Source: Sphingopyxis sp. PET50 (GTDB lineage Bacteria > Pseudomonadota > Alphaproteobacteria > Sphingomonadales > Sphingomonadaceae). From it: a DNA stretch of 64,000 bases. This document shows positions 1 through 64,000 of this stretch, piece after piece. The position numbers and the translations under genes are program-made. The stretch spans positions 2,108,001 through 2,172,000 of the forward strand of contig NZ_CP104207.1 in NCBI RefSeq assembly GCF_025244705.1. The letters run 5' to 3'. Below the pieces are notes generated by a model, which worked only from the letters and a program-made list of their open reading frames with translations, was not told the origin of the DNA and did no database searches. Every line of letters starts with the position of its first letter. Within the stretch, counting starts at the first letter, position 1.

Positions 1-1194
1 GGCACCCTGCAGGATCGGGTGGACCCAGCCGAGAAGCTGCATCTTGCCGCTTTCGGTGTCGTACAGATAATAGCCGCCCGGATCGCTCGTTTCGCCGACG
101 CGGACGATCAGCTTGGTGTCGCCGTCATTGGTCGACGTGATCATCGCATTGCCTTCGCCGAAATCTTCGTCGAAGAATTTCTGGACCTGTGCCAGGCGCG
201 GATCCATCCACTTGCGGCGTTCCTTGTCGGTCGTGAAGGCGACGCCCAGCATGTCGTTTTCCGTCTCGTTGGCGACAAGGCCATCGACGTCATAGCGACT
301 GAGCTGGAAAATCGGCGCGCCGACGATTTCCATCGTCTTCATGTTGACCTTGTAGACGCGGCGCAGATTGTCCTTGTTGCTCGTCGCATAGGCCATGTCG
401 GGTTCGTCGAGGAAAATCTCGGGCACGATCTGCGACTGGGTGAAGGTCGGGTCCTTGGCGTTCGACACGGTCTTCAGCGTGCCGCTGGCGTCCGAACGGT
501 ACATCAGCCGCTGGTTGCCCTTGTCGTCCTGGCCCAGCCCGCCGCGAATGACGCCCTTGCCGTCGACCAGCCAGGTGCTGACTTCGACATTGGGGCGCTG
601 CACCGACTTGTATTTGCCCGTGCGCACATCGACTTCGATGACTTCTGGCCCCGGCGAGAAGCTGCCGTCCTTGAACACGCTGCGCTGGATCAGCATCGTC
701 TCCTTTTCGTCGTTGACGTACAGGATCGTGCCGCCGTCGCCACCGGCGTCGGTCCAGGCGATCGGCGTCAACTTGCCGCTTTCGAGATCATAGGCGGCGA
801 GTCGGCGGAGGTCCGACCGCTGGCCGAAGATATTTTCGCGCGACAGCAAAGTGACGATCAGCGTGCGGTTGCCGACCCAGCGCCAGCCGCCCATGGTGCG
901 GTCGCCCGCCTCGCGATATTCCTCGGCCTTAGCGATCATCGTCGGCGCGCTGCCCGGCTTGGTGAGGTCGATATAACCCAGATTGTCGATGCCATCGCGG
1001 CTCATCATCACCGCGATCTTCGTGCCGTCGGGCGACAGGCGCGGGTCGCGCATGAACGGCCTTTTGCCGAACACGGCGGTATCGACGCGCCCCTTTTGCG
1101 CCGTCACGACGATATCGCTCGCCTGCGCGGCCGCAGCCACCGGCCAGCCCATCGCCGACGCCAGCAAAGCTGCGGCAAACATCTTCTTGATCAT
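1..1194 (-). CDS. S9 family peptidase (prolyl oligopeptidase-like), N-terminal part, runs off window
   Basis: The first 398 codons of a secreted serine peptidase of the S9 clan; the C-terminal catalytic domain lies beyond position 1. The ATG at 1194 is preceded by GAGACGAGG, a good ribosome binding site. The protein begins MIKKMFAAALL and has a Sec signal peptide ending around AAAAQA. The rest reads as WD/propeller-like repeats typical of the S9 N-terminal domain (for example DPRLSPDGTKIAV near residue 50). It resembles the second S9 peptidase at 22443-24391 in signal peptide and propeller, so the two are probably paralogues. Family knowledge: periplasmic oligopeptidase or acylaminoacyl peptidase. 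The substrate cannot be told from this fragment, and the catalytic Ser/Asp/His are not visible here. Confidence 0.8.
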   Translation of the reverse strand, partial: MIKKMFAAALLASAMGWPVAAAAQASDIVVTAQKGRVDTAVFGKRPFMRDPRLSPDGTKIAVMMSRDGIDNLGYIDLTKPGSAPTMIAKAEEYREAGDRTMGGWRWVGNRTLIVTLLSRENIFGQRSDLRRLAAYDLESGKLTPIAWTDAGGDGGTILYVNDEKETMLIQRSVFKDGSFSPGPEVIEVDVRTGKYKSVQRPNVEVSTWLVDGKGVIRGGLGQDDKGNQRLMYRSDASGTLKTVSNAKDPTFTQSQIVPEIFLDEPDMAYATSNKDNLRRVYKVNMKTMEIVGAPIFQLSRYDVDGLVANETENDMLGVAFTTDKERRKWMDPRLAQVQKFFDEDFGEGNAMITSTNDGDTKLIVRVGETSDPGGYYLYDTESGKMQLLGWVHPILQGA

Positions 1195-1321
1195 CCTCGT
1201 CTCCGTTCTCGCGCCCTGACGAACGGCGCAACCCACTGGCATCCGGACCGATTGCCCGCACCTTCCCTCTGCCGCCGCAGCCTAGAAAGGCGGCAGGCCG
1301 ATGGCAACCGGGATAAGTTGA

Positions 1322-1366
1322 AATTGAAACCAAAAGGCCCCGCCGGATTGCTCCGGCGGGGCCCTT
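1322..1366 (-). terminator. Rho-independent terminator after hppA
   Basis: An 11-bp perfect stem (GGCCCCGCCGG / CCGGCGGGGCC, 1336-1346 and 1353-1363) with a 6-nt loop. Read on the minus strand it is followed by TTTTGG. It lies about 30 bp beyond the hppA stop codon. Confidence 0.75.
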
Positions 1367-1390
1367 CGTCGCCCGCGAGGGCGGTGCGGC

Positions 1391-3514
1391 TTACGCCGCG
1401 CCGTGCGCCAGCGCCGCAAGGAGCAGGATCGCCACGATGTTGGTGATCTTGATCATCGGGTTGACCGCCGGACCCGCGGTATCCTTGTACGGATCGCCGA
1501 CGGTGTCGCCGGTGACGGCCGCCTTGTGCGCCTCGCTGCCCTTGCCGCCGTGATTGCCGTCCTCGATATACTTCTTGGCATTGTCCCAGGCGCCGCCGCC
1601 CGAGGTCATCGAGATGGCGACGAACAGCCCGCCGACGATCACGCCGAGCAGCAGCGCACCGAGCGCCTCCAGCGCTTCGGCTAGCCCCGCCACCCACAGG
1701 ATGACGAAATAGACGGCGATCGGCGCCAGCACCGGCAGCAGGCTGGGCACGATCATCTCCTTGATCGCCGCCTTGGTGACGAGGTCGACGGTGCGGGCAT
1801 AGTCGGGGCGGCTGGTGCCGTCCATGATGCCCTTGTTGGTCGCGAACTGGTCGCGCACGTCCTTCACCACGTCGCCCGCCGCCTTGCCGACCGCGGTCAT
1901 GCCAAGCGCCCCGAAGAGGTAGGGCAGCAGCGCGCCGAGCAGCAGCCCGACGATGACATAGGGCGACGAGAGCGAGAAGGTCAGCGGCGCGTCGAGCCCG
2001 AGCTTCGCCGAATATTCGGTGATGTCGGCGGTATAGGTGCCAAACAGCACCAGCGCCGCCAGACCCGCCGAGCCGATGGCATAGCCCTTGGTCACCGCCT
2101 TGGTCGTGTTGCCCACGGCGTCGAGCAGGTCGGTCTTTTCGCGCACGCTGTCGTCGAGGCCCGCCATTTCGGCGATGCCGCCGGCGTTGTCGGTGACCGG
2201 ACCATAAGCGTCGAGCGCGACGACCATGCCCGCCAGCGCCAGCATCGCGGTGGCGCCAAAAGCGATGCCGATGATGCCCGCGAGTTGATAGGCGATGATG
2301 ATGCCCGCGCAGATGACGAGAGTCGGCAGCGCGGTCGATTCGAGGCTGATCGCCAGACCCTGGATCACGTTGGTGCCATGGCCCGTTTCCGAAGCCTTCG
2401 CGATGCTGCGCACCGGGCGATAGTTGGTGCCGGTGTAATATTCGGTGATCCAGATGATCAGCCCGGTGATCACGAGACCGAGCAGCGAGCAGTAGAAGAG
2501 GTCCCAACCGTTGAAGGCCTTTCCTCCCAGTTCGGCGATTGTCGCAGTCAAGTCGCCGAGCGCATATTGGGTCGAGAACCAGATCGCCGGGATCGACAGG
2601 ATCGCGGTGACGAGGAAGCCCTTGTACATCGCGCCCATCACATTGTTCGACGAGCCGAGGCGGACGAAATAGGTGCCGATGATCGAGGTGATGATGCACA
2701 CGCCGCCGATCAGCAGCGGCAGGCTCATCAGCGGAACGAGCAGCGCGCCCGTACCCTTCAGCAGCAGCGCGATCAGCACCATGGTGGCGCCGACGGTGAC
2801 GACATAGGTTTCGAAGAGGTCGGCGGCCATGCCGGCGCAGTCGCCGACGTTGTCGCCCACATTGTCGGCGATCACCGCGGGGTTGCGCGGATCGTCCTCG
2901 GGAATGCCCGCCTCGACCTTGCCGACCAGGTCGGCGCCGACGTCGGCGGCCTTGGTGAAGATGCCGCCGCCGAGACGCGCGAAGATCGAGATCAGCGAGG
3001 CGCCGAAGGCGAGCGCGACGAGCGCGTCGACCACGGTGCGATCGTCGCCGCCGACGGTGTAGCCGCCGGGTCCGGTCAGATACCAGAAGAAGACCGCGAT
3101 CGCGAGCAAGGCCAAGCCCGCCACCAGCATGCCGGTGATCGCGCCGGCGCGGAACGCCATGGTCAGGCCCGCCTGCAGGCCCGTCTGCGCCGCCGCCGCG
3201 GTACGGACGTTCGCTTTCACCGAGATGTTCATGCCGACGAAGCCCGCGACGCCCGACAGGATGGCGCCGATCAGGAAGCCCACGGCCGAAACCTCGCCGA
3301 GAAACCACCACACGAGGATGGCGACGACGACGCCGACGATGGCGATGGTGCGATATTGGCGGCCCAGATAGGCCTTGGCGCCTTCCTGGATGGCGCCGGC
3401 GATTTCCTGCATCTTCGCGTTACCGGCCGAGGCGCCGAGCACCTGCCGGGAGGTAACGAAGCCATAGAGCACGGCCAGCAGGCCGCACGCTATCGCGATC
3501 AAAACCGGATTCAT
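1391..3514 (-). CDS. hppA: Membrane-bound K+-independent proton-translocating pyrophosphatase
   Basis: A 707-residue integral membrane enzyme that couples hydrolysis of inorganic pyrophosphate to proton export across the inner membrane. The start [11 protein letters not shown] at 3514 places the first transmembrane helix at the N-terminus, as in the family; codons upstream of it are not membrane-like. About 15-16 hydrophobic helices are visible. The catalytic signature [13 protein letters not shown]...[19 protein letters not shown] lies near residues 200-245. Around residue 470 the motif [10 protein letters not shown] carries Lys and, three residues on, Thr. These are the diagnostic residues of the K+-independent class; K+-dependent enzymes have Ala and Gly there. 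Length matches bacterial members. It is monocistronic, with a terminator downstream and about 180 bp of promoter region before thiL. Confidence 0.96.
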
Positions 3515-3695
3515 GCGTGTCTGTTCCTTCCCCATTGAGAAGGGCGACGCGAAGGATAACAGTCGAACGTCCGACTTATTGATGCCGGTTCGCTCTCTCC
3601 CCTGATGCGACCGCCCCAAATTGGACGCCGCGTTATGGGAAGAAAGAAAGACCGGCGCAACCCCGCTTATTCGGCAATTTCCGGTCGGTTTCGGG

Positions 3696-4625
3696 TCAGT
3701 GCATGAAACCGAGACGCGGCGGCAGCGCGATGCGCTGCGCCCGGTGAGTGAGCTGGATTCCCGCGCCCACCCCGGCATGGCCGATCGGCGTCACCGCGAC
3801 GTTCAGCCCCGCCGAAATCTCGCGGATCGCCGCCGAGGCGCCGGGGTCCGCGGTGAACAGCAGCTGATAATCGTCGCCCGCCGTCGCCGCCGCGAGCCGC
3901 GTGTCGAGTATGTCGGGCCGCACCGCGAGCAGCGCCGCCGACAGCGGGATCGATTCGAGCATGATACCGATCTCGCACCCGCTCGCGTCCGCCATGCGCT
4001 GCGCATCGATCAGCAGCCCGTCGGAAACGTCCATCATCGCATGGACATGGCGTACCACCGCCTGCCCAAAGGTCAGTTGCGGCTGCGGCCGGCGATAGGC
4101 GGCGAGGCAGGTCTCGTTCGGCTCGACCTGCCCCAGCCGCATCGCGAGTCCCAGCCCGGCATTGCCGATGCTGCCCGTCACCCAGATCTGGTCGCCCGGC
4201 TTCGCGCCGCTGCGCGACGGCGCCCCGCCTTCGGGCGCCCGGCCGATCGCGGTCAGCCCGAAGCTGCGCGGCGCCCCCTCGGGCGCGCGCACCGTATCGC
4301 CTCCGAGCAGCAGGATGCCGAACCGCCGCAGCGCGAGGTCGAGCCCATCGGCGAACGCCGCGTCCCAGGCATCGTCACCAAGGCTGTAGCCCAAGAGGAT
4401 GCCGATGGGCGCCGCGCCCTTGGCGGCAAGGTCGGACAGGTTCACCGCGACGAGCTTCCATGCGACGTCCTGCGGCGTGTCGTCGGGCAGGAAGTGAATG
4501 CCCTCAACGATCATGTCGTGGGTGAGGACGAGGCCTTCCCATTCGGCCGCATCATCGGCGAGCCCACGCGCGGCGGGGTCGGTCGCAAGGCTGCGCAGGC
4601 GGGCGATGAAATCGGCTTCGGACAT
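3696..4625 (-). CDS. thiL: Thiamine-monophosphate kinase
   Basis: A 309-residue cytoplasmic enzyme that phosphorylates thiamine monophosphate to thiamine pyrophosphate, the last step of the pathway. Near the N-terminus LADDAAEW replaces the usual GDDAA motif and is followed by [11 protein letters not shown], then [10 protein letters not shown], as in ThiL/PurM-fold proteins. Later conserved blocks are [23 protein letters not shown] and [11 protein letters not shown]. The start ATG at 4625 has no closely upstream alternative in frame. In sphingomonads thiL normally follows nusB, and nusB lies upstream on the same strand here. The roughly 300-bp gap between them is filled by inverted repeats. 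Confidence 0.93.
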
Positions 4626-4705
4626 GACACCTGATTAGCGCCAATTAACGTAATACGACAATTCTTCGGCAGGATAGCGAACGGGATGGCGATTGTCCCG
4701 TTGAG

Positions 4706-4755
4706 AAAGCCGGGGTCCAGATGGCATGGCGCCACCTGTCATGGACCCCGGCTTT
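4706..4755. repeat. Inverted repeat, 14-bp arms
   Basis: AAAGCCGGGGTCCA at 4706-4719 is repeated inverted at 4742-4755. It lies between nusB and thiL and can form a hairpin in either transcript. The GGGGTCCA/TGGACCCC core resembles the arm ends of the repeat at 26601-26675. Confidence 0.7.
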
Positions 4756-4825
4756 CGCCGGGGAACTGTTACCTGCCCGAAGGCGATAATCGCCGAACGG
4801 AATTAGCGGTATCCGATAGCTGTGT

Positions 4826-4902
4826 CCCCGCGAAGGCGGGGACCCATCACCGGGCGGCTCGAACTGGCACCATCGGGTGATGGGCCCCCGCCTTCGCGGG
4901 GG
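4826..4902. repeat. Dispersed hairpin element, family 1 (copy 1)
   Basis: Near-perfect inverted arms of about 26 bp (CCCCGCGAAGGCGGGG...CATCACC and its complement) flank a short spacer containing GAACTGGCACCATC. A second copy with the same arms and a related spacer (AAATGGCACCGACC) lies at 40463-40538. Short versions of the arm occur near 58789-58806. This is a dispersed intergenic palindrome typical of sphingomonad genomes. It lies immediately downstream of nusB and may act in transcript termination or stability. Confidence 0.8.
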
Positions 4903-4922
4903 AATACGCTCCTTATGTGTGC

Positions 4923-5369
4923 CTACTTCCGCACATCCTTGCCGATCGCGTCGAGCAAGCCGTTGGCGAAGCCCGCCTCGCGCGCGTCGAAGAACGCCTT
5001 GGCCACATCGACATATTCGCTGACCACCGCCCCCACCGGCACGTCGCCGCGCGCGATCAGTTCGTAGGCGCCAGCGCGCAGGATCGCCTTCATCGTGCGG
5101 TCGAGCCGCTCCATCGGCCAGCCGCTCGCGAGCCGCGCGACGATCGCCGCGTCGATTTCGGGCAGCCGCGCCAGCGCACCCTTCACCACATCGTCGAAAA
5201 AGGCGACATCGGCGTCGGCATATTCGGCGTCCTCGATCGTCGCGCCGATGCGGTGCTGGTGGAATTCATGGATCAGCTGCGCGACCGGGGTCGCCTCCAT
5301 CTCGTGCTGATAGAGCGCCTGCACGGCGGCAAGCCGGGCGGCGGAGCGGGATTGGGCGCGTTTGTTCAT
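4923..5369 (-). CDS. nusB: Transcription antitermination factor NusB
   Basis: An all-helical RNA-binding protein that pairs with NusE (ribosomal protein S10) on boxA RNA during rRNA transcription. MNKRAQSRSAARLAAVQALYQ at the N-terminus is the typical alphaproteobacterial NusB opening, and the C-terminus has SEYVDVAKAFFDAREAGFANGLLDAI. The ATG at 5369 is chosen because GAAAGA sits 7 nt upstream; ATG at 5372 and GTG at 5399 are in-frame alternatives. About 148 residues, normal length. It begins 11 bp after the stop of the small gene at 5381-5776 and is probably in one transcript with hisG, hisD and that gene. Confidence 0.94.
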   Translation of the reverse strand: MNKRAQSRSAARLAAVQALYQHEMEATPVAQLIHEFHQHRIGATIEDAEYADADVAFFDDVVKGALARLPEIDAAIVARLASGWPMERLDRTMKAILRAGAYELIARGDVPVGAVVSEYVDVAKAFFDAREAGFANGLLDAIGKDVRK

Positions 5370-5380
5370 CATTCTGTCTT

Positions 5381-5776
5381 TCAGTCTCTCGGCCAGCACC
5401 GCAGCGGCGCCGTCCTGGCCAACGCGATCGACTCTTCGTCGGCTGGCTGGAAATCAATCACATGCTCGGGCCCGAACGGGATTTCCGTTCCAACCCAGAA
5501 TTCATCATTCGCGCCGATAGCATCGGGCTCGTTGTCGAGCAGCCCGAAATAGCGGCCGCGTTCGACCTCTCTCACGATAACCCACATGCGCTCGACCGAC
5601 ACGGGATGATCGGCATCGTCGACCGAGATTTCGAAGATCAGCTTGGCATAGTCACCGATGTGCAGGCCAGTCCTCGTCGGCTCGTCAGGTATCCAGAATG
5701 AGGCCGGCGCGCTTTCGTGGGCCTCGACCCCGGAACGCAGCGCCCATCCTTCGATGTCGAAGTCAGGCTGGCGCAT
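5381..5776 (-). CDS. Hypothetical protein, DUF2314-like
   Basis: A 131-residue acidic soluble protein with no signal peptide or membrane segment. Its central part (GDYAKLIFEI..., RMWVIVREVERGRYFGLLDNEP, FGPEHVIDF) has the pattern of DUF2314 proteins: a beta-rich domain with W-V, a charged turn, N-P and a late H-V-I. This is pattern recognition only and could be wrong. The gene sits tightly between hisD (6 bp) and nusB (11 bp) and is presumably co-transcribed, but nothing links it to histidine synthesis. DUF2314 members have no established biochemical role. Confidence 0.6.
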   Translation of the reverse strand: MRQPDFDIEGWALRSGVEAHESAPASFWIPDEPTRTGLHIGDYAKLIFEISVDDADHPVSVERMWVIVREVERGRYFGLLDNEPDAIGANDEFWVGTEIPFGPEHVIDFQPADEESIALARTAPLRCWPRD

Positions 5777-5782
5777 CGCGGC

Positions 5783-7075
5783 CTATCCCAGTCGGTTCTG
5801 AACGCTGAGCGCGTGGGCGGGCAGCCCTTCTGCGCCCGCGAGCGCGACGGCGGCGGGGCCTATAGCGCCCAGCGCCGATTCGTCCAGTGCGAGGAAGCTC
5901 GTGCGCTTCATGAAGTCCGTCACCGACAGCCCGCTCGAAAAGCGCGCACGGCGCCCGGTCGGCAGGACATGGTTCGGCCCCGCGACATAATCGCCGATCG
6001 CTTCGGGCGTCAGCCGCCCCAAGAACACCGAACCGGCGTGGCGGACCCTGGCGAACAGCGCATCGGCGACATCGGCGTCGACCGCGAGTTCGAGATGCTC
6101 GGGCGCCAGCCGGTCGCACAAGGGAATGGCGTCGGCCAGAGCGGAAACGACGATCACCGCGCCATTGTCGGCCCAGCTCACCTCCATCGTGCGCGCGGTC
6201 GCCAGCGTCGGGATGACCCCGGCCACCGCCGCCGAGACCGCATCGGCGAAGGCGGAATCGTCGGTGAACAGGATCGACTGGCTCGTCGGGTCATGTTCGG
6301 CCTGGCTCAGGAGGTCGGCGGCGATCACGTGCGGCGCGTTGCGGTTGTCCGCGACGACAACGATCTCGCTCGGCCCCGCGACCATGTCGATGCCGACGAC
6401 ACCGTAAAGCTGCCGCTTCGCCTCGGCGACCCAGGCGTTGCCGGGGCCGGTGACGACATCGACCGGCGCGATGCGCGCCGTGCCATGGGCCAGCGCCGCG
6501 ACCGCCTGCGCGCCGCCGACGCGCCAGATTTCGTCGACCCCGCCGATATGCGCGGCGGCCATCACCACCGGATTGACCTCGCCGCCCGGCGTCGGGGTCG
6601 TCATGACGATGCGTTCCACCCCCGCGACCTTCGCCGGAATGATGTTCATCAGCACCGACGAGGGATAGGCGGCGCGCCCGCCGGGCACATAGACCCCCGC
6701 CGCGTCGACCGCATTCCAGCGCGCGCCGAGCCGCGCGCCGGTCGCATCGCGATAGTCGCGGTCCTCGGGCAGTTGCGCCGCATGATAGGCGCGGATGCGT
6801 TCCGCCGCGAGATCGAGCGCATGACGCAGTTCGGGCGCCAGCGCGTCATAGGCCGCGGCGCATTCCTCCCTCGAAATGCTCCAGCCGCTGGCATCGAGAT
6901 CGAAACGGTCGAAGCGCGCGGTATAGTCGGCGAGCGCCGCGTCGCCCTCTGCCTTCACCCGCGCGACGATCGTCGCGACGTCGGCCGACACATCGGATGC
7001 GCTCTCGCGCCGGTCGTTCACCAGCGCATCGAACGCGACCGCGAAGCCGGGATCGGAGGCATCAAGCCGCCGCAT
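5783..7075 (-). CDS. hisD: Histidinol dehydrogenase
   Basis: A 430-residue Zn2+- and NAD+-dependent enzyme catalysing the last two oxidations of histidine biosynthesis (L-histidinol to L-histidine). Clear family blocks are [43 protein letters not shown] and [24 protein letters not shown] carries the Gln and His zinc ligands, LAPEHLEL the catalytic Glu-His pair, and [10 protein letters not shown] is conserved near the C-terminus. Length is standard. The ATG at 7075 overlaps the 3' end of hisG by 14 bp, indicating translational coupling. Confidence 0.97.
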
Positions 7076-7720
7076 CGCCCACCGCCTGACGGAAGCGTTC
7101 GACCAGCGCCGGGACTTCGGCCGAGCGCAGCTTGAATGCGGCGCGGTTGACGATCAGCCGCGCCGACACCTCGCTGATCACCGTCTGCTCGGCGAGCGCA
7201 TTTTCGACCAGCGTCCGCCCGGTCGACACCAGATCGACGATGTGCGAGGCGAGACCCAGCTTCGGCGCGATCTCCATCGCGCCGTTGAGCTTGATGCATT
7301 CGGCCTGAATGCCCTGCGCGGCGAACCAGCGCCGCGTCGTCGCGGGATATTTGGTCGCGACGCGGATATGGCTTTCGCCCAGCCCCGGCGGCGCGCTGCC
7401 CGCTGCGGCCCCGCGAGCGACAGGCGGCAATGGCCGATGCCGAGGTCGACCGGCGCATACAGCTCCGAATAGTCGAACTCGTCGATCACGTCCGATCCGA
7501 CGATACCGAGCTGCGCCGCACCATGCGCGACGAAGGTCGCGACGTCGAACGCCCGCACGCGGATCAGCGACACATGCGGCTGGTTGGTCCCGAATATCAG
7601 GGCGCGGCTCTTCGGATCGAAGAAATCGCCCGCGGGCTCGATGCCGACGCGCGCGAGCAAGGGCAGCGCCTCGTCGAGGATGCGTCCCTTGGGGATGGCA
7701 AAGATGATCGGTTCGGGCAT
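7062..7720 (-). CDS. hisG: ATP phosphoribosyltransferase (short form), one frame break
   Basis: The first, feedback-regulated enzyme of histidine biosynthesis, joining ATP and PRPP. The N-terminal half ([14 protein letters not shown], then [21 protein letters not shown] and GSDVIDE) starts at the ATG at 7720. The C-terminal half ([40 protein letters not shown]) continues in another frame. The break lies at 7402-7412 (GCTGCGGCCCC on the plus strand). Restoring GCTGCCGGCCCC gives an unbroken protein of about 219 residues. The length fits the short HisG form, which needs HisZ; hisZ is not in this window. I take the break as a sequence error because hisD directly downstream is intact. Confidence 0.9.
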
Positions 7721-7759
7721 AAGCGCGCCAGCCCATAAGCGGCGACGGGAGAAAGGGCA

Positions 7760-8843
7760 ATGAGCGAGCGTTACCGGCCAATCGAACTCGGCGACACCGG
7801 CGCCGATGCGGTGCGCGCGGCCTTTTACAACCAGGTGCTGTATTGCCGCGCCAACGACGCCCCCGTCACCGCGCGGATCGTCGCCGCGCTCGCCACATTG
7901 CTCGATGCCCCCGCCACCGGTTTCGCCCGCCGGATCGCCGAATGGCCGGGCGCTCCCCTCGCCGACGCGCTGCCGCTTCGCGCCGCCGGGGGCCTCCACG
8001 CCCTGCACCTGGCGGGCGTCGCGCACGAACTCGCGCCTATCTATGCCGATGCCGACGGGATCAACGACACCGCGATCGTCGCGGGCGTGGTCCGGCGCCA
8101 CGAGGCGACGCTGCTCCCCTGGCTCGACGGCCCGCCGCAGACCAACGAGGCGGGGCGCTCGTCGAGCTTCATCGCCGCGATGCTGTGGCTGACCGAACAG
8201 GGCCTGCCACCGCAGTTCCAATGCCTCGAAATCGGATCGAGCGCCGGGATCAACCTGATGCTCGCGCGCTATCATTATGATCTGGCCTAGCGTGCAGGTC
8301 GGACCACAGCCGGGCGTGATGACCTTTGCCCCCGAATGGCGCGGCAACCATCCGCCGCAGCATCATATCGACATCATCGGCACCAGGGGCTGCGACGTCG
8401 CCCCCGTCGACCTGACCGATCCGGCGCAGGCGCTGCGCCTGAAAGCCTATATCTGGCCCGAACATCGCGTGCGTTTCGAGCGCATGGAGGCCGCGATCGC
8501 CGCCGCGACCGAGCAAAGACCCGACATCGTCCCCATGAGCGCGGCCGATTTCGTCGAGGCCGAACTGGCGAAGCCGCAGGCGGTGGGCACGACAAGGCTG
8601 CTGATGCATTCGATCGTCTGGCAATATGTGCCCGCCGACCAGCAGGCGCGCGTCACCGCCGCGATGGAAGCCGCCGGCGCGCGCGCGGCGCCGGAGCGCC
8701 CCCTCGCCTGGGTCGCGCTCGAAGCGAACCGGACGCTGCATCATCACGAACTGGTGGTGCGATACTGGCCCGGCGGCGGCGAACCGCACATGCTGGGGCG
8801 TGCGCACGCCCATGGGGCGTGGGTCGAATGGATGGCCGGGTAA
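7760..8843 (+). CDS. DUF2332 family protein, one frame break
   Basis: A cytoplasmic protein of about 360 residues. The first half ([47 protein letters not shown]) and the second ([47 protein letters not shown]) lie in different frames. Both match DUF2332, whose [10 protein letters not shown] block looks like a nucleotide or SAM-binding loop. The frame break is the GCCTAGC at 8285-8291; reading GCCGGC there restores YHYDLAGVQVGP. Function is unknown. The ATG at 7760 has AAAGGG just upstream and lies 39 bp from the divergent hisG start, so the two probably share a promoter region. Confidence 0.82.
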
Positions 8844-8961
8844 GCGCGTTCGGGCCGCAGGCTGTAGTCGCATTCCGCGCGCCCTCGCCGCACCGGGACC
8901 AACGCATGCCGGGGGCGTTCCATCTGGCCAAGGGCCCTCGCCTTTCCTATGGCGCTAAGCG

Positions 8962-9999
8962 ATGGCCGACGATCCGTTCCAGTACCGCTTTGCCGCCGAT
9001 GCGGGCCTGCTGCCGCACATGGCCGATCTTGCGAGCGACCGCGTGCTGGTCGCGCTGCTCGGCGAGGCGGATTATCGGAACGCGAGTTTTCTCGACCAGC
9101 GGCTGCTGACCGACCGGATCGGGCGCGAGTGGATGGAGTGGGACGCCCTGCCCGACCTCGGCCCCGCGGCGGCGCGACCCGATTTCATCTTTCATATCGG
9201 CCATGTCGGTTCGACCCTCGTCTCGCGCCTGCTCGCCGAAGTTGGCGACGTGCTGCCGCTGCGCGAGCCGATGCTGCTGCGCACGCTGGCGCAGGTCGCC
9301 GAACGGATCGACAAGCCGGAGTCGGTCTGGTCGCCCGACCTCTATCGCCAGCGGCTCGGACAGGTGACGGGCTGGCTCGGCCGTAGCTTCCGTCCGGGGC
9401 AGGCGGCGATGGTCAAGGCATCGAGCGTCATTACGGCGATCGCCGGCGACCTGACCGATGCCGGAGGCCGTGCGCTGTTCCTTTACGTTCCCCTCCCGCG
9501 CTACATCGAAACCATTGTTGCGGGCGAGGCATCGCTCGCCGAGACACTGTCGCAGGCGCCCGCGCGCATGGCGCGGCTGGCGGTGCTGGTTCCGGACTTC
9601 GCGGAGCGGCTGTGGCAATTGCCCCCCGTGACGCGCGTCGCGATGAGCTGGCTTTGCGAAATGGCGACCGCCGCCCGCACCCTGCCGCTGGCCGATCCGC
9701 GTCATTTGTGGGTCGATTTCGAAGCGATGCTGGCCGATCCCGCCGCCGCCCTGACGGCGCAGGCGCGGCATTTCGGCCTGGCGCCCGATGCGAAGCGTAT
9801 CGAGGCGGTGCTGGCAGGCCCGATCATGCGCCAATATTCGAAGGCGCCCGAGCATGGCTACAGCGCCGGCCTGCGCCGGCAATTGCAGGCACAGGCGGCC
9901 GCCGATCATCGCCCCGCGATCGCCGAGGCCATCGCATGGGTTGAAGCGCTCGCGGCAAGCGATAAGACACTCGGCAACCTGCCGATCCACGGCCCATAG
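8962..9999 (+). CDS. P-loop sulfotransferase-like protein
   Basis: A 345-residue soluble protein. Residues about 73-88, FIFHIGHVGSTLVSRLL, have the form of the 5'-phosphosulfate-binding P-loop of sulfotransferases (here H-x-G-H-x-G-S-T in place of the kinase Walker A). A later segment (LWVDFEAMLADPAAALTAQARHFG) matches the usual sulfotransferase ending, where the loading of PAPS is followed by a chain-of-Asp helix. The acceptor is unknown. It lies 8 bp before the dioxygenase gene at 10008 and is likely co-transcribed with it. The start ATG at 8962 is preceded only weakly by a ribosome binding site. Confidence 0.65.
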   Translation: MADDPFQYRFAADAGLLPHMADLASDRVLVALLGEADYRNASFLDQRLLTDRIGREWMEWDALPDLGPAAARPDFIFHIGHVGSTLVSRLLAEVGDVLPLREPMLLRTLAQVAERIDKPESVWSPDLYRQRLGQVTGWLGRSFRPGQAAMVKASSVITAIAGDLTDAGGRALFLYVPLPRYIETIVAGEASLAETLSQAPARMARLAVLVPDFAERLWQLPPVTRVAMSWLCEMATAARTLPLADPRHLWVDFEAMLADPAAALTAQARHFGLAPDAKRIEAVLAGPIMRQYSKAPEHGYSAGLRRQLQAQAAADHRPAIAEAIAWVEALAASDKTLGNLPIHGP

Positions 10000-10007
10000 G
10001 AAATGCG

Positions 10008-10664
10008 ATGTTCAAGACCGTCCAACTGCTCGACACAGGCGAAGTCCGCGCGCTGCGCGAGATCGCCGCGGCGGGGCAATTCGTCGACGGCAAGATCAGC
10101 AACCCGCATTCGAAGATCAAGAACAACCTGCAGCTCCACGACGCGCAGGCCTATGAACGCTCGTCGAAGATCCTGCTCGACGCGATGGTCCGGAACGCCG
10201 ACTTCATGGAGTTCAGCTTTCCCGCGCGCATCGCGCCGCCGCTGCTGACGCGCTACACGCCGGGCATGCATTACGGGCTGCACCCCGACGCCGCCTATAT
10301 CCCGCTGCCCGACGGACAGCTGCGCACCGACGTCAGCTGCACCGTGTTCCTGAACGATCCCGCCGATTATGACGGCGGCGCGCTGCATGTGCGGCTTGGC
10401 AATGCCGATCTGCGCTTCAGGGAGGCGCCCGGCGTCGCGGTCGTCTATCCGTCGCATACGCTGCACGAGGTCGAGCCGGTGACGCGCGGCGAGCGGCTGG
10501 TCGCGATCACCTTCATCCAGAGCCTGATCCCCGACGCGGCGCACCGCAACCTGATGTACGAACTCAACGAGGTCGCGGCGCTCGAAGGCGGCGCGATGGC
10601 GCCGGAGAATTACACGCGGCTGCAAGCGGTGCAGTATCAGCTGCTGCGGATGTGGCGGCGCTGA
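10008..10664 (+). CDS. PKHD-type Fe(II)/2-oxoglutarate dioxygenase (PiuC/YbiX-like)
   Basis: A 218-residue non-haem iron oxygenase. HYGLHPDAAY supplies the H-x-D iron ligands. RTDVSCTVFLNDPADYDGGALHV is the conserved core strand region, and YPSHTLHEVEPVTRGERL supplies the distal His and the 2-oxoglutarate-binding Arg. These match the YbiX/PiuC family, whose members hydroxylate small molecules or proteins and are often linked to iron uptake; the TonB-dependent receptor at 11726 is nearby but separated by folE. It is probably co-transcribed with the preceding sulfotransferase-like gene. Confidence 0.88.
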   Translation: MFKTVQLLDTGEVRALREIAAAGQFVDGKISNPHSKIKNNLQLHDAQAYERSSKILLDAMVRNADFMEFSFPARIAPPLLTRYTPGMHYGLHPDAAYIPLPDGQLRTDVSCTVFLNDPADYDGGALHVRLGNADLRFREAPGVAVVYPSHTLHEVEPVTRGERLVAITFIQSLIPDAAHRNLMYELNEVAALEGGAMAPENYTRLQAVQYQLLRMWRR

Positions 10665-10695
10665 TGCTTCGTCGCCTTCGCGGGGGCGACGCGGT

Positions 10696-11293
10696 TTAGT
10701 AACCCATCAGGCTGAGCACTTCCTTGCGGCTGCGGTCGTCCTCAAGGAAGCAGCCGAGCAGCTGCGCTCGTCACCATGCCGACGCCGGGGGTGCGCACGC
10801 CGCGGCCGGTCATGCAGCCATGCTGCGCGTCGATCACCACCGCGACCCCCTGCGGCTTCAGATTGTCCCAGATGCATTGCGCGACTTCGGCGGTCAGCCG
10901 TTCCTGCACCTGCAGCCGACGCGCATAGCCGTTGAGCACGCGCGCGAGCTTGGAAATGCCGACGACGCGGTCGCGCGGCAGATAGGCGATCGACGCCTTG
11001 CCGGTGATCGGCGCCATATGATGTTCGCAGTGCGACTGGAACGGAATGTCGCGCAGCATGACGATCTCGTCATAGCCGCCGACCTCTTCGAAGGTGCGCG
11101 ACAGGTGGACCGCCGGATCCTCGGCATAGCCCTGGCAATATTCGAGCCACGCCCGCGCGACGCGCTTCGGCGTGTCGATCAGCCCCTCGCGCGCGACGTC
11201 GTCGCCGGCCCAGGTGATCAGCGTGCGGACCGCGTCGAGGACATCGTCCGGCACCACCGGCTTGCCGTCCGGCCCCACTTCCACCTTCGTCAT
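10696..11293 (-). CDS. folE: GTP cyclohydrolase I, one frame break
   Basis: Converts GTP to 7,8-dihydroneopterin triphosphate, the first step of folate and pterin synthesis. SHCEHHMAPITGKASIAYLP carries the zinc Cys and His and the catalytic His. LQVQERLTAEVA and QHGCMTGRGVRTPG (third zinc ligand, Cys) are unmistakable. The start MTKVEVGPDG at 11293 is chosen; longer in-frame extensions are not conserved-looking. GCCGAGC at 10753-10759 breaks the frame 20 codons from the end. Reading GCCGGC there gives VTSAAAGCFLEDDRSRKEVLSLMGY followed by TAA at 10696, the expected FolE C-terminus. Confidence 0.92.
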
Positions 11294-11725
11294 CCGCCCG
11301 CTTTCACTGTTGCTTTCATGTCGCACATTTCGGCGCGATTGTGCCATTACGCAACCCCGGCCTGCGAAGAATTTCCTGTCCCGAAACAAGTTTACGTTGC
11401 GGAATCGGAGCTTTTTTCAGCCACGACAAAGCAAGAAAATTTCCGGAAACATCGCTGAACAAGTCCCTTGACGCTATCGTCAACTAAGCGCAGTTTTAAC
11501 GCATTACAGAACCTGCCGAAGCAGGTCGTGATCGGAGATGCCGGCGTCAGTCCCCGGGCGCCGGTGGGGAGAGGACGATGCCCAGCACGGCTGGCTACAC
11601 ATATTTGCGCTCGCGCTGGATCGACGAGGTCCGGCGCCCGTAGTCATGTCTGGGCATATCCCCTCCCGATTGGAGCGATGCAATTGGGCGGCCCGCGGAC
11701 GCGGGCCGAAAAAGGGAGGCTAAAT
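11294..11725. other. 432-bp intergenic region between folE and the TonB-dependent receptor
   Basis: Divergent upstream region serving folE (minus) and the receptor (plus). I see no gene. TTGACG at 11468-11473 with a 17-bp spacer to CAGTTT is a weak sigma-70-like candidate for the receptor. The stretch 11340-11470 is unusually AT-rich for this genome, as expected of a regulatory region. GGGAGG at 11714-11719 is the ribosome binding site of the receptor. Confidence 0.45.
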
Positions 11726-14707
11726 ATGAAGTTCAAGGCACTGATCGGCACCTCGATCCTTGCGATGTCGGTCGCGTCGCCGGCCTTTGCGCAGGATGCG
11801 GCGGACGAGACCGAACGCGACGCCTTTGGCGGCGAGATCGTCGTCACCGCGCAGCGGCAATCCGAACGCCTGCAGGATGTTCCCATCGCGGTCAGCGCCT
11901 TTTCGACCGAAGCCCTCGAGGCCCAGCAGATCAAGACGCCGTCGGATCTTCAGTTGACCCTGCCCAACGTCACCTTCACCAAGACCAACTTCACCGGCGC
12001 CAGCTTTACCATCCGCGGCATCGGCGACCTTTGCGTCGGCACGACCTGCGACAGCGCGACCGCGATCCACCTGAACGGCGACCCGCTGTTCTCGACCCGC
12101 CTGTTCGAGACCGAATTCTTCGACCTCGAGCGCATCGAGGTGCTGCGCGGGCCGCAGGGTACGCTGTTCGGCCGCAACGCGACCTCGGGCGTGGTCAACG
12201 TCATCACCGCCAAGCCCAAGCTCGGCGCGTTCGAAGTCGCAGCCGAGGGCGAATATGGCAATTACAACTCGATCAAGGGCAAGGGGATGGTCAACATCCC
12301 CGTCGGCGACACGCTGGCGCTGCGCGTGGCGGGCATCTACCTGAACCGCGACGGCTATACGAAGAACCTGTTCCTCGGCAACCGCATCGACGACCGCGAC
12401 CTTTATTCGGTGCGCGGTTCGATCCGCTGGGAGCCGACCCCCGACACGACGGTCGATTTCCTGGCCTCCTATTTCCACGAGCGCGACAACCGCACGCGCA
12501 TCCAGAAACAGCAGTGCCAGCGCGATCCGACCGGCATCCTCGGCTGTCTGAACACCCGCCGCGACAATGCGCCCTTCAACGGCAATGCGACCTTCACGGC
12601 GGCGCTGACGTCGAAGGAGTTTCTGGCGACCCAAGGCATCCCGACCGCCTTTGCGCTCGGCAGCCTCTATGGCCCCGACGTCTATGCCAACACGACGATC
12701 CCCAGCGATCCGCGCGTCGTGAACACGGCTTTCACGCCGCAATATTTCACCAGCGAACTGACGCTGCAGGGCCAGATCGAGCATAATTTCGGGCCGGTGG
12801 CGCTGCAGATTTCGGGCCAGTACCAGAAGGTCAAGCTCGACTCGATGCAGGACTACAACAGCAATGTCGGCAACCGCGCGCTTTACGCGCCGGCGCTGAA
12901 CACGCTGGCCTTCTTCGCGGCCAACGGCATCCCCACCGGGTTGCCAGCGCCCGCTCCGGCCTTCGTCCCCGGCTCGGCCGCCTATTTCGCGCCGATCGCC
13001 GCGGCGATCATGCCGCAGGGGCCGAACGGCCCGCTCTGCACCTCGATGCCCGAAGAAACCGGCTTCGGCTCGTTCGGCGGCAACAGCATCTGCGACGCGA
13101 CCTCGCTGCAGTTCGACCGTTCGAACCAGTATAACAGCAGCTGGTCGACGGAAGCGATCCTGACCAGCGACTTCGACGGTCCCTTCAACTTCCTGGTCGG
13201 CGGCATCTATGCCGATTACCATCTGACCGAGAACAGCTATTATGTGAACGCCTTCCCGATCGACTATCTGACGGGCGTTCTCGGCGCTTTCAACAGCTTC
13301 GCCAACGGCCTGCCGCCGTCCTTCCTGGCGACGCCCTTCTTCCGCAACAACACCGACGATCTGAAGATCAAATCCTATGGCATCTTCGGCGAGGCCTATT
13401 TCGAATTCAGCGACCGGCTGAAACTGACCGCCGACCTGCGCTACAACAACGACAAGAAGAGCGTGCTGGCGCGGTCGACCCTGGCGAGCTTCCTGACGCC
13501 GATCGGCCTCGGCGGCACCGTCTTCGATTCACCCTTCGTCGGATCGTTCGACGCCGATCCGGGCACGCCGGGCAACCAGATCATCCAGGCCCGCAGCGTC
13601 AAGTTCAACAAGCTGACCGGCCGCGCGGTGCTCGACTTCAAGGTCACCGACGACAATCTTCTCTATATTTCCTATTCGCGCGGCTACAAGTCGGGGGGCA
13701 TCAACCCGCCGTTGCAGCCGATCTTCGCGGTTCCGGAAAGCTTCAAGCCCGAACAGGTCGATGCCTTTGAAATCGGCTCGAAAAACACCTTCGGCAATGG
13801 CGCGTTGCAGTTGAACCTGACGGCCTTCTATTACAAGTACAAGGACCTGCAGCTCAGCAAGATCGTCGCCCGCACCGCGGTCAACGACAATATCAACGCC
13901 AATATCTGGGGCTTCGAAGCCGAAGCGATCGTCCGCCCCGACCCCAACTTCGTCGTCAACCTCGGCTTCAGCTATCTGAACACCGAAGTCTCGGGCGATA
14001 ATTTCAGCAGCAATCCGCGCGACTTCGGCGGGGGCCGCGAAGACGCGGTGATCATCAAGGACATCACCAACGCCGCGAACTGCGCCGTCGCCTCCACCTC
14101 GGGCAGCGTTGCGGGGGTCAATGGCTATGTCAACCAGATCAACGCGCTGATCAACGCCGGGGCCTTTGCCGCCAATGGCGTGCAGGGCGGTGCCGGGCTG
14201 CAGGGCACGACGCCCTTCCCGTCCGACGGCGGGATCAAGTCGACCGGCGCGTTCAGCATCTGCGGCGTCCTGCAGGCCGCCGCCGCGACCGTCGGCCCGG
14301 CTTTCGGCGGGGTCGAGGTCTTCTCGGCCAGCATCCCGGTCAACCTGAAGGGCAACAAGCTGCCGCAGGCGCCGAACTATAAATTCTCGGCGGGCGCGCA
14401 GTATACGATCAACTTCGACAACGACATGTCGCTCGTCCCGCGCTTCGACCTCGCCTACACCGGCGACAGCTATGGCAGCATCTTCAACGGCAACGTCAAC
14501 AAGATCAAAGGCTATGCGCAGGTCAACGCCCAGCTCCAGCTGAACGGCGCCGACGACAAATGGTATGTGAAGGGGTTCATCCAGAACATCTTCGACTCCA
14601 ACAGCGTCACCGGCCTGTATGTGACCGACCAGTCGTCGGGCAACTATACCAACATCTTCACCCTCGAACCGCGCCGCTACGGCATCGCGGCGGGCGTGAA
14701 GTTCTAA
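11726..14707 (+). CDS. TonB-dependent outer-membrane receptor
   Basis: A 993-residue ligand-gated outer-membrane transporter energised by TonB-ExbBD. It has a signal peptide (MKFKALIGTSILAMSVASPAFA, cleavage before QDAAD). The plug domain follows with GGEIVVTAQRQSERLQDVPIAV, the standard sphingomonad TBDR opening, and IEVLRGPQGTLFGRNATSGVVNV. The C-terminal beta-barrel ends RRYGIAAGVKF with the terminal Phe expected of outer-membrane proteins. The start ATG at 11726 has GGGAGG 6 nt upstream. The ligand is unknown; the fold resembles the 'catecholate/xenobiotic' receptors abundant in sphingomonads. Three Cys pairs in loops (for example DLCVGTTCDS) are visible. Confidence 0.93.
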   Translation: MKFKALIGTSILAMSVASPAFAQDAADETERDAFGGEIVVTAQRQSERLQDVPIAVSAFSTEALEAQQIKTPSDLQLTLPNVTFTKTNFTGASFTIRGIGDLCVGTTCDSATAIHLNGDPLFSTRLFETEFFDLERIEVLRGPQGTLFGRNATSGVVNVITAKPKLGAFEVAAEGEYGNYNSIKGKGMVNIPVGDTLALRVAGIYLNRDGYTKNLFLGNRIDDRDLYSVRGSIRWEPTPDTTVDFLASYFHERDNRTRIQKQQCQRDPTGILGCLNTRRDNAPFNGNATFTAALTSKEFLATQGIPTAFALGSLYGPDVYANTTIPSDPRVVNTAFTPQYFTSELTLQGQIEHNFGPVALQISGQYQKVKLDSMQDYNSNVGNRALYAPALNTLAFFAANGIPTGLPAPAPAFVPGSAAYFAPIAAAIMPQGPNGPLCTSMPEETGFGSFGGNSICDATSLQFDRSNQYNSSWSTEAILTSDFDGPFNFLVGGIYADYHLTENSYYVNAFPIDYLTGVLGAFNSFANGLPPSFLATPFFRNNTDDLKIKSYGIFGEAYFEFSDRLKLTADLRYNNDKKSVLARSTLASFLTPIGLGGTVFDSPFVGSFDADPGTPGNQIIQARSVKFNKLTGRAVLDFKVTDDNLLYISYSRGYKSGGINPPLQPIFAVPESFKPEQVDAFEIGSKNTFGNGALQLNLTAFYYKYKDLQLSKIVARTAVNDNINANIWGFEAEAIVRPDPNFVVNLGFSYLNTEVSGDNFSSNPRDFGGGREDAVIIKDITNAANCAVASTSGSVAGVNGYVNQINALINAGAFAANGVQGGAGLQGTTPFPSDGGIKSTGAFSICGVLQAAAATVGPAFGGVEVFSASIPVNLKGNKLPQAPNYKFSAGAQYTINFDNDMSLVPRFDLAYTGDSYGSIFNGNVNKIKGYAQVNAQLQLNGADDKWYVKGFIQNIFDSNSVTGLYVTDQSSGNYTNIFTLEPRRYGIAAGVKF

Positions 14708-14731
14708 ACGTCCCCGGCGGCACCGCCGAAA

Positions 14732-14770
14732 AGAAAACCCGGCCTCTCGGCGGAGAGGCCGGGTTTTTTC
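14732..14770. terminator. Bidirectional Rho-independent terminator between two receptors
   Basis: A perfect 13-bp stem, AACCCGGCCTCTC / GAGAGGCCGGGTT (14736-14748 and 14753-14765), with a GGCG loop. T-runs lie on both sides (TTTTTTC rightwards, TTTTC leftwards). It sits between the convergent genes at 11726-14707 and 14832-17502. Confidence 0.88.
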
Positions 14771-14831
14771 TTGCCCGAAGGCCGTGAACCGAAAGCGGGG
14801 AGCGGACCGGCCGCCCCCGCTCTTCCCCAGT

Positions 14832-17502
14832 TCAGAATTTGAAACGGCCGGTCACGCCATAGGTGCGCGGCTGGCTCGGGTAACCCGAGACGCTGCCCGC
14901 CTGGGCGACCGCCGGGAAGATCGTCGTCAGATATTGCGCGTTGGTGAGGTTGCGGCCCCAAACACCCAGTTCCAGACCATTGTTCAGCTTGACGGTGAAG
15001 GACGCGTTCAGGCTGTTGACCTCGCGCTTCAGATTCTGCGCGACGCTCATCGGCAGGCCGGTCAGGCCTTCGACGATCTGGACGGGGCTTTCATAGGCAT
15101 AGTCGACATGCGCGATCGCCTTTGTCCCGCCGGCGAATTCGTAGGTGTAGGTGCCGCCGACCGAGAAGGAGAGTTCGGGGATGCCCGCGGGCGTGGTGCC
15201 CGAGATGTCGCCGAACGCCGAATTGACGAAGCTATCGTATTTGGCGTCGAGATAGGTCGCCGCCAGCGACAGGTTGAGCCCGTCGACCGGCCGTACCGAA
15301 CCGTCGAATTCGATGCCGAAGGTCGACTGCTTGCCGGCGTTCGCCAGCGCGAAGCCGGTGCCGGTGAAGATGTTCGACTGGAAGCCCTTGATCGACTGCT
15401 TGAACACCGCGAGGTTCAGGGCCGCGACCGACCATTGGCCCTTCAGTCCGAATTCGTAGACGGTCGATTCCTCGGGATCGGCAAAGCGCGAGCCGGTGCC
15501 CAGGTTGTTTACCCCAAGCCCGCCCGAGATGATCGTCGGCAGGTCCGAAGCCAGCGGGCGGCTGTCGCGCGACAGGTTGACCGAGCTGGCCTTGAAGCCC
15601 GTCGCATAGGTCGCATAGATATTGACCGTGTCGGTCAGCTCATAAGCGGCGCGGATGCTGTACGACAGGTCGCCGTCGTTGGTCTTGCCCGGCTCGACCG
15701 CGTTGGGCAGGTTCAGGAAGGGCGGCAGGAACTGCAGCGGCCGCAGCGCCAGCAGCGGATTGACCGCGGCATTATTCTGGTTCGCCTCGGCGAAAGCCGC
15801 CGCACCGGCGCTGACCTGACCGAAGGCGGCGGGCTGCGCCTGCGCGAAGGCGCCGATTTCGGCCGCGGTCGCGAGGCGCCCGAGGCCCAGGAGGTTGCCG
15901 ACGGTCGTCGCAATGCCCTGCTGGGTGATGGCGGTCCGCCCGATGCCGACCAGATCGAGGCCCGAGAAGACGTCGCTGCTGATCACATTGGTCGAGAAGC
16001 GCTTGCGGTCCTTCGTATAGTTCGCGCCGACCGTCAGCGTCAGCCGGTCGGTGACTTCGAAATCGACCGTCCCGAAGATCGAGAAGGCCTCGTCCTTCAG
16101 CCGGTAGGATTCGTCGAGACCGTCGCCCTGCCGGAAGAACTGGCCCGTATAGAGCCCCGGATTGCCGAGGATGCCGCCGATCTGCTGTTCGAGGCCCGCA
16201 ACCACCGCGTTTCCGGCGGCACGCGCATTCGGCGAGCTCAGGACCGCGGCGGGATTGATCAGCGCGCCGGCATAGGGGCGGAAATCGGCACCGAAGCGGA
16301 TGTCGTTCTTCTGCTTGATCTTCTCGTTGAAATAATAGCCGCCGAGCAGGAAGTTGATCGGGCCATCGAAGTCCGAGGTGACCCGGAATTCCTGGGTGAA
16401 CGTATTGATGCCCAGATTCTGGCTGTTCTCGCCGATCAGGTCGGCGCCGGTGAAGTCCGAATCCTGGTTGGTGAGCGCGCGCACCTGACGATAGGCGGTG
16501 ATCGAGGTCAGCGCGAGCGCCCCGAGGTCATAGTCGATCTGCGCCGAGCCGCCATAATTCTCGATCTCGTTCGACGACAGGAAATTATTGTAGACGTCGT
16601 AGGAGAAGGGATTGTTCGCATCGACGCTGGGGCCGCCCACGAGCGCGTTGGTGATCGCGACGGTCGGGCCCGCGATGACGTTGCCGGCGATGCAGCAATT
16701 TTCGTCGATCTTGTCATAGTCGCCGATCAGGCGGATCGACAGCGCGTCGGTCGGTTCGAACAACAGCTGGCCACGCACGCCCCAGCGGTTGCGGTCGTTG
16801 ACGTCGGTGCCGAGCTTCAGGTCCTGCGCATAGCCGTCGCGGCGGTTGTAGTTGCCGCCGATCGAGAAGGCGACGGTGTCGCCGATCGGGCCGGTGACGT
16901 CGCCCTTGACGGTGATCGCGTCGTAGTTGCCATAGGTCGCCTCGATCGAGCCGCCGAATTCATATTGCGGCTTCTGCGTCACGATGCTGATGACGCTAGG
17001 CCGATGCGTTCTTGCCGAACAGGGTCGACTGCGGGCCGCGCAGCACTTCGATGCGCTCGACGTTCGGAAGATCGCCGATCTGGGCCGCCGAGCGCGAGCG
17101 ATAGACGCCGTCGATGAAGACGCCGACCGAGGGTTCGATGCCGGCGTTGTTGGCGCCGTTGCCGAAACCGCGGATGATGAAGTTGGTGTTGGCGCTCGAC
17201 TGCAGCTGCGACACGCGCAGGCTGGGCACCGACGACTGCAGGTCAATGAGGTCGCGGATCTGCGATTCCTCGAGCTGCGCCGCCGAGGTCACCGAGACGG
17301 CGACGGGCGTGTCCTGCAGCGTCTGGGCGCGCTTCGACGCGGTAACGATGATGTCGTTGCCATAGTCGGTATCGTCGGCGGCGGGCGCCGCGGCATCGGC
17401 GGCGGTATCGTCGGCCGGCGCGGCGTCCTGGGCAAAAGCGAAAGCGGGGGTGGTTGCGGCGCACAACATGGTGGCGCCCAACAGGATGTTGCGCAAGGTC
17501 AT
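14832..17502 (-). CDS. TonB-dependent outer-membrane receptor, one frame break
   Basis: A second TBDR of about 890 residues. The N-terminus MTLRNILLGATMLCAATTPAFA is a signal peptide. NDIIVTASKRAQTLQDTPVAV and IEVLRGPQSTLFGKNASA mark the plug. The barrel continues in another frame with VISIVTQKPQYEFGGS and ends GVTGRFKF. The break is GCTAGGC at 16995-17001; reading GCCGGC restores GKNASAGVISIV, the universally conserved plug segment. Long polar loops (residues about 400-560) are rich in Ala/Gly. The start at 17502 follows a purine-rich GAGAGAGAG stretch. The ligand is unknown. Confidence 0.9.
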
Positions 17503-17764
17503 GGGTGTCTCTCTCTCCAACCCGTCGAAGCGCGGCCTGCCTAGCCAAAGGAGGGGATGCTCCAGCGGGAACCCGCCGCTCTAGCCGCCCGGTTCGGGCC
17601 GTCAACGAGATGCTGCGGAAACCGCCCCTTTTTCCTGCGGCTTAGTGACTTTATGGCAACAGTCGATATCATCCGGAACGCCGGGCACGCAGCGCGGTCG
17701 CCGGGGGGCCACGGGATTTTTGCTCTTGCGGGCATGGGACGGGGCGAAATCGAGGAGGATCGAG

Positions 17765-19843
17765 ATGCGGGCAGGACGAGCGGCGACCAGCATCCGGTCG
17801 GGTGTCACCTGGATCGCCAAGCTTCTTCTGGTCGTCGTGTCGCTGGTCGAAAAGACCGTCGATCTTGTTGCCGAACCCGTCGCCCGCCTGATGCTGCGCG
17901 GGGCATCGCCCGGCCTGCGCTGGGGGATGGTGCTGGCGTTGCTCACGGCCTCGGTCGCGGGCGTCGTGCTTGTCCCCCGGCCCTGGTGGCTGCCGATCGC
18001 CATCGTCGGACTGCTGATTCTGGTTTCGGTATTCCGGGAATGGCAGAAGGGCGAAACGCTGCGCGACCGCATTCTCGACCGCCACACCGACGAGAACCCG
18101 GATGCCGTGCCCGATCATCTGGCGCTCAATGCCATCGCAGCGCTCTATATCATTCCCCTGTTCGCAGCCGTTTTCCTTCGCCTTCACGAATGGACCGGAG
18201 GATTCAGCAACGATCCGTCGCCGCTGGAATTCGTCAGGCTGAGTTTCGACAATCTGATCGACGTGGTGACGCTCGACGTCGGCGGCGCGCTGAATCTCAA
18301 TATGGCCACAACCGCCGCCGAGGCGCCCTGGGCGAAAGCCGCGGTGGTCATCCAAAAAGCCCTGCTGGCGGCCATGTTCCTGGGAGCAGCTTCATCGCTC
18401 GTTCGTTCCAGACAGGCGGCCGACGACAGCATCAAGGTGCTGGACACCTATCCCGACATCGTGCTGCGGCTCGGGAGCCGCGGTCTCGATCGGCTTCGCC
18501 AGCGGCTCGCGGACCCGCCACCCGATCCGCCCAAGACCGATAATCTGGCGCTGCTGCGCACCAGCGCGGCCTACGCGCTGTTGACAGAGACGTTGGCGTC
18601 CGGATCGCCGCCCGGATCGACCACCGCGACCTGGATCGCCACGCGCCTGCGCGACCGCAATCTGATGGACAAGGTCGCGGGGCGACTGAAAGCCTATGGC
18701 GATTTTTTCGACATTCAGGACAAGGATTTCCAGTTCGACGACGAATATCGGGCGGACATGGACAGGGTCGGCGCCAGGCGGCTGCGGCTGAAGACGGGGC
18801 GTTTCGGCGTCCATCCCACGAGCAATCCGCCCAGCGCCGAGGAAATCTATCACGACGACGATGTTCGCGATGTCTGCGAATCCCTGCGCTATATGGCGGC
18901 GATGCACGAACCCACGCCCTGGACGGACGACGTCTGGGTTCCGATCAATATCTTCCTGAAATGCAACAGTCCGGCGATCCGCTCGGCGGCGGCGACCTAT
19001 GCCCGCAACTATGCGACCTATGCGACCGAAGCGGCGCCGATGGCGGGTCATCTGCTCGCGGCACTGGCCGTGGAAAACAACCGCGAAGCGATGCTTGCCC
19101 AATTGCACGCGCTGCGTCCATTCGCTGTCCGCGATGCGGATGCGATCGCGACCGTCTGGCCGTTACTGGATACGGACGACCGCGACATCCGGCGAGCCGC
19201 CGCTGCCGTCCTCGTCGCATCGAACGACCCCGCAGCGATCGGCGCCGACCGGTTGAAGCGCATGGCGGAAAGCCCTGACCCCTATGTGCAGAAAAGCAGC
19301 GCCTATCTGCTCTACGGAGCCTGTGAGGCCGGCGGGACCCTTGGCGTTGATCTGCTCGACCATGCGGACCCCCTTGTCCGGATCGCGGCACGAAACCAGG
19401 TGCGCGGCACGGAGTCGGTCGCGGCGGCTCAAAAGCTGGCCCGCGCCCTGCTGGCCGATCCGGATGACGCGGCAGACCGGCGCCACCTCTTGCTGGCAGC
19501 GATTCCGGAAAACAGCCGGAACGCACGATTGATGGCCCTTGTCGGCCGCATCATCGAGACGCACCCCCGGCCGGTGGCCGCCGAGTATGGCGTCTACTGC
19601 GCCATGAAAATGAAGGCCGCATCGCTGGCGGAGACGATCCGGCGCCGCATCGAGCGCGAGCGGTCTGCCGGCTCGCTCGATAGGTCCTTTCTGATCGCGG
19701 CCGCCGATGCGGCGGGGTCGTTCGGCGACGCAGAAGCCATCCCGTTCCTGGAATGGCTGAGCCAGAGCGACGACGACTTCCTCGTCGAAACCGCGCAACG
19801 GAATCTCGCCCGGTTGCGGAGCGTGCCGGACCAGGAAAATTAG
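17765..19843 (+). CDS. Unrecognised membrane-anchored protein with HEAT-like C-terminal repeats
   Basis: A 692-residue protein I do not recognise. GAGGAGG at 17752-17758 fixes the start at 17765 (MRAGRAATS). The first 230 residues hold four hydrophobic segments: LRWGMVLALLTASVAGVVLV, WLPIAIVGLLILVSVF, IAALYIIPLFAAVFL and ALLAAMFLGAASSLV. The remaining roughly 460 residues are soluble, helical and repeat-like (AVRDADAIATVWPLLDTDDRD, IRRAAAAVLVASNDP, DHADPLVRIAARNQV, AIPFLEWLSQSDDDF). That spacing is typical of HEAT or armadillo repeats used as protein-binding scaffolds. No catalytic motif is seen. It stands alone, without an operon partner. Its codon use is somewhat less GC-biased than its neighbours, which might hint at acquisition. 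Confidence 0.7.
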   Translation: MRAGRAATSIRSGVTWIAKLLLVVVSLVEKTVDLVAEPVARLMLRGASPGLRWGMVLALLTASVAGVVLVPRPWWLPIAIVGLLILVSVFREWQKGETLRDRILDRHTDENPDAVPDHLALNAIAALYIIPLFAAVFLRLHEWTGGFSNDPSPLEFVRLSFDNLIDVVTLDVGGALNLNMATTAAEAPWAKAAVVIQKALLAAMFLGAASSLVRSRQAADDSIKVLDTYPDIVLRLGSRGLDRLRQRLADPPPDPPKTDNLALLRTSAAYALLTETLASGSPPGSTTATWIATRLRDRNLMDKVAGRLKAYGDFFDIQDKDFQFDDEYRADMDRVGARRLRLKTGRFGVHPTSNPPSAEEIYHDDDVRDVCESLRYMAAMHEPTPWTDDVWVPINIFLKCNSPAIRSAAATYARNYATYATEAAPMAGHLLAALAVENNREAMLAQLHALRPFAVRDADAIATVWPLLDTDDRDIRRAAAAVLVASNDPAAIGADRLKRMAESPDPYVQKSSAYLLYGACEAGGTLGVDLLDHADPLVRIAARNQVRGTESVAAAQKLARALLADPDDAADRRHLLLAAIPENSRNARLMALVGRIIETHPRPVAAEYGVYCAMKMKAASLAETIRRRIERERSAGSLDRSFLIAAADAAGSFGDAEAIPFLEWLSQSDDDFLVETAQRNLARLRSVPDQEN

Positions 19844-20189
19844 AGCATCGTGCGTTAAACCTGAACCGCCTCCCCGAGCCCTTCGGCTGCCTTGCAGGCG
19901 CTCAGGATAAGCTTCGGCCTCCGGGCCGAAGACGAGGGGCTATACCGAGCGAAGTCGAGGCAGCGAGCAGTTTCTCGCTTCGCTCGAACGAGCCCCTCGT
20001 CTTCGCTCGGGGATACGGAGTGATTCAGATTTCACGTAATTTGATGTGGAGACGCTCCCCCGTCCCTCGCGCCCGGCGATGGCGCGCTGTTCGACCGTAG
20101 GAAATATCGCGACAGGTGCACCAAAAGGGATGCGCTAGTGGCGCACACGCGCTGTTACGGTCGCCTAACCTTGGATTTACGGAAGTTTA
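19844..20189. repeat. 346-bp intergenic region with a perfect 14-bp inverted repeat
   Basis: GAAGACGAGGGGCT at 19928-19941 is repeated inverted at 19991-20004. The flanks and spacer carry further GAGCGAAGTCGAG-type words of the kind common to sphingomonad dispersed palindromes. No gene is seen. The region lies downstream of the HEAT-like gene and of tRNA-Phe and could terminate both. Confidence 0.65.
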
Positions 20190-20266
20190 TGGTGCCTGGG
20201 GACGGGATCGAACCGCCGACACTGCGATTTTCAGTCGCATGCTCTACCAACTGAGCTACCCAGGCA
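20190..20266 (-). tRNA. tRNA-Phe (GAA)
   Basis: On the minus strand the sequence folds as a standard tRNA. The acceptor stem is TGCCTGG/CCAGGCA with encoded CCA (20190-20192). The D-arm has AGCTCAGTTGGTAGAGC, and the anticodon loop CTGAAAA has anticodon GAA. The T-arm has GGTTCGATCC. Its position next to yacG and the RNase E/G-like gene matches other sphingomonads. Confidence 0.96.
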
Positions 20267-20361
20267 CGGCCTTGGCGGGGCCGACCGGCCCGCTGGCGAG
20301 CGGCGGCTATAGGCAGGGTGCGGCGTCCTGTCCAGCACCTTTGTTGCGCCCTTTTCGCACG

Positions 20362-20556
20362 CTACTCGTCGGTGAAATTATCCTGGTCGGCGGTGCCGTC
20401 GGCGGGCTGATCGGCCGGCACGCGATAGCCCTCGCCGAACCAGCTGAGCAGGTCGCGATCGCGGCAGCCGCGGCTGCAAAAGGGTTTGAACGCGTCGGCG
20501 CGCGGCTTGCCGCAGAGCGGACAGGCGCGCGCCTTGACGGAGGATTTACTGGGCAT
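20362..20556 (-). CDS. yacG: DNA gyrase inhibitor YacG (zinc ribbon)
   Basis: A 64-residue protein with one zinc ribbon: ACPLCGKP supplies C-x2-C and FCSRGCRDRDLLSWF supplies C-x3-C followed by the conserved D-L-x-x-W. The acidic tail (PADGTADQDNFTDE) is typical. Family knowledge: binds GyrB and blocks gyrase activity. The start MPSKSSVKARACPLC at 20556 overlaps the end of the RNase E/G-like gene by 11 bp. Confidence 0.92.
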   Translation of the reverse strand: MPSKSSVKARACPLCGKPRADAFKPFCSRGCRDRDLLSWFGEGYRVPADQPADGTADQDNFTDE

Positions 20557-21540
20557 GGCCCGTTCCTTTGATGGCCGCGTCGGCCGTGATTTCGACCGGA
20601 CGTCCGGTGCGGGTCTGCAGCATATGGGTCCACGCAGGGCGCGCCGCAATATGCTCCGCCACCGCGGGTCGCGCGGTCAGCCGCAGCGTCCCCGTCCCCG
20701 TTGCGCGCTCGGCCTGACGCAGCAGCAGCGCGGCGTCGGTGGCGACCGGGTCGAAGCGGACCTGCTCGATCAGCGACGGACGCTCGCGGCGGCGGATGAT
20801 CTGCAGGAAACCGAATCCGTTAACGGCCGTGCGCTCGAACGGCTGGGGCAGCAGCGCGTCCACGAGCGCGTCGATCGCCTGCCGCTCGGCGCGGCCCGGC
20901 AACGACGGAAAATCGACCCCGATCGACCCGCCGACATCGCAGCAGCGAACGACATGGACCGCGGCGCGCGCGCCGGCCTTTGCGAGCGTCATCGCGTCAC
21001 CCTCGCCGTCGATGTCGATCAGCAGCATCGCCGGAGTGGCGTCCACCCAGAGCGCGCCGCCGGGAAAGGGCCAATGGCCGGTACGGACATGGTCGATCAT
21101 TTCGGACCAGCCCGCCGCCTCCAGCCGGTCGGGGCTAGGCCGCGTGAAGATCGCTCACCGGGATGCCGCTCGCCGCGATGCGCGCGCGCAGATCGGGCCC
21201 GGCGCCTGCCACCGCGCCGGGTTCGGCCAGCCGCGCCCGCGCCGGCTTGTCGCGCCCGCGTTCGCGCAGCGCCATGCGCGTGATCTCGACGGTCAGCCGC
21301 GCGCCGACCGGCGTGGCTGCCGGAGCCTCCGCCAGGCTCGCCTGCGGTTCGCCCGGCGCATCGAGCGCGACGACTGCGCCGCCCCCGCCTTTCCGGGCTT
21401 CGACCAGTTTCGCGGCGATGACGGCGCCTAGCCCGCGGCCGCTCGCCCTCGCGTTCGATCCGCGCTTCGACGATTTGGCCGTTCTCGACCAGCGCGGCGC
21501 GCGCTTCGCCGATGCCGGCTTCGTAGAGCCACTCAGCCAA
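20546..21540 (-). CDS. RNase E/G family protein without S1 domain, two frame breaks
   Basis: A short (about 330-residue) relative of RNase E/G. The start is TTG at 21540 (MAEWLYEAGIGEARAALVENG), overlapping the end of maf. LLIDIDGEGD and GGSIGVDFPSL carry the two Asp residues that bind the catalytic Mg2+ in RNase E/G. VNGFGFLQIIRRRERPSL is also family-typical. The N-terminal S1 RNA-binding domain is reduced and the Zn-link Cys motif is not seen. Breaks occur at GCCTAGC (21426-21432) and GCTAGGC (21134-21140). Reading GCCGGC at both gives RPRAGAVIAAKL and LHAAGPDRLEAAGW in one frame. It is probably an RNA-processing nuclease. Coupled to maf and yacG. Confidence 0.82.
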
Positions 21541-22102
21541 GCGGAACGCCCGCGCTGCTCAGCAGGCCGCGCGTTTCGAACAGCGGCAGGCCGACCACGT
21601 TCGAATGGCTGCCCGACAGGAAGCGGACGAAGCTCTCCGCCCGGCCCTGGATCGCGTAGCCGCCCGCCTTGCCCATGCCCTCGCCGCTCGCGACATACCA
21701 GTCGACCTCGGCGGCGCTGAGCACCTTGAAGGCGACGATGGTATCGACGGTCCGCACGCGCGGGCGCCCGTCGGTCCCGACCACGCATATGCCCGACCAG
21801 ACATGGTGCCGCCGCCCCGACAACAAGCCGAGCATCCGGCGCAGATCGGCCTCGTCGGCCGGTTTTTCCAGGATACGGCGCCCGACGGCGACGGTCGTGT
21901 CGCCCGCCAGCACCACCTCGTCCGCAGCGCGCGTGACCGCGAGCGCCTTGCCCTCGGCGAGCCGCGCGACATAGGCGCGCGGCAGTTCGCCCTTCAGCGG
22001 GGTCTCGTCGATTTCGGGAGCCGCGATACGCGCGGGGATCAGGCCGATGCGCGCGAGCAGTTCGCGCCGCCGCGGCGATGAGGATGCGAGGACCAGATTC
22101 AC
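21533..22102 (-). CDS. maf: Maf/YhdE family nucleoside triphosphate pyrophosphatase
   Basis: A 189-residue house-cleaning enzyme that hydrolyses non-canonical or m7-GTP/UTP-type nucleotides to monophosphates. LASSSPRRRELL is the signature P-loop-like start. PEIDETP, LAGDTTVAV, KPADEADLRRML and GRAESFVRFLSGSHSNVVGLPL are all conserved. The start codon is GTG at 22102. It lies between infA and the RNase E/G-like gene, as is usual in alphaproteobacteria. Confidence 0.94.
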   Translation of the reverse strand: MNLVLASSSPRRRELLARIGLIPARIAAPEIDETPLKGELPRAYVARLAEGKALAVTRAADEVVLAGDTTVAVGRRILEKPADEADLRRMLGLLSGRRHHVWSGICVVGTDGRPRVRTVDTIVAFKVLSAAEVDWYVASGEGMGKAGGYAIQGRAESFVRFLSGSHSNVVGLPLFETRGLLSSAGVPLG

Positions 22103-22122
22103 GCGGGATCCTCCCGCGTCGT

Positions 22123-22370
22123 TCAGGACGGTCCGGGGCCGCCGCGACCCGGCATGAAGCGATAGGTGATCCGGCCCTTGGTCAGATCATAGGGGGTAAG
22201 CTCGACGAGCACCTCGTCACCCACCAGGACGCGGATGCGGTTCTTGCGCATCTTGCCTAGGCCGTGTGGCCCAAAATCTCGTGGTCGTTTTCCAGTCGGA
22301 CGCGAAACATCGCGTTGGGAAGCAGTTCGACCACCTGGCCGCGCATTTCCAGAAGTTCTTCTTTCGCCAT
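22123..22370 (-). CDS. infA: Translation initiation factor IF-1, one frame break
   Basis: An essential S1-fold factor that occupies the ribosomal A site during initiation. It starts [18 protein letters not shown] at 22370, continues [18 protein letters not shown], and resumes in another frame with [15 protein letters not shown] and [15 protein letters not shown]. The break is GCCTAGGC at 22255-22262, two bases longer than GCCGGC; correcting it gives HTAGKMRK and an 81-residue protein. An essential single-copy gene broken like this argues strongly that the break is a sequencing artefact. Confidence 0.93.
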
Positions 22371-22442
22371 CAATCCTCAAGGGTCTCGAATAATCAGGAT
22401 GCGCGCCCATAGCGCCAAAAACCGCCGATGGAAAGCAATCTG

Positions 22443-24391
22443 TCACCCGGCGGGATTGTGCTTTGCGAGGAAGGCGTCGAGGCGGTCGAACCAATCCTTC
22501 AGGTTCGCGGGGTCCGAAAAGCCATGGCCCTCGTCCTTGTAGGCGACATATTCATAATCGCTCTTTCCCGCCTTCTTGAGCGCCGCGACGAGCTTCTTCG
22601 ACTGGCTGATCGGGACATTGCTGTCGTCCTCGCCATGCGCGATCAGGATCGGGCGCGTCAACCGCGCGGCCTGCTGCGTCGGCGAGACCGAGGCAAGGTC
22701 GAACGCTTCCTCGCTCGGCCACCCGCGCCTGCCAGCTCTTGCTGGCCTTCTTGGTCAGATAGCGGCGGTCATATTTCAGCATCGCGTCCCAGTCGGCGAC
22801 CCAGGCGAAGCTTGCCGCGCAGCGATAGCGTTCGGGATTGCGGATCGCCGCCCACAGCGCGGCATAGCCGCCATAGGAGGCGCCCACCATGCAGACGCGC
22901 GACTTGTCGACGATCCCCTCGGCGACCAGCCAGTCCATCCCGTCGTCGAGGTCGTCCTGCATCGCGCGCCCGATCTGGCCGATCCCGGCGTCGCCGAAGG
23001 CGGTGCCATAACCGCCCGAGCCGCGATAATTGGGCTGCAGCACCGCATAGCCGCGATTGGCGAGCAACTGGACCTCGGGATCGTAATCGAGCTTGTCTCG
23101 CACGCCATAGGGGCCGCCGTGCGGCAGGATGACGAGCGGCAGGCCCTTGGCCTCGCGGCCCTTCGGGAGCGTGAGAAAGGCCGGAATCTCTGTTCCATCG
23201 CGCGCCTTGTAGCGCACCGCCCTGGTCACCGCGAGCAAGTCGGGCGACAGCGACTGGAGCTGCGCGGCGACCACCGCCATCTCACGCGTCTTGCGGTCGA
23301 GCAGGAAATAGACGCCCGGGTCGTCAGGCGCGGTCCCCAGGATCAGCATCCGGTTTTCGTCGCGGCTGCGCGAGACGACCCACGCCTGCAAGTTGGGAAC
23401 GGCGCGGTCGATCTGAGCCTGCAGCTTCTTCGCATCGGCGTCGAACCACAGGACGCGCTCGCGATCGTCGGTGAAGGATACGCCCTCGAGCGCCTTGCCG
23501 TCGGGAGTCAGCCAGTAATCGTCGATGTCATATTCGTCGCTGCCATAGACGAGGTCGCCGATCTCGCGCGTGCTGTAATTGAATTTGTAGAGCGCCTGCC
23601 GCCCGGTCTTTTCCTCGCTCAGGACATAGCCCTCGTCCGACCCGGTCACGACCTTGGCGATGTCGAAAAAGGCCTCCTTGTCGCCGGGACGCATCGCGCC
23701 GATCAGCTTGAAGTCGTCCTCGGTCCCCTTGCGGTAATAATAGCGGACCTTGCGGCCTTCCCAGCCGACCCCGGCGCGCACGATGCCCGCGTCGTCGGCG
23801 TACCATTCCCATACCGGCTGGCGCGGGCGCACCACCTCCGACATCTTGCCGTCGGGCAACGATACGCGAAACACCGAGGGATAGTCATAGATGCTGCGCT
23901 GTATCGACAGCAGCAGATAGCGCCCATCGGGATCGACGAACAGGATGTCATCGCCCTCCAGCCCCTGCCCCTCGCGCGAGATGACGCTGGTCGCTCCGCT
24001 CGCGACATCGTGAAGCAGCAGGATCGACTTGTAGGCCTCGACCCCCATGAACAATGTATTGCGCCCGACGCTGGCAAGGATGTGCCCGTTGCCCGCCCAG
24101 CGGCTCCAGTTGAGATCGACCTGTTCGGGAACCGCGAAACCCGAAATCTTGCCCCCCGTCGCGTCGCGATAGGCGACATATTCGACACCGCCGGCGCGGC
24201 GGCGGAACAGGATGCGCAGCCCGTCGGGGGACAGCTTGGCATCCGAGAACTCGGGCAATTGCGCAAGGTCGGCGGTCGCAATCCTCGAGGGAGGCGCGCC
24301 GGTTGCCGGCTGTCGCTTCATATGCCATGGCCGCGGGCGCAAATGCCGCCAGCGCCAGCACCGCAAATCCCGATAATATCCGCTTGATCAT
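22443..24391 (-). CDS. S9 family peptidase (prolyl oligopeptidase-like), two frame breaks
   Basis: A secreted serine peptidase of about 648 residues. A signal peptide ([23 protein letters not shown]) precedes a propeller domain ([26 protein letters not shown]). The alpha/beta-hydrolase domain carries [14 protein letters not shown]-type GxSxGG (nucleophile Ser), HGEDDSNVP (Asp) and DEGHGF (His). The frame breaks at GCTCGGC (22713-22719; GCCGGC restores [13 protein letters not shown]). It breaks again near 24300-24330, between the signal peptide and the propeller, where no single correction is obvious. It probably acts in the periplasm on peptides, like the partial paralogue at 1-1194. Confidence 0.88.
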
Positions 24392-24451
24392 CCCCGCCCC
24401 CGGTTACCCCCTTTGTTGATAAGGCGGGGAAAAATCAAATCAACAGCCGTG

Positions 24452-25318
24452 TCAACCGACCAGTCGCAAGCGCCGCGCCACGCGCCAGCCGACGGTCTTG
24501 GCCCAGGCGTAGCTCGGCCAGCGCGGCGGCATCGCGGGATCGAGTCCCATGCGCCGCAGCGCGGCATTGGCGGCATGCGCCTCGGACTCGCGATAGCTCC
24601 ACTCGCTGCGCCAGGTGATCGACAGCGAGATCGACGGCGCGTCGCCATTGGCGACATAATGCGGCGCCATGACCGGCATGAGCACGGCATCGCCGGGGGC
24701 GAGCGGCACGCGCTGCTGGCCGCCCTCATAGCTTTCTTGCCACGGCAGGTTGCGGTGGCCGCCGCTATGATAGCGCTCGTGCTCGCGCCGATGCGCGAAG
24801 CGTTCGTCGCCCGCGGGCCAGACGTTCATCACCTTGGCGCCGCGCAGTTGCAGCAGGATGTTGTGCTCGGGGTCGAAGTGGAACGGCGTGATCGAGCCGG
24901 GCGACGAAATGAAGATGAAGCCCTGCGGGGTGAGCATCGCGCCGGTGCGCGGTTCGACGACGGGCTTCAACTCGTCGAGGAGCGCCATCAGCAGGCCGCG
25001 ATACGCCTCTTCGGTCTCGATATTCTTGAGCACCGCCCAGCTGCGGTTCGTGTCGATCGTGCGAATCGTCTCGCCGATCGACAGGCCGTTCGACGGCACG
25101 TCCTCGGGCAGGATACCGATCGGCACATCGCCCGGATTATATTCGACCTGTCCTGCCGGCAGGTGCTCGCCGAGCGCGGCGAGGGCCTCGATCGACAGCA
25201 GCGGATGGTCGGGCAAGCGGTGGCGCAGCAGCCCCGCTTGCGAAGGATAGAGCGCCGCCATCGTTTCGAGCGTTTCGGCAGGAAAGACGCGGGTGTCGAT
25301 CTTTTGGTGCGCGGTCAT
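24452..25318 (-). CDS. Cupin-like (JmjC-type) protein
   Basis: A 288-residue soluble protein, start MTAHQKIDTRVF at 25318. TPFHFDPEHNILLQLRG contains an H-x-D pair and KVMNVWPAGD follows; a distal His is in APHYVANGD. This is the facial-triad arrangement of cupin_8/JmjC iron-dependent oxygenases. Known members hydroxylate proteins or small molecules, but many are uncharacterised. It overlaps the stop of the FemAB/GNAT-like gene at 25315 by 4 bp (ATGA), so the two are translated together. Confidence 0.78.
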   Translation of the reverse strand: MTAHQKIDTRVFPAETLETMAALYPSQAGLLRHRLPDHPLLSIEALAALGEHLPAGQVEYNPGDVPIGILPEDVPSNGLSIGETIRTIDTNRSWAVLKNIETEEAYRGLLMALLDELKPVVEPRTGAMLTPQGFIFISSPGSITPFHFDPEHNILLQLRGAKVMNVWPAGDERFAHRREHERYHSGGHRNLPWQESYEGGQQRVPLAPGDAVLMPVMAPHYVANGDAPSISLSITWRSEWSYRESEAHAANAALRRMGLDPAMPPRWPSYAWAKTVGWRVARRLRLVG

Positions 25319-26519
25319 GACGGGTCCCGGTCGTGGGCCGATGCGGCGGGTTCCGGTTCGGGTTTCCAGCGCCGCCACAGCTTCTCGGCCCGGGCGAGCA
25401 TCGAAAAGCGCAGGCGGTCGGCGCGCCCCGCCAGCGGCACATTGACCCAGACGAGCGCGCGGCGTTCGCGCCACACGCTGTCGATCATCGGGTGGCCGGG
25501 CGCGGCACAGCTGTCGACCCATTGGATGCGGCTGTCGCCGAGCAGATCGAGATCCGCCTGTTGCAACAATACGCCGGGGGAGAAGCGCGCATGATCCTCG
25601 TCGAACGCGGTCTTGAACGAATAGCCGCCGGGCGGGCAAAGAAAGTTGACCAGCATCGCGAGCGGCTCGGCCGTCGAGATCGAGCGCGCGCATGTCGAGC
25701 CGTCCGGCCGCCGCCGCGCCGGCGAGGATCGCACGGAACCACGCCTCGGTGTCGCCGTGGCTGGCGAGCGCCGAGCCGGCCCGGCCCTTCCAGCCGCGCG
25801 CCTCGAGGTCGAGGAAGGCGTCGGTCCAGGGTTCGACCGGCTCGTCCGCCGACCAGCGCCGAAAGGCAACGGCGCCCTGTTCGGCGAGGCGGTTCGCCTG
25901 CCGCACGGTGTTCCTTGCGCTTCTTCGCACGCACCGCCGCGTCCCAATATTCGGCCGGCGACAGGTCGCTTTCGAGCAGCGCGCGTTCTTCACGGTGGAC
26001 AATCTCCGCATCGCCGCCCCGCGCGCGGGCGACATCGGCGAGCGCGCGGTGGAGCGGACCATCCCCGGTCAGCCGCGGCACATGCACCATCGTCTTCGCC
26101 CAGGGCGCGGCGTCGCACCAGCCGAGCAGGATCGACCAGAACAGCCTTTCGAACCCGGCGCGAACCAGCGGCGCGCCGTGGAAATGATTGGGGTGCGCCC
26201 AGCCGGTGACGTGTCGAAGCGGCAGGCGGCCATAATGGCGCGCGGGCGCCAGCGGCATCACGCCGATCACCGGCCCATCGGCGCCGTCCCGAACCATCAC
26301 CAGCCGCGCCTGCCGCTCGGGGTCGAGCAGGTGGAGCGCCGATTGCAGGCACCAGCGTTCGACGAACGGATTGGGCTCGCTCGCCTCGCCGGCGACCGCA
26401 TCCCACGCCGCGGCGAGCGGCGGCGACAGCGCGAGCGGATCGACGACGCGCACGGCCAGCGGCGCGGCACTCGCGGGCACAGGCGTGCCATCGACGGGAA
26501 AGGCGGGGTGGACCGTCAT
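25315..26519 (-). CDS. GNAT/FemAB-like acyltransferase, two frame breaks
   Basis: A protein of about 400 residues with the tandem GNAT fold of the FemAB/BioF2-type family (WDAVAGEASEPNPFVERWCLQ, LPLRHVTGWAHPNHFHGAPL, AAVRAKKRKEHRRQANRL, LEARGWKGRAGSAL, LLGDSRIQWVDSCAAPGHP). It starts at 26519 (MTVHPAFPVDG). The frame breaks at GCCGCAC (25900-25906; GCCGGC gives EHRRQANRL). It breaks again at GCTCGGC (25665-25671; GCCGGC gives DLDGRPLAMLVNFL). It probably transfers an acyl or aminoacyl group during cell-envelope or polysaccharide modification, given the adjoining XrtA locus. It is coupled to the cupin-like gene. Confidence 0.78.
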
Positions 26520-26600
26520 CGGGGTCAGGCTAGCAGGCAGGGGTTAAGATGAGGTGGCCGGATGGACAAGCGGGTTGGCCGGTTTGGGGCGGGAGCTGCC

Positions 26601-26675
26601 GTTCCCCGGCGCAAGCCGGGGTCCATGAGGAGTGGGCAGTGTTTGGTATCTGGGCCCCGGCTTGCGCCGGGGAAC
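26601..26675. repeat. Perfect 21-bp inverted repeat, 33-bp spacer
   Basis: GTTCCCCGGCGCAAGCCGGGG at 26601-26621 and its complement at 26655-26675, in the 337-bp gap (26520-26856) between the amidotransferase and the FemAB/GNAT-like gene. Each arm is itself a small palindrome (CCCCGGCGCAAGCCGGGG). No gene lies in this gap. Confidence 0.85.
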
Positions 26676-26724
26676 GGGTGGGCTGAAACAAGGCAATCGC
26701 GGTCAAGCCGCCCCATGAATCCCG

Positions 26725-26797
26725 TTCGTGTCGAGCGAAGTCGAGACACCCGAAGGCGCACGCGGCCGATGGGTGTCTCGACTTCGCTCGACACGAA
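26725..26797. repeat. Perfect 27-bp inverted repeat, 19-bp spacer
   Basis: Arms at 26725-26751 and 26771-26797, built on GTGTCGAGCGAAGTCGAGACAC. It lies in the same gap as the repeat at 26601-26675. It could terminate the amidotransferase transcript. The GAGCGAAGTCGAG word also appears near 19950. Confidence 0.85.
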
Positions 26798-26856
26798 TGG
26801 ACATAGAGGACAGTCCGCTCCCCGCTCCAAAGCCGACGTCCGCCCACGAATTCCGA

Positions 26857-28753
26857 CTAAATCCCGAACAGCTTCGCCAGCGACTTTTCCAGCATGAAGA
26901 ATTGCCAGATCAGCCGCCCATGGTCGCGGCGCCCCGACTGGTGCGCCGACACGATGCGCTCGATCTCGGCCATGTCGAACCAGCCCGAACGCGCGAGGGT
27001 CGATGAGGTCGCGAGCGCCCGCGCCTGCTCGACGAGCGCGCCGCGGAACCAGTGCGATACCGGGGTCACGAACCCCATCTTGGGGCGGTAGAGAATGTCG
27101 TGCGGCAGATAGCGTTCCATCGCCTGCTTCAGGATCGCCTTGCCCGTGCCGCCCTTCACCCGCATCGACGCGGGCAGCGAGGCGGCGAATTCGACGAGGC
27201 GATAGTCGAGCAGAGGCTCGCGCGCCTCGATGCTCACGGCCATGCTCATCCGGTCGGTCTTGGTCAGGATGTCGCCGGGCAGCCAGATCATCAAATCGGC
27301 ATATTGCGCCCGGTCGAGCGGCTCGCGCGCGGGTGCATCGGCCATCGCCTTCCAGTAGCGCGCCTCCGCGACATGATCGCCCAGAGCCGTCTTCGCCGCA
27401 TCGTTGAACAGCCGCGCGCGCTGGCCGGGGCCAGTGACGCCAACGGCCTCCGCATAGCCCTCGGCGCCGCTCTTCGACAGGCTGGCGAGCGTCGCCCTCG
27501 CCCGCAGGGGGCGCGGCGCCCAGTCCATCTGCGGCCAGACCTTCGCGAGCGGGCCGAGCAGATTGCGGCGCAGCACAGCGGGGATCAGCCCGCGCAATTT
27601 CTCTTCCTGATGCTGGAACACCAGCCGGCGATAGCCGCGCGAACGCCTCGTCGGCACCGTCGCCCGACAGCGCCACCGTCACCTCCTCGCGCGCGAGTTC
27701 GCACACGCGGTATGTCGGCAAAGCGCTGGCGTCGGCAAAGGGTTCGTCGAACATATCGGCGATCCTGTCGACCAGATCGAAATCCCCCGACGACACGGTG
27801 CGGGTGCGGTGGTCGGTCGCGAAACGTTCGGCGATCGCCTGTGCATATCCGGTTTCGTCGAGCGCCGCCTGGTCGAAACCGATTGTGCAGGTCTTGACCG
27901 CCTTGCTGCTCGCCTCGGCCATCAGCGCGACGACGGCGCTGCTGTCGACCCCGCCCGACAGGAAAGCCCCGAGCGGCACGTCGGCGACCATGCGGTCGAT
28001 CACGGCGGCGCGCATCAGATGGACCAGATGTTCGGCGGCCTCGCCTTCGCTCGCCCGGATGCGCTTCGAAAAATCGGGCGACCACCAGCGCGTCGGCGCG
28101 GGCACCGGCTTGCCGCGTTCGAGCAGCAGATAATGGCCGGCGGGCAGCTTCTGCACGCCCGCGACGATGCAATTGTCGTCGGGGACATAACCGAGTGCGA
28201 GGAAATCCTCGACCGCCGACAGATTCGCTTCCTGCCGCAGCAGCGGGTGGCGCAGCAGCCCCTTCAGTTCCGACGCGAAGGCCAGCGAGCCGTCCGACAG
28301 CCGCGCATGGTGCAGCGGCTTCACCCCCAGCCGGTCGCGGGCGAGGAACAGGCATTGGCGCCGGTGATCGTGCAGCGCGAAGGCGAACATGCCGTTGAGA
28401 CGCGAGAGGCATTCGACGCCCCATTGGCGCCACGCCGCGATGATGACCTCGGTATCGCCGCTGGTGCGGAAACGGTGCCCGCGCTCCTCCAGTTCGGCGC
28501 GCAGTTCGGGGAAATTATAGATTTCGCCGTTGTAGGTCAGCGTCACCGTCTCGTCGTCCGACGCCATCGGCTGCGGACTGCCCGCGACGTCGATGATCGA
28601 CAGGCGCAGGTGCGCGAGGCCGACGCCGGGCGCGGTCCAGGTGCCGCTGCCGTCGGGGCCGCGGTGTGCCATCGGATGGAGCATCGCGCGCAGCCGCGCC
28701 GGATCGACCGGCTTTGCCGTGTCCAGATGATAAAGGCCCGCGATGCCGCACAT
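26857..28753 (-). CDS. XrtA/PEP-CTERM system amidotransferase (asparagine synthase-like), one frame break
   Basis: A homologue of glutamine-hydrolysing asparagine synthetase, about 631 residues. Cys2 of MCGIAGLYHL is the Ntn nucleophile. AHRGPDGSGTW, NGEIYNFPEL and SGDTEVI complete the glutaminase domain. The synthase domain has FLSGGVDSSAVVALM (PP-loop SGGxDS), ALSGDGADEAF, TKTDRMSMAVSIEAREPLLD and PKMGFVTPVSHWF. GCCGCGC at 27634-27640 breaks the frame; GCCGGC restores DEAFAGYRR. Directly downstream of xrtA (13 bp), it matches the amidotransferase 1 family of exosortase A loci, thought to amidate a sugar or its acyl modification. It is unlikely to be the housekeeping asnB. Confidence 0.9.
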
Positions 28754-28766
28754 ATTCGGCGAGGCT

Positions 28767-30283
28767 CTAGCGCAGTTTCAGCGCGCGGTCAGCCATCGCC
28801 TGCGCTCCGCCCGACGCGGAAACGAAATCCTTTATCGCCGGCGCGCCCCCTGCCCTTCCTCGCTCGACACGATCAGCGTTAGCGCGCGCGGATCGCCGCC
28901 GAACAGGCGCGCCCTGAGCCCGGCCAGTTTCGCGCCGCGCGGGCTGCCGGTCGCGGCGCCATCGACCACGTACCAGGTGGCGGCGTCGCGCAGCACCGGG
29001 CCGGGGTGCAGCAGCCGCTCGGTCTTGCCGCCGCCGATCGCGGGGAGCGCCGCGCTCCACGCCCACTCGCTGTCGGGATCGACCGCGCCCTGCCCGAAGG
29101 CGACGACCTCGCGCCCTTCGGCCTGCCGTTCATAGCCCCCCAGCGCGACCGCCACGCGGCGCCCACCGGCATCGGCGAAATGGCGCAGCGAGAGCCGGTC
29201 GGCACCGTCGAAGCGCGGTGCCCAGGGCGTGCCCCCGCCAATCGTTTCGGTCCAGCCGGCGGGAACCGCGATTTCCATCCCGGCCGGCAGCGGCGCCGAG
29301 CGCGCGCCGACGAGCGCGCTCCACCCGGCGAAAAGCAGCGGAACGGCGAGGGCGGCGGGCAGCACCGCCCTCGCCGCGCCCGCGAACCGGGGGACGGCAT
29401 CCAGCCCCCGCACATCGACCGCGACATCGTTCGCCGGCCGGTCGAACCAGCGCCGCGCCACCAGCATCACGATCAGGATGACGAGCCCGAAGAAGATCCA
29501 GCCATAGAAGATATGGTCGATCCCGCCCGCCGCCTCGATCCCCCAGATGTCGGCGGCGACCATCGTTCCCCAGGCGCGCAGCGCATTGGCGAGGATCGTC
29601 GTGGCGAGCGCGCTCGCGACGAAGACGATCCGCCGCGGCCAGCTTCGGAAACAGAGGTGCGCCGCGAACACCGAATAAGCGAGCATCGCGATCAGGAAAT
29701 TGACGCCCGAGCAGGCCTCCGCCACCTCGAAGAAACCCGCGCGCGTCGTGATGAACACGCCCTCCATCCGCGCTTCGAGCCCCGAAAGGTGAAGCAGCCC
29801 CATCGAAATATGCGCGGTGAGCGTCTGGAGCAGCGGCACCAGTTCCTCGCCGAACGGCACCAGCAGCAGCGCATAGGCGAGCGGAAAGAGCAGCCCGCGC
29901 ACCAGTTTCCCGCCCAGCGTCGCGGCGACCGCGCCCTGCAGCATCAGCATCAGCCCGAGCTGGCGGAACAGCCCGACCCCGGCGGCCTCGCCGACGAGCC
30001 ACACCAGCCCCGCCCCTGCCATCCAGATCAGCGCCGACCACCAGTAAACCGGCGTCAGCGGGCGCAGCAGCGCGGTCCGCTGCGACACCAGCCAGCCGAT
30101 CATCGGCACCATCAGCAGGCAATGGGTGAAGGTCGAGCTGTGCCACCAGATGCCCGCCATATCGGCAGCGTCGCGATAAAAGAGGGCGAGGATCGCCGCC
30201 GCCAGCCCGGCGAGGGCGATCAGATGCGATTGCCAGCGCGTCCAGCTTTTCGGCCGGGTCAGCCTCAGCGTGCCCGCCATCAT
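28767..30283 (-). CDS. xrtA: Exosortase A with fused C-terminal EpsI domain, one frame break
   Basis: A polytopic inner-membrane transpeptidase thought to recognise the PEP-CTERM signal and cleave or transfer its protein. About 8 transmembrane helices precede the catalytic elements: EACSGVNFLIAM (Cys), LANALRAWG (Arg) and DHIFYGWIFF (His). This is the expected C-R-H triad. The C-terminal 200 residues (WTETIGGGTPWAPRF, YVVDGAATGSPR) are an EpsI-like periplasmic domain, as in other sphingomonad XrtA proteins. A frame break near 28845-28857 sits in a G-rich run, not at a GCCGGC derivative; adding one G would restore EEGAGGAPAIKDF. The start ATG at 30283 overlaps the glycosyltransferase stop. Confidence 0.92.
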
Positions 30284-31486
30284 GCCGCGAGTCCCAGCAA
30301 TGGACCGAGCGGTGCGAGCCGGGCCTCCCAGCCATAACGCGCGATCATCCGCGCCCGCGCCGCCGCGCCCATCGCAGTCGCGCGCGCGGGATCGTCGAAC
30401 AGCGCCGAAACCGCCTCCGCGATGCCCGCCGCGGTGTCGGCGACCAGCAGATGCTCGCCCGGCGCGGCGTCGATGCCCTCGGCGGCGGCGGCGCTCGCGA
30501 CGACGGGCCGCGCCATCGCCATCGCTTCGAGCAATTTGTTCTGGATGCCGCGCGCGAGCAGCAGGGGCGCGACCACCGCATCGGCGGCGGCGAGCCAAGG
30601 GCGGACGTCGGGCACTTCGCCGGTGACGATCACGCCGGGCAGCGCGGCGAGCGCCCGGACCTCGTCGGTCGGCGCCCGGCCGACGATCGCAAAGCGCGCA
30701 GCGGCATGATCGCGGCGGATCAGCGGCAATATGTCATGGGCGAACCAGCGCACCGCGTCGATATTGGGGCGATAGTCCATCTGGCCGGTGAACACCGCGA
30801 GCGGGCCTTCGCCCTGCCCCACCGCATCGTAGGCCAGCGACGGATCGAACCGGTCGGTGTCGATGCCGTTTTCGACCGCACGCACGCGATCCCCGGCCAG
30901 CCCGCTGCGCGCGCCGAACAATTTTGCCTCGGCGGCACTGACGAACAGGCTGGCATCGACGCGCGCCGCAACCTCCGCCTCATAGGCGCCGAGCCGGTCG
31001 GCCTCGCGCGCATGGACCCAGTGGAGCGGCTGGCGCTTGTCCTGCGCCGCGTAGGTCGCGAACTTGGCCGAATCGACGTCGACGAAATCCATCAGGATGG
31101 GGCTCGGCGAAATCGTCGGGCAGATATTGCGCCATCTGGCCCGAGAAAGCGACGATATGGGTGATCTTGCCCTGCCCCAGCAGGCCGCGGACATGGCGGG
31201 CGAGCGCGGCATTGCGGAACAGGCGGTTCGAAACGGGCTGGCCGCGCAGCACCGCCGCCGCGAGCGCGAGCGGGCGGGAGACGTTGCGCACTTCGATGCG
31301 CAGGCTCTTGCACAGCGGCGCCATCTTGCCGCGCGCGACCTCCGCCTCGGCCTCATTGTCGGCGAGCGCGGCGACATGGACGGGGGCGAGCTTCGCCAGC
31401 GCCTCGAACATATGCCAACTGCGGATACGGTCGCCGCGGTCGGGGGGCCAGGGCGCGCGGTGGACGAGGAACAGGATTTCGGGCAT
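30280..31486 (-). CDS. XrtA-associated glycosyltransferase, one frame break
   Basis: A GT4-type glycosyltransferase of about 400 residues, of the PEP-CTERM-associated family (TIGR03087-like). The N-terminus MPEILFLVHRAPWPPDRGDRIRSWH binds the acceptor. The C-terminal Rossmann domain has VFTGQMDYRPNIDAV, GRAPTDEVRALAALPGVIVTGEV, and a nucleotide-sugar site LLLARGIQNKLLEAMAMARPVV-like E-A-M-A. GCTCGGC at 31102-31108 breaks the frame; GCCGGC gives DDFAGPILMDFVDVDS. It overlaps xrtA by 4 bp (ATGA). It probably adds a sugar to the exopolysaccharide precursor on the cytoplasmic face. Confidence 0.88.
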
Positions 31487-31497
31487 CAGCCTCTACC

Positions 31498-31572
31498 GTC
31501 ATTGCGAGCGAAGCGAAGCAATCCGGAGCCCGCGTAAACCGCTCTGGATTGCTTCGCTTCGCTCGCAATGAC
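31498..31572. repeat. Perfect 27-bp inverted repeat between XrtA-locus operons
   Basis: Arms at 31498-31524 and 31546-31572 (GTCATTGCGAGCGAAGCGAAGCAATCC and complement) with a 21-bp spacer. It separates the FemAB gene from the glycosyltransferase, both on the minus strand, so it may end the upstream transcript or stabilise its 3' end. This GCGAGCGAAGCGAAGCAATCC palindrome is a familiar dispersed element in sphingomonads. Confidence 0.9.
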
Positions 31573-31593
31573 GAAATCTTGGGCCATGACAGA

Positions 31594-32640
31594 TCACCCC
31601 AGCCCGCGCGCGATCAGCGGTCCGATGCGGTTCGCCGCCCACAGCGGCAGTTTTTTCCACAGGTCGACCTGCAGCCGGTATCTGGCGCTGGTCGGATTGG
31701 TATCGCGCGGGCGCTGGCCCGGTGCGAGCCAACGGGCATAGGTCAGCGGTTCGGGCTCGAAGCCCCAGTTCTTCTTATAGGCGAACGGGCCGGTGCCGAG
31801 CTTCGAGCGGCCGAAGTCGAAGCGGGTGCAGCCCTTAGCGCGGGCGTGGTTCATCAGCGCGAAGTACATCAGCTCGTTGGCGCGCTGGGTGCGCGCGGAG
31901 GCGAGGCCGCCGCCCCAATAGGGCATGACGGTGCCACGCCAGTACAGGCTGAGCACGCTCGCCACCGCCTCCCCGCCGCCATGGACGGTCAGGATGTCGG
32001 CCTTGTCGCCAAGGGCATCGAGAACGCAGGCGAACAACGCCTTGGGAAAGACGGGTGTACCCAGATTGCGGACGCTGGTCGCATAGACGCGATAATGCTC
32101 GGCACGATGCGCGGCGTCACTGCCGGTCGCGACTTCGAGGTCGCCGCCAAGCGCCTTACGGACCTCGGCGCGCTGCTTGCGGGGGATGGCGAGGAGTTCG
32201 GCCTCCTCATCCCGCGCAAGGTCGCGGGCGAAGCCGGCGTAGACGCCCTCTTCGACATGCCAGCCGTCGGGCAAGGGGCCGCCGCGCAGTTCGATCGACG
32301 GAACGCCAAGCGAGCCCGCAAGGTCGATCGCGGCGTCGGCGAGGACGGCGGCGATGGCGGGGCTGTCGGCGAGGATGCCGCCGCCGACCGCGAAGCCGCT
32401 CGCGACCAGCGCCTGCCCGAACAGGGGCGAGCGGACATGGTGGAGCGGCAGGATACCGGTGATGCAGCCAACGGCGTCGCGCTGCGCGATCAGATGATGC
32501 TTGTGGCCGGTCGCCCTGGTGATCGCCTCGCACCAGGCGCGGGTGTGAAAGGGCGTCGCCGCGGGATGCGCCGCGACATAGGCGTCCCATGCCGCCGCCT
32601 CGGTCAGCGGCGCGGGTACCGGATGGGCGGGCGCGTTCAT
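31594..32640 (-). CDS. FemAB family protein, XrtA/PEP-CTERM-associated
   Basis: A 348-residue tandem-GNAT protein, start MNAPAHPVPAPL at 32640, overlapping the deacetylase stop by 4 bp. The family core is GCITGILPLHHVRSPLFGQ, PRKQRAEVRKAL, PYWGGGLASARTQRANELMY and FDFGRSKLGTGPFAYKKNWGFEP. This matches the FemAB-like family specific to PEP-CTERM/XrtA loci (TIGR03019-like). FemX/FemAB proteins transfer aminoacyl groups from tRNA; in this setting an aminoacyl or acyl modification of the polysaccharide is likely but unproven. Confidence 0.92.
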   Translation of the reverse strand: MNAPAHPVPAPLTEAAAWDAYVAAHPAATPFHTRAWCEAITRATGHKHHLIAQRDAVGCITGILPLHHVRSPLFGQALVASGFAVGGGILADSPAIAAVLADAAIDLAGSLGVPSIELRGGPLPDGWHVEEGVYAGFARDLARDEEAELLAIPRKQRAEVRKALGGDLEVATGSDAAHRAEHYRVYATSVRNLGTPVFPKALFACVLDALGDKADILTVHGGGEAVASVLSLYWRGTVMPYWGGGLASARTQRANELMYFALMNHARAKGCTRFDFGRSKLGTGPFAYKKNWGFEPEPLTYARWLAPGQRPRDTNPTSARYRLQVDLWKKLPLWAANRIGPLIARGLG

Positions 32641-33498
32641 GCCGCCTGCCGCCATGCGACGGCACGCCCCTGCTGCGCGGGGAGCAGCGCGTCGGCGCGG
32701 GTCCATTCAAAATCGTCGAGCAATTTCCGAAGCTTGCTCGACCATGGCCGACAGGCCGCTGTAATGGCGAAGCTTCGATTTGAGCGGGGCGTCGGCGACG
32801 CGCGGCTGGCCGGGGTCGATTTCCCATGGGTGGAAATAAAGGATCGCCGGATGCCCCTCCGCATTCATGCGCGCGATCGCCCAGCGGGTGAAGCCATAGG
32901 GAAGCAGCCGCATGAAGCCGCCGCCGCCCGCCGCGAGCGTGCGCCCCGCGAAGCGCGCGGTGGTGACTGGCCATTCGACAAGATCGCTGTCGGGCAAGGG
33001 GCGCCAGGCGTGGCGCGGGCTGGCGGGCCAGCCATAATGATCGTGCGCGACCGGCGCGACGCTCGACGAATAGGCATAGCCCTGTTCGGCGAGGATCGGG
33101 TGCGCCCAGGGGGTGCGCTGATCCACCGAAAAGCTCGGCGCGCGATAACCGCGCACCGGAACCCCGCCGAGGTTTTCGAGGATCGCCCGCGTCTTTTCGA
33201 GGTCCGCGGCGAAGACCTCGGGCGTCATCTGGAACACGCGCTGATGGTCGTAGCCGTGGCTGGCGAGTTCGTGGCCCGCCTCGACGATCCGCCGGATCAG
33301 CGCGGGATAGCGTTCGGCAACCCAGCCGAGGGTGAAGAAGGTGCCCGTGACCCCGGCTTCGGCGAAGATGTGCAGCACTGCGTCGCAATTGGCTTCGACC
33401 CGGCATTCGAGCCCCGGCCAGTCGGCACGGTCGATCGTGCGCTCAAAGGCGCCGACCTGGAACCAGTCCTCGACATCGACCGACAGGCCGTTCTGCAT
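32637..33498 (-). CDS. XrtA-associated polysaccharide deacetylase, one frame break
   Basis: A NodB-fold enzyme of about 285 residues that removes acetyl groups from a polysaccharide. MQNGLSVDVEDWFQV carries the Asp-Val-Glu-Asp start, GTFFTLGWVAERYP is the metal-proximal strand, and HELASHGYDHQRVFQ gives the His-x3-His zinc motif. RGYRAPSFSVD and YFHPWEIDPGQPR complete the family pattern. GCTCGAC at 32736-32742 breaks the frame near the C-terminus; the downstream frame continues KLRKLLDDFEWTRADALL. It is translationally coupled to the FemAB gene. The protein has no signal peptide, as in other cytoplasmic PEP-CTERM deacetylases. Confidence 0.9.
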
Positions 33499-33544
33499 GC
33501 TCTCTCACCTTCATCGACCCATGGAGAGCCGACCGGAGCGCCGG

Positions 33545-35223
33545 TCAGGCGGCCCAGGTCTGCGCCGTCGGGTCGGGCGCGTTCGCGGGATCGCGTTCGA
33601 CCCAATCGATCAACAAATCAAGCACGCGGCGCAGCGCCGCGTCCTGATCGGCGATGCGCGCCTCCAGCCCGGCGATCTGGCGCTGGAGCGCGACCAAATG
33701 CTCGTCATCGACCGGCGCGGCGGGCACCGCGGCCTCCGCCTCCGCTTCGACAGGCTCGGGCTCGGCGAAAACGTCACCGGGTTCGAGTGTCGCATCCTCG
33801 GGCACCACCGCCGCAGGATCGGGCGCGATCACGAAGCGCGGCGCTTCGGCAACCGGCTCGGCTTCGACGGCCGGTTCGGGCTCGACGGGCGTCGCGGACG
33901 ACAGCCCCAACTGTTCGGCGACGAGCGAGCGGGCTTCGGCGAAGCTGGCACCGTGCGACGGCGGCAGGACCTCGACCTCTTCGAGCGCGGCGCGCATCGA
34001 CAGGCGTTCGAGGCCCGGCACCGGGGCGGCTTCGGCGGGCGCGGCAAAGGGCGGCGGAGCGGCTTCGACGCTTTCGGCCTCCGCCGACGGTTCCGCCGCG
34101 GCGGGGGCCTAGCCATTCGAGCGGCGGCTCGGTTTCGGCGGCCGGAGCGACGGGCGCGGCGAAAGGTGCCGGAGCGGTGTCCGCGGCCGGCTGTCCGATC
34201 ACCGGCTCGGGCTCATTTTCGGGCTCGACAAAGGCTTCGACCAGTTCGAGCGGTGCCTCTTCGGATTCTCGGGCTGCGACCGGCGCGGCTTCGGGCCAGA
34301 CGGGTTCGGGCTTCGGCGCCGGGGCGGCGATCGACGCCAGCGAAGCGACCGGGGCCGCGCGCGGCGGCGGGTTCGGCCGGCGGCGGCACCAGCGTCTTCG
34401 CGTCAATGCCGCGATCGGCCTCGACCTCGGCGACGACCTCGCGGACATGCTGGGCGGTGATGCGGTGGAGCTGTTCGACCGCGCCGAACAGCAGCAGGCG
34501 GCTGACCAGCACGTTCAGCTTGCGCGGCACGCCCTCGCTATAGTCGAAGATTTCCTCGAAGGCGTCGGGGCTGAAGCTTGGGTTACCCGTCCAGCCGACC
34601 TTGCCGAGGCGGTGGAGGATATAGGGTTCGACCTCCTCGGGCTCCATCGGGTCGAGGTGGTGCGTCGCGATCACGCGCTGGCGAAGCTGCTCGAGCGAGG
34701 GCGAGTGGAACAGCGTCTGGCGGAATTCGGGCTGGCCGAGCAGGAATATCTGCAGCAGCGAATGGCCGCCGAGCTGGAAGTTCGACAGCATCCGCAATTC
34801 CTCGAGCGCCGAGATCGCCAGATTCTGCCCCTCGTCGACGATCAGCAGCGTGCGGCGGCCGGCACGCGCCTGTTCGCGCAGATATTGCTCCATCGAACGC
34901 AGCAGCTCGGCCTTGCTTTCGCCTTCCCAGTCGAGCCCGAACTGTTCGGCGACGAGGCGCAGCAGGTCGTCGCCCTCGACCTGCGTCGAGACGAGCTTGA
35001 CCGCGGTCAGGCGGTTGGGGTCGATCGTGTTCATCAGATGGCCGACGAGCGTCGTCTTGCCCGCGCCGACATCGCCGGTGATGACGATGAAGCCTTCACC
35101 CTGCGCGAGCCCGTAACCGAGATAGGACATCGCCTTGCGGTGCGTGCCGCTCTCGAAATAGAAATTCGGGTCGGGCGTCAGCTGGAACGGGCGCCCCGTG
35201 AAACCATAATATTGATCGTACAT
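33545..35223 (-). CDS. XrtA-associated ATPase (AAA/ExeA-like), two frame breaks
   Basis: About 559 residues. The N-terminal ATPase domain starts MYDQYYGFTGRPFQL at 35223. It has GDVGAGKTTLVGHLM (Walker A), RTLLIVDEGQNL (Walker B) and EELRMLSNFQLGGHSLLQI with a sensor region. This is the ExeA/GspA-like family found in every PEP-CTERM exopolysaccharide locus (TIGR03015-like). The C-terminal half (about 250 residues) is low-complexity Pro/Ala/Glu-rich and ends with a coiled coil (LVALQRQIAGLEARIADQ). Breaks at GCCGCGC (34354-34360) and GCCTAGC (34107-34113) are both repaired by GCCGGC. It may power assembly or anchor to peptidoglycan. Confidence 0.87.
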
Positions 35224-35236
35224 CGCCTATTCCTTG

Positions 35237-36964
35237 TCAGAAATTGTAGCGCAGGCCGACGAGCGCCGAGCCGATGAGCTGGCTGTTGAAGCCGTCCTGG
35301 TCGAAGCCGGTGATGCTGGCCGCCGCGCTGCCGGTCAGGCCGCGCCAGAAGCGCCGCGAATAGACCACCGAGCCGCCATAGGACTGAACGTCCGAGGCGT
35401 TCGGCGCGCCATTGTCGAAATAATTGTAGAAGGCCGCGAGCGACAGGTCGGCGTCGCGACCGAGCTGGCGCCCGATCGAGGCGAAGAGATAGTAATTCTC
35501 GTCGATCGTCCCGTTGAGCGCGCTGATGTCCGACAGCGCGGGCACGAGCAGGCGGCGGCGGTCGTAGCCGGCACCGACGCCATAGCTCCACGCGCCGGCT
35601 GCGCGGCTGGTGAAGATGCCCTGGATGCCGCGGCTGCGGAACTGCGCGCCGGTCGCGTTCGACAGCGCATTGTTGAGGCAGCCGCCGCCCTGTGCGCCGA
35701 ACTGGCAGCTGTTGATGTCGCCGTCGATCGGATTGCGCGTCGGGTCGAACTGCGTCGGCAGGCCCGCGAGCCCGGCCGACAGGCCGCGTCCGAAGCTGGA
35801 AATGCCGTCATAGACGCCGATCTGGATCTGGGTCGCGTGGCCGGGGCGGTAATAGAAGCTGCCGGTATAGATGGTGTCGCCATAACGGCGGCCGACGCGC
35901 GCGGTGAGCGAGGTGCGACGGCTGGGCTGCCACATCACCCCGGCGTCCCAGATCAGCCCGTCGGTGTCGAACGACAGCTGGCGCGGGCTCGACTTGTCGG
36001 TGACGAAACGGCCGTTGGCGTCGCGCACCGGCACGCCGTTCGCATCGACGACGGCGTTGCGCTCGCTGATCTCGATATCCTCGTAGCCGACGCCGCCGAG
36101 CAGCGCGACAGTCGGGCCGATCGGCACGGTCACGTCGGCGCGGGCATATTTGCCGTCGAACCGCTGATCGAGCTGGCTGGCGTCCTCGCGCTCGTAGCCG
36201 CCCGACACCTGCCAGCCGAAAGGCAAGTCGCCGGGCCGCTGGCCGACGCTGGCCCAGGCGACATGGTTGGTCGAGCTGTCGAAGATATCCTGGCTGACCG
36301 AACCCGGCGCGACGAGCGCGGGGGTTTCGACATCGACCTTGTTATAGCCGAAGCGATAACCGGCGCCGACGTCGAGCCCGCCGATGCGGCGCGCGAAGGT
36401 CGGCCCGGCATAGACGGAATAGACGTTGGCGACGTTCGAGCCGTTGCCGACGAAGATGCTGTTGTCGGCACCCTGTCCGTCGGCACGGCTGCGCGTCGCG
36501 AGCGCCCCGGCCTCCAGATTCAGGCCGCGCGCCAGTTCGTAGCGCCCGCGCAGCAGGCCGCTGATCGTGTCCGAATCGCCGAGGCCGCCCGATTCGCCGA
36601 TGCGATATTCGTAGCGGAGCGTGGCCGCGACTTCGGCGCGGCGCGTCGCGACGACCGCATCGACCCCGGCGGCGAGCGTCGTATAGGTGAGCACGTCGCC
36701 GCCGTTCTTCAGGTCGGCCTGAAGCACCTGGCCGATTTCGAGATAGGGCGTGACCTCGACGCTGCGCTTGCTGCGGCGTTCGCCGCGCTTGTCGCGCTTG
36801 CCGCTGTCACTGCCTTCGGCCGATGCCGGCGCCGAGGCGCTGTCGCCGTCGCCGCCGCCTTCGGGGCCCGAAAATTGCGCGTGCGCGCTCGTCGCCGTGC
36901 CCGCGAGGAGCAGCGCCGCGAGCGTCATGACGCCACGCCGGGCGCAGGGGAGAGTGGTGCGCAT
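35237..36964 (-). CDS. XrtA-associated outer-membrane beta-barrel protein
   Basis: A 575-residue secreted protein (MRTTLPCARRGVMTLAALLLAGTATSAHA, signal peptide). A short acidic/Lys-rich linker (GKRDKRGERRSKRS) precedes about 16 amphipathic strands ending in LIGSALVGLRYNF with a terminal Phe, the outer-membrane barrel signature. It matches the PEP-CTERM-associated outer-membrane family (TIGR03016-like), found with the ATPase and tyrosine kinase. The role is presumed to be in export of the polysaccharide across the outer membrane. It starts 2 bp after the kinase stop codon. Confidence 0.88.
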   Translation of the reverse strand: MRTTLPCARRGVMTLAALLLAGTATSAHAQFSGPEGGGDGDSASAPASAEGSDSGKRDKRGERRSKRSVEVTPYLEIGQVLQADLKNGGDVLTYTTLAAGVDAVVATRRAEVAATLRYEYRIGESGGLGDSDTISGLLRGRYELARGLNLEAGALATRSRADGQGADNSIFVGNGSNVANVYSVYAGPTFARRIGGLDVGAGYRFGYNKVDVETPALVAPGSVSQDIFDSSTNHVAWASVGQRPGDLPFGWQVSGGYEREDASQLDQRFDGKYARADVTVPIGPTVALLGGVGYEDIEISERNAVVDANGVPVRDANGRFVTDKSSPRQLSFDTDGLIWDAGVMWQPSRRTSLTARVGRRYGDTIYTGSFYYRPGHATQIQIGVYDGISSFGRGLSAGLAGLPTQFDPTRNPIDGDINSCQFGAQGGGCLNNALSNATGAQFRSRGIQGIFTSRAAGAWSYGVGAGYDRRRLLVPALSDISALNGTIDENYYLFASIGRQLGRDADLSLAAFYNYFDNGAPNASDVQSYGGSVVYSRRFWRGLTGSAAASITGFDQDGFNSQLIGSALVGLRYNF

Positions 36965-36966
36965 GG

Positions 36967-37990
36967 TCAGGCGCCTCCTTGTCCGTAATAGGTGCCGAAG
37001 CGGCGGCCGCCCGGCGAGAATTTGACGCCGTTGAGCAGCAACTGGATGTGCGGGCAGGCGCCCATCAGGCCGATCGCGTCGCGCAGCGCGGATTCGAGCG
37101 TCTCGTCGGCGCGCACGACCATGATCAACTGGCCGACATGGTAGGCGAGCACCGCGGCGGGCGACGCCGCCAGCACCGGCGGCGAATCGAGGATGATGAT
37201 GCGGCCCGGCGCGCCCGCTTCGAGCTGCGTCAGCAGCCCCTCGGTGCGCGCCGACGCGAGCAGTTCGGTGTCGTGAGTGTGCTGGGCGCCGAGCGGGCAT
37301 CACCTTCAGCCCCGGAATGTCGGTCTGGATCAGGCAGTCGCCGAGCGGCAGATGCGGATCGGCGAGCGCGTCCATCAGGCCCGGGCCGTCCTCCAGCCCG
37401 AGCGCGTCGAGTACGCTGGGCTTGGCGATGTCGGCGTCGATCAGCAGCACGTCGTGATCGGCCTCGACCGCGAGGCTGAGCGCCAGATTGACCGCCGAGA
37501 AGGTCTTGCCCTCGCCGGGATTGGCCGAGGCGATCAGCACCCGGTGGCCGCGCGGCAGCACCGGGCGGCCGGGACCGCCGGCGAAGTTGCGGATGATCTC
37601 GCGCTTCACGATGCGATATTCTTCGCTGATGCCGGTCACCGCGGCGCCCGGCACGATCATGCCGCGCGCGGCGAGCCGGTCGCGGTCGATCGTTCCCTGG
37701 CGGCCCGGCACCACCGCGGGCGCGGCGCGCGCGACATCCTTGCGCGGCGAGGCCTTCGGCGCGGGTTCGACGACCGGGGCGGGCTCGGCGACGGGGTCGA
37801 GGATTTCGGCCTCGGGTGTCACCGGGGCTTCCGGCTCGGCCTTCTTCTTCACTTTGCCCTTGCGGACCGGTTCTTCGGGCACGCCCGACAGGTCGATCGT
37901 CGGCGCGCCCGCGGCGGGATCGGTGCCGAAGATGTCGGCGGCGCGTTCGAGCAGCGAGGGCGGACGCTTGACGGGGCGGTGTTCGTTCAT
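36967..37990 (-). CDS. XrtA-associated tyrosine autokinase (CpsD/Wzc C-domain-like), one frame break
   Basis: A BY-kinase of about 340 residues that controls polysaccharide chain length with the Wzz-like partner. The N-terminal 130 residues are Pro/Ala/Glu-rich. SANPGEGKTFSAVNLAL is Walker A, VLLIDADIAKPSV is Walker A' and IIILDSPP is Walker B. The C-terminus RRFGTYYGQGGA holds the Tyr cluster that is normally autophosphorylated, although this cluster is short. GCCGAGC at 37288-37294 breaks the frame; GCCGGC restores VMPAGAQHTHD. It lies between the outer-membrane protein (2 bp) and the chain-length regulator (12 bp) in one operon. Confidence 0.9.
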
Positions 37991-38002
37991 CTCTATACCC
38001 CC

Positions 38003-39553
38003 TCAGGCGACCATGCCGCGCTGGACGAATTCGGCGACGAGCAGCAGCACGAACAGCGCCACCAGCGCGCCGCTGCCACCCGCGAGCCAGACGAGCTTTT
38101 TCTTGCGATCGGCCTGGCGATCGGGCGTCACCACCTCGGTGATCGAACCGATGACCGGCAGCCCGCTGGCGCGTTCGAGCTTCGCCGCGGTGGCATAGCT
38201 GGTGCGCACCTGGGCGAGGCCGAAGGCGGTGCCGATGCCGCCACCGATGTCGGCGAGCAGCACGAGCGTCAGGAACATCGGGCGGTTCGGCGCCGAAGGC
38301 GCCGTCGGTTTCGTCGGCGGATCGATCAGGTCGACCTTGATCGCGTCGGTTTCGGTCTGCACGTCGCCGCGCAGCCGCACCTGTTCGCGCTGCGCCATCA
38401 GCCGGTCGTACTGCGCCTTCAGCGCATTATATTCGCCGTTGATCCGTTCATATTCGGCGGCGACGCCGGGATTCTGGATCTGCGCCGTGGTGATCTGGTT
38501 GATGTCGTTGGTCAGCTGCGCCTTGCGCGCGCCGAGCGCCGCGACCGTCGCCTGGCGTTCGGCGCGCATCGCCTGCAGCGTCGCATAGGCGGGGTTCTGC
38601 GTGTTGCCCCCGCCCCCGCCGCCGGTGCCTTCGCGGTCGGCCTGCGCCTTCAGCGAGGCGATCTGGCTCTTGAGCGCGACGACGTCGGGATGCGCGTCGG
38701 TCAGGCCGCGGGCGCGCATCGACGAGAGTTCGGCCATCGCGCCCGCGAGCTGCTGGCGCGCGACGCCGCCGCCTGTGGCGTTGAGGCCGGGAACGTTGAT
38801 CGTCGCCGGGGTGGTCGCCATCTGGCCGTTCGCGGCGGCGAGCGCGCCCTGCGCGGCGGCGAGCTGGGTTTCGATCTGGCCAAGCTCCGCGCGCGCCTGG
38901 TCGATGCGCTGGCCGGGCGAGCCGGTGCCGCTGGAAATCAGGCCGATATTCTTTGCCTCGAAGGCGGCGCGGCGCGCCTCGACCGCACCGATCGCCTTCT
39001 CGCGGTCGGCGAGCTGGGCGTCGAGGAATTTCAGCCCCTCGCGCGCGGTCATGCGGCCGCCGCGGAGCTGCTCGTCGCGGAACACGGTGATCAGGCTGTC
39101 GAGCACGCCCGAGGCGAGCTTCGCATTGTCGGCGTCGGACAGGCTGCCCACCCCGATCGACGAGGTGATCTCGAAGATATTTTCCTGCTGCGGGACGATC
39201 TTGATATTCTTTTGCAGCATCGCGACCGCGCCGGCCTTTTCGCGCTCGCTCGCGCCCGCCGGGATCATGCCGGTGGTCACCGCGACCTTCTCCAGATTGC
39301 GCGCGCTGGTCAGCGTCTCGCGGATCTGGTCGATCCGCGCGCGGTCGGCATAGGGACCGCCGCTCTGTGCATCGGCCGGAATGATCTCGTTGATGTCGAC
39401 GAGCAACCGTGCGCGCGAATCATAGCGATTGGGGATCGACGCGATCGCCAGCCAGCCGAGGATGCAAATGCCCCAGGCGACGGCGAGAACCAGCCAGCGG
39501 CGCGTCCAGACGCTGTGCAGCGCCACCCGGAATTCGTCGTAAAGGCCGTTCAT
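38003..39553 (-). CDS. XrtA-associated chain-length determinant (Wzz/GumC-like)
   Basis: A 516-residue inner-membrane polysaccharide co-polymerase. One transmembrane helix lies near the N-terminus (RRWLVLAVAWGICILGWLAIA) and one near the C-terminus (KLVWLAGGSGALVALFVLLLV). Between them a long periplasmic region is rich in coiled coil (EARRAAFEAKNIGLI, EYERINGEYNALKAQYDRLM) with a Gly-rich loop of 6-7 Gly near residue 330. PTKPTAPSAPNRP just before TM2 is the canonical P-x-x-P motif of Wzz proteins. No kinase domain is fused, so the separate kinase downstream is its partner. The frame is intact. Confidence 0.94.
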   Translation of the reverse strand: MNGLYDEFRVALHSVWTRRWLVLAVAWGICILGWLAIASIPNRYDSRARLLVDINEIIPADAQSGGPYADRARIDQIRETLTSARNLEKVAVTTGMIPAGASEREKAGAVAMLQKNIKIVPQQENIFEITSSIGVGSLSDADNAKLASGVLDSLITVFRDEQLRGGRMTAREGLKFLDAQLADREKAIGAVEARRAAFEAKNIGLISSGTGSPGQRIDQARAELGQIETQLAAAQGALAAANGQMATTPATINVPGLNATGGGVARQQLAGAMAELSSMRARGLTDAHPDVVALKSQIASLKAQADREGTGGGGGGNTQNPAYATLQAMRAERQATVAALGARKAQLTNDINQITTAQIQNPGVAAEYERINGEYNALKAQYDRLMAQREQVRLRGDVQTETDAIKVDLIDPPTKPTAPSAPNRPMFLTLVLLADIGGGIGTAFGLAQVRTSYATAAKLERASGLPVIGSITEVVTPDRQADRKKKLVWLAGGSGALVALFVLLLVAEFVQRGMVA

Positions 39554-39605
39554 CGTCTGGTTTCAGTCCTTGGCAATCGGGGGGCTTCGCGGGCGGCCGC
39601 GCGCG

Positions 39606-40265
39606 TCAGAACATGCTTTCGGGAATGATGATCACGTCGCCGGGCTGCAGCTTCACATTCGCCCGGATATCGCCGCGCTTGATCAGGTCGTTGAGGCGCA
39701 GCGCATATTCCTGCTGCTTGCCCGTCCCCTTGTCGTGGCGGACGAGGCGCGCCTTGTTGCCCGCCGCATATTCGCCGAGCCCGCCGACCGCGATCATCGC
39801 GTCGAGCACGGTCATGTTGGCGCGGAACGGGATCGACGCGGGCTTTTCGGTCGCACCGACGACGCGCACCTGCTGCGAGAAGGTGCTGTTGAAGCTGGTG
39901 ACGATCACGCTGACGATCGGGTCGGTGATATATTGGCTGAGCTGGAGCTTCAGGTCCTGCTGCAGCATCGTCGGGGTCTTGCCGACCGCGGGCATGTCGG
40001 TGATCAGCGGGGTCGTGATGCGTCCGTCGGGGCGTACCTGCACCTTGCCGCCGAGTTCGGGGTTGCGCCACACGAAGATCTGCAGCTCGTCGAGCGGGCC
40101 GATGATATACTCCTCGCCCGGCCCTTCCTGGCTCTGGACGAAATTCGCGCTGGGAAGCTGCGGCGCGGCGGCGCCGCCGCCCATGCAGCCGGTCAGCGCG
40201 GTCGCGGCGATGCCCGAAACCAGGGCGGTGCGCGCGGCGCGAAGGGCGGGGAAGGACGTCATCAT
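39606..40265 (-). CDS. XrtA-associated polysaccharide export protein (Wza-like lipoprotein)
   Basis: A 219-residue outer-membrane export lipoprotein. The lipobox is TALTGC (Cys about residue 27). The poly-export domain starts YIIGPLDELQIFVWRNPEL and has VRPDGRITTPLI; an SLBB domain follows (FSQQVRVVGATEKPASIPFRANMTVLDAMI) ending in QPGDVIIIPESMF. The ATG at 40265 has AGGAAAGG 7 nt upstream; TTG at 40268 is an alternative. It is the first gene of the export operon (40265 leftwards). It forms the outer-membrane portal together with the Wzz-like protein. Confidence 0.93.
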   Translation of the reverse strand: MMTSFPALRAARTALVSGIAATALTGCMGGGAAAPQLPSANFVQSQEGPGEEYIIGPLDELQIFVWRNPELGGKVQVRPDGRITTPLITDMPAVGKTPTMLQQDLKLQLSQYITDPIVSVIVTSFNSTFSQQVRVVGATEKPASIPFRANMTVLDAMIAVGGLGEYAAGNKARLVRHDKGTGKQQEYALRLNDLIKRGDIRANVKLQPGDVIIIPESMF

Positions 40266-40556
40266 CAAATCACCTTTCCTGCGGGCAAGGGCGCCGCCGC
40301 AGGCTAAATGCCCGCAGCGAAAGCCAATGCGTCAGGATCAGCGATGACGGAAAAGGGTGAATATACCGTTAGTAGTCGGCTAGGTTTGCGCCCCATTTGT
40401 CGGGATTTGTGCCGGTTTGGGACGGAAATGGGCTTTTCGTCCGTCGAGGAAATGCCGCATGTCCCCGCGAAGGCGGGGGACCCATCTCCTGCCGACCCGA
40501 AATGGCACCGACCGGTGATGGGCTCCCGCCTTCGCGGGAGCACACGGCTTTTTTGC
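40266..40556. other. Intergenic region upstream of the export operon
   Basis: About 290 bp between the decarboxylase stop and the export gene start, presumably containing the promoter of the export operon on the minus strand. It holds the dispersed hairpin of family 1 near its decarboxylase end. GCTAGG occurs at 40379-40384 in non-coding DNA. No gene is seen. Confidence 0.5.
40463..40538. repeat. Dispersed hairpin element, family 1 (copy 2)
   Basis: Arms CCCCGCGAAGGCGGGGGACCCATC (40463-40486) and the near-complement ending GGGCTCCCGCCTTCGCGGG (about 40514-40538). The spacer contains AAATGGCACCGACC. It is the same element as 4826-4902, with two small differences in the arms. It lies just downstream of the decarboxylase and could act as its terminator. 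Confidence 0.82.
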
Positions 40557-41787
40557 TCAAACCAGCATCTCCTTCGCCTAGCCCCTGCCCCAGAAAGGCC
40601 GAGGGGCTGGCGGTCGCGCCATAGGCGCCCGCCTGGAAGATCGCGATCAGGTCGCCGACCTCGCCGCGCGGGAGCGCGACCTGATCGCCGAGCCGGTCGA
40701 GCGGCGTGCAGAGGCAGCCGACGACCGATACCGTCTCGACCGGCTCCTCCCCGAAGCGGCTGGCGAGCGCGATCGGATAGTTGCGGCGGATCACGGTGCC
40801 GAAATTGCCGCTCGCGGCGAGCTGGTGATGGAGGCCGCCGTCGGTGACCAGGAAGGTCTCGCCATGGCTGGTCTTCCGGTCGACGATCCGCGTCAGATAG
40901 ACGCCGGCCTCCGCCACGAGCCAGCGGCCGAGTTCCATCGCGAAGCGGCTCTGCCCCAGCATCGGGTCGCGCGCGGCGAGCGTCGCGGCGAGCGCATCGC
41001 CGACCGCCTTCGCGTCGACCGCGCTGTCGCCCGGGAAATAGGGAACGCCCATGCCGCCGCCGAGGTTGACGAGCGGCGGCACCGCGCCGATCTCGTTCGC
41101 CAGCCGCGCGGCAAGCGCGACCGTCTGCGCCTGGGTTTCGGCGATGGCCCCGGCATCGAGGGCCTGCGATCCGGCGAAAATATGGAAACCCCGCCAGTCG
41201 GCACCGGCATCGAGCAGGCGGCGGACGAGCGCGGGCACCTCGGCGGCATCGACCCCGAAGGGCTTGGCGCCGCCGCCCATCTTCATCCCCGACCCCTTGA
41301 GATCGAAGTCGGGATTGACGCGCACCGCGAGCCGCGGGACGATGCCGAGCCGTGTGCCGATGGCGAGCGCGCGTTCGGCCTCTCCCGCCGATTCGAGGTT
41401 GAGCGTCGCCCCGGTCTTGATCGCATATTCGAGTTCGCGGTCGCGCTTGCCCGGCCCGGCGAAGCTGATGTGTCCCGCCGCCATGCCGCTGGCGCGCGCG
41501 GCCCTGAGCTCGCCGCCCGATGCGACGTCGAGCCCGTCGACCATCGCCGCCATATGGCCGAGCAACGGGCCATAGGGGTTCGCCTTCATCGCATAATGAA
41601 GCTGGACCTCGGCGGGCATGGCGGCGCGCCATTCGGCGACGCGCGCGGTGAGCATGTGCGAATCATAGACGAAGAGCGGCGTATCGCCGGCATCCTCGGC
41701 GAGGGTGTCGGCGCGCTGGCCGCCGATCAGCAGCATGCCGTCGGCGTCGGCGGCGAAGCCGGGCGGGATCGGGCCGTGCGGTTTCAT
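40557..41787 (-). CDS. XrtA-associated pyridoxal-dependent decarboxylase, one frame break
   Basis: A fold-type III PLP enzyme (diaminopimelate/ornithine decarboxylase family) of about 409 residues, start MKPHGPIPPGF at 41787. Key blocks are VQLHYAMKANPYGPLL (PLP Lys in Y-A-x-K-A-N), ELRAARASGMAAGHISFAGPGK, NLGGGMGVPYFPGDSA (Gly-rich phosphate loop), and VVGCLCTPLDRLGD, whose Cys lies in the active site. It matches the PEP-CTERM decarboxylase family (TIGR03099-like). GCCTAGC at 40576-40582 breaks the frame 7 codons from the end; GCCGGC gives GQGPAKEMLV and TGA at 40557. In the raw sequence it is fused to the ligase upstream, which I take as an artefact. Confidence 0.9.
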
Positions 41788-43309
41788 GCCGCGACCTTCC
41801 AGCCGCATGGCGATCGCGACGCGGTCGAGCTTGCCGTTCGGATTGCGCGGCAGTTCGCCGCGCCATTCGATCGTCCGGGGCTGCATGAAATTGGGCAGGT
41901 TGGCCTTGAGATAGGCGGCAAGCGCGTCGCGGTCGGCATCGCCCTTGCCGCGCACGATCAGCACGATCGCGGCGCCGAGCCGATCGTCGGGCACCCCGAA
42001 AGCCACCGCCTCGAAAATCTGGCCCGAGGCCACCGCTGCATCCTCGACCTCGGTCGGGCTGACGCGGTTGCCCGCGGTCTTGATCATCGCATCGTCGCGG
42101 CCGACGAAAGTGAGCAGGCCATTGGCATCGCGGCGCACCGTGTCGCCCGACCAGACCGCGATGCCGCCATAGCGCGACGCGCGCGGCGCGGGCCGGAAGC
42201 GTTCGGCCGTGCGCTCCGCATCGCGCCAATAGCCCTGCGCCACCAGCGGCCCGCAATGGACCAGTTCGCCCGGTTCCTCATCCGCCGTGATCGTGCCGTC
42301 GGGGCGGCAGACGAGGATTTCGGCATGCGGGATCGCGCGGCCCATCGAGGTCGGATGGTCGGCAACTAGCCTGGGTTCGAGCCAGGTCGAACGGAAGGCC
42401 TCGGTGAGGCCGTACATCGGATAGATGTCGGCGTTCGGGAAGGTCGCGCGCATCGTGTCGATCAGCGAGGGGGTCAGAGCCCCGCCGCTGTTGGTCAGGC
42501 GTTTCAGATGCGCCGCGGTGTCAGCGGGCCATTCGCTTTCGACGAGTTGTACCCAGAGCGGCGGCACCCCGGCGAGTGTCGTGACGCCGTGCCGCGCGAC
42601 CGCCTTCACGACGTCGCGCGGGGTCAGATAGTCGAGCGGCGCCACCGCGGCGCCCGCAAACCAGGTCGAAAGGAGCTGGTTCTGGCCGTAATCGAAGCTG
42701 AGCGGGAGCACCGCGAGAATGCGGTCGCCGGGAGCGATCTTCAGATAGGAGGCGACGCTTTCGGCGCCGAGCCAGAGATTGGCGTGGCTGAGCATCACCC
42801 CCTTGGGGCGCCCGGTCGAGCCGCTGGTGTAGAGGATCGCGGCAAGATCGTCGGGCTCGGCGAGCGACGGCGGAAGCCCCTGCCCGCCCGAATCAACGAC
42901 TTCCTCGCCGATCTTCAGATCCTGTACGGCGCATTCGGCGGGCAGGCTCGGCGCCGAGCGTGTCGCTCCGCGCCGCATTGGTGACGAGCAATTTCGCCCC
43001 GCTGTCGGCGAGGATATGCGCCACCTGCGGCGCCTTCAGCAGCGGATTGACCGGCACATGGATCAGCCCCGCGCGCGCCGCCGCGAGCGGCATCAGGCAC
43101 GCGAGCCGCGTCTTGGCGCTCCAGCTCGCGACCCGCTCGCCGGGCCCGCCCGCCTGTTCGAGCAGCCACGAGGCGAGCCGCCCGACGCCCGCGTCCAGTT
43201 CGCCAAAGCTCGTGACCCGATCGCCGATCAGCAGCGCGGGCGCGTCGATGGCGCCGCGGCGGGCGAGATGGTCGATCGGGCGCGAATATGGGTCCTGATT
43301 GTCGGTCAT
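41784..43309 (-). CDS. XrtA-associated acyl-CoA ligase (AMP-forming), two frame breaks
   Basis: An adenylate-forming ligase of about 510 residues (TIGR03098-like), start MTDNQDPYSRP at 43309. LAAILYTSGSTGRPKGVMLSH is the AMP-binding P-loop, PMYGLTEAFRSTWL the A5 motif, WSGDTVRRDANGLLTFVGRDDAMI the A7/A8 region, and LPRNPNGKLDR supplies the catalytic Lys. GCTCGGC at 42946-42952 breaks the frame (GCCGGC gives LGAGLPAEC). Near 41802-41811 the frame shifts again. Reading GCCGGC there ends the protein with AGWKVAA and a TGA overlapping the decarboxylase ATG (ATGA). It probably activates an acid for transfer to the acyl carrier protein at 44369. Confidence 0.88.
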
Positions 43310-43344
43310 CGGTTCTTAGGAGTGTGGTGATAGAGCGCCAGCCT

Positions 43345-44361
43345 ATGCAAGGGAACGGTGAACATCGCGCTAATGATATGGCGGGGCTGCCCGCCGACGC
43401 GCGCGCGGCGGCGCCCGCGTCGCCGTTCGACCGCGCGGCCTGGTTCGACTTGCTGGCGGCGCACGGCTTTGCCGGCGAAGGGCGATTCGACGCCCATGGC
43501 GAGGCGGGGTCCGTCGCTGCGTGGCTGCCGCTGCGCCGCGATCACGCGGGGCAGTATAGCGGCCTCGCCAACTGGTACAGTTTCTCGATCCGGCCCTTGT
43601 TCACCGGCCCCGCCCACCCGGGCGAACGCGGCGCGGCGCTGCGCAAGCTGTTCGTCCGCCTGCGCGGGCGCGCGGCGCGGCTGACGCTGTACCCGGTGCC
43701 GGAGATCGAGGGCGTCCACGAGGAGGTGCGGATCGCGCTGCGCAAGGCCGGCTGGTGGGTCAAGGCGGTCCCGGCGGGCGACCGCCACTGGCTCGATCTT
43801 GAAGGAATGACCCACGACCAATGGTGGGAAAGCCGCCCCGGCGCGCTCAAGAACACCGTCAGGCGCAAGGCGAAGAAGGGAGTGGTCGATATCCAGCTGC
43901 TCACCACCTTCGACCCCGGCAGCTGGGCGGCCTATGAGAGCATCTATGCCGCAAGCTGGAAACCCGAAGAGGGCGACCCCGCGCTGCTGCGCGCCTTCGC
44001 GCAGGCCGAAAGCGGACGCGGGACCTTTCGCATGGGCATCGCCCGGATCGACGGGATTCCGGTTGCGGCGCAGTTCTGGACCGTCGAGGACGGCACCGCC
44101 TTCATCCACAAGCTCGCGCATGTCGAGGACAGTCTGAAGGCCTCGCCCGGAACCCTGCTGTCGGCGGCATTGTTCCGCCATGTCATCGAGACCGACAGAG
44201 TGAAACGCGTCGATTTCGGCACCGGCAACGACGCGTACAAGCGCGACTGGATGAACCGCCACGAGCCGCTGTGGCGATTGGAGGCTTTCAATCCGGCGCG
44301 CATCGCGGCATGGGGGCCCGCGATCAAGGCTTTTGCGCGCTCGTGGCTCGGGCGCGAGTGA
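43345..44361 (+). CDS. GNAT/FemAB-like acyltransferase at the XrtA locus
   Basis: About 338 residues of FemAB/GNAT type: PFDRAAWFDLLAAHGFAG, LANWYSFSIRPLF, GALKNTVRRKAKKGVVD, IAASWKPEEGDPALLRA-type residues, AAQFWTVEDGTAFIHKLAHVEDSLKASPGTLL and RVDFGTGNDAYKRDWMN. The N-terminal start is uncertain: ATG at 43345 is chosen, with GTG at 43327 and ATG at 43378 as alternatives. It is divergent from the acyl-CoA ligase (36 bp between starts). It is followed after 7 bp by the acyl carrier protein gene, so the enzyme probably uses the acyl-carrier-bound product. The closely linked FemAB genes at 31594 and 25315 suggest three different acyl transfers. Confidence 0.82.
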   Translation: MQGNGEHRANDMAGLPADARAAAPASPFDRAAWFDLLAAHGFAGEGRFDAHGEAGSVAAWLPLRRDHAGQYSGLANWYSFSIRPLFTGPAHPGERGAALRKLFVRLRGRAARLTLYPVPEIEGVHEEVRIALRKAGWWVKAVPAGDRHWLDLEGMTHDQWWESRPGALKNTVRRKAKKGVVDIQLLTTFDPGSWAAYESIYAASWKPEEGDPALLRAFAQAESGRGTFRMGIARIDGIPVAAQFWTVEDGTAFIHKLAHVEDSLKASPGTLLSAALFRHVIETDRVKRVDFGTGNDAYKRDWMNRHEPLWRLEAFNPARIAAWGPAIKAFARSWLGRE

Positions 44362-44368
44362 GGACAGG

Positions 44369-44653
44369 ATGACCGACACCCCCGCCACCGCCCCCGATAC
44401 AAGCGTCGATGCCACGCTGCGCGCGCTGCTCGCCGACATATTGGGCCTGGGCGAAGCCCGCGCCGCCGCGCTGACCGAGGACAGCGGCCTGTTCGGCGAA
44501 CTGCCCGAATTCGATTCGATGGCGGTCGCGACGGTGCTGACCGAGATGGAGGATCGCCTCGGCATCGTCATCGACGACGACGAGATCGACGGCGAGATTT
44601 TCGAAACCTATGGCAATTTGCTGGCCTTTTCGCTGCGCAAAGTGACCGACTGA
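44369..44653 (+). CDS. Acyl carrier protein, XrtA-associated
   Basis: A 94-residue acidic helical protein. FGELPEFDSMAVATVLTEMEDR contains the phosphopantetheine attachment Ser in D-S-M, at the normal place before helix II. Its acidic C-terminus (IDDDEIDGEIFETYGNLLAF) is typical. GAGGACAGG precedes the ATG at 44369. Placed between an acyltransferase and two hydrolases, with a ligase and PLP decarboxylase opposite, it is a dedicated carrier rather than the fatty-acid ACP. Confidence 0.9.
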   Translation: MTDTPATAPDTSVDATLRALLADILGLGEARAAALTEDSGLFGELPEFDSMAVATVLTEMEDRLGIVIDDDEIDGEIFETYGNLLAFSLRKVTD

Positions 44654-44683
44654 GGGCCGTTGGACCGGGTTCGCCTCCTCCTC

Positions 44684-44774
44684 CCGTTCGCCCTGAGCTT
44701 GTCGAAGGGCCGTTCTTTTCTTTCGATCGTTGAAAGGAAGAAGGACGGTCCTTCGACAAGCTCAGGACAAACGG
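44684..44774. repeat. Inverted repeat around the CCTGAGCTTGTCGAAGG motif
   Basis: GCCCTGAGCTTGTCGAAGGGCCGTTCTT (about 44689-44716) and its near-complement AAGGACGGTCCTTCGACAAGCTCAGGAC (about 44740-44767). The spacer is about 23 bp. CTGAGCTTGTCGAAGG is a dispersed intergenic motif common in sphingomonads and other alphaproteobacteria. It lies between the ACP and the hydrolase genes and forms a large hairpin in the transcript. Confidence 0.8.
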
Positions 44775-44805
44775 TTTCAGGGTTCGGTTGGTGAGCAGCG
44801 AAGCC

Positions 44806-45480
44806 ATGGCAACATCCGAACATCATCTGCGCTTCGAGCCCCCCGGCGCGCCGCACGCGACCGTCCTGATCGTCCCGCCGCTGTTCGAGGAAGCGAACCG
44901 CACGCGCCGCACTTTGGTGCTGGCGATGCGCGCGCTCGCGGCGCGCGGGTTCGCGGCGGTGATGCCCGACCTGCCGGGGCAGAATGAGAGTCTGGTGGCG
45001 CTGGAGGATGTCGACCTCGATACATGGCAGGCGGCGCTGGCCGGAGTTGCGGCGGAAATCGACGGCCCCGTGCTGGTCGCTTCCGTTCGCGGCGGGGCGC
45101 TGATCGACCATAAGGCGAAGGCGGCGGGCTGGTGGCGGCTGGCGCCGACCGGCGGGGCGTCGCTGCTGCGCACCTTGCTGCGCGCGCGCGTGGCCGCCGA
45201 CCGCGAGGCGGGCGTGGCCTCGTCGGTCGAGAGCCTGACCGAGGCGGCGAAAAGCGAGGCGCTGCTGCTCGCCGGCAATCGCCTGTCGCCCGCGATGATC
45301 GCGCAATTGGGAGCTGCGGAAGTGCAACCGGTCGAACCGCTGCGCAGCGTCGCGCTTGGCGCTGGCGGCATCGCGGGCACGCCGCTGTGGCTGCGCGCCG
45401 AACCGGGCGAGGATGCGGCGATGGCCGGGGCGATCGCCGACGATATCGCGGCCTGGGGGGCGGCATGCGGCGTCATCTGA
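44806..45480 (+). CDS. Hydrolase 2, exosortase A system-associated
   Basis: An alpha/beta-hydrolase-like protein of 224 residues. VLIVPPLFEEANRTRRTL and ALAARGFAAVMPDLPGQNES are the opening strand-loop pair of the XrtA hydrolase 2 family (TIGR03101-like). The nucleophile-elbow position reads VLVASVRGGALID, with Ser in S-x-R-x-G. ATG at 44806 is preferred over GTG at 44788. The stop overlaps the next gene by 16 bp. The substrate is unknown; it might release a product from the acyl carrier or trim an acyl group. Confidence 0.82.
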   Translation: MATSEHHLRFEPPGAPHATVLIVPPLFEEANRTRRTLVLAMRALAARGFAAVMPDLPGQNESLVALEDVDLDTWQAALAGVAAEIDGPVLVASVRGGALIDHKAKAAGWWRLAPTGGASLLRTLLRARVAADREAGVASSVESLTEAAKSEALLLAGNRLSPAMIAQLGAAEVQPVEPLRSVALGAGGIAGTPLWLRAEPGEDAAMAGAIADDIAAWGAACGVI

Positions 45481-46284
45481 ACTTCGCCTGCGAAGACGCC
45501 GCCCTCGCCGCGACGCTCGACGCGGCGCCGGGGGCGACCGGCCTCTTGATCGTGTCGGGCGGCAACGAGATTCGCAGCGGCGCGCATCGCGGCATGGCGA
45601 TGCTGGCGCAAAGGGTCGCCGAAGCGGGGCATCCCGTCTTCCGCTTTGATCGCCGGGGGATCGGCGACAGCGAAGGCGAAAACGGCGGCTACCGGTCGAG
45701 CGCCCCCGACATCGCCGCCGCCATCGCGGCGTTTCGCGAAGCGGCGCCGCAAGTAACGCGCGTGGTCGCGTTCGGCAATTGCGATGCCGCGAGCGCGCTG
45801 TTGCTGCACCAGCCGCTGGCACTCGAGGGACTGATCCTCGCCAATCCCTGGACCTATGAGGATGGCGACGGCGCGGAGGCGGACGAACCCGCCCTGCCCC
45901 CGGCGTCGGCGATCTCGTTCGCGCTATCTGGCGCGGCTGAAGGACCCGAGGAGCCTGCTGCGCCTGCTGAGGGGCGAGATCGACGTGCGGAAACTCGCGC
46001 GCGGACTGTCGGCGATGGGGCGCAAGCCCGCGGCACCCGCATCCGGCAGCCTGGCCGACGAGTTGGGCAGCCGCCTCGCGGAGATAGCCTGCCCGGCGAC
46101 GATCCTGCTCGCGACGGGCGATCGCACGGCGCAGGCGTTCATGGACAAATTGGCGCCGCTGCTGGCCCGAATCGAGGCGGATCCGGGAGCGGTCCGAACG
46201 GAACGGCTCGCCAGCCAGTCGCACAGTTTTGCCGGGGGCGACGCCGATTGGCTGGCGGAGCGCATCATCGCAGCCTTGCAATAG
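45465..46284 (+). CDS. Hydrolase 1, exosortase A system-associated, one frame break
   Basis: An alpha/beta-hydrolase of about 273 residues, start MRRHLNFACED at 45465. GLLIVSGGNEIRSGAHRGMAML and PVFRFDRRGIGDSEGENGGY are diagnostic of the XrtA hydrolase 1 family (TIGR03100-like). VVAFGNCDAASALLL stands at the nucleophile elbow, where Cys replaces the usual Ser. The frame breaks near 45918-45930, after ASAIS; the downstream part RYLARLKDPRSLLRLLRG is also typical. A single inserted T before CGTTCG would explain it, so this break is not clearly of the GCCGGC type. It is translationally coupled to hydrolase 2. Confidence 0.85.
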
Positions 46285-46376
46285 CCAGGCGCCTTCGCGG
46301 AACGCGACCGGTCAGGCTCCCTCCGCCGGTTGCGCGTCAGCCCTTCACATCGCCTTTCCGTCCCCACCTCCAGCCG

Positions 46377-46420
46377 CTGGAGCGCCTCCGGTTTCGACTG
46401 AATTGGGACTGGCGCTCCAG
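46377..46420. repeat. 10-bp inverted repeat upstream of the MOSC gene
   Basis: CTGGAGCGCC at 46377-46386 and GGCGCTCCAG at 46411-46420, 24-nt spacer. It lies in the 209-bp gap between hydrolase 1 and the MOSC gene. It could be a terminator-like hairpin without a T-run or part of a longer mosaic palindrome. Confidence 0.55.
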
Positions 46421-46493
46421 AAGTCTGTATTACCGGGTTTTTCGAGTCTCCGGGCAATTCCGCCTGCCCGGAAAACGCTCCGGATAGGCGCTC

Positions 46494-47141
46494 ATGCAAC
46501 GGACAATCGACGCCATTCTGATCGGCAAGGCACGCATGTTTCGCGGCGATGAGCCGAGCGCGATCGCCAAGGCTCCGGTCACCGGCAGCCTGCATGTCGG
46601 CTTCCTCGGCATCGCGGGCGACGAGCAGGCCGACCTGACCGTCCATGGCGGCCACGACAAGGCGATCCACCATTATCCGCGCGATCATTATGGCTGGTGG
46701 GCGGAAACGCTCGGCGGCCATGGCCTGCTCGATGCGCCGGGCGCATTCGGAGAGAATGTCTCGACCGAGGGGCTCGTCGAGAGCGATGCCTGTATCGGCG
46801 ACCGCTATCGGCTCGGCAGCGCGCTGGTCGAGATCAGCCAGGGGCGCCAGCCGTGCTGGAAGCTGGGGCATCGGTTCGGGGTCGCGAGCGTACCCGCGAC
46901 GGTGGTGACGTCGCGGCGGAGCGGCTGGTATTACCGGGTGATCGAGGAAGGCGCGGTCGCGGCGGGCGACACGCTCGAACTGGTCGAAAGGCCCCTGCCC
47001 GCTTGGAGCGTCGCGCGCGTGTTCGGGCTGTTGATCGGCGGCGCGGGGAAACGCGAACCGGGGGCTTTGCGCGATCTGGCGAACATGGATGTTCTGGCGG
47101 CAAGCTGGCGGGTGCGGGCGGAGAAATTGCTGGGCCATTGA
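46494..47141 (+). CDS. MOSC domain protein (YiiM-like)
   Basis: A 215-residue molybdenum-cofactor-related protein. DLTVHGGHDKAIHHYPRDHY matches the YiiM/MOSC motif, GAFGENVSTEGL and ISQGRQPCWKL complete it; the Cys of QPCWKL is the conserved position thought to bind Mo or persulfide sulfur. Family knowledge: involved in molybdenum-dependent resistance to N-hydroxylated base analogues. The start ATG at 46494 has no strong ribosome binding site. The following 130 bp is repeat DNA. Confidence 0.9.
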   Translation: MQRTIDAILIGKARMFRGDEPSAIAKAPVTGSLHVGFLGIAGDEQADLTVHGGHDKAIHHYPRDHYGWWAETLGGHGLLDAPGAFGENVSTEGLVESDACIGDRYRLGSALVEISQGRQPCWKLGHRFGVASVPATVVTSRRSGWYYRVIEEGAVAAGDTLELVERPLPAWSVARVFGLLIGGAGKREPGALRDLANMDVLAASWRVRAEKLLGH

Positions 47142-47274
47142 TCCTCCCCACTTGTGGGGAGGTGGCAGCGCGCAGCGCTGACGGAGGGGGCTCGCATCCT
47201 CGCGCAGCGTCGCGTTAAACCGATAACCCCCTCCACCACCCTGCGGGTGGTCCCCCTCCCCGTTCCGGGGAGGA
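47142..47274. repeat. Intergenic palindromes, TCCTCCCC family
   Basis: The 133-bp gap between the convergent MOSC and arylesterase genes is made of small inverted repeats: TCCTCCCC-ACTTG-TGGGGAGG (47142-47162), ACCACCCTGCGGGTGGT and TCCCCGTTCCGGGGAGGA (end at about 47274). The two ends are mutually complementary, so it folds as a single long hairpin. It probably ends both transcripts. Confidence 0.75.
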
Positions 47275-47988
47275 TTAATTGGGATCCGGCAATTCTTCCT
47301 CGACCAGCGGCGCCAGCGCCTCGGCGATCACCGCCACCCCCTTCGCATTGGGGTGGATATTGTCGCCGAGCATCAGCGCCTTGTCCGTCACCACATTGTC
47401 GAGGATGAAGCGATAGAGGCTCGCGTCATATTTGGCGGCGAGCTCGGGAAAGATCGGGTCGAATTTCGCGGCATAGTCGGCGCCGAGATTGGGCGCCGCG
47501 ACCATGCCGGTGAGCACCACCGGAATGTCGCGCTTCCTGAGCTCGGCGAGCATCGCGTCGAGATTGGCCCGCGTCTGGGCGGCGTCGATGCCGCGCAGCA
47601 TGTCGTTGCCGCCGAGTCCGAGCAGCACGACCGCCGGCTTCGCCTTCGCATTGTCGAGCACGAAGGTCAGCCGCTGGCGGCCCGTCGCCGTCGTATCGCC
47701 CGAGACCCCCGCATTCTGCACCCGCGCGATCACGCCGTCGGCGGCGAGCGCGGCCTGGAGCTGCGGCGCGAGCCCTTCCTTCGGCCCGAGCTGGTAACCC
47801 GCATAGAGGCTGTCGCCGAAAGCGATGACGAGCGGCGCGTCGGCGGGGATCGTCGCGGCCCTGGTCGAAGCCGATGCCTCCTTGGTCGAAGCGGCGGGAT
47901 TTTCCGCCGATCCGCACGCGGCGAGCGGTTGGCAAAGCGCGACGACGCAACCATATGTCCAGAACGAACGCCATCCGGCCTTGATCAT
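47275..47988 (-). CDS. SGNH/GDSL arylesterase (TesA-like), lipoprotein
   Basis: A 237-residue esterase or lysophospholipase. The signal ends at the lipobox PLAAC, so the mature protein starts CGSAENPAAS and is lipid-anchored. The catalytic blocks are VIAFGDSLYAGYQL (nucleophile Ser), LLGLGGNDMLRG (GGND oxyanion) and LGDNIHPNAKGVAV (D-x-x-H). The start MIKAGWRSFW at 47988 is chosen; upstream in-frame codons lie in the intergenic part. It is divergent from the ABC transporter genes (17 bp between starts), a conserved arrangement in alphaproteobacteria. Confidence 0.92.
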   Translation of the reverse strand: MIKAGWRSFWTYGCVVALCQPLAACGSAENPAASTKEASASTRAATIPADAPLVIAFGDSLYAGYQLGPKEGLAPQLQAALAADGVIARVQNAGVSGDTTATGRQRLTFVLDNAKAKPAVVLLGLGGNDMLRGIDAAQTRANLDAMLAELRKRDIPVVLTGMVAAPNLGADYAAKFDPIFPELAAKYDASLYRFILDNVVTDKALMLGDNIHPNAKGVAVIAEALAPLVEEELPDPN

Positions 47989-48004
47989 TCCAAAGGGTCC
48001 CTTC

Positions 48005-48723
48005 TTGACCGATGCCCCACGACCGCCGCGCGAGGCGGCGATTGCCGCCCATAATGTGACGCTGACGCTCGGCACCGACAAGGCCCCCGTCGAAATATTG
48101 CGCGGCGTCGACCTGACCGTTGCGGCTAAGCAGAATCGGTCGCGCTGCTCGGGCCGTCAGGATCGGGCAAAAGTTCGCTGATGGCGGTGCTCGCAGGGCT
48201 CGAACGCGCGAGCGGCGGGACGATCCATGTCGCGGGGACCGATTTCACCGCGCTCGACGAGGACGGCCTCGCGCGCGCGCGGCGCGGGCGGATCGGCATC
48301 GTGCTGCAGGCGTTCCACCTGTTGCCGACGATGACGGCGCTGGAAAATGTCGCGGTGCCGCTGGAACTTTCGGGCCATGACGATCCCTTCGGGCGGGCGA
48401 CCGCCGAGCTGGAAGCCGTTGGCCTCGGGCATCGCCTGACGCATTATCCCGCGCAGCTTTCCGGCGGCGAGCAACAGCGCGTCGCGATCGCCCGCGCGAT
48501 GGCGGGCGAGCCCGCAATCCTCTTTGCCGACGAACCGACCGGCAATCTCGATACCGCGACCGGGCATGCGATCGTCGACCTGCTCTTCGCACGCGGCAAG
48601 GCGCTCGGCGCGACCTTGCTGGTCATCACGCACGACCCCGAGCTCGCCGAGCATTGCGACCGGGTGCTGGTGATGCACGACGGGCGGATCGACGAGGAAC
48701 GCACCGGCAGGACGCGGCGCTGA
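48005..48723 (+). CDS. ABC transporter ATP-binding protein (YbbA/LolD-like), one frame break
   Basis: An ABC ATPase of about 239 residues. Start is TTG at 48005, with AAGGG 7 nt upstream. HNVTLTLGTDKAPVEILRGVDLTV leads into the Walker A segment (GPSGSGKSSL), which appears in a different frame. QAFHLLPTMTALENV is the Q-loop, QLSGGEQQRVAIARAM the signature, and ILFADEPTGNLD Walker B. The break at 48125-48133 (GCTAAGCAG) replaces GCCGGCG; correcting it gives AAGESVALLGPSG. The family couples with FtsX-like permeases that move lipids or lipoproteins and is often beside TesA. Confidence 0.9.
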
Positions 48724-51225
48724 TGCTCCCCCTCGCCACTCTCTGGCGGATCGCGCGGCGCGATCTCGCGGCGCGCATCCGCGGGCTCAGACTGCTCGCG
48801 CTGTGCCTGTTCCTCGGCGTCGCGACGCTCGCCGCGATCGGCAGCCTGACGCGCGGGATCACGTCCGAGCTGGAGGCGCGCGGGCAGACGATCCTGGGCG
48901 GTGACATCGAATTCGCCCTGCCGCAGCGGCAGGCGAGCGAGACCGAAATGGCGGCGTTCCGTGGCGAAGGTCAGACATCGGCGACGGTGCGGATGCGCGC
49001 GATGGCGAATGCCCCCGATGGCGAGGCCCTGCTGTCCGAGCTGAAGGCGGTCGACGCCGCCTATCCGCTCTATGGCACGATGCGGCTGGAAAGCGGCGCG
49101 CGGCGCGGACCGCCGCCGGCGGGGGCGATCTGGATCGGCGCCGACCTCGCCTCGCGGCTCGAACTGAAGGTCGGCGGGCAGGTGAAGTTCGGCGACAAGA
49201 GCTTCCGTATCGACGGCATCATCGCCGAGGAACCCGACCGGCTGGGCGAAGGCTTCACGCTGGGGCCAGTCGCGATCATCGGGCTGGGCGATCTGGAAGC
49301 GACGAAGCTGATCCAGCCGGGCAGTCTCTATGAAAGCAAATATCGCGTCCGGCTGCCCGACAATGCCAATCCCGAAACGGTCGGCAAGCGGCTGACCGGG
49401 CAATTCCCCGAGGCGGGGTGGAAAATCACCGACCGCAGCAACGGCGCGCCGGGGACGCGGCGCTTTATCGAGCGCATGGGACAGTTCCTGTCGCTCGTCG
49501 GGCTGGCGGCGCTGGTGATCGCGGGGATCGGCGTCGGCAATGGCGTCGCCTCCTATCTCGCGGGCAAGCGGCCCGGCCTCGCGACGCTGAAGATACTAGG
49601 CGCCGACAGCGGTACGGTGATGCGCCTCTATGGCTTGCAGATTCTGGCGGTCGCGGCGGTGTCGATCTTCGCGGGGCTGGTCGCCGGCGCGCTGGCGCCC
49701 GCGGCGATTTCCGCCATCGCGGGCGACGTGCTGCCGGTGAAGCCGGGGATCGCCCTCTATCCGCTGCCGCTGGCGATCAGCGCGGCTTACGGCCTGCTCA
49801 TCGCAGTCGCCTTCGCCCTGCCCCCGCTCGCGGCGACGCGGCGCGTGCCCGCGGCGGGGCTGTTCCGCGCGACGATCGACGGCAGCGCGCGACCCGAAAC
49901 GCGGACGATCCTTGCCGTCGGAGCCGCGCTGGCGGCGATCATCGCGCTGGCGGTGGGCACCGCGCGCGAGCCGCTGTTCGCGCTCGGTTTCGTCGGCGCG
50001 GCGGCGGGCTTGCTGCTGCTGCTCGTCGGCATCGGCTGGCTGGTGCGCAAGGGAGCGAGCCTCGTGCCGCGGCCGAAACAACCGCTCCTTCGCCTCGCCG
50101 TCGCGAACCTGCACCGGCCGGGCGCGGCGACGGGGGCGCTGGTGGTGGCGCTGGGGCTCGGCCTGACATTGTTCGTGACGCTCGCGGCGATCCAGACGAG
50201 CATCACCGCCGAAATCGCGCGCACCGTGCCGCAGCGCGCGCCGAGCTTCTTCGTGCTCGACATTCCGCGCGATGGCGCGGCGCAATTCCGGTCGATGGTG
50301 ACCAAGGCCGCGCCCGACGCCGACATCAACATGATCCCGGCGCTGCGCGGCAGCGTCACCGAATATGCCGGGCAGCGCGTCGACGAGCTCGAACAATTGC
50401 CCGAGGGCGCATGGGTGCTGCGCGGCGACCGCGGGCTGACGTACAGCCCCGCGCTGCCCGACGGCAGCGAGCTGACCGAAGGAACATGGTGGCCCGCCGA
50501 CTACAAGGGACCGCCGCTGGTCAGCGTCGAGCAGGAGGTCGCGGCCTCGCTCGGCCTCCAGATCGGCGATACGCTGTCGGTCAACGTGCTGGGCGTCGAG
50601 GTGCAAGCGAAAGTGGCCTCCTTCCGCACCGTTGAATGGGACAATTTCGGGCTCAACTATGTGCTCGTCTTCTCGCCCGGCAGCTTCGACGCCGCGCCGC
50701 ACAATATGGTCGCGACGGTCGCGGTGCCGCCCGCCGCCGAAGCCGAACTGGCGCGAAGTATCCCGCGCGCTTTCCCCTCGGCCTCGCTGATCGCGGTGCG
50801 CGACGTGATCGGGCAGGTCACGACGCTGCTCACCCAGATGAGCCAGGCGATCGCCGCGGCGGCGAGCATCGCGATTCTGGCCGGGATCGCGGTGCTGATC
50901 GGGGCCATCGCGGCGAGCCGCGAACGGCGTGTTTACGACAGCGTGATCCTGAAATTGCTCGGCGCGACCCGGGGACAGATATTGGCGGCGCAGGGGCTGG
51001 AATATGCGGTGCTGGCGCTGATCCTCGCGGCGCTGGCGCTCGGGCTGGGGCTGGCGGCGGGCTGGTATGTGGTGACGCAGCTCTTCGACTTCAGCTTCGC
51101 GCCCGATCCGTTCATCGTGGGCATGACGCTGTTCGGCGGCGCGGGGCTGGCCTTCCTGATCGGCATCGCGGGAAGCTGGCCTTTGCTGTCGGTGCGGTAT
51201 AGCGAGTGCGCTCAGGAGTTTGTAG
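48723..51225 (+). CDS. FtsX-like ABC transporter permease (YbbP-like), C-terminal frame break
   Basis: An inner-membrane permease of about 834 residues with about 10 transmembrane helices in the pattern MacB/FtsX repeats plus an N-terminal domain. Conserved features are WRIARRDLAARIRGLRLLALCLFLGVATLAAIG, SLVGLAALVIAGIGVGNG and AAASIAILAGIAVLIGAI. The ATG at 48723 overlaps the ATPase stop. The raw frame reads on past the family end; a break at 51197-51203 (GTATAGC, expected GCCGGC) would give SVRPASALRSL and TAG at 51225. Probably moves a substrate from the membrane with the ATPase. Confidence 0.9.
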
Positions 51226-51277
51226 GATCGGCGGTTTGTCGAATTGGCGTCAGTTCGTGGGGAGACGCCGGATTTTT

Positions 51278-51434
51278 GTTTCGCGCGAAGACGCAAAGAC
51301 ACGAAGAAGTGGCACCATTACAGCCGTTGCGCGCCCATAGCGCAAAGCGCCTTATCAAATAGTCGCCTGCGGCGAGGAACAATCGCCCGAAAGATTATGC
51401 GCCATCTTCGAGTCTTTGCGTCTTCGCGCGAAAC
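51278..51434. repeat. 30-bp inverted repeat with one mismatch, 97-bp core
   Basis: GTTTCGCGCGAAGACGCAAAGAC... at 51278-51307 is repeated inverted at 51405-51434 with 29 of 30 matches. The core (51308-51404) holds further short palindromes (GCGCAAAGCGC). It resembles a small non-autonomous terminal-inverted-repeat element, but no target-site duplication is obvious, so it may be a large dispersed palindrome. It lies between the permease end and the TauE/SafE gene. Confidence 0.75.
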
Positions 51435-51465
51435 ATCTCTCTTTTCTTTCGTCAAAACCCTGCCT

Positions 51466-52227
51466 CTAGTTCAGAAGCCGCACCACCGCCGACACCGCCG
51501 CCAGCCCGAGCACCGCGGCGACCATCGCCTGCCACACATGCGCCGGAACACGGCCGAAGTGGCGCGCGCCGACCAGGTTGCCGAGCCACATCGGCGGGAA
51601 GAGGATCAGCGCGATCAGGAACAATTTCCGCGTCGCAATGCCCACCCAGAGCGCGGCAAGCGTGCCGGCGATGGCGGTGGCGAAGAAGATGAGGAGCATC
51701 GAGGCGCGCGCGACGCCGGGATCGAGCGCGCGGCGAAGATAGAAGGGCACGACCGGCGGCCCCGGCATCGCCGCGAAGCCGGTGAGGATGCCCGACGCGA
51801 AGCCCGTGCCCGCGACCGCCGCGCGGGTCGGCCGGTGGCCGTCGGGATGCTTGGGCAGCAGCACCGCGATGAAGGCGAGCACCGCCGCCAGCGTGATGAG
51901 CAATCGGGCGATGCCGGATGGCGTCGCGTCGAGCGCGACCATGCCGAGCGGCGTCGTCACCATCGCGAGCAGGGCGATCGGGATCGCGGTCGGGCGGTCG
52001 GCGTCGGCGAGGATGAGGCGGATGCCCACCGGCCCGATCAGCAGCTGGAGCAATATGCCGAGCACCACCGCCTCCTCGGGACCGATGATCAGCCCGAGCA
52101 GGGGCACGAGGATGATCGCCATGCCGAAACCGGTCAGCCCGCGCACATAGGCGGCGCCAAAGGTCATCGCCGCCGCGCCGGCGAGGGTCAGCGGCGCGAG
52201 GCCAACGAGTTGCTGGACGCCGCTCAC
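51466..52227 (-). CDS. Sulfite exporter TauE/SafE family permease
   Basis: A 253-residue inner-membrane permease with about 7-8 helices (AYVRGLTGFGMAIILVPLLGLIIG, VVLGILLQLLIGPVGIRLI, LLITLAAVLAFIAVLL). The repeated F-G-x-G or G-F-A-x-x-P-G-P-P (GILTGFAAMPGPPVVPFY) motif is typical of TauE/SafE. The start is GTG at 52227, overlapping the metallophosphoesterase stop by 4 bp (GTGA). Substrate unknown; family members export sulfite, sulfoacetate or related anions. Confidence 0.87.
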   Translation of the reverse strand: MSGVQQLVGLAPLTLAGAAAMTFGAAYVRGLTGFGMAIILVPLLGLIIGPEEAVVLGILLQLLIGPVGIRLILADADRPTAIPIALLAMVTTPLGMVALDATPSGIARLLITLAAVLAFIAVLLPKHPDGHRPTRAAVAGTGFASGILTGFAAMPGPPVVPFYLRRALDPGVARASMLLIFFATAIAGTLAALWVGIATRKLFLIALILFPPMWLGNLVGARHFGRVPAHVWQAMVAAVLGLAAVSAVVRLLN

Positions 52228-53078
52228 CGCTGGGGGCCCAAGGTCACCAGCCAGACGTCGGGCGGCACGCCATAGCGCAGCGGCAATATGCTGGTGCCGA
52301 GCCCCGCGCCGACGAAGATTTTCTGTCCGCCGTCGGTCATCGCGCCGCAACCGAAGCGGTCGCCATATTTCGAGGCGTAGCTGAGCGGTCCGACGAGGGG
52401 CAGCGCGATCTGGCCGCAATGGGTGTGGCCCGCGAACACCGCATCGACCGGCGCGGGCAGGTCGGGGACGATGTCGGGGCTGTGCGTCGTCAGGATGCGC
52501 GGCCCCGGCCCGAGCGCGTCCATCGCGGCATAGCTGCGTTTCAGATTGTCGTGGCTGGTGACCTTGTCGTCGACCCCGCCGACGATCAGCGGCCCGCGCC
52601 GCACTGCCTGGTTGCGCAGCACGGTGACCCCCGCGGCCTTCATGCCCTTGGCGATCGGTTCGGGCTGGAACCAATAGTCATGGTTCCCCAGCACCGCGAT
52701 CACGCCATATTTCGCCTTCGCCTGGGCAAAGGGCGCAGTCAGTTCGGCGGCCGAATAGTGGCGCGTCGAGAGCGTCTTGCCGCTATGGAAATCGCCCGCG
52801 AGCAGGATCAGGTCGGGTTTGAGGCCATTGAAGCGGCGCAGGATCGAGGCGAGCCGCTCGGGCGGCATGTCGGGCCCCGCGACATGGGTGTCGGAGACGA
52901 GCAGCACGCGCATCGGCGGCGCATCTGCCGGCCAATCGGCAAGTTCGACGCTCGCGGTGCGGACGATCGGATCGGCGCCGGCGTTCCACAGCCCGCGGCC
53001 GATGAGCAGCAGGCCGAGCAGGACCAGCAACATCAGCCAGCGCCACCACCGGCGGCGCTTTACCGGGTTCGCGCTCAA
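52224..53078 (-). CDS. Membrane-anchored metallophosphoesterase (YaeI-like)
   Basis: 284 residues. [23 protein letters not shown] is an N-terminal membrane anchor. The calcineurin-like phosphoesterase motifs are present in order: [10 protein letters not shown] (D-x-H), LLAGDFHSG (G-D-x-x), VLGNHDYWF (G-N-H-D), and AGHTHCGQI (G-H-x-H). The start codon is TTG at 53078, overlapping the thrS stop by 4 bp (TTGA). Family members such as YkuE/LpxG-like proteins act on lipid phosphates; the substrate here is unknown. Confidence 0.88.
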
Positions 53079-55078
53079 TCGCGCAGGTCGGGCGGGGTCG
53101 CCTCGCCCTTCAGCATCGCGATCGCCTCGGCGAGCGGCAGGATGCGCTGGCCGTCCTGGCCGAGGGTGCGGATCGCGACCGTGCCTTCCTCGGCCTCGCG
53201 CTTGCCGACGACGAGCAGGTACGGGACCTTCTGCAGGCTGTGCTCGCGCACCTTGTAGTTGATCTTCTCGTTCCTGAGATCGTTTTCGGCGCGGATGCCC
53301 GCGGCGGTGAGCTGCGCCAGCGCGTCCTTCGCATAATCGTCGGCGTCGCTGACGATCGTCGCGACGACCGCCTGCACCGGCGCGAGCCAGGTCGGGAAGC
53401 GGCCGGCGAAATGCTCGATCAGGATGCCGATGAAGCGTTCATAGGTGCCGAGGATCGCGCGGTGGAGCATCACCGGGCGGTGGCGCTCGCCGTCCTCGCC
53501 GATATAGCTCGCATCGAGCCGTTCGGGCAGCACGCGGTCGGACTGGATCGTCCCGCACTGCCACGTCCGCCCGATCGCGTCGGTCAGGTGGAATTCGAGC
53601 TTGGGGGCATAAAAGGCGCCCTCGCCCGGCAATTCCTCCCAGCCATAATCCTCGGTCGCCATGCCGGCGCGGACGACCGCCTCGCGCAGTTCGGCCTCGG
53701 CCTTGTCCCACATCTCCTCGGTCCCGAAGCGCTTTTCGGGGCGCAGCGCGAGCTTCACCGCATATTTCTCGAAGCCGAGCTCGCGATAGACGCGGTCGAG
53801 CAGCGCGCAGAAGGACCGCACCTCCTCGACGATCTGGTCCTCGCGGCAGAAGATATGGCCGTCGTCCTGTGTGAACTGGCGCACGCGCATGATGCCGTGC
53901 AGCGCGCCGTGCGGCTCGTTGCGGTGGCAGCAGCCCATTTCGGCCATGCGCAGCGGCAGGTCGCGATACGACTTCATGCCCTGGCGGAAGATCAGGACAT
54001 GCGCGGGGCAGTTCATCGGCTTCAGCGCCATCCATTCGGCGTCGTCCGACACCAGCGGGCCTTCGTCCTCGATGTTCGGCACCTCGTCGGGGATGACGAA
54101 CATATTCTCGCGATATTTGCCCCAGTGGCCCGACTGCTCCCATTGCTTGGCGTCCATCACCTGCGGGGTCTTGACCTCCTGATAGGCGGCGCCGTCGATC
54201 GCGCGGCGCATATAGGCCTCGAGCTCGCGGTAGATGCGATAACCCTTGGGGTGCCAGAAGACGCTGCCGTGCGCTTCCTCCTGCAGGTGGAACAGGTCCA
54301 TCTCGCGTCCGATCTTGCGATGGTCGCGCTTCGCGGCCTCCTCCAGCCGGACGAGATGTTCGGCGAGCTGCTTCCGGTTGAGCCAGCCGGTGCCGTAGAT
54401 GCGGCTGAGCTGCGCATTCTTCTGGTCGCCGCGCCAATAGGCGCCCGACACGCGCGTCAACTTGAACGCGGCGGGGTCAAGCTTGCCCGTCGAGGCGAGG
54501 TGCGGCCCGCGGCACATGTCCATCCAGCCGTCACCGCTGCGATAAACGGTCAGTTCCTCGCCGTCGGGCAGTTCGGCCGCCCATTCGGCCTTGAACGTCT
54601 CGCCATCGGCCCGCCATTTGGCGATCAGCGCGTCGCGCTCCCACACCTCGCGCGTCAGCGGAAGGTCGGCGGCGATGATCCGGCGCATCTCCTCTTCGAT
54701 CAGCGGCAGTTCCTCGTCGCGGAACGGACCATGGTCGGCGGTCGGCGCGAAGTCGTAATAGAAGCCGTCGCCGGTCGAGGGGCCGAAGGTGATCTGCGTG
54801 CCGGGGAAGAGGTTCTGCACCGCCTCGGCGAGCACATGCGCATAGTCGTGGCGCACCAGTTCGAGCGCGTCGGCCTCGTCGCGGCTGGTCACCAGCGCGA
54901 GGTTCGTATCCTCCTCCAGCGGGCGCATGATGTCGCGCAGCTCGCCGCCCACTTTCGCCGCCAGCGCGGCCTTGGCGAGGCCGGGTCCGATGGCGGCGGC
55001 GATCTCGGCCGGAGTGGTCCCGCGCGCGACTTCACGGGCAGAGCCATCGGGAAGGGTGACGCGGATCATCTGGGACAT
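53075..55078 (-). CDS. thrS: Threonyl-tRNA synthetase
   Basis: A 667-residue class II synthetase. It has an N-terminal TGS domain ([20 protein letters not shown]), an editing domain with [11 protein letters not shown]-type catalytic-site residues and [16 protein letters not shown], and the catalytic domain with motif 2 ([32 protein letters not shown]) and motif 3. [10 protein letters not shown]-type anticodon-binding region follows near the C-terminus ([15 protein letters not shown]). The frame is intact; start at 55078. It is the first gene of a coupled group with the metallophosphoesterase and TauE/SafE permease. Confidence 0.97.
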
Positions 55079-55182
55079 CGGAAAAATCGGCCTTTCTGGC
55101 GGGGTAAAACTGCGCCCCTTTGCCAGCATGCGATATGGGCGGCAAGGGCGCTGTTCGCAATCGCAGCCGCAACCGGGCTTGC

Positions 55183-55201
55183 AATGATACAATGTATCAT
55201 T
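55183..55201. promoter_or_regulatory. Zur-box-like 19-bp palindrome upstream of merC-like gene
   Basis: A perfect palindrome AATGATACA-A-TGTATCATT at 55183-55201. It ends with the AATG...CATT half-site ends and 19-bp overall spacing of the proteobacterial Zur operator (AATGTTATAATATAACATT). It is 35 bp before the MerC-domain gene and 105 bp upstream of thrS. MerC-like genes are often under Zur in alphaproteobacteria. The match is by eye and the four inner bases differ, so treat as a candidate. Confidence 0.6.
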
Positions 55202-55236
55202 ATCTGAGGCCACGACCCTCCAGCGAAAGTCCTCTC

Positions 55237-55638
55237 ATGTCCCTCCCCGCCGCGCGCCCGCGTCTCGCCGACCTGACCGGCCTGGCATTGTCGGCGACCT
55301 GCCTCGTCCACTGCCTCGCCCTGCCGATGCTGTTGCTGCTCGCGCCCGCGCTCGGCCACTGGATCGCGCTGCCCGAATGGACGCACGCCGCGATCCTGCT
55401 GCTCGCGCTGCCCGCCGCCGCTGTGGCGATGCGCGGCGGCTGGCGGCGGCACGGCCATATGGCACCGCCGCTGACCGCCGCCGCCGGTCTCGTCCTCCTC
55501 GCGCTGGGATTGGCCGCGCACGAGGGCTGGATCGTCTTCGCCGATGCCGCGGCCGCGGACCGGCTCTTCACCTCCGCCGGCGCGCTCGGCCTGACGGGCG
55601 CGCATCTCGCCAACTGGCGATTGAGCCACCGCCACTGA
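55237..55638 (+). CDS. MerC domain protein
   Basis: A 133-residue inner-membrane protein with four hydrophobic helices (LTGLALSATCLVHCLALPMLLLL, AAILLLALPAAAVAM, TAAAGLVLLALGLAAHE and SAGALGLTGAHLANW). TCLVHC is the Cys-containing first helix of the MerC family; mercury MerC has a second Cys pair that is not obvious here. MerC-like proteins transport Hg or other metals; the adjacent Zur-box-like palindrome points to a zinc role. The start at 55237 is the first ATG after the palindrome. Confidence 0.83.
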   Translation: MSLPAARPRLADLTGLALSATCLVHCLALPMLLLLAPALGHWIALPEWTHAAILLLALPAAAVAMRGGWRRHGHMAPPLTAAAGLVLLALGLAAHEGWIVFADAAAADRLFTSAGALGLTGAHLANWRLSHRH

Positions 55639-55676
55639 GCGTTTGCGTCCGGCCTGAACATAGCGACCTTGTCACT

Positions 55677-55718
55677 TTGTCAATGTCGCTTGACAATGCT
55701 GAATCATTGTGTCAATGT
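55677..55718 (+). promoter_or_regulatory. Candidate promoter and operator of the membrane/XRE operon
   Basis: TTGTCAA (55677-55683) and TTGACAA (55690-55696) form an inverted repeat spaced by 6 nt, and a partial third copy lies at TGTCAA (about 55710-55715). TTGACA at 55690-55695 with a 17-nt spacer to CAATGT (55713-55718) fits a sigma-70-type promoter. Overlap of repeat and promoter suggests an operator, perhaps for the XRE regulator encoded at 56521. Confidence 0.5.
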
Positions 55719-55749
55719 TCCTTTACTGATTACCAAGGGAGCTTGACCA

Positions 55750-55923
55750 ATGTCACCGATCTTCAAGGCCGTCTGCTGGGCCGTCGCCATCCTTTGCATT
55801 GCTCTCGCCAGTGCCCTGCGATTCATTCCGGGAAAGCTCGCGACGAGCCTCATCACGGTGCTGCCACTCGTCATGGTCGCGATCATGGCGTCGCGGCCCT
55901 GTATCCGCGCGCAGGCGGCCTGA
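55750..55923 (+). CDS. Small membrane protein (57 aa)
   Basis: MSPIFKAVCWAVAILCIALASALRF begins with one transmembrane helix and is followed by a second (LATSLITVLPLVMVAIM). Its ATG is preceded by AGGGAGCTTGACC (GGGAG about 8 nt upstream). Stop TGA at 55921-55923 is 1 bp before the next ATG. No function known; it is the first gene of the operon with 55925 and 56521. Shorter than normal gene-calling thresholds but well supported by its position and ribosome binding site. Confidence 0.7.
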   Translation: MSPIFKAVCWAVAILCIALASALRFIPGKLATSLITVLPLVMVAIMASRPCIRAQAA

Positions 55924-55924
55924 G

Positions 55925-56524
55925 ATGACCGACGACACCGCCGCCGCGTCGGCCAAGCGCGCCGTCACCTTCTGGATCTTCGCCTTCGTCGGCGCGATGT
56001 TCGGGACCGCCCTTCTGCTGAGGACCACCGCGATCGTCCCGGCACCATGGGGCATGGCGGTGCTGATCGCGCCGATGCTGCTGCTGATCCCACTGGTCCG
56101 CGCCGCCGAGGCGATGCAGCGGCAGACCGGGTGCGATTCAGCCGCCGCAGTGCGCTACAACCGCCGCATCCTCTTCGCCTCCTTCCTTTATGTCGCCGGC
56201 CTCGCCGCCGCGCTGATCCTGTTCAAGGGGCAGGATGTGTCGAAGCCGGTCGCGGCATTGCTGTCGCTGCTCCCGACATTGCCGGTGTTCGGCATCATCT
56301 GGGCGATGGGGCGCTATATCGTCGAGGAGAGCGACGAATATCTGCGGGCGCGCACTGTGAGTGCGGCGCTGGTGGCGACGGGGCTGTTGCTGGCGGTAGC
56401 GACATTCTGGGGGTTCCTCACCACTTTCGAGGTCGTGCCGAACGTTCCGATGTGGGCCGCGGTGCCCGTCTGGTGCTTCGGGCTCGGCATCGGCCAGCTG
56501 GTGAACAAGGTGCGCGGAGCGTGA
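55925..56524 (+). CDS. Multi-pass inner-membrane protein of unknown function
   Basis: 199 residues, 5-6 hydrophobic helices (VTFWIFAFVGAMFGTALLL, WGMAVLIAPMLLLIPLV, ILFASFLYVAGLAAALILF, AALLSLLPTLPVFGIIWAMG, VSAALVATGLLLAVATFWGF). The helix 4/5 loop RYIVEESDEYLRARTVSA is conserved in sphingomonad proteins coupled to XRE regulators. The GTG of the next gene overlaps its stop by 4 bp. Probably acts with that regulator, for example as a sensor or partner; no enzymatic motif seen. Confidence 0.75.
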   Translation: MTDDTAAASAKRAVTFWIFAFVGAMFGTALLLRTTAIVPAPWGMAVLIAPMLLLIPLVRAAEAMQRQTGCDSAAAVRYNRRILFASFLYVAGLAAALILFKGQDVSKPVAALLSLLPTLPVFGIIWAMGRYIVEESDEYLRARTVSAALVATGLLLAVATFWGFLTTFEVVPNVPMWAAVPVWCFGLGIGQLVNKVRGA

Positions 56525-56712
56525 AGAACCGCCTGAAGGTCCTGCGCGCCGAGCGCGACTGGAGCCAGCAGGACCTGGCCGAACGGCTGGAAGTGTCGCG
56601 CCAATCGGTCAATGCGATCGAGACCGGCAAATACGACCCCTCGCTCCCCCTCGCCTTTCGCATCGCCGACCTGTTCGCGATGCGCATCGAAGAGATTTTC
56701 CAGAGAGATTGA
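56521..56712 (+). CDS. Short XRE-family transcriptional regulator
   Basis: A 63-residue protein made almost entirely of one helix-turn-helix: KNRLKVLRAERDWSQQDLAERLEVSRQSVNAIETGKYDPSLPLAFRIA. This is the YozG/PlcR-type mini-Xre found next to membrane proteins. The start codon is GTG at 56521, overlapping the preceding stop (GTGA). It may repress its own operon through the TTGTCAA-N6-TTGACAA site at 55677. Confidence 0.93.
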   Translation: MKNRLKVLRAERDWSQQDLAERLEVSRQSVNAIETGKYDPSLPLAFRIADLFAMRIEEIFQRD

Positions 56713-56716
56713 CGCC

Positions 56717-57647
56717 ATGAAACATCGTTTTTCCGTCGCCGTCCTGTCCCTGATGGGCGCCGGCCTGATCGCTGCCGCCCCCGCCGAGGCCGCCGCATCC
56801 TGCGCCGCCGGGCCGAACGAGGGCGAACGGATCACCATCCTGGTCGAGGGCGAGGGCCCCGACGTCGTGCTGATCCCCGGCCTGTCGAGCCCGCGCGCGG
56901 TGTGGGATACGACCGCCGAGCGGCTGAAAGGCCGATACCGGCTGCACCGCGTCCAGATCCGCGGCTTCGGCGACGATGCGGGCGCCAATGCCGAGGGGCC
57001 GGTGCTCGAACCGATGATGCGCGAGGTCGCCGGCTATATCGACGAGTGCATCACCGATGCCGGGCGCCCCGCGCCCGCCATCATCGGCCATTCGATGGGC
57101 GGCCTCACCGGGCTGATGATCGCGGCGCGCGCGCCGGGCGAGGTCGGCCGAGCTGATGATCGTCGACGCCGTGCCGTTCATCGGCACGCTGTTCGATCCT
57201 GCCGCGACGGTAGAGAGCGTCACGCCGCAGGCCGGACAGATGGCGGCGATGATGCGCGCACAATATGGCCAGCCCAAACCGACGGGTCCCGCGACCGACC
57301 CCGGCGCGGCGAGCATGGCGGGCAGCATGTCGAACACCCCGGCGGGCCGCACAGCGATCGCCCGCTGGACGCGCGACGCCGACCCGCGCGTGTCGGCGCA
57401 AGTCCTTTTTGAGGTCATGACCACCGATATGCGCGGCGAACTGGCGGCGGTGACGGCGCCGGTGACGCTGCTCTATGCGCAGGACGACAGCGCGATGCCC
57501 GCCGAGCGCGCCAAGGCAGCGTTCGAGCCGCAATATGCAGGAGTCGCCAGGTTCAGCGCGCAGATGGTGCGGGGCAGCCGCCACTTCATCATGCTCGACC
57601 AGCCGGAGACGTTCGCGGCGGCGGTGGATGCGTTTCTGGCGGAGTGA
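56717..57647 (+). CDS. Secreted alpha/beta hydrolase, one frame break
   Basis: About 309 residues with a signal peptide (MKHRFSVAVLSLMGAGLIAAAPAEA). VLIPGLSSPRAVWD is the oxyanion strand, PAIIGHSMGGLTGLMIA the nucleophile elbow (G-H-S-M-G-G), LLYAQDDSAMPAER supplies the acid, and GSRHFIMLDQPETF the His. GCCGAGC at 57147-57153 breaks the frame; GCCGGC restores EVGRLMIVDAVPF. Located 4 bp after the XRE gene, so perhaps its co-transcribed effector, but a functional tie is not visible. Esterase or peptidase of unknown substrate. Confidence 0.87.
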
Positions 57648-57745
57648 ATCCCTTTCCTCCTCGATGGGGAGGAAATGCTTAGCGCCGCCCTTGCCCGCTT
57701 CCCGCTCCCCGGCTAGGGCGGGCGCAGCCGGAAAGGAGCCTCCCC

Positions 57746-58000
57746 ATGTTCAAGCGCCTGTTCGTCGATCACCCAAAGAGCGTCGATGAAAATTACCTCG
57801 AGCATTTCGCCGTGGCGTCGAAATTCGGCGTCACGATGATCTGGGGCGGGATGTGTGCGCTGGTCCATGCGGTGGTCCCCGGCTGGTGCATCACCACCGG
57901 CAGCGACACGATCGTGCGGCTCAACCGGATCATGGTCGAACAGCGCCGCGCCAAGGGGCAGGCGGTGATGCAGATGAGCACGATCGACTGGGTGATCTGA
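57746..58000 (+). CDS. DUF6356 family protein
   Basis: 84 residues. MFKRLFVDHPKSVDENYLEH with YLEHFAVASKFGVTMIWGGMCALVHAVVPG is the pattern of the DUF6356 family known from sphingomonads. One hydrophobic segment (VTMIWGGMCALVHAVVPGW) suggests membrane association. Function is unknown. It lies 5 bp before the next hydrolase gene and probably shares its transcript. GGAGCC precedes the ATG at 57746. Confidence 0.8.
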   Translation: MFKRLFVDHPKSVDENYLEHFAVASKFGVTMIWGGMCALVHAVVPGWCITTGSDTIVRLNRIMVEQRRAKGQAVMQMSTIDWVI

Positions 58001-58005
58001 GCGGC

Positions 58006-58759
58006 ATGGCCGAGCGCGGTTCGCTATCTCGACCGCCCCGCGCGGCCGCGCCTGGCCTATCGCCATGTTGCGGGCGCGGGGCCGGGAATCGTCTTCCTCC
58101 CCGGCTATATGTCCGACATGGCGGGCGGCAAGGCGACCGCGCTTTTCGACTGGGCGGCCCGCGAAGGCCGGGCGTGCCTGCTGCTCGATTATGCCGGATG
58201 CGGGCTGTCGGACGGGCTGTTTTCGGAGCAGACGCTGGCCGACTGGCGCGGCGATGTGCTCGACCTGATCGACGCGAAGGCGGATGGACCCGTCGTCATC
58301 GTCGGATCGTCGATGGGCGGCTGGCTGATGCTGCTCGCCGCGCTGGCGCTCGTCGCACGCGACGGGGCGGACCGGGTGGCGGGGCTCGTCGGCATCGCCG
58401 CGGCGCCCGATTTCACCGACTGGGGCTTCACCGCGGAGGAGAAGGCGATCATCCTCGCCGAGGGCGAACTGCGCGAAGCGACGCCCTACAGCGATCAGGA
58501 TTATGTCACGACGCGCGCCTTCTGGCAGTCAGGCGAGGCGAACCGGCTGCTCGACGCCGACATTCCGCTCGCCTGCCCGGTGCGGCTGCTTCACGGGCAG
58601 GAGGATGGCGACGTGCCGCCCGGTATCAGCCTGCGCCTGTCGGCCGCGCTCGCGAGCGAGGATGTGCAGGTGACGCTCGTCAAGGGCGGGGACCACCGAT
58701 TGTCCCGAGATGGCGATATAGCGCTGCTGGTCGACACCGTGTCGCGTTTGGTCGCCTAA
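58006..58759 (+). CDS. Alpha/beta hydrolase, one frame break
   Basis: About 250 residues of a cytoplasmic alpha/beta hydrolase. VFLPGYMSDMAGGKA is the oxyanion strand, VVIVGSSMGGWLML the nucleophile elbow (G-S-S-M-G-G), LLHGQEDGDVPP supplies the acid and GGDHRLSRDGD the His. The start ATG at 58006 lies just before GCCGAGC (58009-58015); GCCGGC there gives MAGAVRYLDRPARPRLAYRH in one frame. In raw sequence the real N-terminus is out of frame and only the part from 58109 would be called. Similar to human ABHD10/palmitoyl esterase-like bacterial proteins; substrate unknown. Confidence 0.85.
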
Positions 58760-58830
58760 ACTAAACTTTGATTGAAAAAGCAGTGTTCCCCCGCGAAGGC
58801 GGGGGCACAGCAAGTTATGAGAGGACAAGG

Positions 58831-59268
58831 ATGCCCCGCAGCGACTTCAAATTCCACGTCAGCAAGCGCGTCCGCTACGCCGAAATCGACGCGCAGGCGG
58901 TGGTGTTCAACAGCCGCTACCTCGAATATTTCGACATCGGCGTCACCGAATATTGGCGCGGCGTCGGCGTCTATGACCGCTGGCCGGGGCACACCGGCCC
59001 CGAATTCCACGTCGCGCGCGCCGAGGTCGACTACAAGCGGCCGATTCTGCTCGACGAGGAGATCGACATCTGCGTGCGCTGTTCGCGCGTCGGCCGCAGT
59101 TCGATGACCTTCCTGTTCGAACTGCACGGCAAGGGACAGGACGACCTGCGCGCCACCGGGCTGGAGGTCAGCGTCCATGTCGAGGAAGCCCGCGGCGCGA
59201 CGGCGCCGGTGCCGGAGGAATTTCTGGAATTGTTCGAGGCTTTTGAGGGGAAGAGCCTGAGAAGCTGA
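58831..59268 (+). CDS. Acyl-CoA thioesterase (hot-dog fold, YbgC-like)
   Basis: 145 residues, intact. VRYAEIDAQAVVFNSRYLEYFDIG contains the catalytic Asp-x-Q-x-x-V/N-x-x-Y pattern of 4HBT thioesterases (Y-A-E-x-D). FHVARAEVDYKRPI and SRVGRSSMTFLFEL complete the fold. GAGGACAAGG gives a strong ribosome binding site for the ATG at 58831. Family enzymes hydrolyse acyl-CoA or acyl-ACP. The gene is monocistronic, after a short family 1 repeat arm near 58789-58806. Confidence 0.88.
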   Translation: MPRSDFKFHVSKRVRYAEIDAQAVVFNSRYLEYFDIGVTEYWRGVGVYDRWPGHTGPEFHVARAEVDYKRPILLDEEIDICVRCSRVGRSSMTFLFELHGKGQDDLRATGLEVSVHVEEARGATAPVPEEFLELFEAFEGKSLRS

Positions 59269-59305
59269 GTAAGGGTCGGGTATCGGGCGGGAGCGGACAT
59301 TTATC

Positions 59306-59428
59306 TCCCCCTCCCGCAGGCGGGAGGGGTCGGGGGTGGGCAGCACCCTCACAATGGCCCACCCCGCTGCGACTAACGAACAAGTTCGTAAGTCTCGCTG
59401 CCCCTCCCGCTTGCGGGAGGGGAGACCA
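59306..59428. repeat. Intergenic palindromes, CCCCTCCCGC family
   Basis: CCCCTCCCGCAGGCGGGAGGGG (59307-59328) and CCCCTCCCGCTTGCGGGAGGGG (59401-59422) are two perfect palindromes about 70 bp apart. They lie in the 250-bp gap between the thioesterase and VOC genes and do not overlap a recognisable gene. Confidence 0.75.
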
Positions 59429-59518
59429 GCCTATTACTCAAACGTCCGCTTCCCACCCCAATCCCGCCATTTCATCCAGGACGGTTACAATCCCCCGCCC
59501 ATCGCCTATGTTGGCACC

Positions 59519-59956
59519 ATGACGAAATATCTCCACACGATGATCCGCGTGTCGGACCCCGACGCGACCATCCGCTTCTTCAACCTGATCGGGCTGGAGG
59601 AAGTCCGCCGCTTCGACAGCGAGGCGGGGCGCTTCACGCTGATCTTTCTCGCCCCGCCGGGACAGGCCGGGGTGGCCGAGGTCGAGCTGACGTACAACTG
59701 GCCGCCCGAGGACGGCAGCGCGCCCGAAACCTATGCCGGCGGGCGCAATTTCGGGCATCTCGCCTATCGCGTCGACGATATCTATACGACCTGCCAGCGG
59801 CTGGTGGACGCCGGGGTGACGATCAACCGCCCGCCACGCGACGGCCATATGGCGTTCGTGCGCTCGCCCGACGGCATTTCGGTCGAGCTGCTGCAGGACG
59901 GTCATCTGCCGCCGCAGGAGCCCTGGGCGTCGATGCCCAATATAGGAAGCTGGTGA
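59519..59956 (+). CDS. VOC-family protein (glyoxalase I-like)
   Basis: 145 residues, two beta-alpha-beta-beta-beta modules. MTKYLHTMIRVSDPDATIRFFNLIGL gives the first metal His (L-H-T-M-I-R-V), VEVELTYNWPP the Glu, FGHLAYRVDDIY the second His, and SPDGISVELLQDG the final Glu. This is the lactoylglutathione lyase arrangement. It precedes a glyoxalase II gene by 65 bp, so the pair could detoxify methylglyoxal together. The frame is intact. Confidence 0.9.
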   Translation: MTKYLHTMIRVSDPDATIRFFNLIGLEEVRRFDSEAGRFTLIFLAPPGQAGVAEVELTYNWPPEDGSAPETYAGGRNFGHLAYRVDDIYTTCQRLVDAGVTINRPPRDGHMAFVRSPDGISVELLQDGHLPPQEPWASMPNIGSW

Positions 59957-60021
59957 CCAAGGCGGCCTCCCCTTCGCGCCGTCTATGGGGTAGGATGAGG
60001 ACGGAAACGAAAGGAGACGCC

Positions 60022-60763
60022 ATGGCCGCGCTGGACATCGTCCGCATTCCCGTCCTCCGCGACAACTATGTCTGGCTGGTCCACGAGCCCGCGAGCGGCG
60101 CGACGATGGCGGTCGATCCCGCGGTCGCCGAGCCGGTGCTGGAGGCCGCGGCGGCGCGCGGCTGGGCGATCAGCGACATCTGGAACACCCATTGGCACCC
60201 CGACCACACCGGCGGCAACGCCGCGATCAAGGAGGCCGCCAAGGCCTGGGGGGGCTGCACGATCACCGGCCCCGCGGCCGAATATGCGCGCATCCCGACG
60301 CTCGACGTGCAGGTGAAGGGCGGCGATACCGTCCGGCTGGGCGATGTCGCCGCCGAGGTGTGGGACGTGCCCGCGCACACCGCCGGTCATATCGCCTATC
60401 ATTTCGCTCGGCGACGGCGCGATCTTCGTCGGCGACACGATGTTCGCGATGGGGTGCGGACGCCTGTTCGAGGGCACCGCCGAGCAGATGTTCGCCAATA
60501 TGCAGCAACTCGCGACGCTCGACGACGCGACGCGCGTCTATTGCGCGCACGAATATACGCTGTCGAACGCGCGCTTCGCGGTAACCGTCGATCCGGGCAA
60601 TGAAGCGCTGGCGGCGCGGCTGGCCGCGGTCGAGTCGGCGCGCGCGGCAGGCGAAGCGACCGTGCCGACGACGATCGGCGCCGAGCGCGCGACTAATCCC
60701 TTTCTGCGCGCGCCCACCGCCGCCGAACTCGGCCGCATCCGCGCGCTGAAGGACGCGGCATGA
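60022..60763 (+). CDS. gloB: Hydroxyacylglutathione hydrolase (glyoxalase II), one frame break
   Basis: About 246 residues of the metallo-beta-lactamase fold. [11 protein letters not shown] supplies H-x-H-x-D-H, [11 protein letters not shown] the third His, [17 protein letters not shown] the bridging Asp, and [14 protein letters not shown] the C-terminal His with substrate-binding segment. AAGGAG at 60011-60016 precedes the ATG at 60022. GCTCGGC at 60406-60412 breaks the frame; GCCGGC gives [12 protein letters not shown]. It hydrolyses S-lactoylglutathione to lactate and glutathione, likely with the VOC gene upstream. Confidence 0.93.
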
Positions 60764-60823
60764 CGGCTTCAGCAACCATTCATCGCCCCGGCCGTAAATT
60801 GTCCCAGTCGCAGGAGTCTCCCC

Positions 60824-61275
60824 ATGGCGAAATCCTATCCCTTTCGTGCCGCGGTGCTGGCCGCCGCGATGATGCCGCTCGTCGTGCGGCTGCGCCGCGT
60901 CCGATACCGACGCGCCGCGCGCCGAAGCGCTGACCCCGAAACAGGCCCAGACGCTCGACAAGCAGCTGGCGGGCAAGGTCGCGGGCGAACCGGTGCGCTG
61001 TCTGTCGAACAGCGCGACCTATGAAACGATCCGCGTGTCCGACGAAATATTGCTGTACCGCGCGGGCGGCCTGCTTCGTGTACCGCAACGACCTGAAAAG
61101 CAGTTGCCCCGGCCTGGCCCGCGACAGCGACATCATGGTCATCAGGCAGTTCGGCGGATCGACCTGCAGCGGCGATTTCTTTCACCTGGTCGACCGGACG
61201 AGCGGCATCCGCGGCCCGACCTGCGTGCTCGGAGATTTTGTCCCCTATCGCAAACCGGCGGGGGACGAAGGCTGA
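60824..61275 (+). CDS. Lipoprotein of unknown function, two frame breaks
   Basis: A secreted protein of about 150 residues. After correction the signal ends LVVAGCAASD, a lipobox. The body reads APRAEALTPKQAQTLDKQLAGKVAGEPVRCLSNSATYETIRVSDEILLYRAG, then FVYRNDLKSSCPGLARDSDIMVIRQFGGSTCSGDFFHLVDR. Breaks lie at 60885-60892 (TGCGGCTG, where GCCGGC restores VVAGCAAS) and near 61066-61072, whose correction is uncertain. Four Cys are conserved-looking and may form two disulfides. Similar proteins are common in sphingomonads but have no known role. Confidence 0.77.
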
Positions 61276-61360
61276 ACCCGGCGTTCAGCGACGGGCGGGG
61301 GGTCGGTTTGTGCCGAGTTCTTCGGGTCGCAACCCCCGCCCGTCAATTGAGATGATCGTC

Positions 61361-61442
61361 GCCCCCGCGCAGGCGGGGGCCGCCATCGGTTTACGCAGCG
61401 GCGCGGAATAAGGCCGACCGCGGCCCCCGCCTGCGCGGGGGC
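61361..61442. repeat. 20-bp perfect inverted repeat between convergent genes
   Basis: GCCCCCGCGCAGGCGGGGGC at 61361-61380 and its complement at 61423-61442. It lies between the lipoprotein and the acyl-CoA ligase, which converge, so it may serve as a bidirectional terminator. The arm resembles family 1 (CCCCGCGAAGGCGGGG) with GC replacing the central GA. Confidence 0.8.
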
Positions 61443-61447
61443 GACAC

Positions 61448-63277
61448 CTACCCCTTGTACATCGCCGCAATCTTGTCGGCATAGACTTCGCGCAGCACAT
61501 GGCGGCGGATCTTCATCGACGGGGTCATCTGCTCGTTCTCGATCGTGAACGGCTCATCCGCCAGGTCGAACTTGCGCACCTTCTCGATCACCGATAGCTG
61601 GCCGTTCACCCGGTCGACCGCCGCCCGTAGCGCGGCACGGAATTTCTCATGCTCGCGCAGCAGCTTCATGTCCTTGGGCAATCCCTCGGTCTCGGCCCAT
61701 TCGGCGGCCCATTCGGGGTCGGGAACGAGCAGCCCGACGAGATGCGGGCGCTTGTCGCCATAGACCATTGCCTGCAATATCTCGGGCTGGAGAGTCAGCA
61801 TGCCTTCGACGCGCTGCGGCGCGACATTGTCGCCCTTGTCGTTGACGATCAGATCCTTCTTGCGGTCGGTGATGACGATGCGGCCCTTGTTGTCGATATG
61901 GCCGATGTCGCCGGTGTGCAGCCACGGCCCCTTGTCGGGCTCGGCGGGATCGACGACCAGCACGCGCTCGGTCTCGGGCTTGTTGCGCCAATAGCCCTTC
62001 ATCACCAGTTCGCCGCGAACGAGGATTTCACCGTCGTCGGCGATGCGCACCTCGGTGTTCATCAGCGGCGGGCCGACCGTGTCCATCTTGAGCCCGACCG
62101 ACGGGCGGTTGCAGCTGATCACCGGCCCCGCCTCGGTCTGGCCGTAACCCTGGAGCAGGGTCAGCCCGATCGAGTGGAAGAACACCCCGATTTCGGGGTT
62201 GAGCGGAGCGCCGCCCGACACCAGCGCTTTCATCCGGCCGCCGAAGCGCTGCTGGATCTTGGGACGGAACAGCTTATTGAGGATCAGGTCGACCGGGCGG
62301 TCGAACACGCCCATCCGCCGCTCATAATCCTTTTCGCCGACGCGTAGCGCTTGCCGCAGCATCCAGTTGGCGAGCTTGCCCTGTTTCTCGACCGACTTGA
62401 TCATCCGCGCGCGGATCACCTCGAACAGGCGCGGCACGACGACCATGATCGTCGGCTTCGTCTCCTCGATGTTCGAGACGAGCTTTTCCAGCCCCTCGCT
62501 GTAATAGATTTGCGCGCCGACCATGATCGGCAGGAATTGCCCGCCAGAATGTTCATAGGCGTGGCTCAAAGGCAGGAAGGAAAGGAACACCTCTTCGTCG
62601 CCGATCCCGAAGTCGTTGACCAGCACCTCGGCCGCGCCGGCGGTATTGTGCAGGATCGCGCCATGATGCTGCATCACCCCGCGCGGCGCCCCGCCGGTGC
62701 CGCTGGTATAGATCAGGCACGCGATATCCTCGCGCTTTACCCCCAGCCCGCGCGCCTTGGTCTCCTCGACCCAGGTCGCGCCATTTTCGACCAGCGGCGC
62801 CCAGTCGCGGATCTCGACGTCGCCCTGCTGGCCGACGCGCAGGCTCTCCATGCTGATCACCAGCCGGGCTTCGGACCGCATCACCGCGGGCATCAGCACG
62901 CGGGCGAGCTTCGCGGTCGACACGATCACCGCCTTGGCGCCGCTGTTGTCGAGGATATGCTGATGGTCGCGCTCGGTGTTGGTGGTGTAGGTCGGCACGG
63001 TGATGCAGCCCGCCGCCATAATGCCCAGGTCGGCGATGCAGAATTCGGGCCGGTTCTCGCTGACCAGCACGACCCGGTCGCCCTCCTTCAGGCCGAGCTC
63101 GCGCAGGTTGTGCGCGAGCGCCGATACCTGGTTCGCGACCTGGCGCCAGCTTAAAGGTTGCCAGGCGCGGTCGGCCTTGCGCCACAGGAACGCGTCCTCG
63201 CCGCCCTTTTCGGCGCGGTCGAAGAACATAGCGACCAGGCTGGGAAAATGGTCGAGATGGGGATTTTCCAGCTTCAT
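61448..63277 (-). CDS. Long-chain acyl-CoA ligase (AMP-forming, FadD-like)
   Basis: 609 residues, intact. It activates long-chain fatty acids to acyl-CoA. ACLIYTSGTGGAPRGVMQHH is the AMP P-loop (Y-T-S-G-T-x-G-x-P-x-G), LLQGYGQTEAGPVIS the A5 motif, LHTGDIGHIDNKGRI the A7, TDRKKDLIVNDKGDNVAP the A8 and TPSMKIRRH the A10 Lys. The start MKLENPHLDHFPS at 63277 with GGAGAGCAGGA upstream is chosen over longer forms. Distinct from the XrtA-associated ligase at 41784. Role in fatty-acid uptake/degradation is likely but not proven. Confidence 0.92.
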   Translation of the reverse strand: MKLENPHLDHFPSLVAMFFDRAEKGGEDAFLWRKADRAWQPLSWRQVANQVSALAHNLRELGLKEGDRVVLVSENRPEFCIADLGIMAAGCITVPTYTTNTERDHQHILDNSGAKAVIVSTAKLARVLMPAVMRSEARLVISMESLRVGQQGDVEIRDWAPLVENGATWVEETKARGLGVKREDIACLIYTSGTGGAPRGVMQHHGAILHNTAGAAEVLVNDFGIGDEEVFLSFLPLSHAYEHSGGQFLPIMVGAQIYYSEGLEKLVSNIEETKPTIMVVVPRLFEVIRARMIKSVEKQGKLANWMLRQALRVGEKDYERRMGVFDRPVDLILNKLFRPKIQQRFGGRMKALVSGGAPLNPEIGVFFHSIGLTLLQGYGQTEAGPVISCNRPSVGLKMDTVGPPLMNTEVRIADDGEILVRGELVMKGYWRNKPETERVLVVDPAEPDKGPWLHTGDIGHIDNKGRIVITDRKKDLIVNDKGDNVAPQRVEGMLTLQPEILQAMVYGDKRPHLVGLLVPDPEWAAEWAETEGLPKDMKLLREHEKFRAALRAAVDRVNGQLSVIEKVRKFDLADEPFTIENEQMTPSMKIRRHVLREVYADKIAAMYKG

Positions 63278-63321
63278 GCTTCCTGCTCTCCCGGGGAGGA
63301 TGGACCTGTTTTCTCGTGTCT

Positions 63322-64000
63322 CTAGCTTTGCGGGGGCGCGCCATCCACCGACGATGTGCCTGGGCCGCGCGGGTCGGCGGCGCCGTGCCATGCCTCGCCA
63401 ACGCGCTGTGCGGCGTTGAGTTTCGAGCCGAGATCGGTGGGCACGAACGGATAGCCGAAGGGCGCCATTTTGCCGGCGATCGCCTGACCCGCGGCGTCAT
63501 TCTCGATCAACACGCCATCCTGGCCGAAGAAGAGATTGGGCAGCGCGATCGCATCCTCGGCGCTGAGACCCCAGTCGAGGACACCGACGAGCGTCTTGGT
63601 CACGTGCATGATGATCCGTTTGCCGCCCGCCGAACCGACCGCAAGCACGACCTTGCCGTCGGGGCCATAGACGATCGTTGGCGACATCGAGGACAGCGGG
63701 CGCTTGCCCGCCTGCACCCGGTTCGCGGCGGGGGCGCCGTCCTTGACCGGGCTGTGGTCGAAATCGGTGAGCTCGTTGTTGAGGAAATAGCCGTTGACGT
63801 TGAGGTGGCTGCCGAAAATGCTTTCGACGGTCGAGGTCATCGACGCGACATTGCCGTCCTTGTCGACCACGACGAAATGTGTCGTGCCCTGTTCGGGAAC
63901 CGGACCCGACGGGGTGCGCGGCGGCGCGCCCGGCGGGTTGCCCGCCGGATAGGCGGCGGCGCGGCCATAGGGCGAGATCAGCGCAGCGGCGCTCGGACAG
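63322..64000 (-). CDS. ggt: Gamma-glutamyltransferase, C-terminal part, runs off window
   Basis: The small-subunit end of an Ntn-hydrolase that cleaves glutathione and transfers gamma-glutamyl groups. On the minus strand it enters at 64000 (LSAAALISPYGRAAA) and includes TTHFVVVDKDGNVASMT, whose first or second Thr is the autocatalytic nucleophile. ESIFGSHLNVNGYFLNNELTDF, SMSPTIVYGPDGKVVLAVGSAGGKRII and LSAEDAIALPNLFF follow. The stop is at 63322. Usually periplasmic. The N-terminal subunit and signal peptide are outside the window. Confidence 0.93.
   Translation of the reverse strand, partial: CPSAAALISPYGRAAAYPAGNPPGAPPRTPSGPVPEQGTTHFVVVDKDGNVASMTSTVESIFGSHLNVNGYFLNNELTDFDHSPVKDGAPAANRVQAGKRPLSSMSPTIVYGPDGKVVLAVGSAGGKRIIMHVTKTLVGVLDWGLSAEDAIALPNLFFGQDGVLIENDAAGQAIAGKMAPFGYPFVPTDLGSKLNAAQRVGEAWHGAADPRGPGTSSVDGAPPQS

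Follow-up and report, generated by a model that had tools for sequence, protein, structure and literature searches.

A conserved carrier-protein gene set in the exosortase A locus of Sphingopyxis sp. PET50 and its possible role in supplying a beta-amino acid to surface polysaccharide

Gene content and layout of the locus

What might a ligase, a decarboxylase, an acyl carrier protein and their neighbours make when they lie together within an exosortase A (XrtA) locus, and for which acceptor? The stretch of Sphingopyxis sp. PET50 DNA analysed here (64,000 nucleotides, hereafter the window) carries six such genes, which a first-pass annotation had placed at 40557-46284 and all of which were confirmed at those positions. 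These genes, followed by three context genes of the exosortase locus, are:

40558..41787, minus strand: predicted PLP-dependent fold-III decarboxylase (TIGR03099), BtrK/VinO-like, motif GCLCTPLDRL; the ORF continues to 40369 in the assembly
41788..43309, minus strand: predicted AMP-forming ligase (TIGR03098), VinN-like, 548 + 87 bits in two frames; frame-broken near 42945-42953
43345..44361, plus strand: GNAT/FemAB-like acyltransferase (PF13480), start at 43345 or 43378
44369..44653, plus strand: acyl carrier protein, ACP (PF00550), predicted phosphopantetheine Ser50 (44516-44518) in EFDSMAV
44806..45480, plus strand: hydrolase 2, resembling TIGR03101 but scoring under its cut-off; the nucleophile position holds Arg95 (45088-45090)
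45465..46284, plus strand: hydrolase 1 (TIGR03100), Cys106 (45780-45782); frame-broken near 45914-45925
28832..30598, minus strand: exosortase A (XrtA, TIGR03109), context, 296.5 bits against a cut-off of 208
31594..32706, minus strand: XrtA-associated FemAB protein (TIGR03019), context, profile match
39606..40268, minus strand: XrtA-system polysaccharide export protein (TIGR03027), context, profile match

The divergent arrangement described around 43309-43345 was also borne out, the ligase ATG lying at 43309 on the minus strand and the GNAT start at 43345 or 43378 on the plus strand, and the two hydrolase genes overlap by 16 nt. The gene set is real and conserved, and most of it has been described before, since TIGR03098-TIGR03101 cover four of the six genes (hydrolase 2 weakly). 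These families bear exosortase A-associated names and no assigned function, and to which the window genes belong or which they resemble. No report on the chemistry of the unit genes was found in the open-access literature searched, among the matches listed, and the accessible portions of PMC11340318 (Sphingomonas exopolysaccharide) and PMC9850573 (PEP-CTERM floc formation) hold nothing on them. For genes that have so far only been 'associated' by name, we propose a chemistry that can be tested, in which Asp becomes beta-alanine while bound to a carrier protein.

Conservation of the gene set and state of the unit in this strain

Decarboxylase, ligase, ACP and hydrolase 2 were present in 64/64 of the long named loci, which had been selected by the presence of hydrolase 1; gene order was identical in 62 of these and the remaining two differed just in a called start. 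Conservation of the set in all 64 rules out a chance grouping. Unit genes were found beside or with exosortase A in this class and in other classes of Pseudomonadota.

In the window, the decarboxylase exceeded the TIGR03099 cut-off (549.1 bits; cut-off 478.45), and frame breaks or divergence left the other three TIGR-matching genes under theirs. The score was split by the frame break for both the ligase (548.3 + 87.0 bits; TIGR03098 cut-off 592.35) and hydrolase 1 (166.9 + 37.3 bits; TIGR03100 cut-off 168.45), for which the congener G214 gave 641.2 and 215.5 bits, respectively. Hydrolase 2 did not reach the TIGR03101 cut-off (52.3 bits; cut-off 202.75) and was assigned from shared residues and from its place immediately ahead of hydrolase 1, an adjacency seen in 23/24 loci.

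These breaks raise the question of whether this strain is losing, or has already lost, a working unit. Both the ligase and hydrolase 1 lie in two frames, the triad Asp and His of hydrolase 1 falling downstream of its break, and the C-terminal part of the ligase forms one ORF with the decarboxylase across a junction without a stop, whereas named loci with calls for both genes had them as separate ORFs in 74 of 74 cases. Decay nevertheless appears improbable. Exosortase-locus genes outside the unit likewise match their families over part of the length (1-372 of 628 for the amidotransferase and 2-126 of 207 for the tyrosine kinase), the one-contig genome is just 87 percent complete, and the unit genes are otherwise 71-90 percent identical to the genes of Sphingopyxis microcysteis, in which ligase and hydrolase 1 are unbroken (the end of hydrolase 1 is 62 percent identical). 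For these reasons assembly error fits the frame breaks better than gene decay.

Proposed chemistry of the unit

Gene order, conserved residues, relatedness and co-occurrence were observed directly, and from them we infer a substrate, a series of reactions and an acceptor. The ligase would adenylate the side-chain carboxyl of a dicarboxylic amino acid, for which L-aspartate is the likeliest candidate, and load the activated acid on the ACP; pocket residues of the VinN type and the conservation of the ACP suggest this step. The PLP decarboxylase would then strip the alpha-carboxyl on the ACP, as BtrK, VinO and AfcP suggest, to give beta-alanyl-S-ACP with a free amine. A transferase would then pass this group on, the acceptor probably being an amine or hydroxyl carried by the polysaccharide or by its lipid-linked precursor. 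We judge the production of a carrier-bound beta-amino acid for surface polysaccharide to be an evenly balanced proposition, and the specific conversion of L-aspartate to beta-alanine falls just short of that.

Decarboxylase and order of the steps

The best solved relative of the window decarboxylase was BtrK of the butirosin system (227.7 bits), well ahead of diaminopimelate decarboxylases (127.3 bits); it shares the CTPxD motif with BtrK, where the genome's probable LysA has CETGD. Diaminopimelate, a substrate named in a comment on the TIGR family, is disfavoured by the absence of CETGD from the decarboxylase. The loading enzyme of butirosin biosynthesis is a different type of ligase. In the parts of the sources available, BtrK acts on carrier-bound glutamate (PMC7857480) and VinO decarboxylates after thioester formation (PMC11284099). 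By sequence relation the window enzyme would act, in the manner of BtrK and VinO, on an aminoacyl-ACP and not on the free amino acid, and we regard such decarboxylation on the carrier as likely.

The first-pass annotation had described the reverse order, in which a free amino acid is decarboxylated first, while activation and loading concern another acid. This order would agree with the fold family, which includes decarboxylases of free diaminopimelate, lysine and ornithine, and with the NCBI family name of the ligase, acyl-CoA ligase, but it is very unlikely given that the closest solved relative works on a carrier, that the LysA-type motif is missing and that the ligase pocket is nearest to amino-acid ligases. 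Loading probably precedes decarboxylation because the decarboxylase resembles a carrier-acting enzyme and the ligase retains the VinN-type Arg for an alpha-carboxylate. The small carrier-protein unit of the earlier description thus stands as a dedicated set of ligase, ACP, decarboxylase and candidate transferases, and its order of steps is not supported.

Ligase pocket and choice of acid

The ligase pocket was compared over 146 aa of an intact relative (L044), standing in for the frame-broken window gene. The eight best solved matches included four labelled beta-aminoacyl-ACP synthetase; the other four we take to be CmiS6, IdnL1 and VinN (two). SFDYG of L044, also present in the window, aligned to SWDFG of VinN, the Asp of which (Asp230) is presumably the anchor of the amino group, and this Asp was present in 77/77 named ligases. 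Similarly, TEAFR of L044 and of the window corresponds to TECKR of VinN; the Arg (VinN Arg331) was found in 75/77 named ligases, the remaining two having no match at that position. The fit to VinN is incomplete in that Lys330, which we assume to be a carboxylate contact, is replaced by Phe in both L044 and the window ligase. By these residues the pocket appears closest to beta-amino-acid ligases of the VinN type. When whole ligases were searched, two peptide synthetases, one of them linear gramicidin synthetase, ranked above VinN, with two domains summed.

Asp was lost in L082, L084, L085, L088, L090 and L091, all in stretches without a decarboxylase, and Arg was kept in six ligases of the main family without Asp. 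As a mark of decarboxylase loci the Arg failed, being near-universal in the main ligase family; its presence in ligases of loci without a decarboxylase is an observation that speaks against the proposed chemistry.

The same carrier chemistry could act on another acid, either glutamate to give GABA-ACP or 3-methylaspartate to give 3-aminoisobutyryl-ACP. The glutamate substrate of BtrK (PMC7857480, as far as that source goes) would suit the former, and the glutamate mutase MutE adjoins related ligases in two genomes (G014, G368). In the related locus L071 MutE lies between decarboxylase and ligase, as would be expected if such ligases use an aspartate-type acid. However, MutE was absent from 37 of the 38 exosortase or module genomes searched, including this genome, which makes plain aspartate likelier there, and VinN-type enzymes with this Arg use aspartate-type acids in the accessible text of PMC11284099 and PMC12186527. 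We therefore regard another acid as rather unlikely, and retain L-aspartate as the preferred substrate. It may be added that BtrK's own substrate counts against beta-alanine, so that GABA-ACP is a possible product.

Comparison with known carrier-based systems

The vicenistatin system (VinN/VinL/VinO) shares the pocket Asp and Arg, as aligned in L044, and, in the available text of PMC11284099, decarboxylation after thioester formation. It differs in the Lys330 position, in feeding a polyketide synthase and in having a glutamate mutase in its cluster, none being found in this genome. The butirosin pair BtrI/BtrK resembles the unit through BtrK, its motif and its carrier-bound substrate, and differs in that this substrate is glutamate (PMC7857480, in part). 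The AFC-BC11 lipopeptide pathway of Burkholderia has, by the accessible description, a VinN-type ligase with an alpha-carboxylate Arg, a separate carrier protein and a PLP decarboxylase: AfcQ, AfcK and AfcP convert L-Asp to beta-alanine on the carrier in vitro, and in a model Arg311 (equivalent to VinN Arg331) binds the alpha-carboxylate (PMC12186527). This likeness is one of description and does not imply that AfcQ and AfcP belong to TIGR03098 or TIGR03099. The AFC-BC11 pathway differs in its lipopeptide product and in its fatty acyl-AMP ligase, and the accessible description makes no mention of an exosortase or of a hydrolase 1/2 pair. In the characterised analogues VinN/VinO and AfcQ/AfcP, side-chain loading of (methyl)aspartate is followed by decarboxylation on the carrier. 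A Burkholderia cenocepacia locus (L174), considered as a candidate afc cluster, had no fatty acyl-AMP ligase, citrate synthase or glycosyltransferase among the ten neighbours scanned.

Carrier protein and candidate transferases

The ACP has a predicted phosphopantetheine site at Ser50, and a Ser following Asp was found at this position in all 54 sequences over the score limit, the window included. For the final step in exosortase A loci, the best candidate transferase would be hydrolase 1 paired with hydrolase 2, with the GNAT protein as an alternative or helper.

The F-G-N-C elbow of hydrolase 1, reported earlier with Cys in place of Ser, held at Cys106. Cys, Asp and His of the triad were each present in 80/80 named relatives and again in 23/23 of a second set, and hydrolase 1 appears to be an alpha/beta hydrolase with a full predicted Cys-Asp-His triad. 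This triad would suit removal of an acyl group from a thioester; hydrolysis would fit too, and hydrolase 1 is a candidate transferase on the strength of its residues. In hydrolase 2 the nucleophile elbow carries Arg95, with Arg in 80/80 named relatives and neither Ser nor Cys. The invariant Arg where the nucleophile belongs indicates that hydrolase 2 is probably a pseudoenzyme. Of the 'two unusual hydrolases' first noted, one therefore has a complete Cys triad and the other has no nucleophile. The hydrolase 2 profile was compiled from the genes that immediately precede hydrolase 1, an earlier profile that matched antisense ligase ORFs having been dropped. In structure comparison both proteins matched esterase, lipase and thioesterase folds of a general kind, which did not discriminate between functions. 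A Cys-triad enzyme beside an Arg-elbow pseudoenzyme, together with the co-occurrence pattern given below, offers a handle on the function of the unit.

GNAT was detected in 49 of the 64 long named loci; its lack of detection in the other 15 is a point against the proposed chemistry. A protein of 290-295 aa preceding the ligase in L041, L172 and L173 was GNAT-like by eye only and gave no Pfam match.

Co-occurrence with exosortase A and the acceptor

In the phylum sample, hydrolase 1 was found in 27/27 genomes with XrtA and the decarboxylase, 0/8 with XrtA only and 0/3 with the decarboxylase only; among good genomes of the Sphingomonadales sample, which overlaps the phylum sample, the corresponding counts were 38/38, 1/22 and 0/7. 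This tracking would favour a role in protein sorting, in which PEP-CTERM proteins would be released from exosortase A by a nucleophile, the amine made on the ACP and placed on a lipid or glycan. In full, hydrolase 1 and hydrolase 2 would move beta-alanine or a short beta-alanine chain, the amine of which would resolve the exosortase-protein intermediate. If true, this would be paralleled by pentaglycine, the acceptor nucleophile for sortase, and by archaetidylethanolamine, the proposed acceptor for archaeosortase. The archaeal proposal comes from PMC7157517, in the accessible text of which ArtA-dependent maturation requires PssA and the decarboxylase PssD, and an amine nucleophile is put forward that its authors call speculative.

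Several observations argue against such a role, for the full scheme as for its outline, and we consider it distinctly unlikely. XrtA occurred without the decarboxylase in 8/35 genomes of the phylum sample and 26/72 of the order sample (24 of these 26 from one family), so that some exosortase A enzymes do not depend on the unit. Hydrolase 1 was found alone in G428 and as a weak match in G335. On pSymB of Sinorhizobium meliloti and on a plasmid of Aureimonas, ligase, decarboxylase and ACP lie amid polysaccharide genes with no exosortase listed nearby, in gene tables that are incomplete; these clusters uphold the link to polysaccharide made in the first-pass annotation. Likewise, Bcam1334, annotated as TIGR03100 in an exopolysaccharide cluster of Burkholderia cenocepacia, is a predicted hydrolase, without chemistry, for which polysaccharide quality control has been suggested, and the accessible text makes no mention of an exosortase (PMC3584217). 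Provision of a beta-amino acid to surface polysaccharide remains our preferred reading, and the question is framed for biochemists as whether the unit feeds a protein-sorting step or only decorates polysaccharide. The XrtA-associated FemAB protein (TIGR03019) was found in 35/35 XrtA genomes, in 33 of them above the cut-off.

Gene content of the unit and its locus

Family searches of the window genome (one contig, 3.8 Mb, 87 percent complete) recovered all six genes described in the first-pass annotation: ligase (TIGR03098), decarboxylase (TIGR03099), GNAT (PF13480), acyl carrier protein (ACP), hydrolase 2 (TIGR03101-like) and hydrolase 1 (TIGR03100). Two of these genes lie as follows:

about 41780-43309, ligase, TIGR03098
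45465-46284, hydrolase 1, TIGR03100

The unit adjoins the exosortase A (XrtA) locus, at about 26-40 kb of the window, which contains XrtA, FemAB TIGR03019, a glycosyltransferase, a deacetylase, an ATPase, and chain-length and export proteins. It is an already known gene set of unexplained role, to which a specific chemical proposal is now added. REP-like inverted repeats were seen by eye in the intergenic stretches at 44680-44790 and 40470-40545.

Several genes are interrupted in the window. The match of a Sphingopyxis microcysteis protein to the ligase runs to 42953 in one frame and resumes from 42945 in another; for hydrolase 1 the match to its S. microcysteis counterpart likewise runs to 45914 and continues from 45925 in a second frame. 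One open reading frame joins the C-terminal part of the ligase to the decarboxylase, genes that are separate wherever both were called among the named loci (those gathered by hydrolase 1), 74 of 74. In the XrtA locus, the amidotransferase (26525-28753) and the tyrosine kinase (35237-37990) gave partial family matches only. These breaks and partial genes probably reflect assembly error rather than decay.

Conservation of the unit

Searches of 398 Pseudomonadota genomes for the ligase (E 1e-100 or better) found 59 places in 57 genomes, and stretches of up to 20 kb were taken around 58 of these, the window's own being left out. The ACP serine was kept in 54/54 ACPs over the score limit (53 from the 58 loci plus that of the window). 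Of the 58 loci, 24 had a hydrolase 1 above the 280-bit limit; in 23 of those 24 the gene immediately before it was hydrolase 2, overlapping or at most 12 bases away.

The named loci represent the best 80 of 554 hydrolase 1 relatives from a species collection, titled as Sphingomonadales or as metagenome-assembled genomes labelled Alphaproteobacteria or Proteobacteria. Among these best 80, all 64 loci longer than 18 kb carried decarboxylase, ligase, ACP and hydrolase 2, and 49 carried the GNAT; gene order was that of the window in 62, the other two differing in the called start of hydrolase 2. At least one gene was missing in six of the 16 shorter loci, those six spanning 4.6 to 9.9 kb.

The Cys, Asp and His of hydrolase 1 were present in 80/80 named proteins (best 80 of 554), where one of the two search patterns includes the Cys and so favours it, and in 23/23 proteins of the hydrolase 1 alignment; the Cys was also found in 24/24 loci gathered through the ligase. 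A model of a relative (L048; pLDDT 89) had esterases and lipases as its nearest folds. In hydrolase 2 the elbow Arg (residue 95 in the window) was found in 80/80 named proteins (best 80 of 554; 81 aligned pieces, one protein giving two) and in 24/24 of the profile-based set. In the model of the L048 relative (pLDDT 93) the equivalent Arg 104 follows the strand that bears the nucleophile in this fold, and hydrolase 2 is, on alignment and model, a probable pseudoenzyme partner.

Decarboxylase, ligase and substrate

The nearest solved protein to the window decarboxylase was BtrK (227.7 bits), followed by a diaminopimelate decarboxylase (127.3). BtrK and the window family share a CTPxD motif, a pattern of this type occurring in 72/74 named relatives and a slightly wider one in 32/39 decarboxylases above 400 bits from the ligase-gathered loci. 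The second fold-III match in the window genome has CETGD at this position and, judging by its 177-bit score and the motif, is probably LysA. Passages of the respective papers describe BtrK (PMC7857480), VinO (PMC11284099) and AfcP (PMC12186527) as acting on carrier-bound substrates, and decarboxylation in the unit likely also takes place on the carrier, a reading well supported by relatedness. Which acid is loaded, which protein transfers it and what accepts it are inferred.

Because the window ligase is broken, solved structures were searched with the unbroken ligase of locus L044 (genome G301). The whole protein gave its top summed score with linear gramicidin synthetase (164 + 119 bits over two domains), followed by another peptide synthetase matched in two stretches; the best single-stretch match was 3wvn (184.6 bits). 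For the pocket (146 aa), the top eight were 3wvn, 3wv4, 5jjq, 5jjp and four named beta-aminoacyl-ACP synthetase. We take 3wvn/3wv4 to be VinN and 5jjq/5jjp to be CmiS6/IdnL1, the result table naming them only as synthetases. The Asp of SWDFG and Arg331 of VinN align with kept residues of the window ligase (SFDYG, TEAFR), whereas its Lys is replaced by Phe; the VinN numbers are presumably Asp230 and Lys330, which with Arg331 are consistent with a single offset in the L044 alignment.

MutE, the glutamate mutase E chain that makes 3-methylaspartate, is encoded between decarboxylase and ligase in L071 (G014; 6013-10859) and 1.3 kb from a ligase in G368 (C1 71861-75863), hinting that these relatives use 3-methylaspartate, and was not found in the other 37 of the 38 genomes searched. 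Aspartate-type acids therefore suit the family, with plain aspartate the best candidate for the exosortase loci. Glutamate giving GABA-ACP and 3-methylaspartate giving 3-aminoisobutyryl-ACP are, taken jointly, the less likely routes there.

Co-occurrence with exosortase A

In the first sample (398 Pseudomonadota genomes), XrtA exceeded its cut-off in 35 genomes (seven weaker matches excluded) and the decarboxylase in 30 (ten weaker excluded, none with hydrolase 1). Hydrolase 1 was found in 28 genomes and counted in 27, comprising 25 over the cut-off and two just below (G000, G126); G335 (112.6 bits, neither XrtA nor decarboxylase) was excluded. It was present in 27/27 genomes with XrtA and decarboxylase, 0/8 with XrtA only and 0/3 with decarboxylase only. 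FemAB TIGR03019, by contrast, occurred in 35/35 XrtA genomes (33 over cut-off) and in 0/3 with decarboxylase only.

The second sample (108 Sphingomonadales, partly shared with the first) had hydrolase 1 in 45 of 46 genomes with both genes (exception G483) and in five further genomes (G414, G424, G428, G464, G471); three decarboxylases under the cut-off (G401, G424, G483) were accepted in counting this sample. Restricted to good genomes (completeness 90 percent or higher, contamination 5 percent or lower), the figures were 38/38 with both, 0/7 with decarboxylase only and 1/22 with XrtA only (G464); G428, also good, had hydrolase 1 without either gene. Relatedness limits the independence of these genomes: one family accounts for 24 of the sample's 26 XrtA-only genomes.

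This joint tracking makes it attractive to suppose that the amine the unit would form is the acceptor for exosortase A, but the unit is missing from many exosortase A genomes, and its core lies among polysaccharide genes elsewhere. The decarboxylase and ACP of Sinorhizobium meliloti strain R28 (pSymB) and of Aureimonas (pAU20a) have glycosyltransferase genes as neighbours, together with genes for a polysaccharide deacetylase and an O-antigen ligase; the gene tables of these stretches, incomplete and spanning 25-29 kb, list no exosortase. The ligase is annotated on pAU20a; the incomplete table for R28 lists none, and only a partial ligase reading frame (381 aa) was found. Such surroundings link the core with polysaccharides and make a strict exosortase role less likely. 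The acceptor role appears quite improbable.

Related loci

Burkholderia cenocepacia L174 has ligase (700 bits) and decarboxylase (559 bits), each over its TIGR cut-off, in a metabolite-like cluster (8677-18851) with an ACP, three KASIII-like and two acyl-CoA-dehydrogenase-like proteins and a GNAT. In the same species, Bcam1334, annotated with TIGR03100, lies within an exopolysaccharide cluster, and the authors who describe it suggest a role in quality control (PMC3584217).

L089 (G197; 5105-18704) encodes a fusion of the decarboxylase with acyl-CoA dehydrogenase-like domains, and its cluster also holds other ligase-like genes, a P450, an aldo-keto reductase and KASIII; in three Tritonibacter plasmid records the match is annotated as an acyl-CoA dehydrogenase family protein. 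A conserved protein of 289-295 aa (pairwise 345-392 bits), with no Pfam match, precedes the ligase in L172 (11462-12349), L173 (9494-10363) and L041 (8270-9157), three loci in which no exosortase is listed. L050 (6522-9041; G396, no exosortase A detected) has ACP, ligase and decarboxylase beside chalcone-synthase-like and thioredoxin-reductase-like genes, and L034 (6153-9341), from the exosortase genome G270, encodes a 1062 aa VanZ + Wzy_C protein between decarboxylase and ligase.
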